A stretch of 64,000 bases of DNA from Paracyclopina nana (taxonomy: Eukaryota > Arthropoda > Copepoda > Cyclopoida > Cyclopettidae): contig JAGUCH010000003.1 in assembly GCA_019096065.1 (NCBI GenBank), forward strand, positions 4,278,001 to 4,342,000, in the 5' to 3' direction. Shown here piece after piece: positions 1-64,000 of this stretch (its first letter is position 1; each line of letters starts with the position of its first letter). The translations under genes and the position numbers were made by a program. The notes beneath the pieces were generated by a model, which saw only the letters and a program-made list of their open reading frames with translations, had not been told where the DNA came from and searched no databases.

Positions 1-667
1 CTACGCATTCGTTGAGTTTCTGTACAAAGATGTTGCCAAAATTGTCGTGGACACCATGAACAACTATCTCATGTTTGAAAAGCTGCTCAAGTGCCAATTG
101 GTGCCAGTGGAGAAGGCAAGCAGAGCCGTTTTCAAGGGCAAAATCGACCCCAAAAGGCCCCCTTTGATGGTGAGCAGAGCCAAAGCGAAGAAGGAGGTTA
201 ATGCTGTTCGCACTGACAAGCAAGAGGAAAGACGGAGAAAGAGACAGGTGGCCTCAGTGAAAAAGATGTCCACAAAACTGAAAGATTATGGAATAAGTTT
301 CAATGTTGACTCGAGCAATGACAAGCCATCAACTCCTGCACATGGGAAATCCTCTCAGAAGTCGATAAAGAACAAGACTCCGATTATGGAGGTGGATGAC
401 AGTGACGATGACATCTCCATGAAAACTCCACCCCATGTCAAGAAGGTCAAGAGTCGACCCAACAGTGCCGCAGCCACTCCGAAAGGGAGCAGGACAAACA
501 CTCCTGTTGCCAGCCAGGCCAAACATCTGAACAAGCTCGTGGCGGAAAATCTGATGAAAGCCTCACAGAAAGGCAGCACTCCAAAGCTTTTAAAGAAAAA
601 GCTCCCAACCACTTCTCCCAAGGTCAGTTCTGCTCCTGGGTCAGCTAAAAAGATGCATAAAAAGTAA
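1..667 (+). CDS. NIFK: NIFK-like nucleolar RNA-binding protein, C-terminal part
   Basis: The reading frame is already open at the window start (first full codon at position 2) and runs to TAA at 665-667, so this is the 3' end of a gene starting upstream. The first residues (YAFVEF, then [13 protein letters not shown]) match the end of the RRM in the MKI67 FHA-domain-interacting nucleolar phosphoprotein family, where this helix and strand close the RNA-binding fold. After the RRM come a basic stretch ([10 protein letters not shown]) and a long Ser/Pro/Lys-rich tail with several SP and TP sites, as expected for a nucleolar phosphoprotein acting in ribosome biogenesis. The tail is poorly conserved, so the assignment rests on the RRM end and the segment just after it. 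The gene converges on the next one, with only 49 bp between the stop codons. Confidence 0.72.
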
Positions 668-716
668 AATATACGAACTTGTTCAATATTGAAAAATGTG
701 TTGCTTTAATCACAGC

Positions 717-1862
717 TCAAATCTGCTTGAGTATCTCAACTAGTTGATGGGCGGCTTCAAGTCTTCCGCCAGGATGGGATGGCCACGCACACTCACTAAT
801 TAGCCTTTCTAACATCGGAAAAGTCTTCTTGGTCTCATGGGGAATGTTCCTAAGCAAGTGTTTTAGAACGCCCTGACAAGCTCCATAAATGTTGTGATCA
901 CTGACAACATGACTGCAGAGGTCTTCTATCGAATAACTGAAGCAATCTTCATCGTGTTTTTCACATAAGAATGCGACGCTGTGATGTTCAATATTCCAAC
1001 CTGGAGCTTTGGTGTTTCTGACTACGGTCTTGTTGACCAGGATGATATTTTCTAAATCAATCAGCTTTACCTCTAAGCTCTGCGAAACTGAAAAGTTGTC
1101 CAAAGACCAATCGGTTAGATAGAGACTGAGTGGCTCGTTAGTGGTCATTTTCAGCGCTAGGTGTAACACTTGCAGCGATAGTCTTGCTCGCTTTGTCCAC
1201 GGTGAAGTCAAGTGGTTAGCTAATGGGAAAGCGACACGCTCGAACACAGAGATACGACCACAGGATCCGTAGTACTTGGGAAATGGCCAGCCTTCTTCAG
1301 AAGGAAAGGTAGAAGCTATCAAAGGCTCAGGATTAACTAGGGCCAAAGTGAGAAAATTTTCTTGACTCGTGTCATGAGCTTTCTGAGCAAGAAAATCAAT
1401 CATGTCTTGATTTCGCACGCACTTGAAGGTCTCAGCTACATTCAGCGCCTTGGTGAAATGGTAGTGCAACGTTTTGCCTTTAGTCCATTTGGATGTCAAT
1501 GAGCCAACACAGTTGGACTGTCGATCTGCCAAGTTGCACAGTGACTTGTCCAAATAAGCCAACTCATGATCGTGAGCCAACTTTTTCACCACCACTTCAT
1601 GATCATCTAATAGCCCAAAGTAGACATTTTTAGCATTAAACATTTTCTGAACAAGAGTAAATCTTGTATAGTTGGTCAGTGTGAGACGCCCACTGTAGAC
1701 TGAAGGACATAAGCTTCGGCCATAACAAGCAGGGCATTTTTGTGTCTCAAGGAAGCTGTCGTCAGCAATTTGCACTAAAATTGGCCATGACAGGTGCCAA
1801 AATGTGATGAGAGCAAGCAGCACAGAAATAGCACCGAAAGTCTTTCTTCGTTTTCGGCGCAT
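717..1862 (-). CDS. DIPK2A: DIPK2-like (deleted-in-autism family) secretory-pathway pseudokinase
   Basis: A single exon of 381 aa starts at ATG 1860-1862. The N-terminus is basic (RRKRRK) and followed by a hydrophobic segment at about residues 10-30, giving a type II anchor or uncleaved signal. The family hallmark CPACYGRSLC lies at about residues 43-52, followed by NVYFGL, the VVKKL of the kinase-like beta3 strand, the NPEPL...FPSEEGWPFPKYYGSCGR block, and LYLTDWSLDNFSV with LIDLENI, the positions of the kinase catalytic and metal loops. These blocks match DIPK2A/DIPK2B (C3orf58/CXorf36), Golgi or secreted divergent kinases, and the length is close to the vertebrate 430 aa. It lies 82 bp downstream of SUMF1 on the same strand. 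The sequence just before its ATG ends in TTTCATTTGCAG, a good 3' splice site, so the mRNA may receive a trans-spliced or cis-spliced 5' end there. Confidence 0.85.
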   Translation of the reverse strand: MRRKRRKTFGAISVLLALITFWHLSWPILVQIADDSFLETQKCPACYGRSLCPSVYSGRLTLTNYTRFTLVQKMFNAKNVYFGLLDDHEVVVKKLAHDHELAYLDKSLCNLADRQSNCVGSLTSKWTKGKTLHYHFTKALNVAETFKCVRNQDMIDFLAQKAHDTSQENFLTLALVNPEPLIASTFPSEEGWPFPKYYGSCGRISVFERVAFPLANHLTSPWTKRARLSLQVLHLALKMTTNEPLSLYLTDWSLDNFSVSQSLEVKLIDLENIILVNKTVVRNTKAPGWNIEHHSVAFLCEKHDEDCFSYSIEDLCSHVVSDHNIYGACQGVLKHLLRNIPHETKKTFPMLERLISECAWPSHPGGRLEAAHQLVEILKQI

Positions 1863-1944
1863 CCTGCAAATGAAAAAATGGAAAATGCATCAATTAGTGT
1901 TTAAATAAAAGCTCATGGTAAAGTGGTTGATGTTGACATTTGGT

Positions 1945-2962
1945 TCATTTCGGTAAAGATTTGGCACATCGAAATCCCAGGTTGTGAGCTGACGAGTCGG
2001 GTGTATTCTGGCTTCTGGCTGCACACCTGTATCTGTAGCAATAATCTTTGTGACACATGAAAGAGCCGCCCTTTTTAACCTTGTCCTTTCCGGTCTCTGG
2101 GCCGGTGGGGTTCTGATGGACAATCAGTGCATTGTGTCGGATGGTCCACCAATCAGAGGTCCATTCCCACACGTTGCCAATCATGTTGTGAAGGCCTGCT
2201 TCTGTTGCAGGGAATCTTGATACAGGACAAGTGCCAGGAAATCCATCTTCTTCATCGTTGGTGTCTGGAAAGCTTCCAGTCCAGGTGTTGGCTCTGAATT
2301 GATCATGGGGCTTCCATTTGTTTCCCCAGGGGAAAAGTCGATCTTCTTTGCCAGACCGACAAGCAAATTCCCACTCAGCCTCGGTTGGCAGCCTTTTGTC
2401 GCCGGCCCATTTACAAAACTCAACAGCATCGTTCCAAGAGACATGCACAACTGGGTGATCTAAACGTGAGTCAATATTGGAATCTGGGCCTTCAGGGTGC
2501 TGCCAATCAGCTCCCTTAACAGGCAACCACCACGGTGCAGCTTGCACAGCCTGGTCAATTTTGGCTTTGGTGCTTTCAGGCAAGTACTTGTCCATCACAA
2601 AGGAATTTCCAAACTTTTCTGCTTCCGTTTTGTAGCCTGTCTGAGCTGAAATAGAACCAAAGTCATTTGAGTGTGATGCGTAGAATAATGGAATAGTTAC
2701 CAACAAACTGTGCAAACTTGGCATTTGACACCTCATATTTGTCCATAAGGAAGCTCGATATTTCAACTCTGCGGGCAGGAGCTTCTCCATCAGCAACAAA
2801 AATTGGCAAATCAGTGCCCATGGTGAACATGCCTCCTTTTATGAAAGCCATCTCCTGGTCTTCGTCGCAGGACTCTGCAGTACAAAATCCAGACTCAATC
2901 TCATCATCGGGATCATGTGCAGCCTGCACTGCATGTATTATCAGGACTAGCATTAGTCTCAT
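1945..2962 (-). CDS. SUMF1: Formylglycine-generating enzyme (sulfatase-modifying factor 1)
   Basis: There are two exons, 2962-2701 and 2645-1945, with a 55 bp GT-AG intron at 2646-2700, together encoding 320 aa. The enzyme oxidises the active-site cysteine of sulfatases to C-alpha-formylglycine in the ER. Residues 1-14 form a short signal peptide (LMLVLII core). The FGE fold follows, with [54 protein letters not shown] and the C-terminal [16 protein letters not shown]. That last block holds the catalytic cysteine pair (about residues 285 and 290, equal to human Cys336 and Cys341). The N-terminal extension before the core is shorter than in human, with cysteines at 27 and 32. It lies 65 bp downstream of DOLPP1, and its ATG follows a TTTTATTTTCAG acceptor-like tract by 10 nt. 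Confidence 0.95.
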
Positions 2963-3027
2963 TATTATGCCCTGAAAATAAAACGCAAGGTGAGCAAAGT
3001 TAGGAATTCTTGATTTAATGTGGCCAT

Positions 3028-3759
3028 TTATTGAGTTTTCTTGAAACTGCTCTTTTTGCGAAGCCTAGATTTAGCTTCATTTTTAGCATGAAAGTAGTCG
3101 AACCACATCACGTTGGGAATGTCTGAGTAATCGCGGATAAGGAAAAACTCAAACAGCCTTGTCGAACACAACCATTGGTACATAGGGGAGAGTAAGATCT
3201 GAGTTGTGAGGAACCAGAATAATGCAAAAGTGGCCCCGATGCCAGAGCCCCAATACACTTGAGACCACGTATGATAGCCAAGATAGACTCGTCCAAAGGC
3301 CACAAAAGCTGATGTTCCCAGAGCAGCTAGACCAACCAATAGCCAAGCAACTCGACCAAGCTTAGATGATCCCTGATGGTTTAGCCTGAACGTCAAAAAG
3401 AGTACCAAATACGCAGAGACAAAGAACATGAACTGGGAGTGGGACGAGGGCATTCCGTACTGCTCCCAAAGCTTGGTATTTGATCTCTTCACAATGTGTT
3501 CCGGACGAGCTTCTTTGATTGTGTGCTTAAGAGCATAGTTAAGGATACCATTGAGAATTGTACCAATGCCGTAGGTCATGGTGTGCATGTCTCGCTTCGC
3601 ACCAAAAAAGGTGAGAAACATTATCACTATCACCAAAGGAGATAAGCTTGTAATCGCCATCACTTTTCCCAATGGATCATTTTCAGGATATTCAACAAAT
3701 GTTAGTGTGAAAGTCTTCCATTCTTTCTCTTCCAGTGTATCCATCTTTTCTTGAGTCAT
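3028..3759 (-). CDS. DOLPP1: Dolichyldiphosphatase 1
   Basis: A single exon of 243 aa starts at ATG 3757-3759. It is a PAP2-family phosphatase of the ER that hydrolyses dolichyl diphosphate on the lumenal side so the N-glycan carrier can be recycled. The phosphatase motifs are all visible: K-x6-RP in the segment KHTIKEARP, the PSSH motif in GMPSSHSQF, and R-x5-H in GRVYLGYHTWSQ. The N-terminal FVEYPENDP and the C-terminal EFFLIRDYSDIPNVMWFDY blocks are diagnostic for DOLPP1 within PAP2 enzymes. About five hydrophobic helices can be counted. It is the first gene of a tight same-strand trio with SUMF1 and the DIPK2-like gene, all secretory-pathway proteins. No acceptor-like tract precedes this ATG, so the promoter of the group probably lies here. 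Confidence 0.93.
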   Translation of the reverse strand: MTQEKMDTLEEKEWKTFTLTFVEYPENDPLGKVMAITSLSPLVIVIMFLTFFGAKRDMHTMTYGIGTILNGILNYALKHTIKEARPEHIVKRSNTKLWEQYGMPSSHSQFMFFVSAYLVLFLTFRLNHQGSSKLGRVAWLLVGLAALGTSAFVAFGRVYLGYHTWSQVYWGSGIGATFALFWFLTTQILLSPMYQWLCSTRLFEFFLIRDYSDIPNVMWFDYFHAKNEAKSRLRKKSSFKKTQ

Positions 3760-4984
3760 TGGGAAAAATTGAATCACGTTAGTTGACAGTTGTTCCTTTC
3801 GATGCCAACACCTTTTCGCTTCTGATCACTTATATTACACAGATGTCCTCGCGAAATGGCCGAGCAAAACTGGAAGTCAATAATTTATCACAATTTTTCC
3901 CCGAATTCCAAGCTCAAACTTTCACTACAACTCTTTTGGGAATTTCAAAACTTAAAATCAACTAATCAGAAAATCTGTTGATGAATTTGCTTGTCTAGTT
4001 GTAAAATGTAAACACTGAACGAGCAACCAGACAATTTGACGGCAAATTAATAAGTGGCCAACTTTTGTTTGTTAAACTAGATTTAGGCGTCCACAATGTG
4101 GAAAGCAGGGAGCGAGCGTTTCAAAAGTCCTTACCTTGCTTGGCTTAAAGCGCTCCATTGCATTGCATTGGCTAGAATTCGTATTTTAATTCAGTACCAA
4201 ATTCCCATTGAAGAGAAGATCAAAATGGACAAATATCTGTAGGCAGTAAGTACAGCCAGTTTAGCACTATTTGAGCTATTCATCTCGTTCATCTCTACAA
4301 AGTCAATAGCTTTGCTAGGTAGTTATGGTGGGCAAGCACTTCTCCCCGGTCCCAATAAAAAATTTTAAGATATCAATTTGAAAAATTAAGTACACAGCGT
4401 TTCCCGCCAGATTTTCATAAGTGACCAATTTAGGCCAAACACTGCACTGCCTAAAAAGACTTTTTACAAGAAAAAATGACATTTCATTCCTAAATTTGGT
4501 AAGTTTTCGCCATTTTTAGAGGTAGGGTAGGTGGTCGAAAAAGGGCAGTTGTGTTTTTAATATGGTCTGAAAACTTGTGGATCCAAAAGTGATTATTTTG
4601 GGCCCAAAGGTGGTAGGAAGTCTAAAATTCTGTTGATAAATATGCTTTTAAGCCACAGTAAGAATACTACTTTTTATGTTTAGAATTTAGTTAACAGTTT
4701 TACCTGTCAACTGGTCAACTTTGCTACTTAAAGAGGTTAACTCGCAGTCAGTATGCAACTTGTCACCCGGTAGCTTCTATTGATAAGATCAATTTTCATT
4801 GGGCCTTAATTCTCAAATCTGATTGGTTCCGTCAATTTTTGCCTTTTGCCCGTGTCAGAATGATTTGTGGGAGCGAGCGCGCTACGCGCGCCCGCTCCCA
4901 ATAACGCCGGTTATGGTTTTCGAACTTTATTGGTATAGTAGCACGGCATAAGCTGAATTACCACAAGATAATAGGAAAGTAAAA
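3760..4984. other. Intergenic region with GC-rich hairpin
   Basis: About 1.2 kb of AT-rich sequence between the DOLPP1 start and the thymidine phosphorylase stop. It should hold the DOLPP1 promoter. The only clear structure is a near-perfect GC-rich hairpin at about 4867-4900 (TGGGAGCG arm against CGCTCCCA, with a GCGCGC inner stem). It resembles the GGGAGCGGGC-type hairpins of the repeat cluster at 52.8-55.2 kb and may be an old copy of that repeat. No coding potential was seen. Confidence 0.4.
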
Positions 4985-6382
4985 TTATTCGACGATTTTA
5001 ACAATTTTGGAGACAAAACCAGACTTTTGTGCATTTTCATCGATGTGCAGAGCAGACTCGAGAGCAGCTTTGAGGCTGTCGCCAAGAAGGGAATCTTTGT
5101 GGAAGACCCGAATCCATTCCTCGTTTTCTCGTACTTCGTCGTTGACAGTTTTCAATAACTCAATTCCAACAGAGAGATCAATTTCGCTCGACTTTCCACT
5201 TCTGCCAGCCCCAAGATCGACGCACACCTTGCCTAAAATCAGGGCATCAATATGGCTGATGATGCCGCTTTTGTGAGCTTTTAAAGGAGTCGAATGATGA
5301 GAACGAGGCAAAATTGACCACATGTCATTTCCGTTGCAAAGCTCATTGGCATCAAAAGCTCCCTGAAATTCTATCATTTCTTGAAACTTCTTCATTGCCT
5401 TTCCATTGTGAAGACTTTCAAGAATCATTTGTTCTCCTTGCTGCGGACTTCCCATTCCGGACTGAGCCAGAAGGAGTCCACCTTGCTTAACGACCAACTC
5501 TTCAAGATCTTGTGGGCCTTTGCCTTTCAAGCATTCTATGGCCTCGGCGACCTCAAGAGAGTTGCCAATTAGTTTTCCTAGTGGATCATCCATTTGGGAA
5601 ATGACAGCAGTTGTCTTGATTCCCATCGCGTTGGCCACTTTGACGAGAGAATATGCCATTTTCTCGGCTTTCTCCATTGTCTCTTGATAGCACCCTTTGC
5701 CATATTTGACATCAAGAACGAGAGCTTTGATGTTTTCAGCAGCTTTTTTGCTCAAAATGGAAGAAGTCACGAGGCTGAGGCTTCCCACTGTACAAGTGAT
5801 ATCTCTACACGCATACATGATTTTGTCAGCAGGAGCAATCTGTCCAGTTTGACCTGCAATGACACACCCTACCTAAAATGGAAATGCTTTTGCAAAGATC
5901 CTATATAAATCAATGGAAATCTGTACCTTGTCCAAGCCTTCTCTAATTTTGTCTGATGACAATGTTACATTAAATCCTGGAATCGACTCCAATTTATCCA
6001 GAGTGCCACCAGTGATGCCCAAGCCTCTCCCACTGATCATTGGCACCTTCCTACCATGTGCAGCCAAAGCAGGAGCCAAGACAAGCGATACCTTATCACC
6101 GACTCCACCAGTGCTATGTTTATCCACGAGAATGCCAGACCATTGCTCAGGCCATTGCAAAGTCTCGCCAGAGTCGGTCATGATTCTGGTCAAGTCCACG
6201 GTTTCCCTTTCGTTCAGACCGTTCAAGAAAACAGCCATGAGCCAAGCTCCCAATTGAGCTTGAGAAATGGAGTTGTCAAGAAGACCGTTGATCCATGATT
6301 GTATTTCAACTGTTGAGAGTTCTTTTCCATCTCTCTTTTTGGAAATAATATCAGCAATGCTACAGCTCGCTTGCTCTGCCAT
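4985..6382 (-). CDS. TYMP: Thymidine phosphorylase
   Basis: Exons 6382-5927 and 5872-4985 join across a 54 bp GT-AG intron at 5873-5926 to give 447 aa. The enzyme cleaves thymidine with phosphate to thymine and 2-deoxyribose-1-phosphate in nucleoside salvage. Visible family marks are the phosphate loop KHSTGGVGDK (about residues 88-97), the pyrimidine phosphorylase signature SGRGLGITGGTLDKLES (117-133), and, in exon 2, GQIAPADKI, ACRDITCTVGSL, SILSKK and LGAGR. The start is placed at the ATG giving MAEQ. Six codons upstream there is only a TTG. The length is close to the human 482 aa without its N-terminal extension. All substrate-binding blocks are present, so an active enzyme is likely. Arthropods do not all keep this gene. 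Confidence 0.93.
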
Positions 6383-6682
6383 ATTGCAAATGCTGCGCAA
6401 GATGTTTTCCTAAATGAATTTCTTGTACATTTCTGCACGTGGTCAATTCCTCCAAATCCAGTTTGACTTGCTCTCAAATTACCCTTATTGCAAAAATGAC
6501 AAACTTTGGACTCGACTCTTCTCCTTAATGAGATATTAGCTTGCAACTCCGCAAAAGTAGTTTTTTAGCTATATGAAAGAATGCGATTATGAAGTCACCT
6601 ATAGTTTTATTTTTGAAGCCAGACATTTGGGAAAGGTAAGACTTTTTAGAAAAGTCTCGTCAGTGAAGGCATGCATTACTGT

Positions 6683-7063
6683 CTATGCGGTGGCTGGCCT
6701 GGGCTTGAGGATAAGCTTGCCAGTGTCGTCACAGTCCATGGCAAAGTCATACAACACTTCTCGGGCTCGCTGCACAAAAATCGACGGAGCCACCACCCTT
6801 CTGTGGGCTCCGAAAAGGAACAGAATGACAATGAGCAGAGATGAAACACTGAAAAACAGATGGTTGGAGAGCGAGTAGAGAAATGGCACTTCTGCAGTCT
6901 CTGGATCGCCCAGCCAGTAGCAGGCTCCAATGGCGACACAAACGGACACCACGAGGAGAATGACACGCCACCGAATCGCTGATGGATGTGCGCTTGCGAT
7001 GATTTCCGTCAGACGTCGCTCAAAAGCCTTCAAGTCTTCGCATGCGACTTGCTCGAGCGACAT
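6683..7063 (-). CDS. CNEP1R1: Nuclear envelope phosphatase regulatory subunit 1 (TMEM188)
   Basis: A single exon of 126 aa starts at ATG 7061-7063 (MSLEQ). It matches the CNEP1R1/TMEM188 family nearly end to end: the [12 protein letters not shown] block near residue 10, two hydrophobic hairpin helices (about residues 33-52 and 67-85), HRRVVAPSI, and the C-terminal [13 protein letters not shown]. The family protein stabilises the CTDNEP1 phosphatase at the nuclear envelope and ER, which dephosphorylates lipin and so controls phosphatidate and triglyceride synthesis. It lies 300 bp upstream of thymidine phosphorylase on the same strand. Nothing in the sequence suggests a functional link with that neighbour. 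Confidence 0.95.
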
Positions 7064-7318
7064 TTTGCGCTCGTTCACCAACTCGGGTGCTTTTGTTTAC
7101 GTTTTTTGACGCGTACAGCGTTACCAGACAACTGTCACTTTAGATACATTATTTTTAGTGTAGACCAGAGCAGTAGATTTTGATCATCAAAGTCTACTGC
7201 TCAGGCTTAGATACATAGAAAAATTGAGTAAAATTACGATCTTGCTGCCCTAGCAGAGATTTCGATTAAAATGCTACTTTTTTGTGGGTAAGAAATAAGC
7301 AATTTGGCGAGAGAAATG

Positions 7319-8777
7319 CTATTGGTCCATAATTTTATTCTTGTTCCATAATCTAGATCGAAAAAGCGTAAAGTACTGAGAAATAACATCACACACACCT
7401 TGATAGAAGCTTAGAAATGAAAATCCTATGAATAGGCCCATAGACCCACCAACTGCGCCCACTATGGCATTGGTGTCCAAAAGCAGTACTTCTTTCCTGA
7501 TTCTAACAAATGAATATGGGATTGTAATGAACAACCTAAAGCGAATACTGAAAAAAGCAATCAAAATCAATTGGGGAATAATTTTAAGCTACCATGATAC
7601 ATTAGCAGAGTCGGGCATGTCTGGCAGTGTTAATGTGTTCTCCTTGACATAGAATTCAATGTCCTTGCAAGGCCTCTTACAATCTGTTACGGTATAGTTC
7701 AACAGCATCAGTCCAGCCTGCTTCACCATGCGCCATGCACAAGTGGCAGACTCTCTGCTTGTACAATAATTGTCACCTTTTTCGGTGATCAAATTTGCCT
7801 ACATTAATGAACTAACTCAGAGCTTTTAGAGGCGCTGTTCACAAGACTTACGCTTGGAATGGTGCAATTTCCCCATACATCAGAGCAATTTGAGTATTCA
7901 GTGCGCGAATTCTTTCTTTCAAACAAAACGTGCCTTGTGTGCTCCTTGAAACATTTCTGAAAATCCTCATGAGAAACGTCGGGATCGCAAATTCCATTCA
8001 CATTGTATCTATGATATTCCAAGACATTAATCGAAAGAGCAATTTCCACACCAGCCTCAAAGTTGCATTGATACGGGTTTTCCGGAAGGGCAAAGAAAGC
8101 TAGCCCAAGTTCTTGATGCTCTGGCATAACATACGCTTTAGTGGCCCCATGCAAGGCACTCTAGATATCTTCAATTTAACCAAATGAAAGAGCTAGAAGT
8201 ACACAAAGCTTACTTTGTTGGAATACACTGCAATTTTGATATAGTCTTTCCAGGACAGCTTTTGGTCTATATTGACAGAGAAGCAACGTCCCATAAACAT
8301 GGTATCGAATGGCTTGATTGATATGCCATTAATTGTAGATCCAGTCGTAACCATAGATTCTAAAAGTAACACATCTTCAATTGAGGCAATTTCATCGCCC
8401 GTCTTCACTTGGATGGATTTGAGTAAGTTGTGCACAGTAAATGTGGATTTGATCCAGGCGGACTCTACTTCCGAATGAGAGGGAGGCCAAGTTTCGTATG
8501 CACGTTGACGAAGCGAAAAAATGCTCATATTGTGCTCATCCATGACAACTTTAGGTTGGAAAGGAATGGATGGACACAAAATGATCAATGGAGGATTCTG
8601 AGTATCTTTGGGCTCATTGCTTGTTGTAACAGTAATTTTACAATCCATAAAATCGAGCACGCACTCTCTCACTTGCACGAAGCAGCAAGCAGCCAATGCA
8701 ACGTAAACAGTAAGCATAAAAAATTGCTTTGATGTAATTTGGTTGACAACAATCCATTTCTGAATGCAGCACTTCAT
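7319..8777 (-). CDS. DEG/ENaC-family sodium channel subunit
   Basis: Four exons (8777-8214, 8160-7852, 7798-7593, 7547-7319) join across introns of 53, 53 and 45 bp and keep frame throughout, giving 435 aa. The topology is that of degenerin/ENaC/pickpocket/ASIC channels: a short cytoplasmic N-terminus, TM1 at about residues 20-43, a post-TM1 PPLIILCPSIPF (the FPAVTICN position), a cysteine-bearing extracellular domain, and TM2. TM2 contains the family signature GGSMGLFIGFSFLS at about 393-406, with G-x-S as the selectivity filter. It is shorter than most family members (usually 500 aa or more), mainly in the extracellular domain and tails, so it may be gated differently or be a divergent, lineage-specific paralogue. 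The start at 8777 is the first in-frame ATG before TM1, and an upstream exon cannot be excluded. Confidence 0.85.
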
Positions 8778-10942
8778 TGTTCCCAATTATATTAATCATT
8801 CGGTGATCTCCAATTACTCTTACATTAATGAACTTTATCTATAACACAGGGTCGACGCAAATGACTTGGCTAAAGTGAGTGCAGTCAATGTTACTATGCG
8901 TAAATGTAAGCTCTCGTACTCCTTACAGAAACCCGCTACTCTATATTTGAACAAACATTGCTCATTTTTCTCATTATTGTATTTTGAAGAGTCCACGTCA
9001 GGGTAACCTTCACATGTACACGCATTCAAAAAGTACTACACCCATCTTCATGCTTTGGCTTTGGCTTATTTGTTTGAGGCTTAAATGTATGCGAAATAGG
9101 AACTTTTGATAATTCTTTCAATGATCCGGACAGTATATAAAATATTTAGTGAATGCGTCCATTATATCAAATTAATTTCTTTTGCAGAAAATTTGTTTGT
9201 CCAATTTGACATGTTGTGAGAAAAATGTTCAGAAAAAATTTTTAGTCAAAGAAGTTATTTAAGCCATCAAAGTTTATAGATCATTATTATTGTTTAAATA
9301 ACTTCTAGCGCCGAAAGCATTGACTTGGTCGAATTTTGCCTGTTAAAATACCGCCACTAAAATTGCAAGATCTAGTCATCTATCTTTCATTATCTCATAA
9401 GAAAATCGCTAGGACGCTCTGGAATCGAGATATAGTGGTCAGATCGGCCGCTGATGAAGAGATATTGAATTCGCGCCATTCAAACCCACATTGCATGAGC
9501 TTACAGAATATCTATATATTTTGGGTGGAGAATTTTTGCAACAGCCCTCAGGTTGATAATAATGCTTTTTACTAAGTAAAAAATACCCCTAGGGTTTCCA
9601 TTTACCATTTGCTTTGTAAAAAATATCCCTAGGGTTATCATTTACTTCATAACACATCAGGAACCCAAAAAGGCTGTTCATTTATTGATAACTGAAGAAT
9701 GATAAGAGAATATAAAACAAATTAGCAGATAATTCTGAACAAACTCCAAAAGTTTAAGGCCTTGATTTCGGCAAGTTCATTACTCACTTGGAAATTCGGT
9801 TTAAGTGCGTACTTGCTGCTTTTCGGGACTTTGAAGGTACATTAAGGACCTTTCCATGTGCTTGTTCAAAAAATAAAACTGAAAAACGGTTTTTGATGGT
9901 ACAAAAAAATTGGCCTTTGGCAAGTAGCAAAAGAAGTAAACAAATAAGTAAACATCCAGTACGTAAAAAGTAAACAAAAACGTAAATAAACAATGAAAAC
10001 GGTCTTGCAAAAACGGTTTTGCGTGGTACATTTTTTTGTACCTCAAAACCAAAAGTGAGCACATGGAAAGGACCTAAAAATTGCGCTTGTATCAGTTGTA
10101 TGGTAAACACTGAGGATGAGAATGAAAGTATTATGAAAGAATCTATATTGGCAGAGCAAAGATGAGGAATCCAATGATGAGTCTGAAAGTCATGAAGAAA
10201 TGGCAGCTGTGTTCAACAAAGAGCTAACAGATATGAAAAAACATGATTTCTCTTGCTTTCTCCGCAGTTAACCAATAAACGCCAGATGTTTTAATTCTGA
10301 TATGTATGCTTTTTATTAATGCTAATTTACTCTCAATTCAGCCCTTCCAACGACAAGGGCCAGGAAATTAGTTACTAGGATAAGTGGAGAAGCCAGTGCG
10401 CTACAGCAAAGGAGACACATGGACACCTTCACGTGCTATCAAAACAAATACACAACAATTATGTAATCAGAAACTCCCGTCAAAGTGAAATCGAAACAAA
10501 GACTCTCAGATTGGAGGATTTCCAGTGAAAAAAAAAATCAAAAAAGTATGCATTTTCCTGTTCTTATTTAACATGGTCGCTATTGTTTTGCTTATCTCCA
10601 TGACAGTAGCTGCATGAATTACAGCTGTCACTGTTAGAGTAGCATCCGTACAGGAGTCAAAAAATGTCAGCAGCTTTTTGCCTCGGAGGATAAGTAGAGG
10701 GTAAGCAGATGTGGTTGTTGTGCTATAGACCATTTTCAGTGTTGTACAATAATAATGCTAGTACGAAGGCTGAGAAGTGCTGTTACCAAGAATCTCCGTT
10801 TGATTGTTTATCGTCTTTTATACACATTCGGATTGAGATTGAGGTACAGAGAGTCAATATTCTCACAATTAGGTTAAACATGTGTTACTTTCCATTCAAT
10901 CTCCACCTGCATATGTATTACTCTTTTTGAACGAGCGCAAAT
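8778..10942. other. Intergenic region, AT-rich, small repeats only
   Basis: About 2.1 kb between the DEG/ENaC start and the NRAMP gene. At about 9577-9645 a unit of roughly 40 bp carrying TAAAAAATACCCCTAGGG is present twice in tandem with a few differences. An inverted-repeat element lies at 9842-10078 and has its own entry. Reading frames here are short, show no recognisable domain and are probably chance. A cysteine-bearing open stretch on the minus strand at 8835-9029 could be an exon relic but cannot be joined convincingly to the channel gene. Confidence 0.4.
9842..10078. repeat. Small inverted-repeat (MITE-like) element
   Basis: The left arm TTAAGGACCTTTCCATGTGC (from 9842) is mirrored by the right arm ending at 10078, whose complement begins TTTAGGTCCTTTCCATGTGC, with 2 differences in 20. 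Inside each arm is a second similar patch with ACGGTTTT and GGTACAAAAAAAT. The total is 237 bp with no coding capacity. No clean target duplication was found, so this is called an inverted repeat that may be a decayed MITE. Confidence 0.5.
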
Positions 10943-10984
10943 ATGCAACAGCGAATTATCAACTATCAACTTCTTAGGTGGAAC

Positions 10985-12631
10985 ATGACAGATCACGAGG
11001 ATGAGGACAATGTAGAGCCTGTCATGGCCAACGAGCAAAACCAAAGAGAAGGTGGAACGTATTTGGATGAGGTTGTCACTGTGCCAGACATCAACAAGGA
11101 GGAGGAAGGAGTTGATACTGGATTCAGCTTTAAGACACTATGGGTCTTCACTGGGCCTGGATTCCTAATGTCGATTGCCTACTTGGACCCTGGCAACATT
11201 GAGTCAGACTTGCAAAGTGGCGCAGTGGCCAAATACAAGCTACTCTGGGTGCTCATGTGGGCTACTCTGATGGGCTTGCTGGTGCAGAGGCTGTCAGCAA
11301 GGCTGGGTGTCGTGACAGGCCAACACCTGGCTGAACTGTGCCATCGACATTACAAGAAACTGCCCAGACTTTTGCTATGGATCATGGTGGAGATTGCCAT
11401 CATTGGCAGTGATATGCAAGAGGTCATAGGCACTGCCATTGCCTTTTACATTCTCACGAATAAGGCTGTGCCATTATGGGGCGGAGTCCTCATCACAATT
11501 GTGGACACTTTCACATTCCTCGGACTAGACAAGTATGGCCTGAGGAAGCTGGAGCTTTTCTTTGGATTTCTCATCACTACCATGGCCATCACTTTTGGAT
11601 ATGAGTATGGAGTTGTGCAGCCTAACCAAGCTGACGTTGTTGAGGGCCTTTTGGTACCCTGGTGCTCAAACTGTGGCAGGCCTGAACTCTTGCAAGCAGT
11701 GGGTGTGATTGGGGCTGTCATTATGCCCCACAATTTGTACCTGCACTCCGCTCTGGTCAAGTCCAGGGGAGTGGACCGAAGGAAGCCTTCCTCTGTGAGG
11801 GTGGCCAACAAGTATTTCTTCATTGAGTCAGCCATTGCACTATTCGTCTCCTTCCTCATCAATGTGTTTGTGGTGTCTGTCTTTGCAGCTGGCCTGAATG
11901 GCAAAACAAATTCAGACATCCATGAGGAGTGCATTCGGACAAATAGCACACATGCGGATGTGTTCCCCAATAACACAGAGATGGCAGCCAATGATGCTGA
12001 CATTTACAAGGGAGGTGTGTTCCTGGGGTGTGCCTTTGGGCCTGCAGCAATGTACATTTGGGCAGTGGGCATATTGGCAGCTGGACAATCCAGCACAATG
12101 ACTGGCACCTACGCTGGTCAGTTTGCCATGGAAGGTTTCCTCAATCTGCACTGGAAGCGTTGGCAACGAGTGCTGCTGACTAGAACGGTGGCTATTTTGC
12201 CTACCTTCTTAGTAGCATTTTACAAGGACATTGACGACCTCTCCGGAATGAATGATCTGCTCAACTGCTTGATGAGTCTGCAGCTTCCGTTTGCACTCAT
12301 ACCTACCATCGCTTTCACCTCCAACACATCCATAATGAGGGAATTTGCTAATGGCCTGATTTCCAAATCAATCGCCCTAATTTTATCCTTCCTCATCATA
12401 ACTGTCAATATCTTTTTTGTAGTGCAGTATGTAATCAGTTTAGGCGCACTAGATTGGTACATCTTGACATTCATTGTTTTATTCGGCATATTCTATGTGC
12501 TGTTCTGCATCTACCTAACCATTGATATGGCCATCAACATGGGAGCAACTATCTTTACTAACTATGGCCTTTTTCAGAGCTCATTTGACGAGGTGGAATA
12601 TCAGTCACAGCAAAATGAAGATGATCTTTGA
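10985..12631 (+). CDS. NRAMP family divalent metal/proton symporter (SLC11A, Malvolio-like)
   Basis: A single exon encodes 548 aa from ATG 10985. The frame is open further upstream to an ATG at 10943, but the sequence CTATCAACTTCTTAG just before GTGGAACATG is a good 3' splice site, so I prefer 10985. The protein moves Fe2+ and Mn2+ with H+ across endosomal or plasma membranes. The metal-binding motifs are present: LDPGNIESD in TM1 and [12 protein letters not shown] in TM6. The consensus transport signature region ([19 protein letters not shown]) follows TM8, and about 12 hydrophobic helices can be counted. The extracellular loop between TM7 and TM8 has NST and NNT glycosylation sites. SLC11A genes usually have many introns, so the uninterrupted frame points to lineage intron loss or retrocopy origin. 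Codon use and length look like those of a working gene. Confidence 0.95.
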
Positions 12632-12982
12632 TTGTGAGTCATAAGCAATGAACAATAAGTGTCCCTTTACTCGCTTAATTTTACTTTTTGGCACTTTAAC
12701 AGCAGCAGTCGCCAGTGAGTTGTAAATTGGGTGGAGTTAACTCAAGATAGCTTATTGACTTACCTACATTGTTTGGCAACTTATCTAAATCTAAGCGTAT
12801 TCACTCATACTCAAGAGTTTTAAAATGCTGCCCTTTTCATACCCACAAGATATCTTGGAAAAATAGACAAAAATAGTCCATAAAAGGTCTAAATTTTGTA
12901 TAGCTTATAACATAGATGAATTAAAAATGCATTTTTATAAGCAGGCACTTTTAAAGTTCAATGCATGGTGAAATGACAGAAT
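12632..12982. other. Short convergent intergenic region
   Basis: 351 bp separate the NRAMP and rabenosyn-5 stop codons, which face each other. It is AT-rich, with several AATAAA-like strings on both strands that could serve as polyadenylation signals. No other feature was seen. Confidence 0.4.
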
Positions 12983-14740
12983 TCAAGCAGTACCAAAAGG
13001 ATTTTTCCCAGACGAATCATAGTCATCTTCGTTGTCTCCTTTGAATGGATTGTTTGCATCTTCATCATCTTCACCAAAAGGGTTACTTGAACCATGTTCA
13101 TAAAAAGGATTATTGCCATCTTTTTCATTCTTACCAAAAAGGCCCTTGAACTCTTGATAGTTTTGCTCCAGTTCTGATCTCTCTTCTAATTTAACTTTTT
13201 TATATTCCTCCTGCAAGTCGCGAAGGTTGGTCTCCAGAATACGAGCATCATCAAATTGACCAGCATCTTTAGCCTGCTTGATGAATTTCTTCAAGTTGAA
13301 GATTTGCTGTCCCAAGGGATCATCTTGGAATGTCTCCAGACCGTCAGCTGAGGCAACAAACCCTTGACCAATCATCCTGACTTCGGATTTCTTGTTTGTT
13401 GGAAACTTCAGTTGTTTCCTCGAGTTGGTCACTGTCCGTGAGATCATATTGTGTGCTGCCTCAAAAGAAGCCAAGGCAGGTGATGATGAAGCTGAATTGG
13501 CTAAAACTTTGAGTTTTGCCTCAGCTGCATTCTTTTTCTCCTCTTCAATTCTTTTGCTTGCCTCTTGAGCCTTTTGTATTTTAATCTTTTCAAACTCCTC
13601 AGGAGTTGGTGCAGATGGCAACCCAACTAGTGTTTCTTTCACAAAGTTCACAGCAGAAATTCGTATTCTATTCTGCAAGGTTTCTGTCTTTGGATCCAAA
13701 ACTGGAAGGGATGCAATCTTTTTTGAAACAGCATCGACTGTCTCTGCTGCTTTGAGAACATGGAGCCTCAGAACCTTGACTTCTTCCAATTGATATGTGG
13801 ACTCACCGTTGCGCAAAGATGCAGCCATTTTCCTGTATCGCTCACCCATTTCACTACCTTGCACGAGCAACTTTTGCAAATGTAAATAGTACTTGACAAG
13901 TTCAGGTTTGGGAGCTGTTTTGATACTGAGCCTCAAATCTCGCTTATCCAAGACTTCTTTACAATGCAAGCAACTGCGGAAATTTCTCTGAGACTCAGCA
14001 AATCCAGCCAAATCCACCAGGTTTGACATAAGGCCATCATAGGTGGCTTGAGCTTTCGATTTGCTCGGACTAGCTTTTTCATTGGGTTGATTATTGAACT
14101 TGGAAATCGTAGCTGGATTGATGAGTCGCTCAGCCAGCTCAAATGACACCAAATCACTGCAATCAGCACACATGATTCCTCCACATAATCGACAATGATG
14201 CCTTCTCCTCGTCATGCCAAATGATTTGGCACATCCCGGACAAAGGGACACATCCTTTTCATCAATCCACGGCACTACAGCTTGTTCGTGACTTCTTCGC
14301 TTGACAGGATCACTTGGCAGTTGTGTCATGAGCCTTTCCAGTCGGACAATTAGTTTATTGATATCCATTGCTCTGATGTCAGCACGTTTGGCGCGCTCCA
14401 GTCTGAACTGGTCGAATTTGTCAATTGTTTCTATGCCATTATCTGAGCCATCTAAAATGTCATAATGTATGCCTGACACGGGGTGATAAAGCGATGGCTC
14501 CATGCCATAAAATTCCTTGGAAAATTCTTGTGGCACATTCTCTAAAACATCAGACTTTTGCTGATGTTGATCAGGTTTGCCAATTTTTTTCTTCGCCTTG
14601 GAGAAAAGCTCCTTCAGATTTTGGACAATCACAGGATCCTCACGAGAGTGCTTTTCGTCAAAATGAACTGTGAGTTGAATGTCATCACCCAGATCAGCCA
14701 TGCAAATGGGGCACAGAAATCCTTCACGAAAATCCCCCAT
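12983..14740 (-). CDS. RBSN: Rabenosyn-5 (FYVE-finger Rab5 effector)
   Basis: A single exon of 585 aa starts at ATG 14738-14740. The order of parts is that of rabenosyn-5: an N-terminal C2H2 zinc finger (CPICMADLGDD...HFDEKH, residues 10-31), a helical linker, and a FYVE domain from about residue 158 with its PI3P-binding RRRHHCRLCGG and cysteine pairs CPGC, CADC and CLHC. The family's long insert within the FYVE region follows, then coiled-coil Rab-binding segments, and finally four C-terminal NPF motifs in an acidic tail that bind EHD proteins. It tethers Rab5 and Rab4 early endosomes to VPS45 and recycling machinery. The missing introns are unusual for this gene. The length is shorter than human (784 aa), mostly in linkers. 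Confidence 0.93.
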   Translation of the reverse strand: MGDFREGFLCPICMADLGDDIQLTVHFDEKHSREDPVIVQNLKELFSKAKKKIGKPDQHQQKSDVLENVPQEFSKEFYGMEPSLYHPVSGIHYDILDGSDNGIETIDKFDQFRLERAKRADIRAMDINKLIVRLERLMTQLPSDPVKRRSHEQAVVPWIDEKDVSLCPGCAKSFGMTRRRHHCRLCGGIMCADCSDLVSFELAERLINPATISKFNNQPNEKASPSKSKAQATYDGLMSNLVDLAGFAESQRNFRSCLHCKEVLDKRDLRLSIKTAPKPELVKYYLHLQKLLVQGSEMGERYRKMAASLRNGESTYQLEEVKVLRLHVLKAAETVDAVSKKIASLPVLDPKTETLQNRIRISAVNFVKETLVGLPSAPTPEEFEKIKIQKAQEASKRIEEEKKNAAEAKLKVLANSASSSPALASFEAAHNMISRTVTNSRKQLKFPTNKKSEVRMIGQGFVASADGLETFQDDPLGQQIFNLKKFIKQAKDAGQFDDARILETNLRDLQEEYKKVKLEERSELEQNYQEFKGLFGKNEKDGNNPFYEHGSSNPFGEDDEDANNPFKGDNEDDYDSSGKNPFGTA

Positions 14741-15195
14741 TTTGAGGGTTCCTTGAGAAGATTGCTAACACAAGACTATACCATAGAGCTTTCTACTCTG
14801 CGGCTTGAATTTTCCGAAGAACACGAAAAGGGAGTTGACAAAATAAATATCAAATAGAGCTGTGGTCTTTAGCGATCAAAATAGATTCTAAAAGTACTCA
14901 AAAATGCCAAATCGCTCATACTTGATTATTTGCTCAGAAGCTAGAAAAGACCAGCAATGAAGATCAGAATTGAACTCAAGCTAGATATTAATTCTGCTTA
15001 TTTGTTTTTATGACTACGATTGAGCTCAAAATTTCGCTACATCGCAAGAAGATATTTTTTGATATGTCGAATTCGTGTTTTGCTTCATAGCGCAATATTT
15101 TCTTATAACGGCTCTCCATAAATATTCTTCTATTCTTGTGACCTTAAAATTATCGAGTCGGATAACATTTCAGCTGCATTTTGCGACTTTTCCAC
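14741..15195. other. Intergenic region, no gene seen
   Basis: About 450 bp of AT-rich sequence upstream of rabenosyn-5 up to the target duplication (15188-15195) of the hAT-type element. It presumably carries the rabenosyn-5 promoter. Nothing else was recognised. Confidence 0.35.
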
Positions 15196-15686
15196 TAGAG
15201 GTGTATCGGGCCAAGAAAAGTCGGGCTCGGGTCGGGCTCGGGCTTTCAAAAAATGACTCGGGTCAGGTCGGGCCGGGCCTGAACTTTTTTTTCAGGCTTC
15301 GGGCTTTTTCGGGCCAGTCAAAAAATGTTACGGGCTTTTCGGGCCGAGACAAAATCTACAATTTTTCAGGAAAAATCTGAATAAAAATAACTTTTTTGTT
15401 AAGAAATTCATCTCAAGTACTAAAGGTTACGCAAATGAAGGGATGCTTAACAATCAAACTCAACATTAAAGGTCATAATCTGAAGCAATTGTTTTTCTGA
15501 TTTTGAACAAGTTTTTGAATTTAAAAAATGTCATTCGGGCCACTTCGGGCTTTTTGAAATGACTTCGGGCTTTTTCGGGCTTTCTGAAAATCGGCCCGAG
15601 TCGGGCTCGGGCTGGGGTCTTATTTAGCTCGGGCCAGAAATTGGTATCGGGCTTTCGGGCTCGGGCCTGAACCCGATACACCTCTA
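15196..15686. mobile_element. Non-autonomous hAT-type DNA transposon (MITE)
   Basis: A 491 bp element is bounded by the inverted repeat TAGAGGTGTATCGGG at 15196-15210 and its exact complement at 15672-15686. It is flanked by a perfect 8 bp target duplication TTTTCCAC at 15188-15195 and 15687-15694. TIRs that begin TAGAGGTG together with 8 bp duplications are typical of the hAT superfamily. The subterminal 100 bp on both sides are packed with CGGGCT/CGGGCC repeats in inverted orientation, so the whole element could fold on itself. There is no transposase frame, so it must have moved with a transposase supplied from elsewhere. Confidence 0.9.
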
Positions 15687-15918
15687 TTTTCCACCATATT
15701 TGCAAAAGGATTTCTCTTCTAAAGTTGAAATCTGTCAAATCTCGGCATTTTGAAATAGCGTAAAGGTGTGTATGTAACTGAATTTTGCAATCGCTACTAA
15801 TCTCTTAGCAGAAATCAAAGCATCTACCTAAGAATAACAAAAATGTCAGATTTCTTTTCTGCTTAATGTAAGTTGAAAGATGAGCGTTATTTACGAGATA
15901 ATTTCATTTTAGCTCAAT

Positions 15919-16163
15919 ATGGGATTCTTGAAGGCTGTTTACACTGGCGTGACAAAACGTACATCTACCTTTGTCTTTGCGATGGCAGTAAGTGCATTTG
16001 TCTTCGAACGAGGTATGTTTTTGCTGTGTTATTTCGCTAAAAGTTTTTATTTCATTGCGTCACTATTCCAGGATTTTCAACTTTGGTTGACACTATATGG
16101 GAGACTCACAACAAAGGCAAGCTCTGGAAGGATATCAAACACAAATACATCACGGAAGAGTAG
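15919..16163 (+). CDS. UQCR10: Cytochrome b-c1 complex subunit 9 (UQCR10)
   Basis: Exons 15919-16012 and 16072-16163 join across a 59 bp GT-AG intron into 61 aa, the usual size for this subunit of mitochondrial complex III. The residues RRTSTF-like segment ([20 protein letters not shown]), forming the single membrane helix, and the C-terminal [13 protein letters not shown] are near-identical to the family. The subunit sits beside cytochrome c1 and the Rieske protein in the inner membrane. The ATG follows TTTCATTTTAG by 6 nt, a 3' splice site with no visible partner exon close by, so the 5' UTR is probably spliced in. An AATAAA signal lies about 20 nt after the stop. Confidence 0.95.
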
Positions 16164-16340
16164 ATTATGAGGGCTCATATACCAGAATAAAAAAGCATTC
16201 TTGAAATATTCTCTTTCCTTAATTTTCAATATAATGTCTGGTACCTCTGTAGCCAGTTAAACTTGTTTGCTTAGAAGTCAGCTGACGCTCAATACGATTT
16301 CTTCATAAGAGCGCAGTTAGGCGGTCGTAACAAGAGAAAC

Positions 16341-17759
16341 ATGGCCGCAAACAAGCTCTATGGCTCGAGTCCTCCTCTGAAACGAACCAAGTTGGTCCTA
16401 TTGAGTAGTGTCGTCAAAATTACAATTACATTTGGCTTGCGTAGGTTTTTGACTCCGAAAATTCCCACGTCAGGACGCCGGCCTTTAAGTGAAATTTCGC
16501 CCAATACAAAAAGTCCTCCCATTCCCATACCGAAGATTTCTGTTAGCTGTCTTGATGATGATGAGGTGTTTGACCCGTCAGCCAAGGAGAACTTCCGTCC
16601 AGGCTGTGGTTTAAGGACAACACTCTTTCCAAGCTACGGGACTTCGCCCAGCCATGCATTTAAATTGGATGAAAATTCGTTGCAACAATTGTCAGGAAAA
16701 CTGACTGACAATCTGCAAATCAAACGACTTGGCAAGGGCAGCTTTGGCACCGTGGTTCTTGGAACCTGGAAAGGTAAATCTACATTACCGCTGCTCAAGA
16801 TTTGCTGTGCTCCAATTTTCTTTTAGGAGAAAGAGTTGCAATCAAAGTAATTAGAAGGAGGTCATCGTTAGAAAGTGAGCTCAACGCCCGCACTCTCTGC
16901 CATGACAATGTAGCAAAAATCAAGGATGTCATCGAAGACACTAATGATGATGATGGTGACGAGTGCAGCATTCTTGTCATGGAGTATGTCGGTCAACACA
17001 ATCTGAAAGCATTAATAGAGCAAAAGTCTTCAGATTTGACCACCAAAATAGTGAAAAGGTACTAGACAACACTACTGTTTAACGTTGCTGATTAATCAAT
17101 TCATTTTAACAAATTTGCCAGCTTTTTGCTACAAATTGCCGAAGGCCTGAAACATTGCCATGACAACCTAATTGTCCATTTAGACATTAAGCCAGCCAAC
17201 ATTCTCGTCACATCGTCTGGTCAGTGCAAATTAGCTGACTTTGGGTGCTCCCAAAGGCTCCTGCATCGTGAATTAAGTCAAAGCATCGAGGCAGGATCTT
17301 GCTTTGGCACTCCAGGATACCAAGCACCTGAAATGTTCACGTTAAAAAAAGTCCATGCCAAGAGTGATATTTTCTCATTTGGCATTGTCATGTGGCAAGT
17401 GTTGCTCAAAGAGGCTGATCCGTATCCTGGACAACATCCACACACCATCATTTTCAACGTGGTTTCCAAGCATTGGAGACCCTGCAAGGAAACTGCGAAG
17501 CATTGGAAAAAATATGAACCGCTCTACAAATCCTGTTGGGAACATGTGAGTTATCACCTCCTCGAAAAGTTTTCTTAAGTCTTCACGTACTTTGTAGGAC
17601 TACTATGTAAGACCCGATATTCGTATGGTATTGAACCGATTAATGACACTGTCCAAGACATCTTCCGGACCGATGGCATCTCCGGCAGCAAAGAACTCCT
17701 CCTCTGAGACTTGCAAGTCTAGTGAAACACGGAGGAAGTCTTCAGGGATGCGAATTTAG
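16341..17759 (+). CDS. mos: Mos-like serine/threonine kinase
   Basis: Four exons (16341-16773, 16827-17058, 17122-17545, 17598-17759) give 416 aa in frame. The kinase parts are clear: glycine loop LGKGSFGTV, ATP lysine in VAIKVI, the long acidic beta4-beta5 loop (TNDDDGDECS), catalytic loop HLDIKPANIL, and DFGCSQ. HLD(I/L)KPAN followed by ADFGCS, and the activation segment with GTPGYQAPE, are typical of the Mos family, the MAPK kinase kinase that holds oocytes in meiotic arrest. An N-terminal extension of about 115 aa has no recognised domain and holds several SP/TP sites. A Ser-rich tail follows the kinase fold. A close Mos relative within the same group cannot be excluded. Confidence 0.82.
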
Positions 17760-17975
17760 ATGAAACCTAACTCAAAATGACTGACCTAAAGTAGGCCCAA
17801 ATTTTTTTACTTATTAGTACGTTAGATAATATTCCATTTTTTCTCTTACTTTTGTGATGAACATTGAACCTACAAAATGACCTCTGTAGGGGAGATTATT
17901 TAGTGTGTCTGTGATATTATATTTTCTAGAATTTTAGCCTCAATAATCAATTTAAGTGAATTATGATGAGTCGAT

Positions 17976-18656
17976 CTATTCTTTAACCAAGTCGCACGAA
18001 ATTTGCTTGATTGATCTAACTTGTCGCACTGGTAGCCCTTTAAAGCCGATGCTAGCAAACTCTGTTGCGCCCCTGAAATTCTGAGAACTGCTAAATTGCC
18101 AGCAGCAGTTGCCATTCGACTCAATATGGAGCAATTTTCGATCATCAGTCAGTATTCTTCGCCCCAAATCCGGATATTTTTGGCCAGTCAAACGAATTGT
18201 TTTCATAGATCGTAATTCCTGCGTAGCGTCTTGACTTTCGGTCACCGTGTGAATCAAGGTTAGGGATCCATCACAGTAGAGCTCACTTGAAACAAAATCA
18301 GCCAATCCCCCTCCAAATCGAGAAGAAATATCACCCTCATCTTCCAGCTCATTTTGGTCCTCTGGAGGAAAAAAGTATTGTAGTTGTTATGCACAAGAGT
18401 AAAATCCAAGGTCTGGCCTACCTTCAATATCAGGGCAGTAAATGAGAGGGTCGTGGCCAGAAAAACCACATCCGATAGAATGAAAGTACCGATAGACGTC
18501 CACACGTGTCATGTTGGGCAAGTCATCACGATTTTTCAGCAGAAGCAATAATGAAGGACATTTGTTCAACGGGATGCAAATGTCCTTTTGGCCTTGACTC
18601 GAGTTCACAATTGAAAAGGCCAAAAAAATTAGCAAAGTCCTGCCTCTTTGCTCCAT
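17976..18656 (-). CDS. Secreted CLIP-domain protein without protease domain
   Basis: Exons 18656-18422 and 18361-17976 join across a 60 bp intron to give 206 aa. Residues 1-22 form a signal peptide (LLIFLAFSIV core). Residues about 26-77 resemble a CLIP domain: C-x5-KCPSLLLLLKNR, then GCGFSGHDP and YCP. The first half-cystine and one of the usual paired final cysteines are missing, so one disulphide of the classical three is lost. No serine protease domain follows. Instead there is a roughly 120-residue C-terminal domain with a CCWQFSSSQNFRGATEF segment ending in VRSIKQISC, which resembles a beta/gamma-crystallin Greek-key half. CLIP domains act in arthropod clotting and melanisation cascades. 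A non-catalytic regulator or pattern-recognition role is possible but inferred. Confidence 0.7.
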
Positions 18657-19182
18657 GGCAGCAAAGTTATGACTGTCGACTTTTTGAGGTCATGGATGAG
18701 CACTCAACTCTGACATGATAATTTTTGTTTAGCACTTCCTTTGTAGCTCATACTTAGTTTGGCTAGTCTATTGCGAGCTAGGGGCCCACTCAAATGACGC
18801 TTAAATTTGCCGTAGATGTAGCATGAAAAAACCAGTATTCATTTGCCCTAAAAACCTTAAACTTTGCTGCATGATTGAAATCACAAGAAAACTAGACTTG
18901 GTCATGGCTGCTGTAAATCTGAAATAATTACTGCACTGTGGGATTTATGCTACTCTGGTGCATGAATGATGCACGGAGTGGGATTCCCAGAAATTCCAAA
19001 AGTTTTTTCAACGTGTTTTATGGTGGTGTCTTGGGTTTATTACAGCATGAATAAATCCGATTTTAGCTTTTTTTGTTACTGACCTCCATTACCAAATGTT
19101 TTTTAAATGCACAGATTTTGCTTAGTTGATAAAAAAAACTGTATAGAAAATATTGTATATTTAGCAATCGAGTCAACGCATT
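18657..19182. other. Intergenic region, no gene seen
   Basis: 526 bp upstream of the CLIP-domain gene and downstream of SAP30BP, both on the minus strand. It is AT-rich with no recognisable coding or repeat structure and would contain the CLIP-gene promoter. Confidence 0.35.
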
Positions 19183-20058
19183 TCACTTTTTTAGAGCTCC
19201 GTAAGCAGGAATACTTTTGGTAGCAGAGGTAGAAGCCGAAACTCTGACCACAGGGGCTGATCCACCTCCAACTTGGTCCCATTTCGACTTTCGCTTGGGC
19301 TCGTCTTTTGAACTACTACTCAGATGAGGTATTGTTGTAGCAATGGGCGGTGGCGCTGCAGCCATTTTGGCACTTCTTTCCTTGGCAGCCTTCTCCCTAC
19401 GCTCCATGTCAATTTTTTGCACTTTCGCCAATTCGTCGTAGTAAGACTCTTTGCCAAACAAATGTCCATCATAGAGGTCTTTCGGGAAGTTGGTCCCATG
19501 CTCGTCAATTTCACAGTACTGAATCAGCTTCTCATAGATGCTTGGATTTCGGAAGGCTTTTTTCCTCTGGATGACTGCATTCATGTCATAGCCGTAATCC
19601 TGCTTCTTTCGCCAAGCCTTGCACACCGATTCTTGAATGCGAGGTGAGCACAATTCCGTGGGTTCGGGTGGCAACTTTCCACCTTCGTTCCAGGCATCGA
19701 CTTGAACAGTGGATGTAGACCGGTTTAAACTTGAGTCATGAGCCTTGGAATGTTCGGCTTCCTTTGCCTCTTCGTCTGATTCTAACTCCATTGGAACCGG
19801 CTCGGCATCCTTGTCCTCTTTGTCATCTGTTTCATCTTGGAAGTCTCCATAGGAAACGAGCTGCTTTTGCTTCGGAGTTGACTTGGCCGACGCTGCCTCA
19901 GAATTTGGAGTACCTGTCGCTGATTTGATAAGATGGCTGGGAACTCCAGAGGGAAAAGTCACCGAGTCACGCGTATTCTCGTCGTCCTCATCATTCCTAA
20001 CCTGGTCCTCATCCTCAGAGTCAGTGTAATTTGCGGTTAACGATGCTAACCCTGACAT
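19183..20058 (-). CDS. SAP30BP: SAP30-binding protein (HCNGP-like transcription/splicing regulator)
   Basis: A single exon of 291 aa starts at ATG 20056-20058 (MSGLASL). The N-terminal third is acidic with many Asp/Glu-Ser runs. The conserved HCNGP domain follows: KLPPEPTELCSPRIQESV, then YDMNAVIQRKKAFRNPSIYEKL, DEHGTNFPKDLYD and ESYYDELAKVQKI. The C-terminus has the family's KRKSKWDQ motif. SAP30BP is nuclear and has been linked to the SIN3-HDAC corepressor and to RBM17-dependent splicing of short introns. That last role is notable in a genome whose introns are mostly 45-80 bp, though any special dependence is speculation. Confidence 0.93.
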   Translation of the reverse strand: MSGLASLTANYTDSEDEDQVRNDEDDENTRDSVTFPSGVPSHLIKSATGTPNSEAASAKSTPKQKQLVSYGDFQDETDDKEDKDAEPVPMELESDEEAKEAEHSKAHDSSLNRSTSTVQVDAWNEGGKLPPEPTELCSPRIQESVCKAWRKKQDYGYDMNAVIQRKKAFRNPSIYEKLIQYCEIDEHGTNFPKDLYDGHLFGKESYYDELAKVQKIDMERREKAAKERSAKMAAAPPPIATTIPHLSSSSKDEPKRKSKWDQVGGGSAPVVRVSASTSATKSIPAYGALKK

Positions 20059-20992
20059 TTTCGCGAACAATGTCTGTTTTGTTGTTGTGTTTGCAGAGTT
20101 ACTAGAGAGGCCTTATTTGGCCAGAATATCCGCGTTTTCATAACCAAAAAGCCTTCTTTTAACGCTACAAAAACAGTCTTGGAAAATGAGTATTTGCTAT
20201 GAGATTTGTTCGGTTGAAATCCCATGGATCATTGGGAGGGGAAATTTGGTAGAAATGTGTGTAGTTATTCGAAATTCTTATGTCATTTTACCTTTGGACC
20301 CCATTATTGGCCATTTGACTACCCAACCAGACATTTTCCCAAGTTTTCTGAAAGTTATTGTAACGTGTTAGCACTCCTTCGTTTTACCCAGGTTGAGTTT
20401 ATGTCGTTTTGTAACAGTAACTTCCGTACCACCTATGAAAAAATTTGAGAAAAATCGAATGTGACACGGAAATGTATTTTCGATTTTACTTAGGTGTCAA
20501 GGTAATTAATGTTACATAACGACTTGAACTCAATGTTGATAAAACGTATAAGTTTCACTGAGGGTTTTTTTGCCGTATGAGGGCCCAGAATTTCTGGTTG
20601 GGTAGCCATCACCTTTGTTGAAAACTTACTAAATGAACCTTACTGCAATGGGCAAAAAAATGAATTTTTAAAATAATTATGTCCTAATAATTTTTGTCCT
20701 TAAATAAGTCTTTTTCTCAGAAACTTTTGAAGAAACACAGTTTTTAAAAAAAGTTTAAAAAATCTAAATATTATCAATGCTAACATTACCTAGCTTTAAA
20801 TAAAAAAGGGTTATTTGTTAATTTGTTGTTGTTTCGTGAAAGTAACAATCTTTGACTGATTCTGTGAACAAAAAGAAATAAAAAATAGTCGGAGAAGGTT
20901 TCAGATTCTGCTCCAAAGCCACCCACTAAAAATCAATGTTTTAGCCTTAGAAAGCTTTCATTTCATCTCCCAAGAGCCCCATTATCGTATAT
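20059..20992. other. Intergenic region upstream of SAP30BP
   Basis: About 930 bp of AT-rich sequence. It includes the SAP30BP promoter side and a 13 bp inverted repeat pair described separately (20319-20605). No coding feature was recognised. Confidence 0.35.
20319..20605. repeat. Inverted-repeat pair, possible small MITE
   Basis: CTACCCAACCAGA at 20319-20331 is matched by its exact complement at 20593-20605, framing 287 bp of AT-rich sequence. The flanks share only CCAT at the expected places (20311 and 20606), so a target duplication is not convincing. It may be a degraded MITE, and a match of this length could also be chance. Confidence 0.35.
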
Positions 20993-21419
20993 ACTAAATA
21001 CCGCGCACAAACACAACGCAACGCACACTCCCCACTAAACAAAATGAAACTTTAAAAAGTCACTGTGAAACTTTAGGTAGCCTTTTTGTTTTAAGTTTAC
21101 AAAAAGTTTCAAAAATGAGTCATTAAGTTGCCTTGAATTTGAAACTTTAAAAAGGCTTTTTTTTGAACCTTATACGGTTGAGATTTCAACCATTATATGG
21201 ACATTATTTCTGAAAGGTTATGTACACATAATTGTCAATCTTTAAGTAGACGTTACACTGCATTTCATGACATTGTAAAATATGAATCGATTTTTTCAAT
21301 AATGACGCTATGAGCAATTAACACCAATTGAAAAGTTGACAGCAATGACAGCAATTAATTGTTTTTAGTTGTCATTTCTTTATTACATGATAAATGGCCA
21401 ACAAAAGTTTGTTACATGA

Positions 21420-24400
21420 TTACATGTGTAAAGTGGAGAAAGAGACATTAATTAAGATTGATTTGTGTAGCACCCCCTTGCCAACTACGTCTGTTTTTGG
21501 TATTTCAACTGTCACACCTTCTCTTTTAGCCACAAACCGCAAGACGCCGATTCTGTGATACTGCAAGAACGGAACATCATCGTTGTAGTATCGTTCAGTG
21601 ATGTACGGCTTACAAACGTATGCATCAGGTTTCACATCCACGACTTCGAAGAAATTGTTGGAGCCATTGTGCCTCGCATAGATCAAAGTGTCTGAAGAAT
21701 TGGACATTCGGTTCTTGCTTGAGATCGTGACTCGCCTCTTGCATTTGTGGTCGCAGAACTTGTTGATATAGCATTTTTGCATTAAAGTTTTGCTAAAGGC
21801 ACACGTATTGTTTGTTATTATTTTCTTGATGTATTGAAAACTCGCTTCGAATGGTTCAGCACTTATTTCGTCTAATCTTTTTTTCCTCCGCACCTCGGGT
21901 AGATGATGGAAAATGTGCGTGTTGTATGTGCAATTCGTGGCTTTGAAGGCTGTTTCATACATTCGGTACCAATTCTGATGTAGTGTTTCAAGGCACACCC
22001 CAGCGACAAGAAGTGCATCATATTCAGGCTGCGGTAAAAGAGCGGCCATCATCAAATAGGTGAAGAGCAGCCATACTTGTCGAATGAGCTTGTTTTTCAA
22101 GCCTGGCAAAGCATTCGCAAATGCTAAGAACCCGCAAGTAGCAATACTGATATATTCTTCGGCCTTATAGTGAATCAGTGATGTCGCCATTTTTCGTGGC
22201 CGACGATTAAATTCACATGGTATTAACATTTGCGACCAGTCTTCATCGAAGGTGTCAACAATGTCTTTACTTGCCTTTGAAAACTGCTCTTTTCCAGATT
22301 TGGGCTCAAGAATGGTGTTAATTATTTTCTTGCAGACACCCAAGCCTAAATTGTGAAAAGGTTCGATGTCACAGGTTTCTACCAAATCAACACCTGGGTC
22401 TTCAATGAGGACAGACACATCTTTCACCCCAAAGGTAACCTTTTCAGATAGTGGGGGTTTACCTTCGTTAGCCTTGATCTTGTCGTAGATGTCTAGAAAC
22501 TGTGAGTGCGAACGTCTCGCAATGCCAACAGTGTTAGCGGGGTAGTAAACTGTGCTCGAGCGTTTTTCATCATCATCAGTCCTTTGATATTTTGTTCTCT
22601 TTGCAGTGGGCTCATCGCCATCATTATCATCCAACCGCTGCTGCTGCCTTTCCACACGCCGTCTACGATGCATCTCTTCTTTAGCCTTCCTTTTCAAGGT
22701 TACACTAGACGCCAAACACCGATCACAGGCGCAGAAGCCGGTGTGACCCTTAATGCACTTAATCTTTGCCCTCATTGGGCTATCGGCAATGAAATGACGC
22801 AGATAGAAGCACTTAGCATATGCATCTCGAATCATTAACTGCAACATTTTGAGCACTGATGTTTCCTTGTTCTTGCGGTGAATGAACACACCAGTGGTGT
22901 AGACGGACTCACAATTGGCAAAACGGGTGCACAATATAGTCATTTGATCCACGCCGGACACTGACAAAGGGACGCCATCCATACAGAAATCGTAACTAAA
23001 CATGTACGGCTCTTCAGTGATCGGCTCATCATGGAGTAGTTGATGGTAATTGTAGACATCTTCCATGTTTGAATATGTCCACACAGAAAGCGTCTCATAT
23101 TTGGCACGTGGATATTTGCTTTGTGGATAGTGCTCGCCTTTGTAATAAATCCTTGATGTGAGCGGTCCGTTCCTCTTACGCAGTTCATACTTCATAATGA
23201 TCCTGGGTGTGATCTTAAGTAACCTTCGACGAATGGTTGCATAGCTTTGAAGGCCTCTATAGAATGGATACGCATTCCGAACCGCACGTTGCTTGTCCCA
23301 CATTAGTTTGCTGGCACGCTCTGTCAAATTCAGTTTGCTGCAGTCGCTGAGAAAAGTTCGTTCCAAGAAATCGTTTCTTGCTCTTGATGTTGGTTGCTGC
23401 ATCTCACGTAAATAGTCATTGCAGGTGTCCTTGTACGTTTTATCAGACCTGCTAAAGTGGTAGTTGAAGTCAGCCTAAGTGAAGGAAAAATTTTCCTCCG
23501 ATGAGTTGCTTGATGTTTGAGATAAGTTAACCTCGGGCGCAGAAAAGTGGACACTATCATGAGCATTGCCGTCATCCTCCTCAATTGAGATGTTATCGTA
23601 ACATTCAGCAGTCATTAATGGTTCCTAAAATTTTATTATTTTAGCAAAACGTTTATAATCGCAAATTACAAAAGAAGTCTAAATCACTCACTTCCTCGTT
23701 ATCTTCTGTGGAATCAGCCGAATCCAGAATGACGTGAATTGGGTCAAGTCCGCCCAAGTCATCATCTTCGCTGTTGTTGTCTTCGTCATCTGCTTCCTGC
23801 TGTTCAAACTGAAGCACATCATCATGCTGCAAGAACGTGTAATCAAATTTGCGTTTTCGCCTCATCCGCGCAGTCTCAATGATTTTGTCCTCTTCTGCAT
23901 TGAAGTACTCTTCATCTTGCAGTAGCTCGTCAGTAATTTCTGTCTGCAGCGCCTCTTCTCTGTCAAATGATTGCTGATGGAACGTTCCTCGTTGCGATTC
24001 ATTGTACTGGCTTGCTTCGTCCATCAATTCCTCGTTAATGGCTGTTTCAACACAAGCTGCCACTCGTACCTTTTTAGCAGGAATATAATATCGTTGATAG
24101 AAATAGGGATCAGCTCTCTTGACATGGAGTGGGTCAGAGGTGAATAAATTGTCAGGAGCTAGGTACGACGGACGTGTCGGTTCATAAATGGGTCCATTGC
24201 GGTATCTCTCAAATGCAGATTCTCCAGCAGATGGGCCTGGTGCTGATTGAATCATTCCTTGGGCATTAAGGTACCGTCTGCCTTCTTCTAATATTTGGTT
24301 CAGTTTTTCACGTTCTTTATGAGACTGTGGTGGGGCTGGAAATACCATTGATGCCGCTTGTTCTTCTTCTTCAAGCTCAGTCTCCGCTTCATCATTCTCG

Positions 24401-25083
24401 TCGTCGCCGCTGTCATTCCCTGTTGGGCCTTCCTCGTTGTCACCGTCGTAATAGCCAAGTTGAGACAATGAATTGCCTCTATCAACAAAATAATTTTCGT
24501 TGTCATCATCTCCTTCAAGTTGTTGCGACAGGCTATTGCCATGATCCACGTAGTCAGGTTCAGCAGTAGGTGAATGACTAGTTGAAGTAGCAACAGCTGC
24601 ACTTGTTGATGGCTTGGCGCGTTTCGATGTGAACACTTGTGACGCATCATCAACAACGAGGGACACTTGTCCATCACTATCGATTATTGGCGGTGGAAGT
24701 GGAAGCAGCGCTTCGCTGAACGTAACCTTTTTCACCTTTTTCCGAGATGAGTCTTTATTCTGACCTTCGGTTGACGTATCAGACTCGCTAACATGAGTGA
24801 CAGGACTGCTGCTGCCGCTGTTGTTGGAACTGCTGTCTCCTGTGTCATTGCCGCCAAGCTGTTTTCGCACCTCTTTGATTAGCCGCTGATTTCGCTCCAG
24901 GAAGTTCCTATCATCTGGCGTGATGAAAGAGACGCCGACTTTTCGCATTTCCATTAGCAGATTTGGATTATTTTCATGGCCGGCCTTTGCCAAAAATGAA
25001 GCAAATTCGGCATCCTGCTTTCTCAATTGACGTCGCTTCTTTTGTCGCTCTGCCGGTGTCAGGGACGGTCTCGATCGTGTCAT
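21420..25083 (-). CDS. EnSpm/CACTA-like transposase of element A
   Basis: Three exons (25083-23692, 23624-23532, 23474-21420), with introns of 67 and 57 bp, give an uninterrupted 1179 aa frame. An in-frame TAG just before exon 3 is removed by the second intron. The first 500 or so residues are acidic and low-complexity with a basic start (SLTPAERQKKRRQLRK). The catalytic part has the blocks of the widespread animal EnSpm-like transposase family: MDGVPLSVSG (first Asp), DSPMRAKIKCIKGHTGFCAC with CDRC (Cys pair), EPFHNLGLGV (the D-x-MH position, here Phe for Met), CEFNRRPRK, HYKAEEY, and HIFHHLPEVR...LDEISAEPFEASF. It would cut and join the element ends in the nucleus. Catalytic residues are inferred by position only. 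Confidence 0.8.
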
Positions 25084-25630
25084 TTTTGCATACCTGAAAT
25101 GAATTTAATATATCGTTAATGAAATAAATTAAATTCACGCCAATTTAATTTTTCCGCCAAATCACCATTCGTTAAAAATTATCGGCCGGAATCATCGCCA
25201 TCTTTACTTCAACGACTGAATAAGGTATTTTTTAGGCCTCAAAGCGGGAATCTTTATTAAAATCTTACGTGTACGAGCACAAGGAATGTCCGGATTGATA
25301 TTTCGTCGTCACTTAGCCTTAATGGCCACCTAGAAAATCGTTTCTTCAAGTTCGATAATTTTGCGCTCGAGTAATTCGCCGAAAATTGTAAGATTATGAG
25401 CAGCTGTTGTTAATACTGTGCAGCTGCTGCCGCTATAACGCTCTGCCGAGCCCGCCCGCACATCACTCCACTTACGAAGCCGCGCCGGCCGATTCAGCCA
25501 AAACTGCCCCGCTCTCTATGTACTGCCCAAAAGCGACGCCAACCAAAATTCATCCGCCATTTTTTCAGGTAAAAACAAACTTGACGAAACCTTCCAAAAC
25601 TTCGAAAAGCTACGATAAAGCTGACCAGGC
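25084..25630. promoter_or_regulatory. Central bidirectional promoter of element A
   Basis: 547 bp lie between the two divergent start codons of element A, and both genes must be driven from here. The half nearer the transposase is AT-rich and the half nearer the second gene is more GC-rich. No repeated operator-like palindrome as clear as that in element B was found. Confidence 0.55.
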
Positions 25631-28600
25631 ATGTCTGGGAATGACCACCCAGATGTCATTGACATCATCAGGACTTCGTTGCCGACATTTGCGACCCCTC
25701 ACGCAGTCTACGACCGCGTAATTGTTTGCGAAATCGATAGCGAGTCGGCATTCAAAGTTATTCCTTTGAATTTCACCGATGTGGCTGGGAAATCGTTCAG
25801 GGATATCTACCGATTCAACCCAGAGTACGAGTTGCAGCCGAACAATCGCATCGCCTTCAGAAACGTACTCATTGGGAGTGATGGAACGTCGACTCGTTGG
25901 GCGATTTTCGCGAGAATCGAAAAAGGTAACATTCATATACTTTTACTTGACACGGAAAGTTAACATTACCACTTATATAGGCACCAGCGAAAATTTCATC
26001 AACACGATCATCCGAGAGCTCAACGCTGTGTTGAGGAAAGTCAAGCCCAACCAGCGACAATCCTACTACGTGAAAACTATGGTTTTCAATTGGTTGGAGA
26101 AAGTCGCCAAGGACTTCAATTACCCTGCAAGGGATGAAAAGGCCAACAAATTCTTTGTGGCTAGATTTGGGGCAAGGACCACACGAGGACGAGCAACGCC
26201 TTATCCCATGACTGCAAGCGAGCCTGAGCCAGAGGTAGTTATTAAAATAACGTTAACTTAAATACTCAAATGTGACCTCTTTTTCTATTTTGCAGCCTTC
26301 ACCATTCAAAAAGGTACCGACAACGAAGACTCCAGCGGCCAAAAAGTCCCCTGTGAAGAAGGCAGTGAAACGTTTGGTTTCACCCAAACCTGGTCCTTCT
26401 CATGCTTACAAGCCTGTAGTTACGACTGTTAAGGGCAAGTCTGGATCGGCAAAGAAAACGCTTGGCGGAAAAGCTACGCCAGCTAAGAAGACTGCAAAGG
26501 CGAGTCAACCAACGATGGCAAAGGACGTCCAAGTTAAGATTGCCAATCTTGATTTGGCCATTAACTTGCCACCTGGGACCACATTATCCCCTGCCAAGAT
26601 AACGACGCCGGACGAAGAGTCAGTCATTCCCGAGTACAGCATCGCCAGCACAACTTCATCAGAGGATCAGCAAGACGACGATTTTGTACCTCCGCCGCTG
26701 GTTAGACAGCTGACTATGATGCCGCCGCCAGAGTCAACAGATAGAACGACAAGGGTGCAAGCTGCCAAAAAAGCTGCTGAAGTAACTGATAAGGTCAGTG
26801 AACCATCTCGATTCGTAAAAGGACAACCAAAGGCTAGCCCAAGGCAACAACTCACTATGCCACCTAAGCAGGCTTTGCAAGGTGAGAACCTGCTGACAAG
26901 CTCATTAGAAAGAGCCGTTGAGGCAGCTCACATCAGCCCAAGCGTGAGCCCAATTACGCCTGTCAGCATGCAGGCACTGGATGTTTCTGCTGCTCTCCAC
27001 AACATCAAGGATGAGCTTTGTGCTCGCATGGATGAGCATGGCCAACAGATTGCCGTTGACTTTGGAGCAGCCCTAAAAAACTTCTTAAGAGATGAGCTGC
27101 CAAAAGCTATTCGTGATGCGATTGCTCGAGAGAAGTTGGCAATGGCGAGCGGGAAGGCACCAACTGACGCTGCTACTAAGCAGACTTTATCGGTAAGTGG
27201 TTAAAAATCTATGATAAGTTATCAAATCATTAAGCTACCTTTTTATGTCCAGAAAATGGACGGAAAACTAGACAATGTCATTACTAAGCTCGATGATATG
27301 GCAAAGAACCAGAAGAAACTTGACGACAAGGTGCAGTTGCTTGGGGAAACTGTTGCAGAGCGCAGAGCTACTGCAGTTGGAATGATTGCGCAGATCCTGC
27401 CATTCAAGACATGCGGGCGCCAATTGGACATCTTTTTTGCCTCCTCACTTTGCCGCAAGTATCTCCTCTACTACTTGCAGCCGCTTCTTGAGTGCTTGGA
27501 TGAAACCAACTTGATGAGTGCAATTGCCAACAAAGTCATCAAGAACATCCTGTGCCCATTGGCCGCTGGACATTGCGCCTTTGGTGATACTCCAAAGTAC
27601 GTTGTATGTTTACCTAATGCTAACAAAACTAAAACTTTCTCCCTTTTTCAGTGGCATTAGAAAGATGCTTTGCTACAAACGTGTGTTGCCTCAGCCCTTT
27701 GCGGCATGGGTTCTTGGAAGCGTCATCCAGTACGTCCGAAAGACTTATGACTTGAGAGGCCAGTCAGTTAAGGAGAACTTCCTCTCCTGCAAGGGAGCGA
27801 TGCAGAACAAGTTGTCGAATGATCGACAAAAAATTGTCAAATGTGCAATTGAGAATGCACCGACTGTTGCCGATACTTGTGATGTCCTCTACAACCTCGA
27901 CATGGAGTTCCGTGCTGACATGCTTGTAATGTTTCTTTGCTCTTATTTTACGCCAAACAGTAGCTTAACCATTTGCAAATGTTTAGCACGCCATCCCAGA
28001 GGAAGTGACGGTTATGACTCGCGCCGAATATGACGCCCACATCAAAGAGCTGAAGCCGGTGGAGCGTAAGCTGGAGGTGGAGGAAAGAGGAGCACGGCCG
28101 GTCAATAAGGAGTACTCTAATGACCCCGACATCATCTTCAAAGATGCTTTGGAAGATGCTAAGAGTGTCATCTCAGAATTGGATATGTTCCGACTCATTA
28201 GGATTCTCGAGGTCATTACTAAAGAGAAGAATCGGTTCAATGAGACCAATTTGACTGTCGGGGTAAGTGAAACAAACATTGCGCAGGACAGAATTGTCAG
28301 TAAATGATTGAATCATGTTTCAGATCGCCAAAGAGTATGATGACCTCGTCGTCAGTGGCCAACTCGAGCTGAAGGACGCTGTACAGCGCTTCAACATGAA
28401 TGACGCCAATTTGTTGGCGGATGATGACGGCTTGGCTGAGCTGCCTCAAATTGATCCGGAGGAGGAGGAGCGCTTTGAATTGCAGGACCCTGAAGAAATG
28501 CTCTCTCAAGAAACTGGCATTAATGATCCAAAGCCTACAACTTCAAGGAAACGTACTGTTGGTGAGCCTGACAAGCCTAAGAAAAAGAGGAAAAGGATCT

Positions 28601-29252
28601 GCACATCAGCTCGTTCTCAAAGGAAAGCCGACAAGAGGTTCAAGAATGTGCAAGCAGCTAACAAATCTAGCACCGTCGACGAATCACGGGTAAGTGCTAC
28701 TTTTTAATCACACGTCAGTAGCGTTCAAGTTTCAATAATGACTGTCTTAGGATGAAAGAGAATTTGCTGCCAAAATGAAAAGCGTCAATGAGATGAAATT
28801 CAAGAAATTGCAAAAGAAGCGTAAAGAAGAAGAGGACAAGTACGAGTCCGGGAATGAGACTGAAGAGGATGAAAGCGAAGAAATGGTAGAGGAGGAAAGT
28901 GAGGACACTGACAGTGATGACCAGTCAGCAGGAGAGCCTGCTGAACAAGAACAGCAAGTTGCTGAAGAAATGAATGTCGCCAGTCCACAAGACGACAATG
29001 CTGCAATTGATGACAATGTGGCCAATGAAGGACAAGATGCAAACGCACCCAGTGCTGATCCTCTTCCTCCACCTGTAAGCCCACATCCTACTAGCTTTTA
29101 ATAACCTTTTCAATCATGCACAGGCTACATTAACTTTGTAATCGCAACTTTTACAATTTTACTTTGGAGAATTTTTACAACTCTAATGCAATCAATTTTT
29201 AATGTTACTTATGAAGTTCATTCCATTTTTACAGGCCGAATTTCTGGATTAA
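25631..29252 (+). CDS. Second (accessory) protein of transposon A, unknown function
   Basis: Nine exons keep frame for 1015 aa: 25631-25925, 25981-26234, 26296-27192, 27253-27596, 27652-27925, 27987-28262, 28324-28689, 28751-29074, 29235-29252. I cannot name a family. The layout is: an N-terminal domain of about 98 aa beginning VYDRVIVCEID; a helix block RELNAVLRK...VFNWLEKVAKDFNYPAR; a Lys/Pro/Ala-rich linker resembling histone-H1 tails; a coiled coil (KLDDMAKNQKKLDDKV); a helical domain starting IAQILPF and running to FGDTPNGIRKML; then a charged C-terminus with NLS-like KKKRKR and a very acidic tail. The VYDRV, NWLEK and PF...FG-x-x-PN blocks recur in the second gene of element B, with two introns at the same site and phase. 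A DNA-binding partner of the transposase, like TnpA of Spm, is the likeliest role (inference). Confidence 0.78.
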
Positions 29253-30665
29253 GATTATTTGCGATGCCATCATCATTGAACCTCCGGCCATTCGACTCAC
29301 CTGAAAAACAAGATAAAGACAGCAAAATGATTTGAAGAAACATTTCAACGGATAACTAGCAGCGATTAGCACAATGGTGCGAAAAAGAGGAGCAAACGAA
29401 AATTTATGTGGTCAGCAATGGCGCCACTACAGTGAAAAGCAGCAGTTGCGAGAAATTATTGTGACGAATGATGTATGGCTCCTCATATTTCTTATTCATT
29501 ATGATATTGAATATTGGCAGAAGCGCATTGAAATGAAATCATTTCAATGATATTAAAGTAACTTTCATGCCCAAAATATGCGTTCAACAATAAATATATG
29601 CTATTTCAAAAATCATCACAATTTCAGTTCAATTTAGGTATTTTTAAGGTGTTACATGATGTAAACTTAGTAAGCCAAAATAGGTTAGGTTAGGGCAGCG
29701 GATTTCAGCGGGTAGGGCCCGCCTGCTAGGGATCCCTGGCAGGGTTTACTCGAAAAGGCTACATAAAGTTTCAATTAAAATGCAGAGTAAGGTCTACAAA
29801 AAAGTTCATTGTGACTCTTACTTGCGTTCTGAAGTAATCCATAAATCGAATCTTTAAAGCCTACATAAGCACTATTTAAAGACACCATTTAAGTTTCAGT
29901 TAAGGTTCAAAATCGTATGTTGAGCGTTACTGTATACAGGCTTATAAGTCTACTTAAAAGTTCACGATTTGAGTCATGACCGAAACCTTACACTGACTTT
30001 CGTGTTTACTGGGGCTACTAAATACCGCACACTACTAAATACCACACACAGCAAGAAAAAAATGCAAACCACAGTAAATTCATCAGTTTTGGCGTAAAAA
30101 CTCATTTTCATTATTGGAACCAGGCTATAGCTGGTTTGTTTTCTTTTTTTGAGATTGTTTTAAGGTTTTAAGAGTAATTTTACTGCTTTTTTTAGAACAA
30201 GTATTCACTTAGTGTGCGGTATTTAGTATGTGAATACTAAATACCGCAAGATGTAAATTTGGTTCAAAAGTGACATGTTTTGCCAAATTATCAATTTAGA
30301 AAAATAACTCCGAGTGGCTTGTGATGCTACTATGCCTTTCTGATACTTCGCAAGTTAGCCAATTTGGGGTAAAAAATGTAACATCATTCGGTTTAATTTC
30401 ATCCTTTAATTGTCAATTCACATCATTTTTTGCACAGATTCTTTTCAAATTATATGCTTCCTCCATTACAGAAACACATCCTTTGATTTATTCATGACTA
30501 TATAGCTTATCATAAAACTCAGTAAGGCAGGCGGTAAGCAAAGCAAGGCACTTTGGAAGCTCACAATTCAGTAAGTATTGAGCCGATTGGAGGGTTTGAT
30601 TAGTTCATTGATACAATATGATATTAAAAGTAGTGTGCGGTATTTAGTAGTGTGCGGTATTTAGT

Positions 30666-31967
30666 AGTCGTAAGAATTTCCCTAAACTGCGATGACACAT
30701 ATAAGGGCCCTCATAAGGGCCCGAGGGTCTGAGGACAAAACCCTTTGGCACAGTGAGCAACCCTGGGCTAGACCTTACAAATTATCCTTAACATTTCCAG
30801 ATAGCTCTTAGTACCTCAAGACTCACTCTTCACTTTAGCGAGATTTCCACAATTGTTTTCATATTGTTAAATGTTTGCTATGAAACAAGGGAATGTGAAA
30901 AGTGGTAAATTGATAAAATAATCTATCATGAGGACTACCTTCAAAAAGAGTAAGTATTCAAATATGCATGCATTTACCCTGTCAATTTCATATTGAGCCC
31001 TGACTATCGATTCAGATTGCCCGTAATTAATTCTAAATGCTTACGCGATTTCACTGGGTGAAAACTGCATGCATATACCGCAAAACGAGGAATGTGTTTG
31101 ACACGAAGATGCATCCAATTTTCCGTGGGGTCATAAAAATTCTTGCCCGCGGAGGCAACTAGCAAATCAATTTGGTGTTGCAATAACTGGAGCTAAGTTG
31201 ATTAAACCGAGATTCCTGCGTCTGGTTCACAGCCCCGCAAGTGGAATTTGGGTATTTGGCACCCACAGAAATGAGCCCTTGGGCCATTTCAATTTGCTCC
31301 TGGCAAGAAACGCGTCTCACGCCTGTCAGCTTTGAAAGGGTTCGTTCTGTTGCAGGGATCTCACCATAACTTATGGCAGAGCAGAGCTGTGGGGGTCGTT
31401 AAAAAAAGGTTTGACCCAGCCAATTTCTGAGCTGCAGCCTAATTATAACGGCGGAAATTGTAGTACTACATTGCGGACCCTAATGTCTCGGTCAATTGCG
31501 CGAGGATTACCGCTCGCCTGCGCGGTGGTACAAGGTGCTCCGAGATTGCAGACAATTTGAGTTTCTGACCGCCAAATTGTCTAACAAAATTTGAGCAAAA
31601 ATGAACTGTCCACAGTGGGGCAAACATTTATGGCGCATTCATCCATAAAAGGGGGCTATGGTTTCTTTTTTCAATAAGTAGCAGAAGCAGGCACTTTTCT
31701 CCATCAAGATTGCATTTTTCGGTCGTCGATGCAATCACCGAATTCCTATGTTGCTGCTCAAGCATTTTGTTGGGTGAAAATGGAAGGTGAGACCGGTGGT
31801 GGTGTCTCGGTGTCCCGCTGTGCACAATTCAGTCTTCTTTGAACGAGGAGCGCCTTGCCATACCACAGCACTTCTACACGGCCAACGCTATTTCCAACTC
31901 TTGGTGTGTTGAAAAAGTGGCCAGTGGGTCTTCAGCACCGAACATGCCAACAACTGCTTGAACAATA
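30666..31967. other. Intergenic region upstream of the four-jointed homologue
   Basis: About 1.3 kb between the ACTAAATACC repeat element and the first four-jointed codon. The second half (about 31020-31960) has higher GC and less repeat character than its surroundings. As fj is a patterned developmental gene, this stretch is the natural place for promoter and enhancer sites, but no specific site was identified. Confidence 0.4.
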
Positions 31968-34900
31968 ATGGTAAACATCCTAGACTAATGAATTACACAA
32001 ATCTCTGAATTCATTGTATATTTGCAGGCTGACGACTACGCGAAAAAAGGCGAATTGCCACTATTCTACTATGACGAATCAGCCAAGCATTCTATGACGA
32101 CCAGGCGAAAATTGCTCTGCTTGCTATCAATAGCGGCTCTGGCGCTCACCAGCATACTGCTCATCAGCGAGCAATTACTAATGAGACACTTATCAAGGAG
32201 CAGCGCCTATGATGAAGTGACCCTTCAAATTCTACTCCAAGAGACCGGGTCGCCGCTAGATGGCGTGCTAGACGACCCCAGCCTCTTCTGGAATGACACC
32301 CTGGAAAAGTGGGTGTCTCCCGGTCCCTCTGAGGACCAAGTGCAGCTCCAAATGCAAGCTCTGCGCCAAAGCATCCCAGTGAGGGCGGACCTGCCAGATT
32401 GGCTGCATTGTGGGCGAGAGAAAAATAGGCTGATCCATTTCAAGGATGGGAGTCAGGCGTGCGCGCGCTTCCGGCCTCGCCATGACGAGTTTGTCCAGGG
32501 CGAGGTCATGGCCTTCCATCTAGCGAGGCTTCTTCGCATCTCTCACACTCCAGCCGTCGTTCTTTCTGAGGTATGCAACATACTTTGTATTTCACACGCG
32601 CACTACAATTATTTCTGACTCCTAATGGAAACTCGGGAGTTGGGCTCGTTGCTTACGCGCAAAATTGAAAGTTACTATATTACTATGATTACAGTAGCAG
32701 TCCAATAGCATTCGGCGAATTTAAAAATATTGCCTTTCAAGTAATTTCTATTATTTGCCATATTTATGATAATCTGCCAAAAGATAGTCGTACGTAATGA
32801 GCCGTCCCTTTTTACATTAGGGATGAGTGTAACTTGAGATTTTCTTACAAATGGCCATGGATGAATGTGAGCATCCGGCTGCGCAGAAATGGAAAAACAT
32901 TGTACCCCACCAAAATAAATCGGGTCATTTTTGGCGACGTCGACTCAAGGTTCTCTCAAGGATTATTGACTTGATCTTAAATATTTTCGACTTGTATTTG
33001 CCAACCAAGGAGATGATTTTAAGATTGAAGTACTTGGCACATTTAGAATTTTTGTACTTTACAAGTCAAGGCCAAGTCGAAAATTAGTACGTCAACCTGG
33101 CGCTGCCGTACTACAGACGGCAGATTCTGAAAGTACCAATAATAAACCGCTTGTTGATCTTGGCATAGTTTGGCGAGATCCTTGCAATCCTCAAGTTGTC
33201 TACATTTAGCTTTTGAAATCTAGTTGCTGCCAAGGAGATGATATATGGCAGAGTTTTTAGATTTTGCATTGAATTGGTGCCAAATAATAATGAAAATATA
33301 TTTCTCTTAGCATATTCTTGTTAATTTTCTTAATATCTTTCAATAATTTGCATATCATAGTCAATTACTAAATAATAATTGCAACCGCCTCGAACTCTGA
33401 CGGTGGCGCGCACGACGATAGACTGGCATCATCTTCAAAAATCGGAATAATTGGCTATTAAGACCTGCCGAGGCTAAGGCGATAATCGTAGAGTAGAGCT
33501 CATTCACTTGGCCTCCTTCTGGGAAGAGGCTCCGCCATCAGATGAAGAATCGGTAATGTATTGGCTTGGAATTTCGGAGATTTCGGCAGCATTTGCCGAG
33601 GGAGTCTGAAAGCAAATGTAGAAGGGTGTAAAGATTTGATTGCATGCTTATTGGTAAAAGGAAAAGTCAAGATTAAAGGAATAAAAATTGCATGATTTCT
33701 TAAAAGCAAGGAATGTGGGGACTCACTGGGGGACTAATCTCCTCTTCTTCGTAGTCAGACTCGTAGTGGGTGACGTCGGCCTTTTCAGCATCAGCCTTGA
33801 ATAAATGAAAGAATCATGTAAGTATGGCAGATTATTGGCAGCTCCTTTCAATATACTTACTGTTCCTGGTGTCGGCGGACTGTCTGGCTCAAAGGCCGCA
33901 CTCAAATTTTTGACAGCCTTCTGCCTTTTGCCTTTGGCATCAACTGCGGTTGCTTTCTTGCCTGAACCTTTCAATTTCACGCCTTCCACCTGTACGTCAG
34001 GCAAGTAGGAAGAGGCATCGGCCGAGTACTTCTTGACCAAAGTGTTGATGTTGGTTGTCTCATTGCACACTTCCTTGTACAACCTTGGCAACTACAGTCA
34101 AATATAAATAGGTTACAATCTGAACTTACATTTCTCAAGAGAGTATTTGCTTTGAAAGTGCTGGAACTTACCTCTGGTAGATTTTTCAGTCGCATAATGC
34201 TCAAGTTCTCCCAATCTTGTCCCATGAGATGAGCTGCAACAATGACGTGCCTTATCACCTCCTTGACATCCAACAGTTCATGGCTGTTGTTGTTGAGAAC
34301 TGCCAAGATCTCCTCGCTGCTGGTAGCAATACCGGTAAAGGCTGCTTTGCCAAACTCGCTCCTCTTCATCGTTGCAGCCAGGTGTTCATCAAAGCTCGGC
34401 ACCACCTTCTTGGGATCTCTATAGTGATAATTGGCTTGGTGGAACTCGTAGTCAGATTCCGCAACTGCCCTTGCTGCTTCTTCAATGTTGGCCGACCGAT
34501 TTCCAGCAGTAGTCACCATAGTGCCACGATCAGTATTAAACATGGTGGCACAAAACTGGTCAATGTCACTGATGTGCTTGCCCTCCGGTGCATCTCTCAC
34601 CTTGTACAAGTCTTGGAGGGCTGGAACGATGCTCTTGTCAATCATTGAGTGCACACCATCGGGAACCGGGCGCTTGATGAAAAACAAGTTCTTGAGAGAG
34701 CTGTAAGAGCAAATAGAAGCGTAGCAATTCTTTCTTAACATGGCAAAGTTGCAATGGCACTTGGGGATCAAAAATTACAATGAATACTTAATTACTTAGG
34801 GTTTTTCCCAAAGATCATGTGAGCTCGAGCCAATGTAGTAAACAATGTATGCATGACACCTTTCGCCATCGTGTAGTTGAGCGTTGACAGGGGCTGACCA

Positions 34901-37900
34901 CGGAAATAAGGCAGGAGGAAGTCTGCCACTTGCTCCTAAAACATGAATTAGTACAACCACTCGTGTTTTTTGCCATAGTATCGAAATGATTATTAAGTAC
35001 CTGAACAAAGTGAAATGCAAAGTAGGCGTCGCAGCCTTTGCCCATGAGATTGAAAGGGATCAAACGCAACAAAATGGCCCTTGCCTTAGCGCGAACGTCA
35101 ATGTTTCCCAAGAATGTCTTGATGGGACTATTCTTAACTTGCTGAGACACATCGATCATCTTTTCATTCATGGATTTAACAGTCTTTTTGACCTCCTAAT
35201 TGCAATTAAATATCACAATAACTATGTGTTTTGCTACTCTTAATGTCAAGATCAAGTAGTCAACTTACCAGGACCGAAGCAAACTTGTTGTCGAGTTTCT
35301 TGTTCAATGTGGCCTTGTCCTTGTCCATGACTCCTTTCAAGTCCTCAATCTCGTCTCGCACAGCAGATTTAATCTGGATGAAGAGCATCCTCAGGCAATG
35401 ATCGAGGTAATCCTTCGTCACAAGTGAGTTGCCGGCTAGATTTGGTGGCTCCTAAATGTTAATGAAGGTCAATGTGTAAGTACTGAAGATTGAAGCAATA
35501 AAGCAAACTCAAGAATATTACCTGGCTCAAAACCTCTTCGTCCTCGCGAGCTAGTGGACGTCGAACGCTCCTGGTTTGAAGCGACGTGGATGGTTGCTGC
35601 GCCGTGAATGTTGGCTACATTATATGAATGATGAATAAATGATGTTGTGTTTATTTCAATATCAAAGTGTGCGGAAGACTTAAAAAAACTTACCAAGGTT
35701 GATGATCCTTGAGTTGCCACAACGCCACTAGTTGAGGGCTCCGACGACTGCAAATAAGTGAGCATATTAAGGTTACTCATAAACTCTAATCAATAACTTT
35801 AAAGATGAAACCAAAAAGTAACTTTTAAATTGCGACATAGATATGCTTACTTCTAAAACCAACGAGCCTGTGGAAGTCACATTGAAAGTAACGTTGAGGT
35901 CGTCAACGTTTTTGCCTCGAGAGACGTCAAGCAAAAGTTGATTAGGATTATCCATAAGAAAGGTAACATTACTGCCTTCTCGAGCATCAAAGATGTTACT
36001 TGTGACATCCTGTGACTCCTCCTGAACGAAGCCAGTATCAAGAGATGATGGCGTGACATTTTCAGAGGATGCAATGTTGGTGGCTCTACTAGTGCTTGCC
36101 ACATTCAGCATCTCTTCAAAAGTCGTCAATCCAGCAGAAGAGCTCCTTTGGAACGACTCGATCTCTTCTTGAGTGGCAATGAAACTTGCAGCCTTCGATG
36201 TTGACGCCATTGCCTGCTCTTCTGCCTCTTTTGCTGCCCTTTCGGCACGATCCTGTGCGGCCTTCTTCAACGTTTCTTCAAATGCTCTTTCAGCAGCCTC
36301 ATGTGCTTTTGCCTTTGCCTCGGCTTGTTCTCGAGCGGCCCTAAGAGCTATTTCATGAGTCAAAGAGGCTTGCTCTTTGGCCTTCTCTTCTGCCTGTTGA
36401 CGAGCAATCAGTAAAGCTCTTTTCCTGGCGATGGCTTCCTCTTCACTCTTCCTACAAGCTTCTCGTAGTCGCTCTTGCAAAGCTTCCTGCATAGCAGCTG
36501 CTGCTGCTGCTTCCTCGTCCTCAACGTTCTTCTTGTTCTTCTTTCCAGGTGAAGACGCTGCAGAGGATTGTACCGAGTCTCGCAACTTCCTCTTGCTGCC
36601 AACAACTCCTTGCGTCGTCGTGAGAATGGCAATGCCATCGTCGATGTTTTCATCCGTGTCAATTGGCATCGGCTTGCTCTTGGCTTCTCTTCTTGTCTGA
36701 ACCCTGACGGATCTCATCTCAAATCCACTCCTCTGGCGCCGTTCGTACAGGAAGTCCTTCATATACTTCTCCAGCCAATTCTCCACCATTTCGTCGTAGG
36801 TCCTCTTACGATCTTCGTCAGCAGCAGCCTCAATCTCATTGTTGAGCTCCCTGATTGTCCCCGTCAGTCGGAATTGCTCGACGCCTGCAAAATGACAGTT
36901 TCTCAGTATAGGTAAATGTCAAGATATTAGCTGAGATCAATTAGCATATACCTTGCTCGACGCGGCAGAAGACGAATGCCTCCACTCGTCCATTTTCGGT
37001 GTGCAACATGAATGGTCTTCTTCGGCCGTCAAAGTAGAGTCGCCGAGTCGAGACACCGCCGTAATATTGGTCCAAAGTCTTGCCTTCTGGCGAGGTCCAT
37101 GTCGAGGTGACGTAGGAAAAGACGGGCGATTGACTCAAGCAGGCTATTATGACCCTGTCGTACACACCAGGAGCCTTCTTTTCGGTCGATTGCGACATTT
37201 TGCACTCGATTCTCAAAATAATTTGACTCTTCGCCGGCGAATTTTTAACCGTCTGCGATTTGGCGGATTTTTCAGCCGCTCAAATATTAAATTTAATATA
37301 TTTTTAACGGTTCTTCATTGATACATAATTTTTGACTTGACAAGTCAAGGTAATGGCAATATTAAAGTAGTATACCTTTAACTTATGATGTCTTCGCTGC
37401 AGCTTCCCGCTTCACAAATTGACTATATTAAACTTGACTTGCCAAGTCAATGTCAAGGTGAAAATAATATAGACAGCTGAATGTTTACTGTTTGTTTATG
37501 TAACTGCTTCTAACATCACTAATGCACTTGAAAAGTAAATTGTGTTTCTATGCATTTCAGATTTCCGTTTGGATTGTCGTCAGACTAGTGGTTTCCGCTC
37601 GTCATTCAAATGAAAATTGCAAATCGACGAGTCCGCCATGCCGAAGGCAAAGCAAAAAACTAAGGGAGCACCAGGAGCGAAGAGCATGAGAACTCTGCGA
37701 CAATGGCAGCCGGTGAACAGGAGGCGAACGGCTCGAATGCTCAAGAAGATCAACATGACGTTGAACGTGATCAAGCAATCCGTGTCTACTGAGGTTCAAG
37801 TGCTGACTCAAATCGACAATATTCGAACTCGTCGCAGGTAAAAACCTAGTCACGCAAGATTTAGGCGATAACTACATGTAAACTTAATGCATCATTCGTC

Positions 37901-40900
37901 CTCTTTCAGTACTGAAGGCTTGAATGAAGTCCCTGAACGGATCGCCAAGCTTCATGCTCAAGAAAATGAGCTTTTGGAGTGCCGCAAGCAGATTGCCGCT
38001 GCCTTGGAGAATGAGTTTAACTCAGATATAGAGAGTGACGACTCAGATGTGATTGTCGTCAAGCAGCAGTTGCCTATTTCTCGCAGCATTTCAGTCCTTG
38101 ATGTCATGCGTGTTCCATCCGCAAGCTCAACGCAATCTATTCTCGAGATGGACTTGGCGCAACCTCTGCCGATGACCAATGACTTGCCAGATCAAGCAGT
38201 AGCCGAGGAATCCGATGATTCTGAAACTCGTTCGGTCATCCCCGAGCTTGAGAATTCTACTGAAATGTTGGAGCCTCTACGCACTGACATTTTACATGTC
38301 AAGGCAAAGCTGGTCGACACACTGTCTTCTTCGAGTTGTGATGAGACTTACTATGATGTCAACAATAGCTCAATGAACGAATTCATCACAATGGAAGATG
38401 AGTTGACCTTCTTGCCAAGTCAAGGCGTTGTGTCTAACGAAGACATCATCAACGACGAAATTCAAAGCCAGCGTGAGGCCAATCAAGTTCAAGATGCCAG
38501 CCTTTTCCCACGTGGCGACGATGGTGAAGAGTTGCCGCCCGAAGTTTTGGCTGAAATGTTTGAAAACATTGATCTGGATCCTAATGTTGACGAGTTCGCA
38601 ATTGGGCTACCAGAGGAGCAAGTCGAAGTGGACAGTCAAAGCCTTGCTGCGCCTGGAAATCGTGTCAACTATGAGCATTTCAAGGACATGGCGAGGCAAG
38701 AGCAACGTTTGGATGAGCAAGAAGAAAAGAACAAATTGTTCTTTGAACTCTTTGATGCTGTTGCTGTTGACGGATACGTGACAAGGCGAGCAAGCAAAAA
38801 CTTCTTCAACTTGTTTAGGGCATTTATGAGCGACCGCAATCTGTCCTGCTATGAAACTTGCAGGAGGAGATACTCAATTGGCACTCCACCTGTTGTAATG
38901 CACTACGAGTTCAAGAACCTTTTCACTGATGAAATTGTGCGAACTTCTGGCGAGACTTTCCCAAGAAAGAAGTTTCCGCGGGACACTTGGTTGAAAATCA
39001 GCGAATACGCTACTTGCGACATCCAAGACATCTGGAATCATTCCAAAGATTGCCATCTTCACATTTACCAGTACGTGCAAAGTCGAAGACTAGTCTTGTT
39101 TATGGATGGACTCCCTCTATCAAAGTCTGGCGATGAGCAACTGAATGTGGTGAGCGTGCGCATTCCACCTTGCCGCAACATTTACGTCTTGGCTATGCAC
39201 ATTTATCGAAAGGAGTCTGGCTTGACTCCCAACAGGATCATCCAAGGAATCATTCGCGACTTTAAGTACTACAAGTTTGAGATCCGCCAATTCATTGGTG
39301 ACGCACCAGTGCGCAGCAAGATCCGAGGCATCAAGCTTCACAGTGGCACTTACAGTTGCGAGTTTTGCTTTGCGAAAGGTGAAAGATGCGAGCGCAAACA
39401 AGTGTTTGCTGCCAGCACGTTTGAAGAGGAAAAGAGGACCAGCTTCTGGTATCACGACATGGCAATCCAAGTGGATCGACATGGAACGGCCTACTTCAAA
39501 GCAGAAGAATTAAGGGGTATGACTGCTGGCACACCATTGTGCTTGATGCCTCAGTTCGAGCAAATGAAGCAGTTCCTATTGGAACCAATGCACAATTTCT
39601 CAGGCTGCATTAAACAATTCATCCGCTTGATGCTTCAATTGCCTAAGACTCCTCAGAAGAACTTTACTGCTCGACAGCAGAAAATCTTGCGCAAGTTCGA
39701 CAAACGCTGGCAGAGCATCAAGCTCCCCAGGGAGTTTAACAGGAGATCGAGGTCATTGTCTGGATGCTTCGTGTTCTTTAAAAGTCAAGAACTAATCTCC
39801 ATGGCCATCGCTGCTCCTTTCGCCTTTGCTGAGTGCTTCGAAGATCAGCTTGACCAGCCAGCAAGAGCTTGTTGGCTTCAGTTCTGCATGATCATGAGAG
39901 CGTGCTGCATGGATGATCAAGCTTTGTGGATGAACGATGTCACCAACAACTTGGAAATGTCATCAAGGCAAACCTACCAAAAGTTTGAGAACGTATTTGG
40001 CCTTGCAAACTGCAGTTGGAATATCCATAACTACTTCAGCCATGCCTACTCCACTCGTCTCATCTCTAGATATCCTGCGCTCAGTGCCTTGGGATTTGAG
40101 TCGGACTTCAACGTCCTCAAGAAGTGGCTCCAGGCTAATACGCCAAGCTTTGCTAAGCAGGTGATTGAAAAAATCTTCCGTGGAAATGCCATGAACCATC
40201 AATGCCAAAACATCGTTCGATTCAATCACTTTGATGCAACAAGGTATTGCGACAACCTGTGCTATACAAGCAACCAAAACTTCTACAAGATCGTTGACAT
40301 CAAGTCGACCACCTATGTTGTCCATCCCATCAATACTCGCCCCTTCAAATGCATTGATACGCCCCGTATTGACTGGTTTGTCAATGGCATCATGCTGTAC
40401 CAAGGTTTAGGCGAGGAAACGCTCACCATTGACAAGAAAGATGTGACTGCCAAGGCTGTAATTGACGGCAGGTACATCCTGTCGATCCCATTTGATGCTA
40501 TGTTTATCTAAGATATGCAGCTGCCAATATTGAGAAGTAATGTCGATATTCATGTGATTCTAATTTTGATTCAGGCCATCCAGCGATGGACCTTTTTTCC
40601 CACTAAGGTGCAATGAGTGAATTATTCTAGTGTATTGCTTTTGCAATAAAAGTCGACATAATAATGTGTTAAAAACTAATCCAATTGCTAAGTCTACTAA
40701 TTCATTTCTCAGATGTCCGTTGTTGCTCGAGTACAGCAAAACTCATATATTTTCATTTCTCAAGTTTTTTTACTTGTCATCTATTGAAAATTGAGACACC
40801 ATTGACGTATTTAGCTATCATTAATTAAATCAACATCCCATGCTAATTGAGTTGACGGTTCATTGAATCTCCTTGAAGTTGGCGGTAAACTACAGATTTC

Positions 40901-42565
40901 TTTCCATTTTAAGTACCTGGCCAGGTTAGATTCCAAGTCGCCGTCATCGTGATAGCCATTTCACGGAAAACTGAAATTAAAGTCAAGATTAACGAATGGT
41001 TCTTGCAATGTATCTACTTATTGTTCTTGGAAGGATGAGTTTGCCGAAATCAAGGAGATCATTACGTAATCAACATTAAGAATAAGAGATCTTGAGATAT
41101 CATCTTGTTTATTTCTAAAGTTTCTTGGAAGAAATCTAAAAAATGTTTCAAGTCGAAAACAAGGAGTTTCCTTTGGAGATCGAGGTACAGAATTGACCGA
41201 TTTATTTTGGTGGGGTACAAATGTCTAGGAATGCAGCGGTTTCAGTTCAATCTTTAAAATGCGGGCTTGCCGTAATTTATTGCGACAATTATGTCCGCAA
41301 AAATGGAAAATTACACCGTTCTTGGCAATTTTTGAGTGAGCCCCGAAGCGATTAACCTATGTACTGTTTTGTACATGATCGAATCATCTCATTACGATCC
41401 AACAGAATTTTGGATGAAGAAGCTGATTTGCACATATACTTTACTACCTTTTTTGTCGAGAGCGCAGCGGGTGACCAGACGATTGGGCGCTCTCACCCAA
41501 ATTCTCCAAGCCCAGATGCATTCCTTTTTTTAATTAGCTAATTTATAATGTTCTGTTGAGCAGCAAAGTTTTACACGACGTTGCCTCGGGCCCAGCGATC
41601 TTATCTGTTATATCTCGATGATTTGAGGCCCGCCGCGAGCATGAAATTGTTGATTGGAACACAGCAGTCTGTTGTCTACCAACTACAAAATATCTCTCCA
41701 GTTGAAAAGGGATGGTTTAATGGGCATGCCCGACATGAAAACCTGTCAAGACTGACATGTTCTCTCCACCAACTTTTTTTTACAATAAATATCACTACTA
41801 TAAATATGTTTGCAGGTAAACTCGGAGCTTTGGAGCACGGTCTCTGTACCCGAGTGGCCAAAGAGCAATGCAATTGTGGCTTTGATTGAGTGGCTGCCAC
41901 ATCTCACCAAGACGACAATGCCTGCCATTTTGAGGAAAAAATTGACTGCATCTTTCAAAGATCAGCCACTACGTTCAAACTCTGACGAGCTTGCCAGCTT
42001 GGAAAGAAGCGATTTGGAGCTCTTGGTCCAGTGGAGTGACATGATAATATTTGATTATCTCACGGGAAACTACGACCGAGTCGCGAGCATGCAGGTATAC
42101 TTATGCTACATATGGCTATAATAGTACACGTTGCTCTATACGAATTCTTTTCATGTCCAGGATGGAGCTGACAAAGAAGGCAAGACAGCCATTATGAGAG
42201 AAACGATTCACAATTTGGCATTGTCCGAAGAAACCGGTTCCTTGTGGTTTCTTGACAATGAATCGGCATTTCTCGACGCTTACTCACTCTTGTACGACAA
42301 GGGATCTGATGATAATGGGTTGCGGTTTCAGGCGTTCCACGAGCGGATGCTGCGTACGATGTGTGTCTTTAGAAAGACCACTGTGCAAAGGCTGTTTGCG
42401 CTGAAGAATAGCCCCTGTCCTGATCAACTCTTGCTGGAGTTTGTCAACCAGAACGAGCCACTGTTCGACAAGTTGCCCAAAATCCATCCCAATTCGGTCT
42501 TCCGGGAGCACTTTAGTCAACGACTCGGCCAAGCTTGGTCTTGGATTGAACAGTGCCATAAGTAA
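31968..42565 (+). CDS. fj: Four-jointed homologue (Golgi cadherin kinase)
   Basis: Proposed exons are 31968-31970 (start codon only), 32028-32570, 41816-42094 and 42161-42565, giving 409 aa in frame. Four-jointed phosphorylates Ser in the cadherin repeats of Fat and Dachsous in the Golgi and so sets planar polarity and growth. The protein has a short cytoplasmic tail, a type II membrane anchor (LLSIAALALTSILLI, about residues 31-45), WLHCGREKNRLIHFKDGSQACARFR, QGEVMAFHLARLL, WLPHL, LVQWSDMIIFDYLTGNYDRV and WFLDNES, matching Fj/FJX1 blocks including the catalytic DNE. The start codon is the last three bases of exon 1 (ATG then GTAAAC). If that is wrong, the ATG at MTTRRKL in exon 2 is the alternative. 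Intron 2 is 9245 bp because transposon B sits in it. All other introns here are near 60 bp. Confidence 0.85.
33504..37198 (-). CDS. Second (accessory) protein of transposon B, unknown function
   Basis: Eleven exons join in frame for 958 aa: 37198-36952, 36884-35851, 35747-35694, 35614-35522, 35451-35269, 35195-35001, 34935-34796, 34700-34172, 34091-33861, 33795-33727, 33605-33504. Order of parts: an N-terminal domain with VYDRVIIACL; the block RELNNEIEAAADEDRK...VENWLEKYMKDFLYERR; a long Ala/Glu/Lys/Arg coiled coil (about residues 150-270); Ser/Thr-rich stretches; a second coiled coil; a helical domain from RLIPFNLMGKG through DFLLPYFRG to FGKNPNSLKNLF; and an acidic C-terminus. The first intron (phase 1, after the N-terminal domain) and the intron in FG-x-x-PN (phase 2) match those of the element A protein. 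The function is unknown. Self-association through the coiled coils and DNA binding are plausible inferences. Confidence 0.78.
37199..37637. promoter_or_regulatory. Central bidirectional promoter of element B with twin 17 bp palindromes
   Basis: 439 bp lie between the divergent start codons. The palindrome TTGACTTG-N-CAAGTCAA occurs twice, at 37332-37348 (centre A) and 37434-37450 (centre C), 102 bp apart. Half-sites recur near the element ends: TTGACTTG at 32966-32973, CAAGTCAA at 33062-33069 and CAAGTCGA at 41149-41156. A protein that binds both the promoter and the subterminal regions would fit, as TnpA of maize Spm does. Confidence 0.65.
37638..40511 (+). CDS. EnSpm/CACTA-like transposase of element B
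   Basis: Two exons (37638-37837 and 37910-40511), with a 72 bp intron, give 933 aa without interruption. The first ATG in frame is at 37638 (MPKAKQK). The basic N-terminus is followed by an acidic region and then the transposase core: MDGLPLSKSGDEQ, GDAPVRSKIRGIKLHSGTYSCEFC, EPMHNFSGCIKQF (the D-x-MH block, here E-P-MH), PREFNRRSRSLS, FFKSQELISMAI, and HNYFSHAYSTR. The same blocks in the same order are found in the element A transposase, with low overall identity. The length difference (933 against 1179) lies mainly in the acidic N-terminal region, which in A is a separate long exon. Confidence 0.8.
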
Positions 42566-42881
42566 CTGACAATGCAACTCAACATACGATTATTCATTCT
42601 GATGACGCGTGCTTTACAAATAAATCATATTTATTAATAATACGTGGTGTATGATTGGGCAAGAAAATGGTCAAATACTTTCAATTTTCATGCGATATAG
42701 GTTGTTACGACTAACAGTTGTTGTTCAACATGGCACCGTTGTTTTGCGTTCACCAAGAAAGGTTATGAGGGAAGATTAGAACTCAAAGTTGATACGTACG
42801 CGAGTGTATATATGAACTGTGTGCAAGAGATCATTGTCTAACTTGAAAGAGTGTTGCTGTCATGACTGTGCTGTAGTAAGA
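42566..42881. other. Short convergent intergenic region (fj / LIN7)
   Basis: 316 bp separate two converging stop codons. AATAAATC at about 42619 is a likely fj polyadenylation signal. No other feature was seen. Confidence 0.4.
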
Positions 42882-43665
42882 CTAGGTGTAAATTTGCCTC
42901 CTCCGAGCCTGTCTCTGTTTATCGAAACGCATCTCCATTTCTTCCAACACTTTAGGCGTGTAGCGTACAACGAGTTTCACAGATCCTATGGCGGCCTTCA
43001 GCAGCTCCACTGCTTTCTCGTGATGTTCACCCTCCACTGACACACCGTTGACTGACAAGAGCTGATCTCCCCTCTTGAGTCCACCAACACGATCAGCAAC
43101 TCCACCTGGCAACAAAAAGTAATTGCACATTGAGGAAAATGGGGGTTACCGGCAATTACCTGGAATTATTCTAGAGATGTAAATGGGAGAGTTTTGCTCC
43201 TTGCCACCCATGACATTGAATCCGAGACCCTCTTCAGTTTTGGGCAATTCGACTACTCTAGGATGGGCATGCCCTTCACTCGCAGCAAATGCTGCAACGG
43301 TAGCCTATAGAAAATGAGCTGAGATAAGCAATAGGCACGAATCTTTTTCTACGCATTACCTTGGCAGTGGCTGAAGCTCTGATCTCTGGATTGCCTTGAA
43401 CGTCCACAGTTTCGTACACATGCTCGTACACCTCTCTGACGGCATTGAGGAATTCAGATTGGAGGACTTTTTGAAGAGCAGCAAGCTTGGTGGCAGGAAC
43501 CTCTCCGCAATATTTGCTTTTTTGCAGCTTTTCCAACAACTCACACGCTCGTTTTACGTCTGCAAATGTCAAAAAAATTTGCAATACAAACGGATCGTTA
43601 ATTCTAGGTTGTCACTTACCTCTAGACAGAGTGAGCGTCTCAGGACTCATGTCATGCTCTGCCAT
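42882..43665 (-). CDS. lin-7: LIN7/Veli scaffold protein
   Basis: Four exons (43665-43620, 43559-43360, 43304-43160, 43105-42882), with introns of 60, 55 and 54 bp, give 204 aa. An L27 domain covers about residues 15-68 ([31 protein letters not shown]). It is followed by the very conserved [22 protein letters not shown] and a PDZ domain (about 93-175) with the GLGF carboxylate loop in [11 protein letters not shown] and the segment [24 protein letters not shown]7 pairs with CASK/LIN-2 and Stardust/PALS1 to place receptors and channels at basolateral membranes and synapses. The match is close over the full length, so this is a confident orthologue. Confidence 0.96.
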
Positions 43666-44420
43666 TTTGATGTAGTGTTGGGAAAGTTCAGATCTTGGAG
43701 ACACTACTAGCAGAAATACTCTCAAGAAGAAGAAGCAACAAATCGATCAATGTTTTGTCTAATTTTGTTGGCTGACAGCCTTCTAGCTTACTTGATGTGG
43801 CACTCTTTCTTACCTATTTTCAAGCATGTCAGTGGGATGAAAGTTTCTGCAGTATTGATCCATCAAAGTACGACCCCAAAACAGTGACAGAAGCTAGCAA
43901 GACTTCAGAAATAAAGAAACGTTCCATTTTATTGTTTTTATGGCTGCAAATTTTACTTTGTGCCATGTTGACGAGGAATATTGTTATGACATTATTTTTT
44001 TGTCGGCAAATTTGTTACGATACGAGCAACCTTTTTTATTGCTTGATTCGTGCATTGTAGTGAATATTTTGTATGAAAAAGAGAAAATCAGGGCAAATGA
44101 AATTTCTATTTTCCAGCAGCGCAATTTATGCTTTCTTGTTTCACTTTTTTATTATAGTTACGAGCGCAACTCTGGTAGAGAGTTCCCATGACATTAGTGG
44201 CTTGACTCTCTTTTTGGTCCTTCAGTGCTGCACAGAATAACATTAGTGACAAAAGCAGCCGTTGCAGCCTAGTAAAAACTTAGCCCAGGGCGATTCTGTC
44301 TGGATCATCTGCAAAGTCGGTCGGTCAGGCCGAGTCCATCAAACTTTGGCCGACGACTGGAGGCTGCTGAATCGGCGGGAGAAAGAATTTGAGCGGAGTG
44401 AAAAATGAAAGTTGGGTGAA
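43666..44420. other. Divergent intergenic region (LIN7 / Polycomb-like)
   Basis: 755 bp between the diverging starts of LIN7 and the Polycomb-like gene, so both promoters should lie here. The last 150 bp before 44421 are GC-richer. An ATG at 44405 opens a four-codon upstream frame (ending TGA at 44417) just before the Polycomb-like start and could dampen its translation. Confidence 0.45.
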
Positions 44421-46045
44421 ATGTTCAACGAAGGCGAGGACGTCCTCATGAGGGGCTCGGACGGCCTCCTCTACCTTGGCGTCCTCGTTGAGATCGACGA
44501 GGACGAGGCCAGCCCCTACCTTATCCGTTTTGGTGACGGCGGCGAGAAACGGGCAAAGTGTGGGGATTTGCGAAGACTGGGCGGCAGCGGGAGTGGCTCA
44601 AACTGGCCGGAACCCGAGCCCCCAGTTTCAGGCCCTCCCACGCCCCCTCCGCCCATTTTGGCCCCTTTCGATGGTATGGATGTGCCTTTTCATGTTCTCC
44701 AAGCTCGCAGAGAGCTTCCCTACGACTTCGACAGCCTCATCTGGGACGCGAACCACGAGAGAAATATCGACGAGAAGTATTGCTACTGTGGTGAATCTGG
44801 CAGCTGGTAAGTGGAAAAGTGCATTAATTTTGCACTAAGAAGTAAGGAGGAGAAGAAGTGCACTTCCTCGGCTGCTGCAACTGAGATTAAAAACATGTTT
44901 TTTGCAGGTACAAGAAAATGCTGCAATGCCAGCGTTGTCAGCAGTGGTTTCACCAGGAATGCATTCGTAATCCCAATGTGTCACAACTCCTCTTCGGCGA
45001 CAGGTTCTACGAGTTTGTCTGCACCCTGTGCACCGGAACTAGCGAGGAAGTGGTGCGACGGCTGCACATGGGCTGGGTCGATGCTCTGCACCTCATTCTC
45101 TTTAACTTAATTGTCACCAACCGCAAAGAGCACCACGACCTGGAAACAGCCATCATTCCTCTACTTAAGAAGAAGCTGAAGTATCTTCAGTCTCCGTCCT
45201 CGGTCCTCAATTCTAGTCGCATAGAGCCCAAGTATTTGGAGGCGCTCCTCAAGTCGAACAAGACCAGGTTCAAGTGTGGCTCTTCCTCGAAACGATCCAA
45301 GTTTTGGACTCTGATCAAAGTGGGGCCTCCCCTGGCGCCGCATCAAAAGTTCCAGTTCCACAACTACACTTCGGTGGTCGATGTCAACTTCAAGAAAACA
45401 GTTCAAAGCAAACCCACTATGAAGAAGTCGTCTCCGCAACAGCGAAGGCCGGCCTTGAAGCTGGCCAAGAGAGGAGGAGATGACTTCAATGGTGATAGCA
45501 GTGATGCCGGCTCCTTCGGCAGCCTCGATTCATTCATCCCTAGGCCGAAAAATTTCGCCGGCCGGAATAATCCTTTCAGAACAGAAATTGTGGCGGCTGA
45601 CTTTGCCACGACCTTCTTGAGGCCGTCTAAGCGAGATCGCAAGCGGCGGTGGTCTCCCCCGAGTTTGGGCAGTGCTGGATCAAGCCCTCATTCTTCCATA
45701 AGCTCCTTAAGCTCAAACAACGAAGTCATAGGCCCTTCGGCCTCAATTGCGCCTCCTCAGCAGCCACAACAACCTCCGGTAGTAATTCCCGTTGCGAAAA
45801 AGGTGGACGAGGACTGGAAAGTTGTCAAGGATCTCAAGTGGTCGATTAACTCGTATTTCGAGGCCAGTCACCGGATCGCCAGAGGTGAAAAGTTCCATGT
45901 GATTGCTAAGAGGTGCGAGCGAGTGGACGGTCAAGTTCAACATTTGATGGCTTGGGATCAGCCCATCACGAAGCCATTTTTGAGCCCACCGAAAAACTCC
46001 AAGCCGATTGTTCATAGCGACGATGACGAGCTGTCATCGTCGTGA
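44421..46045 (+). CDS. Pcl: Polycomb-like protein (PHF1/MTF2/PHF19 family), apparently lacking PHD1
   Basis: Exons 44421-44806 and 44908-46045 give 507 aa. Polycomb-like proteins recruit PRC2 to chromatin. An N-terminal Tudor domain (about residues 1-50: FNEGEDVLMRGSDGLLYLG) leads into a Pro/Gly linker. The segment YDFDSLIWDANH with PHD2 follows (CYCGESGSW, LQCQRCQQWFHQEC, FVCTLC; about 120-175), then the winged-helix-like extended domain (RRLHMGWVDALHLILFNL). The C-terminus has the chromo-like VIAKRCERVDGQVQHLMAWD. The usual first PHD finger between Tudor and PHD2 is not there. The linker at its place is proline-rich and the frame is continuous, so it is either lost in this lineage or encoded by an exon I did not find. 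The intron at 44807-44907 splits the PHD2 codon for Trp. Confidence 0.88.
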
Positions 46046-46399
46046 CAACCTACAAAACCAGATCGCAGATCTCATAAGAAAAATCGTTAACCAATTTTAT
46101 CAATTTGAAGACTGATATGATGCCGCTGAAAAACCCAATTATCCTACTTTTGGTTCCTTAGATCTTCCAATGTGCTGCTGCTTATGGCTGCTGAGATTCA
46201 TAAAAGTTTTTTGTGGTACGTACAAATGTACCTCTCAAACAAAGTTCAAGCGGCTATTATAACTGTTAGCTAATAGCAACACGACTGCCAAATCTAATTT
46301 TTAGCGAAGAAAAACTACCTGGATGTGTTCACAATAATTATCTGTAGAATGTGTAATTGCTATTCCTAGATTGAATAATTACTTATGCTAAAAATACTA
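46046..46399. other. Short convergent intergenic region
   Basis: 354 bp between the converging stops of the Polycomb-like and fucosyltransferase genes. It is AT-rich and nothing beyond possible polyadenylation signals was seen. Confidence 0.35.
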
Positions 46400-47632
46400 T
46401 CACGTTTCCTCCCTCAACAGTCCCCAAGGTGAGGTTGCAGGCTCGTTGCACTTTGCATCGTCTACCCAGAAACCATTGAAGTCTTTGATCCTTTGTGTGG
46501 CTAATTGTCCACTCCGAATTCTCGCCAATCTCTCGCAAGTTGAGCAAATCCTCTCCGTTTTTCGCACAACATAGAACTTGGTCCACCAGAAATACTCCTC
46601 ATAGCTCGTCGCATTTTGTGACAGATGCTTGAGGTACTTGGCCAAAGACCTGGCATTCTTGAAGTCGCTCACATGAATAAATGAGTGCGGTGGAGCCACA
46701 GCCTCATATTCGGCCTTTGAGGGTCCAAGAACCACAGGGATCGCGGCCTGGGTGGACAAGACTGAGTAAAACTTTTCGCTAATGTAATTTTTGCATCTGG
46801 CATTTTCAAAGGATAGGTAGAAGAAGTAGGGCTGCAAGAGCTTCGCATAAATGCCCAAATTGGAATCTGCATCCACTCTGGGCTCAGTGCTTTGCCCACA
46901 TTTGCCAAACACTTCAATCCACATCCACCTTTGCAACTCCTGCACATACCGCTCCCTTCTGCCAGGCGTGACACACTTTGAAACCAGCCAAGCAGCCATT
47001 TTGGTCTTTCTCCCAAATTTGCTCTTGCCGACTTTATGATTGAATTCTGGCCTTTTCCACCTTGCTCCCAAGGTTTCGTTGATTGGGATATCTTTGATGG
47101 GGACCACTTCATAGAGCGTGTTCAAGATGGTCGAATCCGTTCTGTAGGTCATGGTTGCATCAAAGAAATCGAGTGACCAGTTGCCAAGGTTTTTGGTCAA
47201 CGTCGGAGGCTCTCTTACGTGGAACACAAAAGTGGCATCGGATGCTTTCCTGAGAGATGTCAGTTTTCGTGGTTGCATCATGGAGTGCATTCCGTGAAAC
47301 GTGATCACGTCAGCTTCCAAGGCCCTTCTTCGATCCGTGGTCACCTCACACATGACTGACACTTCACCAGGGCATTTCGCAAGGTCTTCGTTCTCAAATA
47401 TGTACTTGTCATACGCTCTGTTCCAGTGCAAAATGAGAATGGGGTCATCGGTGGCGGCAGAAGTGGATTTATTGTTGGCAATGACTTCATCGATGACAAC
47501 TGTTCCGAGCCTGGAGGTTGCATAGAGGACGAAAAATGTTGTGGCAATGAGCAAGAGACTTGAGTACTTGACCAACATGCTTTTTGTCGCATAATGCCCG
47601 AGTAGCTGACTCAAGACGAGTTGATGGCCCAT
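46400..47632 (-). CDS. Alpha-(1,3)-fucosyltransferase (GT10)
   Basis: A single exon of 410 aa starts at ATG 47630-47632. It is a type II Golgi protein with a hydrophobic anchor at about residues 23-40 (YSSLLLIATTFFVLYATS) and a lumenal GT10 domain. Family blocks present are VFHVREPP, the acceptor-region MTYRTDS, and the donor-binding motif FYLSFENARCKNYISEKFY with VPVVLGPS-type continuation (IPVVLGPSKAEYE). It moves fucose from GDP-fucose to GlcNAc. In arthropods this class makes the core alpha-1,3-fucose of N-glycans (FucTA) or FucTC-type products, and which one cannot be decided here. C-terminal cysteines (CSTCERL) fit the conserved C-x-x-C of the family. Confidence 0.9.
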   Translation of the reverse strand: MGHQLVLSQLLGHYATKSMLVKYSSLLLIATTFFVLYATSRLGTVVIDEVIANNKSTSAATDDPILILHWNRAYDKYIFENEDLAKCPGEVSVMCEVTTDRRRALEADVITFHGMHSMMQPRKLTSLRKASDATFVFHVREPPTLTKNLGNWSLDFFDATMTYRTDSTILNTLYEVVPIKDIPINETLGARWKRPEFNHKVGKSKFGRKTKMAAWLVSKCVTPGRRERYVQELQRWMWIEVFGKCGQSTEPRVDADSNLGIYAKLLQPYFFYLSFENARCKNYISEKFYSVLSTQAAIPVVLGPSKAEYEAVAPPHSFIHVSDFKNARSLAKYLKHLSQNATSYEEYFWWTKFYVVRKTERICSTCERLARIRSGQLATQRIKDFNGFWVDDAKCNEPATSPWGLLREET

Positions 47633-49386
47633 TTATAATGAGAATCATAGCTACGATATTATAGCGGTGTTGTGGCCTTCTTTGATTTATTAAAAAGCAC
47701 CTCTTCCCCACTATAAATGGGCTACTATACTGCATAGCATACAACGTAGGTTACCTGTCTAGTGGCTTTATGTACTTTCCTTCTTATTCCACCGAACGTA
47801 TACGTATATATAAGGACACACCGATAAATAAGACTCTGCCTGTATTACAGTGAGGATCATTAAAGTAGACAAATGATTGTACTTCTTTTATCAAGAATGT
47901 CCTACAACTTTTCGGAAGAGCCCTGGTATAACTAATAAAACGCTCGTCCTTTTCATTATATTAGTTAGAACAAATCTTATAGTAGAAAGGCTCAATTAAA
48001 GTTTTATGCACCTTTTACCTAACCTCTATAAGTTGGCTTTTCACCTCTTCACATGCAATCATCATTATTTATTTGGGCCAGTGGTGACTGAACTTGATGC
48101 ATTGCATTGATACACAAAGAATAAAAGTATCAATGGATAAAAAACCTTTTCTTTTGACACGATCCATGATGAACCTAAGTCACGCCAGCATCCAGTTGGC
48201 CAGGATTTTTTACAACAAATGTAACCATGTTTTTGCCCCCTTACAAAAACAGCTCATCCCTTGGGACCTGGTTGGAGCAGAAGAAAACCCAGCAAAAAAT
48301 GATACCATGTTCTATAAAGAAGGAGCCATACATTGAACAAAAGGCTTTGTCCCACCAATCTGTACTAATCAGGCCAGGAGTAGCAGCTTTCTTTTTTATG
48401 TGGTATCACAAAGACGTAACTAAGCTTATAATTGCGGCACAATTACTGAACTATCTGGTAATTGGACATCAATTAAATGTACTATTAATACGCAATTTTC
48501 CAGGTTCAGCCTGAACTGGCTGAATCAGCGCAAAACTTGCTACACTAATGGTTTCCTTTACAAAAAAGTCATTAGTAAGATGAAGGATGAAGATAGGATG
48601 GTGCACGTCCCAAATGCCGACAGCTAACTGCAAAAAATCCCAGTTGCTACGTTTGCCATACTCTGAAGGATAGTGGGTCAAATGGGAAACTTACCGAGTC
48701 TTTGTTATAAGCTTTTGGCTGTAATTGATACACGTGCTTTCCCATAATGTAATGTAATCGTTTAGCTTTTTGTTAGGCAGCCGCAAGAGGTTTCTTACCT
48801 AGCATAAAATCGTGTTACAAAGATAATTGCAAGCAAACAGCTCAATTTTCCTTTTAAGCATTTGTGCGGCAACATCAATCTCATGATTTGCACTCAGACA
48901 CATAAAAGGCTAAAATAGATCTTGTTAATGCGTTTTGCCTCTAATGCACTTAATCAAAGCCCGCGACTATCTTGCTAGAATTCTTTTAAAAATAAAAGAA
49001 ATGTGTCCATCACAATTACTTTTTCATGCAGATTTATTAGGTGCAAGTCTACCAGCGCTGTCTCCGTCTGCAGACACTACAGTGAAATGGAGGTTAGTAC
49101 AGAGAAAGTAAGAGAAATGATGGCAACAGTTGCGCGCAAAATGTTGGGCTTTCCTAGTTTCAGTATCAGTCTGACGTTGAAAGATATGAGAGCTCTGAGT
49201 AATCATGCTTTAATATCACACGCAAAAATAACATGCCGATTCTACAATCTTGCTATTGCTGCTGCTCTTCTGCCAAGCAGCTGGCCATAGCTGGTGGAAT
49301 TTTTTCCCTGGTGAGTAATTTTACAATAATTTTCTATTTTCCGGTACAGAAGAATGTGGATTCTTTAGGTTGTATCTAGTGTCACC
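47633..49386. other. Intergenic region, no gene recognised
   Basis: About 1.75 kb between the divergent fucosyltransferase and four-helix membrane protein genes. It is AT-rich with only short chance-like frames. Splice-site-like strings around 49010-49100 and 49360-49375 could belong to 5' UTR exons of the gene starting at 49387, but cannot be confirmed. Confidence 0.35.
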
Positions 49387-52316
49387 ATGGCGGACTTTTT
49401 GTACCCTAAAACAACAGCCAAGCATCATTCCTCATCAATTACTGTAAGTTTGATAACCACGATGACACAAGAAAATTACAGGCACTAATGTATGTGTGAT
49501 TATCTCTATACGTACGCCTTGTTAAGTGATGCATTTGCTTATTATGTTTGGTTAGATAATTTGCTTAATGAGGTTTGTTTGTATTTTAGGAGTACTCCTC
49601 CGTCCGAAATGTGAATGGTAGCTCACAGCTGAAAAAAAGGATAGTTGAAGAGGATGCCACTCTTCAGTATGTGGGTAGCGTCATAAACCCGAAGGGATTC
49701 GCTCCAGAAGGTAGAAAAGCCCTAATCTGCACTTACTGCTCAATAGCAGTTTTCACATCAATCTTGTCTATCTTTTTTCCTCGTTCAGATCTGCTATACC
49801 TCAATTTAATCAAGTTCTGCTGTGATATAATGGTATTAACCTCCATTCCACCCCTTTTTATGGGCATCTTTAAGGTAAGGCTACATCACCAAGCATAATT
49901 ACATAAAATTATCTGAAGAGCGTTTTTTTTTAACTTTATTTTGCAAGCTTTTGGCAGCTACAGCTAAAAGCCTAGAAAGCTTCATTACGATGTTTTACTT
50001 AATCGCTTGGAAATCAACATTTCTGCCTTCTTTTTGCCAAGAAACAACCGATACATTTTTATGCTACCTTTTTCCCTTTCAGAAACATAAGCAGCATTTA
50101 TTGCCCTGGATAGTTGCCAATTCACTCCAATCCTCTGCCATTCTCATTGAGGCAATTTATCTCTTGCGCTTGAGAACAGTGAGATTACATCGCATTTGAG
50201 TATTTGCGTAATTGACCAAAATCTCTTTTCCAGACTCGATTTGAGCCAGTGACAGCCTTCATTTTCACTGCCACATTCTTCCTTCTCTCAGCTCGAGTAA
50301 GTCAAATTAAACTTTTTTCTCGAGAAAACTTTTATCGAGGAGTAAATCCGAGAAGAACTAGCGGAGGAATCAGTAAAAATCGCATGTAGATGTTCACTTT
50401 GCTTTATGCCAATAGCAAGCAAGACAAATGATTTTTATTAGGGACTCAAAATTCTGCAAGGTGGCGACACGTACGGTATTTTAGGGGGGCAGATTACTCG
50501 CTGAGGTGTACGCAAACATTTGTTCAGGGTGGTGTTTTTTTTCAAAATCAGTGTATGGATAAGAATTTATGAACTAGGCCATGAAAATGAATTACTTTTA
50601 AAGAGTATATTTTTGAATCTTTTTCTTGAAACCTATGCAGTATTTTCAAAAATGATGATAATAAACTCATTAGAATTTTTCTCAACAGCAATTTTGGTGA
50701 AAAACATCACCTTATATGCATGGCATATTCACTAAAGAACTCACTATCCATTAGAACTATGTTTCTGGTAAAAAAGAAATTTCCCTGAAATCCGGAACAT
50801 TTTGCAAATGTCTTTAATTGGCAACTCATACTTTGGTTTTATGCTACAACATCTTCAGTTTTTCCTAAAAAGCAATAGGAAAAGGTGTTGCACTCAGGGA
50901 GGAATTTTCTGAAAAGCTGGAAATGAGCTCCCTCAATATTTTCTTATTCTCAAATGCAAGGCTTATAAAGCTATAATTAAATATACATATGGATACACAA
51001 ATAGCAATGGCAAAGCAGATCAATTGTGCAACTGTTGTTTTCCTTTCGTCCCAATAAGCATATACTGTAATGTAGAACATGAATGAATGAATCGGAGTAG
51101 CTTTCATTTTATGGGGTCTTTGCTTTCCTTGAAACGATAAAACAAGGACAACGTCTGCACTACATGCCTAGATGAGCTTGAAAAGGCCCACGGCCATTTG
51201 AACAGGCCGATGACTTTACATTTTCTTTCTCATACTGCAGGTTTATTCCATACTGGGAGTCATTTCACTTTACCAGGAATTTGAAGACGAGGACGCAGAG
51301 CTAATTACTGCCAACGTGCTTGAGCTCAGACCGGTAAGGAAAAAAATTCACTTTTGCGATAAAAATCACAGCTACCCGCCAAAATGATAAGTGGTCCCAC
51401 ATAGAATAAATTGCAGCAATATCGCGCACGCGAAGCCACTATATAGCTTAGCGTAAGTAGGTCTTTATCTGGGGCACTTTCATGAATGAACGGGGCCTTG
51501 GCCGAAGAAAGGCCAGAAAAGTTGGGAAAACGCTCGGTCATAATGGCAAATTTGACCTTGTTTCGCTCAACACTTAATTCATCTCCTTCGTAGATCCTAA
51601 AATCCATGGGCCCAAAAGTGGACGGCAGTGGAGCAGAAAAGGATCATCGACCAGGTTCAGTGCCAAGAGTATTAGTGAACTACGGAGATGATTTTGAGCG
51701 CGAGGAAAGTGTCCTCAACGAGACTTTAGATCCTCAATGTAGACATGGCAGCAGAAAAGTACAAGTAGCTGACAAAGGGAAACTCTGCAGAGCAAATGGG
51801 CACAGCTATCATAAAAAAGGAGAAATGGTGCAACCTGTCACTCCTTTGGAAGTTATTGAGGAAGCAAGTGGAGAATTGAGTCAATCAGAGCACTCAACTA
51901 TCCAACAAGAAAGGTTGTCATCACATTTCACTCGATTGCCATGATTTGCATACGTAACTTTCACATTACTGATCCATTTTAAAGGTCGAATTCAAGCACG
52001 AAAGGATTGCTGGACACACCTAGCTATAACTCTATCAATGGTGATAGGATGACCGCCGATTCCTATCAGGAAAGTGAATTGAAAAAGGGAGCCAGCGAGC
52101 GTTTCACCCCTAAAAATACACCAAATGTCGAGGAAAATCCATCAGAAGCTATTGCAACTGTGAGTGGTATTTTGATGAGCTCAAAAGAAAAAGTACTTCT
52201 ATGAGGAAAAAAGGAAAAACCCTCTTCCCTTCTTTCAGGCCAAAAATTTTTTCATTCCCCGAAGATTTGTGAGAGATTCTCCGCCAGATTCCAGACACAA
52301 AGCATCGATGCTATGA
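49387..52316 (+). CDS. Four-helix membrane protein, unrecognised family
   Basis: Eight exons keep frame for 388 aa: 49387-49443, 49590-49874, 50083-50178, 50234-50296, 51241-51333, 51594-51913, 51985-52159, 52239-52316. The start is in a good context (GTCACCATGG). After a soluble N-terminus of about 65 residues come four hydrophobic helices (starting LICTYCSIAVFTSILS, then MVLTSIPPLFMG, WIVANSLQSSAILIEAIYLL, and FIFTATFFLLSARVYSILGV), all in residues 65-185. A hydrophilic Ser/Glu-rich tail of about 190 residues follows. The topology recalls small tetraspan septate-junction or LAPTM-like proteins, but no diagnostic motif was found. Exon 7 could instead read through to a stop at 52202-52204. 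The 944 bp intron at 50297-51240 is long for this window and may hide an exon. Confidence 0.65.
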
Positions 52317-52797
52317 AGCACTCTTTGGAAGGAAAAAATTCCTCTATTCTTTGTCAAAAACAGACATAAACAACTCTTCAAAAAAATAGATCAGTATTTT
52401 GTCTTTTGAAGTAAGTCAACCTCGTAAAATGCAATTTGGACGCGTATCTTTTCAACAAAGCTATATGCTGAAATACATTTTCTACGTACTCCTAATTATG
52501 TGCGTCTGCTAAACAAGTACTTTGCTCCATTAGCATGCATTTTGAGTCTTCTTGAAAAAGCTGAGGCCTGAAGAAGGGCCTCATTTAAATGCCTTGGTTG
52601 AGAGCTATCAAGAGTTTCCTGCGCGGCTCAAAGCGCAGTTATGCAAGTAGCTTTCTCCTTCTTTTTAATGGACGTAAAGCATTAAGCTCGGGCATTTTTC
52701 AAAGTACTCTTTTCTATGGGAATACTGTCCTTATTAAAATAAAATCCTTCAGTAAAAATATATGAAGTCCTCAGGTCAAAAGTCCTGATGAAAAAAG
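52317..52797. other. Intergenic region before the repeat cluster
   Basis: About 480 bp of AT-rich sequence after the four-helix gene. It contains possible polyadenylation sites and no other recognised feature. Confidence 0.35.
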
Positions 52798-53019
52798 TTT
52801 TTTTTTGGAGGGCGGGCCGAAGGCCCGCCCTCCACATTTCGCTGTGACCTATGTCACTCCCCAGTTTTTAGCCAGGAAACTGCACCAGGAAACCAAACCA
52901 GGATATCGACCAGGAAGTAAATTGCAATCCAGAAAAAACCAGAAAAATAACTGCCTGTTGTGGGATTTGAACCTGGGTCTGACTGCATTGCAATCAGACA
53001 CTCTGTCACTGAGCCACCA
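52798..53019 (-). mobile_element. tRNA-derived SINE with GC hairpin near its 3' end, copy 1
   Basis: Read on the minus strand, the element starts with a tRNA-like head. A box A TGGCTCAGTGA is at 53006-53016 and a box B GGTTCAAATCCC at 52962-52973, spaced as in a Pol III type 2 promoter. The body has several TTTCCTGG-type words and GGGGAGTGACATAGGTCAC. It ends in a perfect hairpin (12 bp arms GGAGGGCGGGCC, 3 nt loop, 52807-52833) and an A-tail (T-run at 52798-52806). This is the standard plan of a tRNA-SINE, except for the strong terminal hairpin. Confidence 0.8.
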
Positions 53020-53292
53020 AAGCATCACATATAATTTACTTTTCTGATCAGCATTATCAATGAAAAAGTTGAAGTTGAGCAAATTTTTAGGATTGCCTGT
53101 ACCCCAAGCAAATTTTGTATGTTGGCCGCATTCTGCCCAGTGGCCATAGGCCTCTGGGCAGAATATGGCAGTTACTGTTTTTTCCAAAGATGGGATTTAA
53201 ACCTTCATCCCATTAAACACAAACAGCAATGCTATATACAATTTGATTGATGCATATTATTGGGAGCGGGCAAAAGGCCTGCCCCTACTCAA

Positions 53293-53502
53293 TTTTTTAT
53301 GAGGGCGGGCCGTAGGCCCGCCCTCCACATTTCCCTGTGACCTATGTCACTCCCCAGTTTTTAGCCAGGAAACTGCACCAGGATATCGACCAGGAAGTAA
53401 ACTGTTATTCAGAAAAAGACAAAAAATGTTTGCCTATACCGGGATTTGAACCTGGATTGGACTGCATTGCAATCTAACACTCTGTCACTGAGCCATCAGA
53501 AC
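53293..53502 (-). mobile_element. tRNA-derived SINE, copy 2, interrupted at its 5' end
   Basis: This is the same SINE as copy 1 in the same orientation: A-tail (T-run 53293-53298), hairpin at 53301-53325 with GTA in the loop, box B at 53441-53452 and box A at 53485-53495. A roughly 20 bp segment present in copy 1 near ACCAGGAAACCAAACC is missing here. A Mutator-like element is inserted directly beyond box A, so the 5' border of this copy lies at its target site. Confidence 0.78.
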
Positions 53503-54532
53503 GGATGCCTATACCAGGAACTACAAACAGAACGCACGCAAAACTACAAATAACGGACGCGCACATGGATCTACAAAACTTTTTTTTATAAAACCAACCG
53601 CACATGGACCTACATTGAACCAAGCGCACTCAAGCTACATTTAGCAGATACGCACATGAACCTACATAAAAAGCCGTTAGCACTATGAACACAGATTATT
53701 CGCTCATGAAACTACATTTGACTAAACGCACTTTAATAAAAAAAAGGTAGTTGCGAGATTGTTGAACTATTATTGCGCAGGCTCATCAATTTCAAGTCTC
53801 AACTTGAATCTCAGCTAGCTTCAATGCTAACGCAACGTGCAAAATGGAAGTAAGTACCAAAAAATATCATTTTTGACTTCTTGTATATATGTGCTTGGTT
53901 TAGCATTCATCATCTGCTTGAATGTAAAAACCAAAAAAAAAAAATGCGCCAAGAATTAACATTCTTGCTGGTCCAAAGCCCAGAGTTCAGTACACTGTAT
54001 GCATTGTATGCAAATAGTATCTGATGAGCATGATGGTTTTTTGGTGTAATGTGACTACTACTTACTACTTAGTAAAATGAGGCTGAAGAGGTAATTATAA
54101 ACAATACTGGAATGAAAAAAAAAGACTACTCCTATTTCTTATAGGCTTATTTGGAAATGTGAAGATCTCTTGGATTATGGGCTGCTTCTTTTGCCATAAG
54201 ATGACACCAAATCTTGGAAGACCCTTGTGAAGTTTATGATTTTGTAAATTAATATCATGAGTTTCAACATGAAAATGTACTCTTGTGGATTCTTATGCGC
54301 TTGGTTCATTGTATATTGACGTGCGTTTGTTTTGTTGCCAAAGTGCTCTTTGATTTCCTTGTAGTTTAGTGTGCGTTTCCGTCATTTGTAGTTCATGTGC
54401 GTTTAGTTGTATGTAGATTCATGTGCGATTGGGGTTGTTTACATTCTGGCCCAAAAATCTTTGTAGTTTGACGTGCGCTCTGTTTTGTAGTTTCATGTGC
54501 GATCAGTTGACTGTAGGACAAAGTACGCGCCC
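53503..54532. mobile_element. Non-autonomous Mutator-like element with subterminal repeat arrays
   Basis: The element is 1030 bp, flanked by a perfect 10 bp direct repeat CCATCAGAAC (53493-53502 and 54533-54542). The left 250 bp hold many variants of a word like CGCACATGAACCTACA (for example about 53560, 53605, 53655). The right 240 bp hold the same word in the opposite orientation (TGTAGTTTCATGTGCG, for example about 54385, 54415, 54490). The outermost ends are only roughly inverted (GGATGCCTATACC against GGGGGCGCGTAC). A 9-11 bp target duplication and long imperfect ends fit a MULE. No transposase is encoded. Confidence 0.7.
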
Positions 54533-54652
54533 CCATCAGAACATCACACAATTTTTCCAACTCTTTGCAGTATCATTCATAGCAAAAGTTGAACAAATGT
54601 TTTGGATTGCCCCTACACCAAACAAATTATTCAGTATTATTCGGGCAATATT

Positions 54653-55260
54653 TGTGGGAGCGGGCAGAAGAAGACCCGCCCTCCACATTTCACTGTGACA
54701 TATATTGCTCCCCTGTTTGAAAATGGAAACAACAAAAACCAATGACCCACCATGATTCCTTTGTATGCTTCTTCTCTGATATTATATGCTTTTTGCAACA
54801 AGGACATTTTAAGAAGAGCAATATTCGGGCAGTGTAAGTGAGAGCGGGCCAAAGGCCCGCCCATTCTCATTATTTTTGGGAGGGAGGGCTCTCATAACTC
54901 AAACTGCAATACTATCAACAAATTGATTGAAGCACATTATTGGGAGTGGGCAAAAGGCCTGCCCTCCACATTTCACTGTGACTTGTGTTGCTCCCCTGTT
55001 TGAAACAAGAAGCTGTACAAAAACCAATCAGGCACCATGATTCCTTTGTATATGTGATGTTTCTAGTTTGATATTAAGTGCTTTTTGAAAATACAAAATT
55101 TTAAGAAGAGCAATAGGCAGGAAATATTAGTTGGAGCGGATCAAAAACCCGCCCACTCTAATTATTTTTGGGAGGCTGGGCCCTCATAACTCAAACTGCT
55201 ATCAACAAAGTTATTGAAGCATATTATTGAGAGTGGGCAAAAGGCCTGCCCCCTCTCCCT
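54653..55260. repeat. Tandem repeat of about 285 bp, SINE-tail related
   Basis: Two full units and the start of a third are present. The landmark CTCCACATTTCACTGTGAC occurs at 54681 and 54964 (283 bp apart), and ATTATTG(G/A)GAGTGGGCAAAA at 54936 and 55223 (287 bp apart). Each unit carries ACCATGATTCCTTTGTAT, TTTTAAGAAGAGCAAT, two GC-rich hairpin arms and CTCATAACTCAAACTGC. The GC-hairpin parts match the 3' hairpin region of the SINEs at 52.8-53.5 kb. The gap 54543-54652 also has a fragment of this repeat family. Confidence 0.7.
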
Positions 55261-55789
55261 TCCCAATGCATCTCTGTCCTGTCTATCCAAGGAGTGTGTG
55301 TTCTAACAATCGATCCAAGTAGTATCCCTCTTGTTGATCCAAGGACTGTACAAGTAGTTGATCCAAGTAGGATGTATATTGCAGTTTTGAGTTTTTGGGA
55401 TAAGTTTCAAATCCCCTCTTTGGAAAAAGAAACACTACCACATTCAGCACAGAGGCCTACAGCCTCTTGTGCAATTTCAGCAAAATGTCAAGGGTAGGCC
55501 TTCAGTCTGACTTCCAAAAGAAGGACCCAGATCATGACCAACAAAACATTTCAGGAACATGGCCTACTGGTATGACTGACCCAGAACATAGCATGACAGG
55601 GACCAACTACTATTCTATTATTCTAACATACTAAGTTGGGGCTCATTTGTGTAACCTAACTGACTTGTGACTTAACTAGCTTGGGCTGACTTGGTTAAAC
55701 ACAAACTACTTAGGAATGACTTGGGTAGCCAAGCCTTATTAAGCTTCACCTTGTGCAGCCACTTAAGGAGTGACTTGAGTCACCATTTC
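55261..55789. other. Intergenic region before the retrotransposon
   Basis: About 530 bp with no recognised gene. GATCCAAG recurs several times around 55310-55370. The Gypsy LTR starts directly after it. Confidence 0.35.
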
Positions 55790-56034
55790 TGTAGCAGGGA
55801 GCGTGTCGGCCTACGGGTCGACCGCTCGCTGCGCGCGCTCGCCTCGGGCGCGCGGTAGTATAACGAGTAGTATAGTGTGATCATCAGTAAAGGAAATAAA
55901 TTCACCGCATTGGCACGTGTTGTCTGCGGCCCAAAGACTGACCTCTGCTAGCCTCCAGGCCCGTCCCCGCTTGACGTAGCCTAGATACGAGTAGTGGCTT
56001 GATAAGTCACAGTAGTATATCTCGACCTACTACA
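55790..56034 (+). repeat. 5' LTR of the Gypsy element (inferred borders)
   Basis: The segment begins TGTAGCAGGG and ends CTACTACA (TG...CA form with TGTAG/CTACA end symmetry), 245 bp. The right border is set by the primer-binding site two bases further on. As the 3' LTR is not in the window, the left border rests on the TG...CA rule alone. A GC-rich palindromic stretch (CGCTCGCTGCGCGCGCTCG) lies near its start. Confidence 0.65.
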
Positions 56035-56036
56035 GA

Positions 56037-56054
56037 TGGCGCGGGTCGTTGGAC
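56037..56054 (+). other. Primer-binding site for minus-strand synthesis
   Basis: TGGCGCGGGTCGTTGGAC directly follows the 5' LTR by two bases. It starts with TGG, the complement of a tRNA CCA end, as reverse transcription primers require. The matching host tRNA was not identified. Confidence 0.6.
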
Positions 56055-56384
56055 CTGTGATTTCATCACTCCACTACCCATTAAGTACATCCTGCCGGAA
56101 GCTATAAGTGCTAAGTATACACAATAAGTACAAAGGGATAATAGTGCTGCTCAAATAATATCATGCTCAAGTCAACTGCCAGAACATGAACCTACGTGCA
56201 AGCCACGAAGTAAAGAGAGATTAATGCTGAGAGCATAAAAGGCAGTTGACTATAAAAAGTAAAATAGTGGTGGCTAAAAATGTAAAAATGTGAAGCTCAG
56301 ACCAGAGCAAAAGGGCAAAGATCACTCTGCAATAGCTGCAGCTGCAGACAATCAAAAAGCTATCAAATAACAATCAAAGGGATT

Positions 56385-56739
56385 GTCCGTGAGAGCCAGC
56401 GGCCGAATGGTCAGCCCGGCCAACGCTGGTGCAAATCATTGTAGATCCTAGTTAAGCTAGGGCCGGTCAACTCACGGGCAAATTCCAACTGCAGGTGATC
56501 AAATAGTAATTGTTGTGGGGGGACAATGGCCGAATGGTCGGGGCTGCTAACACCAGTCGCAAATCATTTGGATTTCAGTTAAGCTGGAGCCGGCCACCCC
56601 ATGACAATGTACAAATAAAGGGGTGGAGAAGGAGGATAGAAGCTCATGACCGCGTGGTGACCACATGACCGGTAGCGGATCAACAGCTGCGAGCTATCAG
56701 GATTCCACTGAAGCTAAAGCTGGTCACCACGTGCGGGTC
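56385..56739 (+). other. Leader with three copies of a structured RNA unit
   Basis: Three units of 92-98 nt lie in the untranslated leader: 56385-56479, 56510-56607 and 56648-56739. Each is closed by a long outer helix (GTCCGTGAG with CTCACGGGC; TTGTTGTGGGG with CCCCATGACAA; CGTGGTGACC with GGTCACCACG). The helix sequences differ but pairing is kept, including G-U pairs. An inner GRCC/GGYC helix and the shared words GGCCGAATGGTC, GCAAATCATT and TTAAGCT are seen in units 1 and 2, with weaker forms in unit 3. GGCCGAATGG resembles a tRNA-Leu/Ser box A and GGTGCAAATC a box B, so the units may be tRNA-like. No ribozyme core was recognised. Confidence 0.6.
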
Positions 56740-56960
56740 ACGGTCAAATAAACGATAATGAGAAATGTGACACCAGCGTGGCATTTTCGGTGGTCAGTAA
56801 ACAATCAATGAATGTCACGCCACAACCCTCTGCAGTGACCTGCGAGCGCGTTGGCGGATATATAAGACCGCGCTGGTGGGGAATAGCCATCAGTTCCTTT
56901 CGGGCTTTCCCCCAGTTAACAGTAATCACAACTCACTTCATTGTTGAATCGTAGACCACC

Positions 56961-58011
56961 ATGGTAATTATAATAGCACATTCTCACAAAAGACCGAAAG
57001 CTCACTCTTCTCCCCCACGCATAGGCCCAGCCACCACAAGATATAGCTGCTGCAGTGGCCCTTGAGGTCAACCGCCAAATGAGAGCCAACGCTGCTGTTC
57101 AGCGTCGGCCTCAACAACTCCAACTGCTCCGCGAGACAGACAGCCGCTCCTTCCAGCAATGGCGGATGCACATCGAGTCCCAATTCGAGGACTCGATAGA
57201 GCCTGAAGTCACCAAGAAGATGCTGATCAAGGCATCTATTGTCGGCCTTGCGTTGGAAATGATCAACTCCATCGACAAGAAGTCGGGCGATAATACGTAC
57301 ACCTACAAGCACTACCTCGACGACCTTGAGAAGGCCTTTGTGGACGAGTCGGCCCAAGAGGCCGCCAGGGTGGCATACGACACCGCCGCGCAGGGTCCCC
57401 ATGAATCCGTAATGACCTGGGCGGCACGCCTCAAGTCGCTCTACCTGAGGGCTTTCGCCAATGATGCACCGCGGTGCGCCAAGGTCGACAAGGATCCAGA
57501 GGTCATTAGGAAGTTCACTATCAATCTGCGGGACCCCCAGACACGCTGGCTGGTAATCGCCAGCAAATATGACACGCTGACGGAGGCCGCTTCCAATGCA
57601 TCCTCCAAGGAGTGCCTGGTAGGATTAGCCGGCGGCAAGGCCAACCCCCTGGGGCAAGGGGGCATCATGCAAATCACCCAAGAGGGCACCCCAGACCAAC
57701 CCGACGTCGCCAAGATCATCGCCGCTCTAGGTGACAAGGCTAACATGAGATGCTACGGTTGCGGCGGCTACGGCCATCTCAAGGCTCAATGCACCAACCA
57801 ACGCCCAAACAGCCAACGAGGGCGAGGAGGATTCCGGGGCCGGGGACGTGGCGGCCGCGGGCGTGGCAATAACAATCCATACCACGCCGCCCCGCCGGTC
57901 TCGCCCCAAGAATATAATAAATATCGCAACGCGGCCATCGCACATGTGGCCAGTGCCCCCGTGGACGCCTACACCTGGGAGGCGCCAAAAAACGGAGCCA
58001 GCCGGTCCTAA
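56961..58011 (+). CDS. gag: Gag polyprotein of the Gypsy element
   Basis: The frame open from 57025 to TAA at 58009-58011 begins with no ATG before MRAN at about 57078. A splice model solves this: ATG at 56961-56963 directly followed by GTAATT, a 61 bp intron to GCATAG at 57024, then exon 57025-58011. This gives 329 aa starting MAQPP. The protein is a nucleocapsid/capsid precursor with a helical capsid part, one CCHC zinc knuckle (CYGCGGYGHLKAQC, about residue 240), and an RG-rich tail (RGRGRGGRGRG) for RNA binding. If splicing is wrong, translation would begin at the internal Met. The 3' end overlaps the pol frame. Confidence 0.82.
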
Positions 58012-58020
58012 GGGACCGGC
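57987..58020 (+). promoter_or_regulatory. -1 ribosomal frameshift signal between gag and pol
   Basis: The heptamer A AAA AAC lies at 57987-57993 in exact gag phase (codons CCA AAA AAC). Seven bases later comes a perfect hairpin, GCCGGTCC at 58001-58008 with GGACCGGC at 58013-58020. Its four-base loop TAAG holds the gag stop codon (58009-58011). Pol is in the -1 frame relative to gag, and that frame is open from the heptamer through the pol ATG at 58026. Slippery site, spacer and structure together make a canonical -1 frameshift element. Confidence 0.85.
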
Positions 58021-58025
58021 CATCA

Positions 58026-61000
58026 ATGGAACCATCCATCACCTCACCAAACACGTTCACATCTGACAAGGCCCGATCATTCCTCGCCCATATTTCCAAC
58101 ATTAATAAATCATACGTATCTGAAGTTCCAATACGCCTCAACAATGTCAAATCAAGAGCACTCATCGACAGCGGTAATACGTGGAGGTCGGTCATCTCCT
58201 CCACGCTTGCAACCAAATTAGGGTTCACAAAAGCTCAACTTGCGCCCCTGATAGGAGAAACTGTCAACACAGCGGGCCAAAATCAATCTCTAGAAATACT
58301 CGGCGAGGTACCAAAACCATTGATGCTTCACATTGGCACCTACCCGCAACCTTTCCTATTTCGACCAGCTGTCATAGCTAACCTCACCATGGACGTCAAC
58401 CTGTCGGGGCCCTTCATGAAAGCCCACGACATCGACCAGCTACATAGTGCCAACTCGCTCCGCATTCGAGGACGAATGATCAAGTTGGCAGGGGGGACAC
58501 TTAATGAAAATGACAGTCGCGCAATTAACGTCCATGCCGTCTACATACGGGGTGAAACCACAGTGGGGCCAATGTCTTGTTGCGCCATTCCCGCAAAAAT
58601 CCCCACCTGGACCCGATCGCCGCACATCGATGGGATTGTTGAAGGATCAGGGGACTTCATGGAGGCCACTGAGCTGCACCCCTGGCAGCGAGCCCTCATC
58701 CGACCAGATGAAAAGGGCAACTGCGTTGTCGGGGTTATCAACACTACCGCAGAGCCTCTCATTATCCACAACAACACCCGGTACGGGCAAGTTGAAGGCT
58801 TGAGGCGAGTACCCACCGTGGCCAAGCTGGCAGCTGGAAGCTACGTGGCCAAGCTCGAGGGGGCCCAAACCCGGCCGCAGGGCCAGTACACGGCCGAGAT
58901 GGCCCAACTCTTCATTCAAGAATTCGACCTAGAAAACAACGACATCTTGAGCACCCCTCAGCTAAAGGCTCGCACCTTGGCCCTGCTGCTACAATACCAG
59001 GACACCTTCAGCCTCGATGGGTCCTCGGGCCAAACCGACTTGGCCGAGCACCGCATCGATATCATCCCGGGTACTCAGCCCATTAACATCCGCCGGCGGC
59101 CCATCAACCCGCACTTGCAGAAGTCGCTAGAAGAACAAGTCCAGAAATGGCTCCAGGAAGGCATCATCGTCCCTATTCAGTCGCCCTGGTGCGCGCCGCT
59201 GGTTCCGGTCACCAAGAAGAATGGGAAGACCCGGTGGTGCGTAGATTACCGCGCACTGAACAAGGTAACCATCGTCGACACGCATCCCATTGGCGACATT
59301 CGGGATAACCTCAATCGGCTGGCGCACTCGCAAGTATTCTCTACCCTGGATACGACGGGAGCCTTTCACCACGTTCCCGTGAGGGCCGAGGACATCCCGA
59401 AGACAGCATTCGCAGCCAATCACTCCACGTACGCATTCGCCTACATGCCGTTCGGCCTCACCAACGCGCCCCGAACGTATGCGCGCCTCATCCAGCGGGT
59501 CTTGGAAGGGATCCCATACGACATTGCCTTGCCATACCTCGACGACGTGCTGATCCACAGCCGCGATGTGGAATCTCACTTCGGCCACCTGCAACGGGTA
59601 CTGGACGCCCACCAACGGGCTGGCCTCAAACTGCAACCATCCAAATGCCACCTGTTCCGCCGTCGCATCACGTACCTGGGGCACGTCATCACTCCTGAGG
59701 GCCTCTCTGTGGTCCCCGAGTACATCGACGTGGTCAAGAAGTGGCCCCTGCCACGGACCCGGCGGCAGCTACGCATCTTCCTGGGAAAGTGCGGCTATTA
59801 CCGGTCCTTCATCAAGGATTACCAGAAGGTCGCCAAGGCTTTGACAGACAAACTCAGCCGGGAAGAAGACGTCCCCGATACCGCCGAGTTCGAACCCTCG
59901 CTGGAATACGTTGCCGCTTTTGAGGAGCTCAAGAAGCGGCTGTGCATGGCGCCCATCCTGGCTTTCCCCGATTTTGAGAGCCCGCAGCCATTCATCCTGG
60001 ACACCGACTGGAGCGGGGACAACCAGTGCGTGGGGGCCGTCCTGTCGCAAGTACAAGGGGGAAAGGAGCGAGTCATCCTCTTTGGGGCCAAGAAGCTGAC
60101 ACGGAGCCAGGCTAACTACTCCGCCACCCAAGGGGAACTCGCTGCCGTCATCATCTGGCTGCGCAAGTGGCGGTATTACCTCCAATATCGGCCTTTCATC
60201 CTCCGCACGGACCATGCCGCTCTGCAATGGATTCGCACCATGGAGGAGCCCCGTAGCATGCTTGCCCGGTGGTTGGAGACCATCAGCCAGTTTGACTTCA
60301 AGGTCGTCCACCGGGCCGGAACCAAGCACGCCAACGCCGACGCCCTGAGTCGCGCCGAGCACGTCACCGACACCGAGGGCACGGACGTGTCCAATGAGAG
60401 CTGCGCGGGCGTCCAAGCGATGATAGCCTCGGCCGAGGCTGCCCTGGACATGGCCAACCCCGCCGAGTGGATCCAGGGGCAAACAGAGGACGAGGATTTG
60501 CAACTGGTGCGGCGACTGATCAGCCAGCAGAGCCGACCGAGCCCTGAGCACAAAGAGGCCGCCTCCCATCGAGGCAAGATCCTGCTGGGCCTCTTTGACA
60601 GCCTCTACCTGGATGATCAAGGCCTCCTTCGGTACAAGAAGGAAGAAGGACAAGGCCGAGAGGCTCGCCACCTGGTCGTGGTTCCTCGATCCTCGGAAGA
60701 AGGGCTAGTGAGGCACATTCACGAAACCATGGGCCATCAGGGCAGAGACACCACTGTTGACCGGGTCTCCCGCCGGTTCTACATGCCTAACGCCACCCGA
60801 GTTGCCGCGGAGGTCGTGGCTACCTGCCGCACCTGCCAGAAACATCAGCCGGAGACCGCGGACCAACGACACTCACTACATTCTCACCGGGCGGGCTATC
60901 CCTGGCAAAGGGTCGCCATCGACTACGTGGGGCCCCTCAAGCCCCCTGTTGACGGACATCAGTACCTCTTCACCGTACGCGACCTCTTCAGCCGATGGAT

Positions 61001-62252
61001 CGAGGCTTTCCCATGCGCCTCGGCCAGCGCTGACACCGCCGTGAGGTTCCTGACCTCAGAGATCATCCCGCGATATGGGCTAATGGAGAACCTCCATTCT
61101 GACCGGGGCACCCACTTCACCGCCGCCCTGTTCCAGCAAGTAGCCAAAGCACTAGGTGTCCGGCACTCCACCACGCCGGCCTACAACCCTAAGTCTAACT
61201 GGGTTGAACGGGCCCACCGGGACCTCAACGGCCTCCTGGCCAAACTGGTCTGCGGGCGACCATCCCGCTGGAAGGAAGTACTGCCCGTCGCCCTGTTCAT
61301 CATGCGCACCACCAAATGCCGCATGACCGGCTACGCCCCGTATGAACTGCTATTTGGGCGGCCTGCCACCTCGCAACTGGACCTTCTGTTTGGAGACCCC
61401 CAACCACTTCTGAGAGAGGCCTCCGAGGCCGGGCAAGTTGCCCAGGCCCTCAAGGCTCGAATCCAGGCAGCCCATGAATGGGCCCGAAAGAACATGGCCA
61501 CATCGATCAACCGACAAAGGATGGCCTACCACAAGGACAAAACGACGTATGTCCCGGGGCAACAGGTGTGGCTGTACACGCCCACCGTGGCCCGCCACAT
61601 CTCCAAGAAGCTCCAAACCTTCTGGTCAGGCCCCTGGACCATACTTAGGAAGGTCAACGACGTGACCTTCGAGATCTTGCCTGACCCCTCATGGATTCGA
61701 AAGAAGTCCGAGGTCGTCTCGATCGACAGGCTCAAATTGTACCGGGCAACGGCGGAAGATGCCCACGATGGCAATGCCGGCAACCCGCCGCCAGCCAATG
61801 CAGATCTATCCATGCGAGGTGATGAGTTTGCTGAAGATGTTGCGCTCCCTTCCGATGATGAAGGCGACAGTGAGAACAACATCGAGCTCCCAACAACCGG
61901 CCACGAAACGGTATCAGCACCGTCACCTCGGGAAGCACGGTACCGCAAACGTAGGACCCAGGCGGAAATGCTGCAACAAGAAACAGCAGATTTCCTGGGG
62001 GCCGAAGTTGAAGTTGCCCATGGAGCATCATCTCCTGCAACCAGAACCAGATCACGCTCAGGCCAAAAATCAGATCAACCAGATCCAGAGCTACCTCCGC
62101 TGGCACCAATCAATATGCCGCCATACAGACCCCTGGTAGCACAGCCTACGGTCACGATGCCACAATTCAGGCCACTGCCTGAAATGAGCGATTCTGAAAA
62201 TGATGATTTTGCTACACCAACAAATTCGAGCAGTGCTTCAAGCACAGAATAG
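58026..62252 (+). CDS. pol: Pol polyprotein (protease, reverse transcriptase, RNase H, integrase)
   Basis: The frame encodes 1408 aa from the first ATG and is entered upstream from gag by a -1 shift at 57993. Aspartic protease: ALIDSGNT at about residue 46. Reverse transcriptase: the first metal site is in STLDTTGAFHH (unusual TTGAF where most have SGYH), then MPFGLTNAP and YLDD at about 503-506. RNase H follows around DTDWSG (about 659). Integrase has an HHCC finger (about 897-940, ending CRTCQKH), then catalytic Asp in AIDYVGP, Asp in HSDRGTHF and Glu in NWVERAH with 35 residues between the last two. A GPF/GPW-type C-terminal module (FWSGPWTILRKV) and a Ser/Pro-rich acidic tail close the protein. 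The frame is intact. Confidence 0.95.
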   Translation: MEPSITSPNTFTSDKARSFLAHISNINKSYVSEVPIRLNNVKSRALIDSGNTWRSVISSTLATKLGFTKAQLAPLIGETVNTAGQNQSLEILGEVPKPLMLHIGTYPQPFLFRPAVIANLTMDVNLSGPFMKAHDIDQLHSANSLRIRGRMIKLAGGTLNENDSRAINVHAVYIRGETTVGPMSCCAIPAKIPTWTRSPHIDGIVEGSGDFMEATELHPWQRALIRPDEKGNCVVGVINTTAEPLIIHNNTRYGQVEGLRRVPTVAKLAAGSYVAKLEGAQTRPQGQYTAEMAQLFIQEFDLENNDILSTPQLKARTLALLLQYQDTFSLDGSSGQTDLAEHRIDIIPGTQPINIRRRPINPHLQKSLEEQVQKWLQEGIIVPIQSPWCAPLVPVTKKNGKTRWCVDYRALNKVTIVDTHPIGDIRDNLNRLAHSQVFSTLDTTGAFHHVPVRAEDIPKTAFAANHSTYAFAYMPFGLTNAPRTYARLIQRVLEGIPYDIALPYLDDVLIHSRDVESHFGHLQRVLDAHQRAGLKLQPSKCHLFRRRITYLGHVITPEGLSVVPEYIDVVKKWPLPRTRRQLRIFLGKCGYYRSFIKDYQKVAKALTDKLSREEDVPDTAEFEPSLEYVAAFEELKKRLCMAPILAFPDFESPQPFILDTDWSGDNQCVGAVLSQVQGGKERVILFGAKKLTRSQANYSATQGELAAVIIWLRKWRYYLQYRPFILRTDHAALQWIRTMEEPRSMLARWLETISQFDFKVVHRAGTKHANADALSRAEHVTDTEGTDVSNESCAGVQAMIASAEAALDMANPAEWIQGQTEDEDLQLVRRLISQQSRPSPEHKEAASHRGKILLGLFDSLYLDDQGLLRYKKEEGQGREARHLVVVPRSSEEGLVRHIHETMGHQGRDTTVDRVSRRFYMPNATRVAAEVVATCRTCQKHQPETADQRHSLHSHRAGYPWQRVAIDYVGPLKPPVDGHQYLFTVRDLFSRWIEAFPCASASADTAVRFLTSEIIPRYGLMENLHSDRGTHFTAALFQQVAKALGVRHSTTPAYNPKSNWVERAHRDLNGLLAKLVCGRPSRWKEVLPVALFIMRTTKCRMTGYAPYELLFGRPATSQLDLLFGDPQPLLREASEAGQVAQALKARIQAAHEWARKNMATSINRQRMAYHKDKTTYVPGQQVWLYTPTVARHISKKLQTFWSGPWTILRKVNDVTFEILPDPSWIRKKSEVVSIDRLKLYRATAEDAHDGNAGNPPPANADLSMRGDEFAEDVALPSDDEGDSENNIELPTTGHETVSAPSPREARYRKRRTQAEMLQQETADFLGAEVEVAHGASSPATRTRSRSGQKSDQPDPELPPLAPINMPPYRPLVAQPTVTMPQFRPLPEMSDSENDDFATPTNSSSASSTE

Positions 62253-62440
62253 TAGAAGAATGAGCAGCACAACGAAAAGACGGCCGCAAAATTTTGGGGG
62301 CCCCCCTAAGTATACTTTGAAAATTCTGCGGCTTGAAAGAAAGCGCAATTAATAAAGAAATAATAGCAGTACAAACCGGCAGGTGTACAATAATGAGGCA
62401 GCATGTCAACACGTTTCCTTTACTCTCTTTTCCAGAAGCA

Positions 62441-64000
62441 ATGTACTTCACAATACTGATGACGTTCACTCTACTACTCGAGGTGCCGAGCGCACAACCC
62501 CGGCCTCAACCTGCTCTACAGGAAGGAGGAGACGGACCACCTGAAGACCCGGCTGCCACCTTCACGGCGTTTGACTGCGAGTCACCAAAATCAACCCACG
62601 AGAGCGTCGACTTGAATGACCCGGACGAATGCGATGATATCGGCACCACCTATGAATCGGCTGTCAACATCACCGTGCAGGTGCTGCAGACTGCGACGAC
62701 CAAACCCGTCGCCGCCCACCGTTGCCACGTGACCCTGACCCGCGAAGTGACCAGATGTGGATTCGACAGCGTCAGCTACGGGACTCAGATCGTTGCTTAC
62801 CACCAGCCCTATACCGTGTCGCCCCAGGCCTGCCGCAAGGCGGTGGAACGGGGCTACCTGATCGTCGAGGGCCAACGGGTGAATGTGACCCTCAACGTGC
62901 CCGCCAACCTGGCTTACTTCTCTCGAGGAGGCCTTGACGGAGACCACCGATGCAGGACCATGTCATTCAGCCACAACGGTGTCATGTATCACCGCTCTTA
63001 CGAGCAGACCCGGATCGACGCCCTTGTCACCGCTGTCTATGGAAAACTACACACCAACTCTGGACGAGTGGTGTTCGACAATCACATCGTGGCCAATTAC
63101 CGGGACAAGATCGTCCACGACACGCTCGAAGGCACCATGGTATGGGAAGCTCATGACACCACCTGCATGGAAGAGACCTCTGAGGTCTATCAAGGGCCCG
63201 CTTCACTATACCCGCACCAGAACTCCACCATGTTAGGTCAGGTGGGGGATCTGCTCCTGATCGCCCGCGAGGAGGAATCCAGGTACGCAGGATTCGTCCT
63301 TAAGGGGGTCCAGTCGACCTGCCAGCGGCGGGTCTTCCGGACTCAGCTGAGGGACTTTGCAGTCGTCCTTCTCCGCCCGGGCGAAGCTCCCATTGCCGCG
63401 TCAACCCACCTGACGGAAGAGGTCCACCACGCTCACGTGCAGACCCAACTGGCTTTCCTGCACGCCGAGCACGCCCTGCATCTCGACGACCGGTTCAAAT
63501 TCCTGCAGGACCTCATCTGCAAGAATGAGCGGAGCATCCTGCACACCAAGCTGCAGGACATGGCCAGCGGTGGGTCCTCCTACGCCACGCTCGACTCCCA
63601 CGGGCCCGGCCATTTGGTCACCCGGGCTGGGGCTGTTGCCTACATCACCAGCTGCTACCCGATGCAGGCCATGACGCGTGCCTTCCCTAACTGCACGCAG
63701 GAGATCCCCGTGTTGGTCGGGAACCATTCCCGGTTCGCGGATCCCCTCTCCTTCATCTTGGTGGACCGGCCCAGCATCATACCCTGCGACGCCATCACGC
63801 CTGTGAAGTGGAGGATCCAGGGACACTGGATGTGCGCTACTCCTAGCATCCACTCCTGCACGCCGCCATCGCAATTGGACCCCACCTCCGATCGACAGCA
63901 TGGACGCCCCTACGAGATTGGTCGGGGCCTAGGAGGCGGTATCTACTCCGCCCAGCAGCAGGCCGAGCACGCCCTCTACCTGCAGCTGTACCACGCGCGC
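62441..64000 (+). CDS. env: Envelope-like glycoprotein of the Gypsy element, partial
   Basis: The frame starts at ATG 62441 and is still open at the window end (520 codons seen). It begins with a signal peptide (residues about 1-19, hydrophobic ILMTFTLLL core). The lumenal/extracellular region holds many cysteines (FDCES, RCHVT, RCGFD, TSCYP, PNCTQ, WMCAT) and several N-x-S/T sites (NIT, NVT, NST, NHS, NCT). Its position after pol and these features make it an env gene, as in errantivirus-like Gypsy elements. The cysteine arrangement near the start recalls glycoproteins that LTR elements captured from negative-strand arthropod viruses such as chuviruses, but this is a loose impression. The sequence CTCTTTTCCAG five bases before the ATG is a good 3' splice site, suggesting expression from a spliced mRNA. 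The membrane anchor must lie beyond the window. Confidence 0.75.
   Translation, partial: MYFTILMTFTLLLEVPSAQPRPQPALQEGGDGPPEDPAATFTAFDCESPKSTHESVDLNDPDECDDIGTTYESAVNITVQVLQTATTKPVAAHRCHVTLTREVTRCGFDSVSYGTQIVAYHQPYTVSPQACRKAVERGYLIVEGQRVNVTLNVPANLAYFSRGGLDGDHRCRTMSFSHNGVMYHRSYEQTRIDALVTAVYGKLHTNSGRVVFDNHIVANYRDKIVHDTLEGTMVWEAHDTTCMEETSEVYQGPASLYPHQNSTMLGQVGDLLLIAREEESRYAGFVLKGVQSTCQRRVFRTQLRDFAVVLLRPGEAPIAASTHLTEEVHHAHVQTQLAFLHAEHALHLDDRFKFLQDLICKNERSILHTKLQDMASGGSSYATLDSHGPGHLVTRAGAVAYITSCYPMQAMTRAFPNCTQEIPVLVGNHSRFADPLSFILVDRPSIIPCDAITPVKWRIQGHWMCATPSIHSCTPPSQLDPTSDRQHGRPYEIGRGLGGGIYSAQQQAEHALYLQLYHAR

Follow-up and report, generated by a model that had tools for sequence, protein, structure and literature searches.

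Two diverged families of a two-gene, EnSpm-type transposon with a conserved, divergently read partner gene in Paracyclopina nana

The window, a stretch of 64,000 nucleotides of Paracyclopina nana contig JAGUCH010000003.1, contains two transposons, elements A and B, each with a transposase gene and a second gene, the partner, on the opposite strand. The gene models of both elements are based solely on sequence and conservation and are hence predictions; GT/AG borders are present at all proposed introns. Element A spans 21030..30014 (8985 bp, unstranded). Its left end is CCCCACTAAA and its right end, read inward in inverted orientation, is CCCCAGTAAA, not CCCCAC. The element is flanked by the 2-bp TSD CT (21028-21029 and 30015-30016). 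The predicted transposase gene is on the minus strand at 21423..25083 (exons 25083-23692, 23624-23532 and 23474-21423) and has 1179 codons, stop excluded. The predicted partner gene is on the plus strand at 25631..29101 and encodes 1018 aa in 8 exons (25631-25925, 25981-26234, 26296-27192, 27253-27596, 27652-27925, 27987-28262, 28324-28689 and 28751-29101). Its N-terminal part (25631..26234, plus strand) comprises an exon 1 beta domain (YDRVI...FARIEKG) and exon 2 (NWLEK..KDFNYP) with a phase-1 intron between them; helical domain 2 (PF..FGDTPN..KR; 27253..27925, plus strand) contains a phase-2 intron. The central region between the divergent start codons (25084..25630, unstranded) is a putative shared promoter. 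Units of TACTAAATACCGCACAC were found in both orientations at 20991-21011, 30015-30049, 30209-30229 and 30633-30667 of the window; since element A lies inside or beside a repeat of these units, it seems to have inserted into an older one.

Element B spans 32905..41215 (8311 bp, unstranded). Both ends carry CCCCACCAAA within a perfect 19-bp TIR, CCCCACCAAAATAAATCGG; the perfect inverted match is 24 bp if the flanking TTGTA/TACAA, made up of the TA TSD and three flanking bases, is counted. The TSD TA lies at 32903-32904 and 41216-41217. The predicted partner gene (33504..37198, minus strand, 958 aa) has 11 exons (37198-36952, 36884-35851, 35747-35694, 35614-35522, 35451-35269, 35195-35001, 34935-34796, 34700-34172, 34091-33861, 33795-33727 and 33605-33504), the end of the last being set by the stop codon. 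The predicted transposase gene (37638..40511, plus strand, 933 aa) has exons 37638-37837 and 37910-40511. The central region between the start codons (37199..37637, unstranded), again a putative shared promoter, contains two copies of TTGACTTG.CAAGTCAA. In the transposase-side subterminal region (40512..41215, unstranded), the last ∼102-116 bp match two gene-bearing relatives and three non-autonomous copies at 79-82%. Open frames at 31992-32618 and 41804-42565 of the window flank element B and read like exons of one host gene, which we take to be four-jointed/FAM20-like; a Pfam search of the two frames gave no match. Element B may accordingly lie in a host intron.

A first-pass annotation of this DNA had described both elements as 8-9 kb long with the two genes read divergently, which agrees with the lengths above and with start codons separated by 548 bp in A and 440 bp in B. 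The CCCCAC(T/C)AAA ends that it gave were recovered at the left of A and at both ends of B; the right end of A begins with CCCCAG. Its partner length of 958 aa was retained for B, and that of 1015 aa for A was revised to the 1018 aa of the model.

Partners A and B were compared by BLASTP with the low-complexity filter on. Two segments were matched, one at A residues 25-149 (29.6% identity over 125 columns, E 6.4e-12) and one at A residues 450-689 (21.5% identity over 251 columns, E 1.7e-12). The first corresponds to the N-terminal VYDRV...NWLEK..KDF.Y part of the partners and the second to their helical PF...FG-x-x-PN part, so that the shared VYDRV, NWLEK...KDF and PF...FG-x-x-PN blocks proposed at first pass fall in segments that are both matched beyond chance. 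An alignment driven by low-complexity sequence, which had been raised as an objection, does not describe the partners, as they align far above chance with the filter on. Judged by sequence, the two partners are homologous.

A phase-1 intron after the first domain and a phase-2 intron inside FG-x-x-PN are common to partners A and B; the claim that both share site and phase holds in the two models and across dozens of loci. Using a spliced-alignment script, which leans towards the reference structure because it aligns loci to a reference partner, the phase-1 intron was placed at the identical residue in 18/18 loci (19/19 with L118) and the phase-2 intron at the expected residue in 19/20, the exception being L041, with no intron there. 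The same script placed the phase-2 intron no more than 7 residues from the expected position in 37 of 40 further loci; among these 40, L068, L077 and L089 were given a phase-0 intron close to that position, L073 was 7 residues off with a short model, and L075 contained stops. All 7 introns of partner A were recovered within one residue in its relative L061, and 8 of the first 9 introns of partner B within 5 residues in its relative L062. Both relatives gave models with ∼900 codons aligned, no stops and introns nearly as in A and B, each with one extra intron predicted by the script in the linker that could hide a small lesion there. The partner of L041/L118 (C1:11289600-11293600) keeps the phase-1 intron and has a 631-codon frame; it has lost introns kept by its relatives, as the sequence from exon 2 through domain 2 is seemingly one long exon.

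Elements A and B are treated here as a two-gene variant of TRC-like CMC (CACTA/EnSpm-type) transposons with a 2-bp TSD. The transposase residues D156, D221, C240/C243, H463/H468 (H3H in A) and E487 were invariant in all 32 aligned sequences, which were A, L061 and the 30 best B-type matches (B included, some of them near-identical) of at least 109 loci. A further check of these residues gave 18/18. The pattern D, D, C(2)C, H(3-4)H, E is that of the CMC clade, in line with the EnSpm type assigned at first pass. Transposase_21 was not among the Pfam-A families matched by 18 transposases at E up to 1; one transposase matched DUF1258 (E 0.0054). A search of 5.8 billion proteins with the transposase gave one match, P0001, which hhalign aligned to the transposase profile with E 1.3e-46.

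A CCCC start was found in A, B, L059, L060, L062, L119, L120 and L121 by searches that targeted C-rich starts and were not blind; the ends of L061 were not found in the fetched stretch. All seven elements with ends set independently of the TSD (A, B, L059, L060, L119, L120 and L121) have a 2-bp TSD (CT, TA, TG, AA, AT, AC and AA). L062 is flanked by CG, in a search that required equal 2-bp flanks.

The type of transposase was known in animals, as had been stated: the available part of DeMarco et al. (2006; PMC1636069) describes TRC elements, which belong to the CACTA superfamily and have CCC ends and 2-bp TSDs, from Schistosoma (SmTRC1), Tribolium and Aedes. Like A and B, these carry CCC at the TIR ends, have 2-bp direct repeats at the insertion and encode a CACTA-related transposase, and the Aedes element, at 9.2 kb, is of similar size (PMC1636069, same part). 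In contrast to A and B, one region of SmTRC1 yields its products by alternative splicing, and that part of the paper describes no divergent second gene for a protein like the partner. From the portions available of PMC4158355 and PMC2613891, plant CACTA/En-Spm elements resemble A and B in having a transposase (TnpD) with a second protein (TnpA/ORF2), a length of 8-9 kb and subterminal repeats, but have CACTA ends and a 3-bp TSD in place of CCCCAC/CCCCAG ends and a 2-bp TSD. The system presented in the accessible text of PMC12730594 likewise has a DDE transposase with C(2)C and H(3-4)H between the second D and E and a TSD of 2-5 bp; in contrast to A and B, its termini are mostly 5'-CA..TG and its accessory genes are TET/JBP dioxygenases in fungi.

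The pairing of partner and transposase was surveyed in the genome that contains the window (92 Mb in 10 contigs). Searches with the A and B transposases gave at least 72 and at least 116 matching stretches, which were merged into at least 109 loci with transposases 29-100% identical to A or B. A stop lies inside the matched stretch at 7 of the 109 listed loci; 102 have none. Since some loci are near-identical copies, families are fewer than loci. Partner relatives were sought independently with five partner queries at E up to about 0.04. A partner relative was located upstream, on the opposite strand and within 9 kb, at 104 of the 109 listed loci, with a median distance of 3.3 kb; none had only a differently placed partner, and five initially had no partner. 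Four of these five have weak matches to a further query (E 0.008-0.012), lying 3.3-3.6 kb from the transposase with the side and strand as expected, and the fifth, C8:2083326, is a partial transposase match (query residues 212-622, 426-aa frame). Nearest-partner pairing with two queries had given partners for 51/109 loci, 49 of them divergent; the two remaining loci had been assigned the partner of a neighbour, and their own was found with five queries. The expectation that the partner always lies divergent to this transposase was thus confirmed at 104/109 loci in this genome, and relatives regularly without a partner, named at first pass as evidence against its reading, were not encountered among the diverged relatives compared.

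A further 35 merged partner matches have no listed transposase; they could stem from pairs that escaped detection, from broken elements or from solo genes. These matches, together with the lack of a known function, could be taken to mean that both families carry, by chance, a gene captured from the host or a passenger gene. The divergent arrangement beside transposases of such varied identity to A or B, the conserved introns and a divergence that matches that of the transposase make such a capture scarcely credible. At C2:2564543-2587228, three partner matches ∼8.3 kb apart accompany two listed transposases, apparently in a tandem run of one family. A stock of at least 109 loci of low-copy families, many strongly diverged, is unusual; long persistence or horizontal transfer may explain it.

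Selection was assessed by comparing A with L061, its closest relative among the matches listed, and B with L062. Synonymous sites were saturated (pS 0.80-0.81 in partners, 0.85-0.90 in transposases). Values of dN for A against L061 and B against L062, respectively, were 0.31 and 0.37 for the whole partner, 0.165 and 0.154 for partner domain 2, 0.44 and 0.61 for the partner linker and 0.13 and 0.22 for the transposase. By these values constraint on domain 2 is similar to that on the transposase, and constraint on the linker is weaker. The dN/dS comparison suggested at first pass therefore returned purifying selection on the partner, weakest in the linker. Transposase distances and partner domain 2 distances, compared as matrices, were correlated with a Mantel r of 0.93 over the 14 pairs with both extracted, and of 0.84 over 12 pairs within the B clade (p 1e-4); partner and transposase co-diverge. 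Almost certainly the partner is an ancestral, selected part of the element and not captured sequence, as the first-pass annotation had argued, and within this genome its distribution (104/109), shared introns, co-divergence and purifying selection all support that claim. It looks like a standard working part of the transposon rather than a stolen host gene.

L059 and L060 are members of one family on two contigs, with both genes present and 99.4% identity over 7.5 kb. Their ends are CCCCACAAATATTTTT and their TSDs TG and AA. This identity, with both genes and at different sites, points to recent mobility, and equal bit scores in the transposase searches suggest more near-identical pairs. Repeats with a spacing of ∼238 bp lie on the transposase side of L059 (7855-9083) and of L060, in a larger array than in A or B. 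Three copies of 1.97-1.99 kb (L119-L121), 96-99.5% identical, are derived from a relative of B and retain both ends and a scrap of transposase, with TSDs AT, AC and AA. They gave no partner match and lack an intact transposase, in keeping with mobilisation in trans; the copies do not tell which protein acts in trans. Most loci are strongly diverged from each other, and a genome search with the left 411 bp of element A found no second copy of its left end, as would suit domesticated, immobile host gene pairs. Domestication is contradicted by the TIRs with their 2-bp TSDs and by near-identical copies found at separate sites; it is refuted for the families with recent copies and very improbable for the pairs as a whole.

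The partner gave no convincing family match in Pfam and no convincing sequence match in the PDB, and its two modelled domains gave no confident fold match in the PDB. The domain 2 model (locus L041, no intron there; contiguous exon pieces in the relatives) has a mean pLDDT of 84.4 and is almost wholly helical, the first helix covering residues 2-64 (63 residues). Exon 1 of partner A was modelled as a small beta domain with core pLDDT near 90 and the first 19 residues below 50; its fold search returned weak rows, many of them tudor-type barrels. Lysine-rich stretches are present in the linkers of both partners. A resemblance of the helical domain to DUF4806 was considered; that family was not listed when 20 domain 2 members were run through hmmscan at E up to 1. 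PF16064, used to search the genome, gave no match here, which is uninformative because none was obtained in 14 controls either. No homologue of partner B residues 530-870 (threshold E 0.001) or of partner A residues 1-200 (threshold E 1) was found in 5.8 billion proteins; given the single transposase match in these collections, which are probably animal-poor, this absence means little. The partner had been called unnamed and without a described function, and no description was found in the full-text literature searched, a scope outside which Repbase Reports and most subscription papers lie; an unnamed second ORF may be recorded in Repbase Reports.

Taken as a whole, we lean towards an old two-component CMC lineage with the partner as a TnpA-like accessory protein. 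On this reading elements A and B belong to one large, old lineage of cut-and-paste, TRC-like CMC transposons; that its founding form already combined a DDE transposase with a partner read in the opposite direction is shown within this genome by distribution, introns and co-divergence. The partner, with a beta domain and a helical stretch at its N-terminus and a helical domain that contains a long coiled-coil helix at its C-terminus, would multimerise, bind repeated motifs of the subterminal and central regions, join the two ends for the transposase and tune the shared central promoter. TnpA of plant Spm recognises subterminal repeats and acts on the promoter, which it can repress or reactivate, and transposition needs it along with TnpD, according to the available parts of PMC2613891 and PMC1636069. 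Such a job fits the near-universal retention, co-divergence, long helix, lysine-rich linkers and shared central region of the partner. On the other side, no DNA-binding family was matched by sequence, or confidently by fold, some partners may stand alone, given those without a listed transposase, and plant TnpA arises by alternative splicing of the transcription unit of TnpD, with no divergent gene of the kind seen here (PMC1636069, part available). The case for a TnpA-like mode of action is evenly balanced. It is about equally probable, either way, that the clade is obligately two-component, with the partner as an animal counterpart of TnpA, independent or diverged beyond recognition, that is required for transposition.

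Repeated motifs were sought in the non-coding parts of A and B only, and the enrichment is modest: the 8-mer AAGTTTCA of element A was reached in 16/300 shuffles and the 8-mer CAAGTCAA of element B, also present in the centre, in 3/300, and 7-mers were not enriched (193 and 50 of 300 shuffles). These motifs hint at a DNA-binding element protein, although the transposase could bind them. They count against a partner that, with no DNA binding alone, completes the transposase as a transpososome subunit or as a nuclear-import or assembly factor. Co-divergence of the two proteins is in favour of such a subunit, as are the modelled long coiled-coil helix and all-helical core, typical of protein-protein contacts; we regard it as rather improbable. 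VANDAL elements are MULE-type. A second protein encoded by a DNA transposon is also known from VANDAL/VANC, which differs from A and B in being a plant system with a different protein of anti-silencing function, as given in the available text of PMC10398659. By analogy with VANC, the partner could be a chromatin factor that opens or protects the promoter and takes no direct part in cutting and joining, which we consider unlikely, if a serious contender, beside the TnpA-like reading.

The usual picture of an animal DNA transposon is that of an element with one gene. As nearly all members found keep the second gene, assays with transposase only may fail. The partner is a new protein family for annotators to recognise, and at least 109 diverged loci, near-identical copies and 2-kb derivatives make a partner requirement of animal CACTA elements directly testable.

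Elsewhere in the window, an HCNGP-like host gene lies at 19183-20112 on the minus strand (PF07818, E 2.5e-29). Positions 56001-64000 have a G+C content of 0.53-0.61 and more C and A than G and T, against 0.36-0.51 in the rest of the window.
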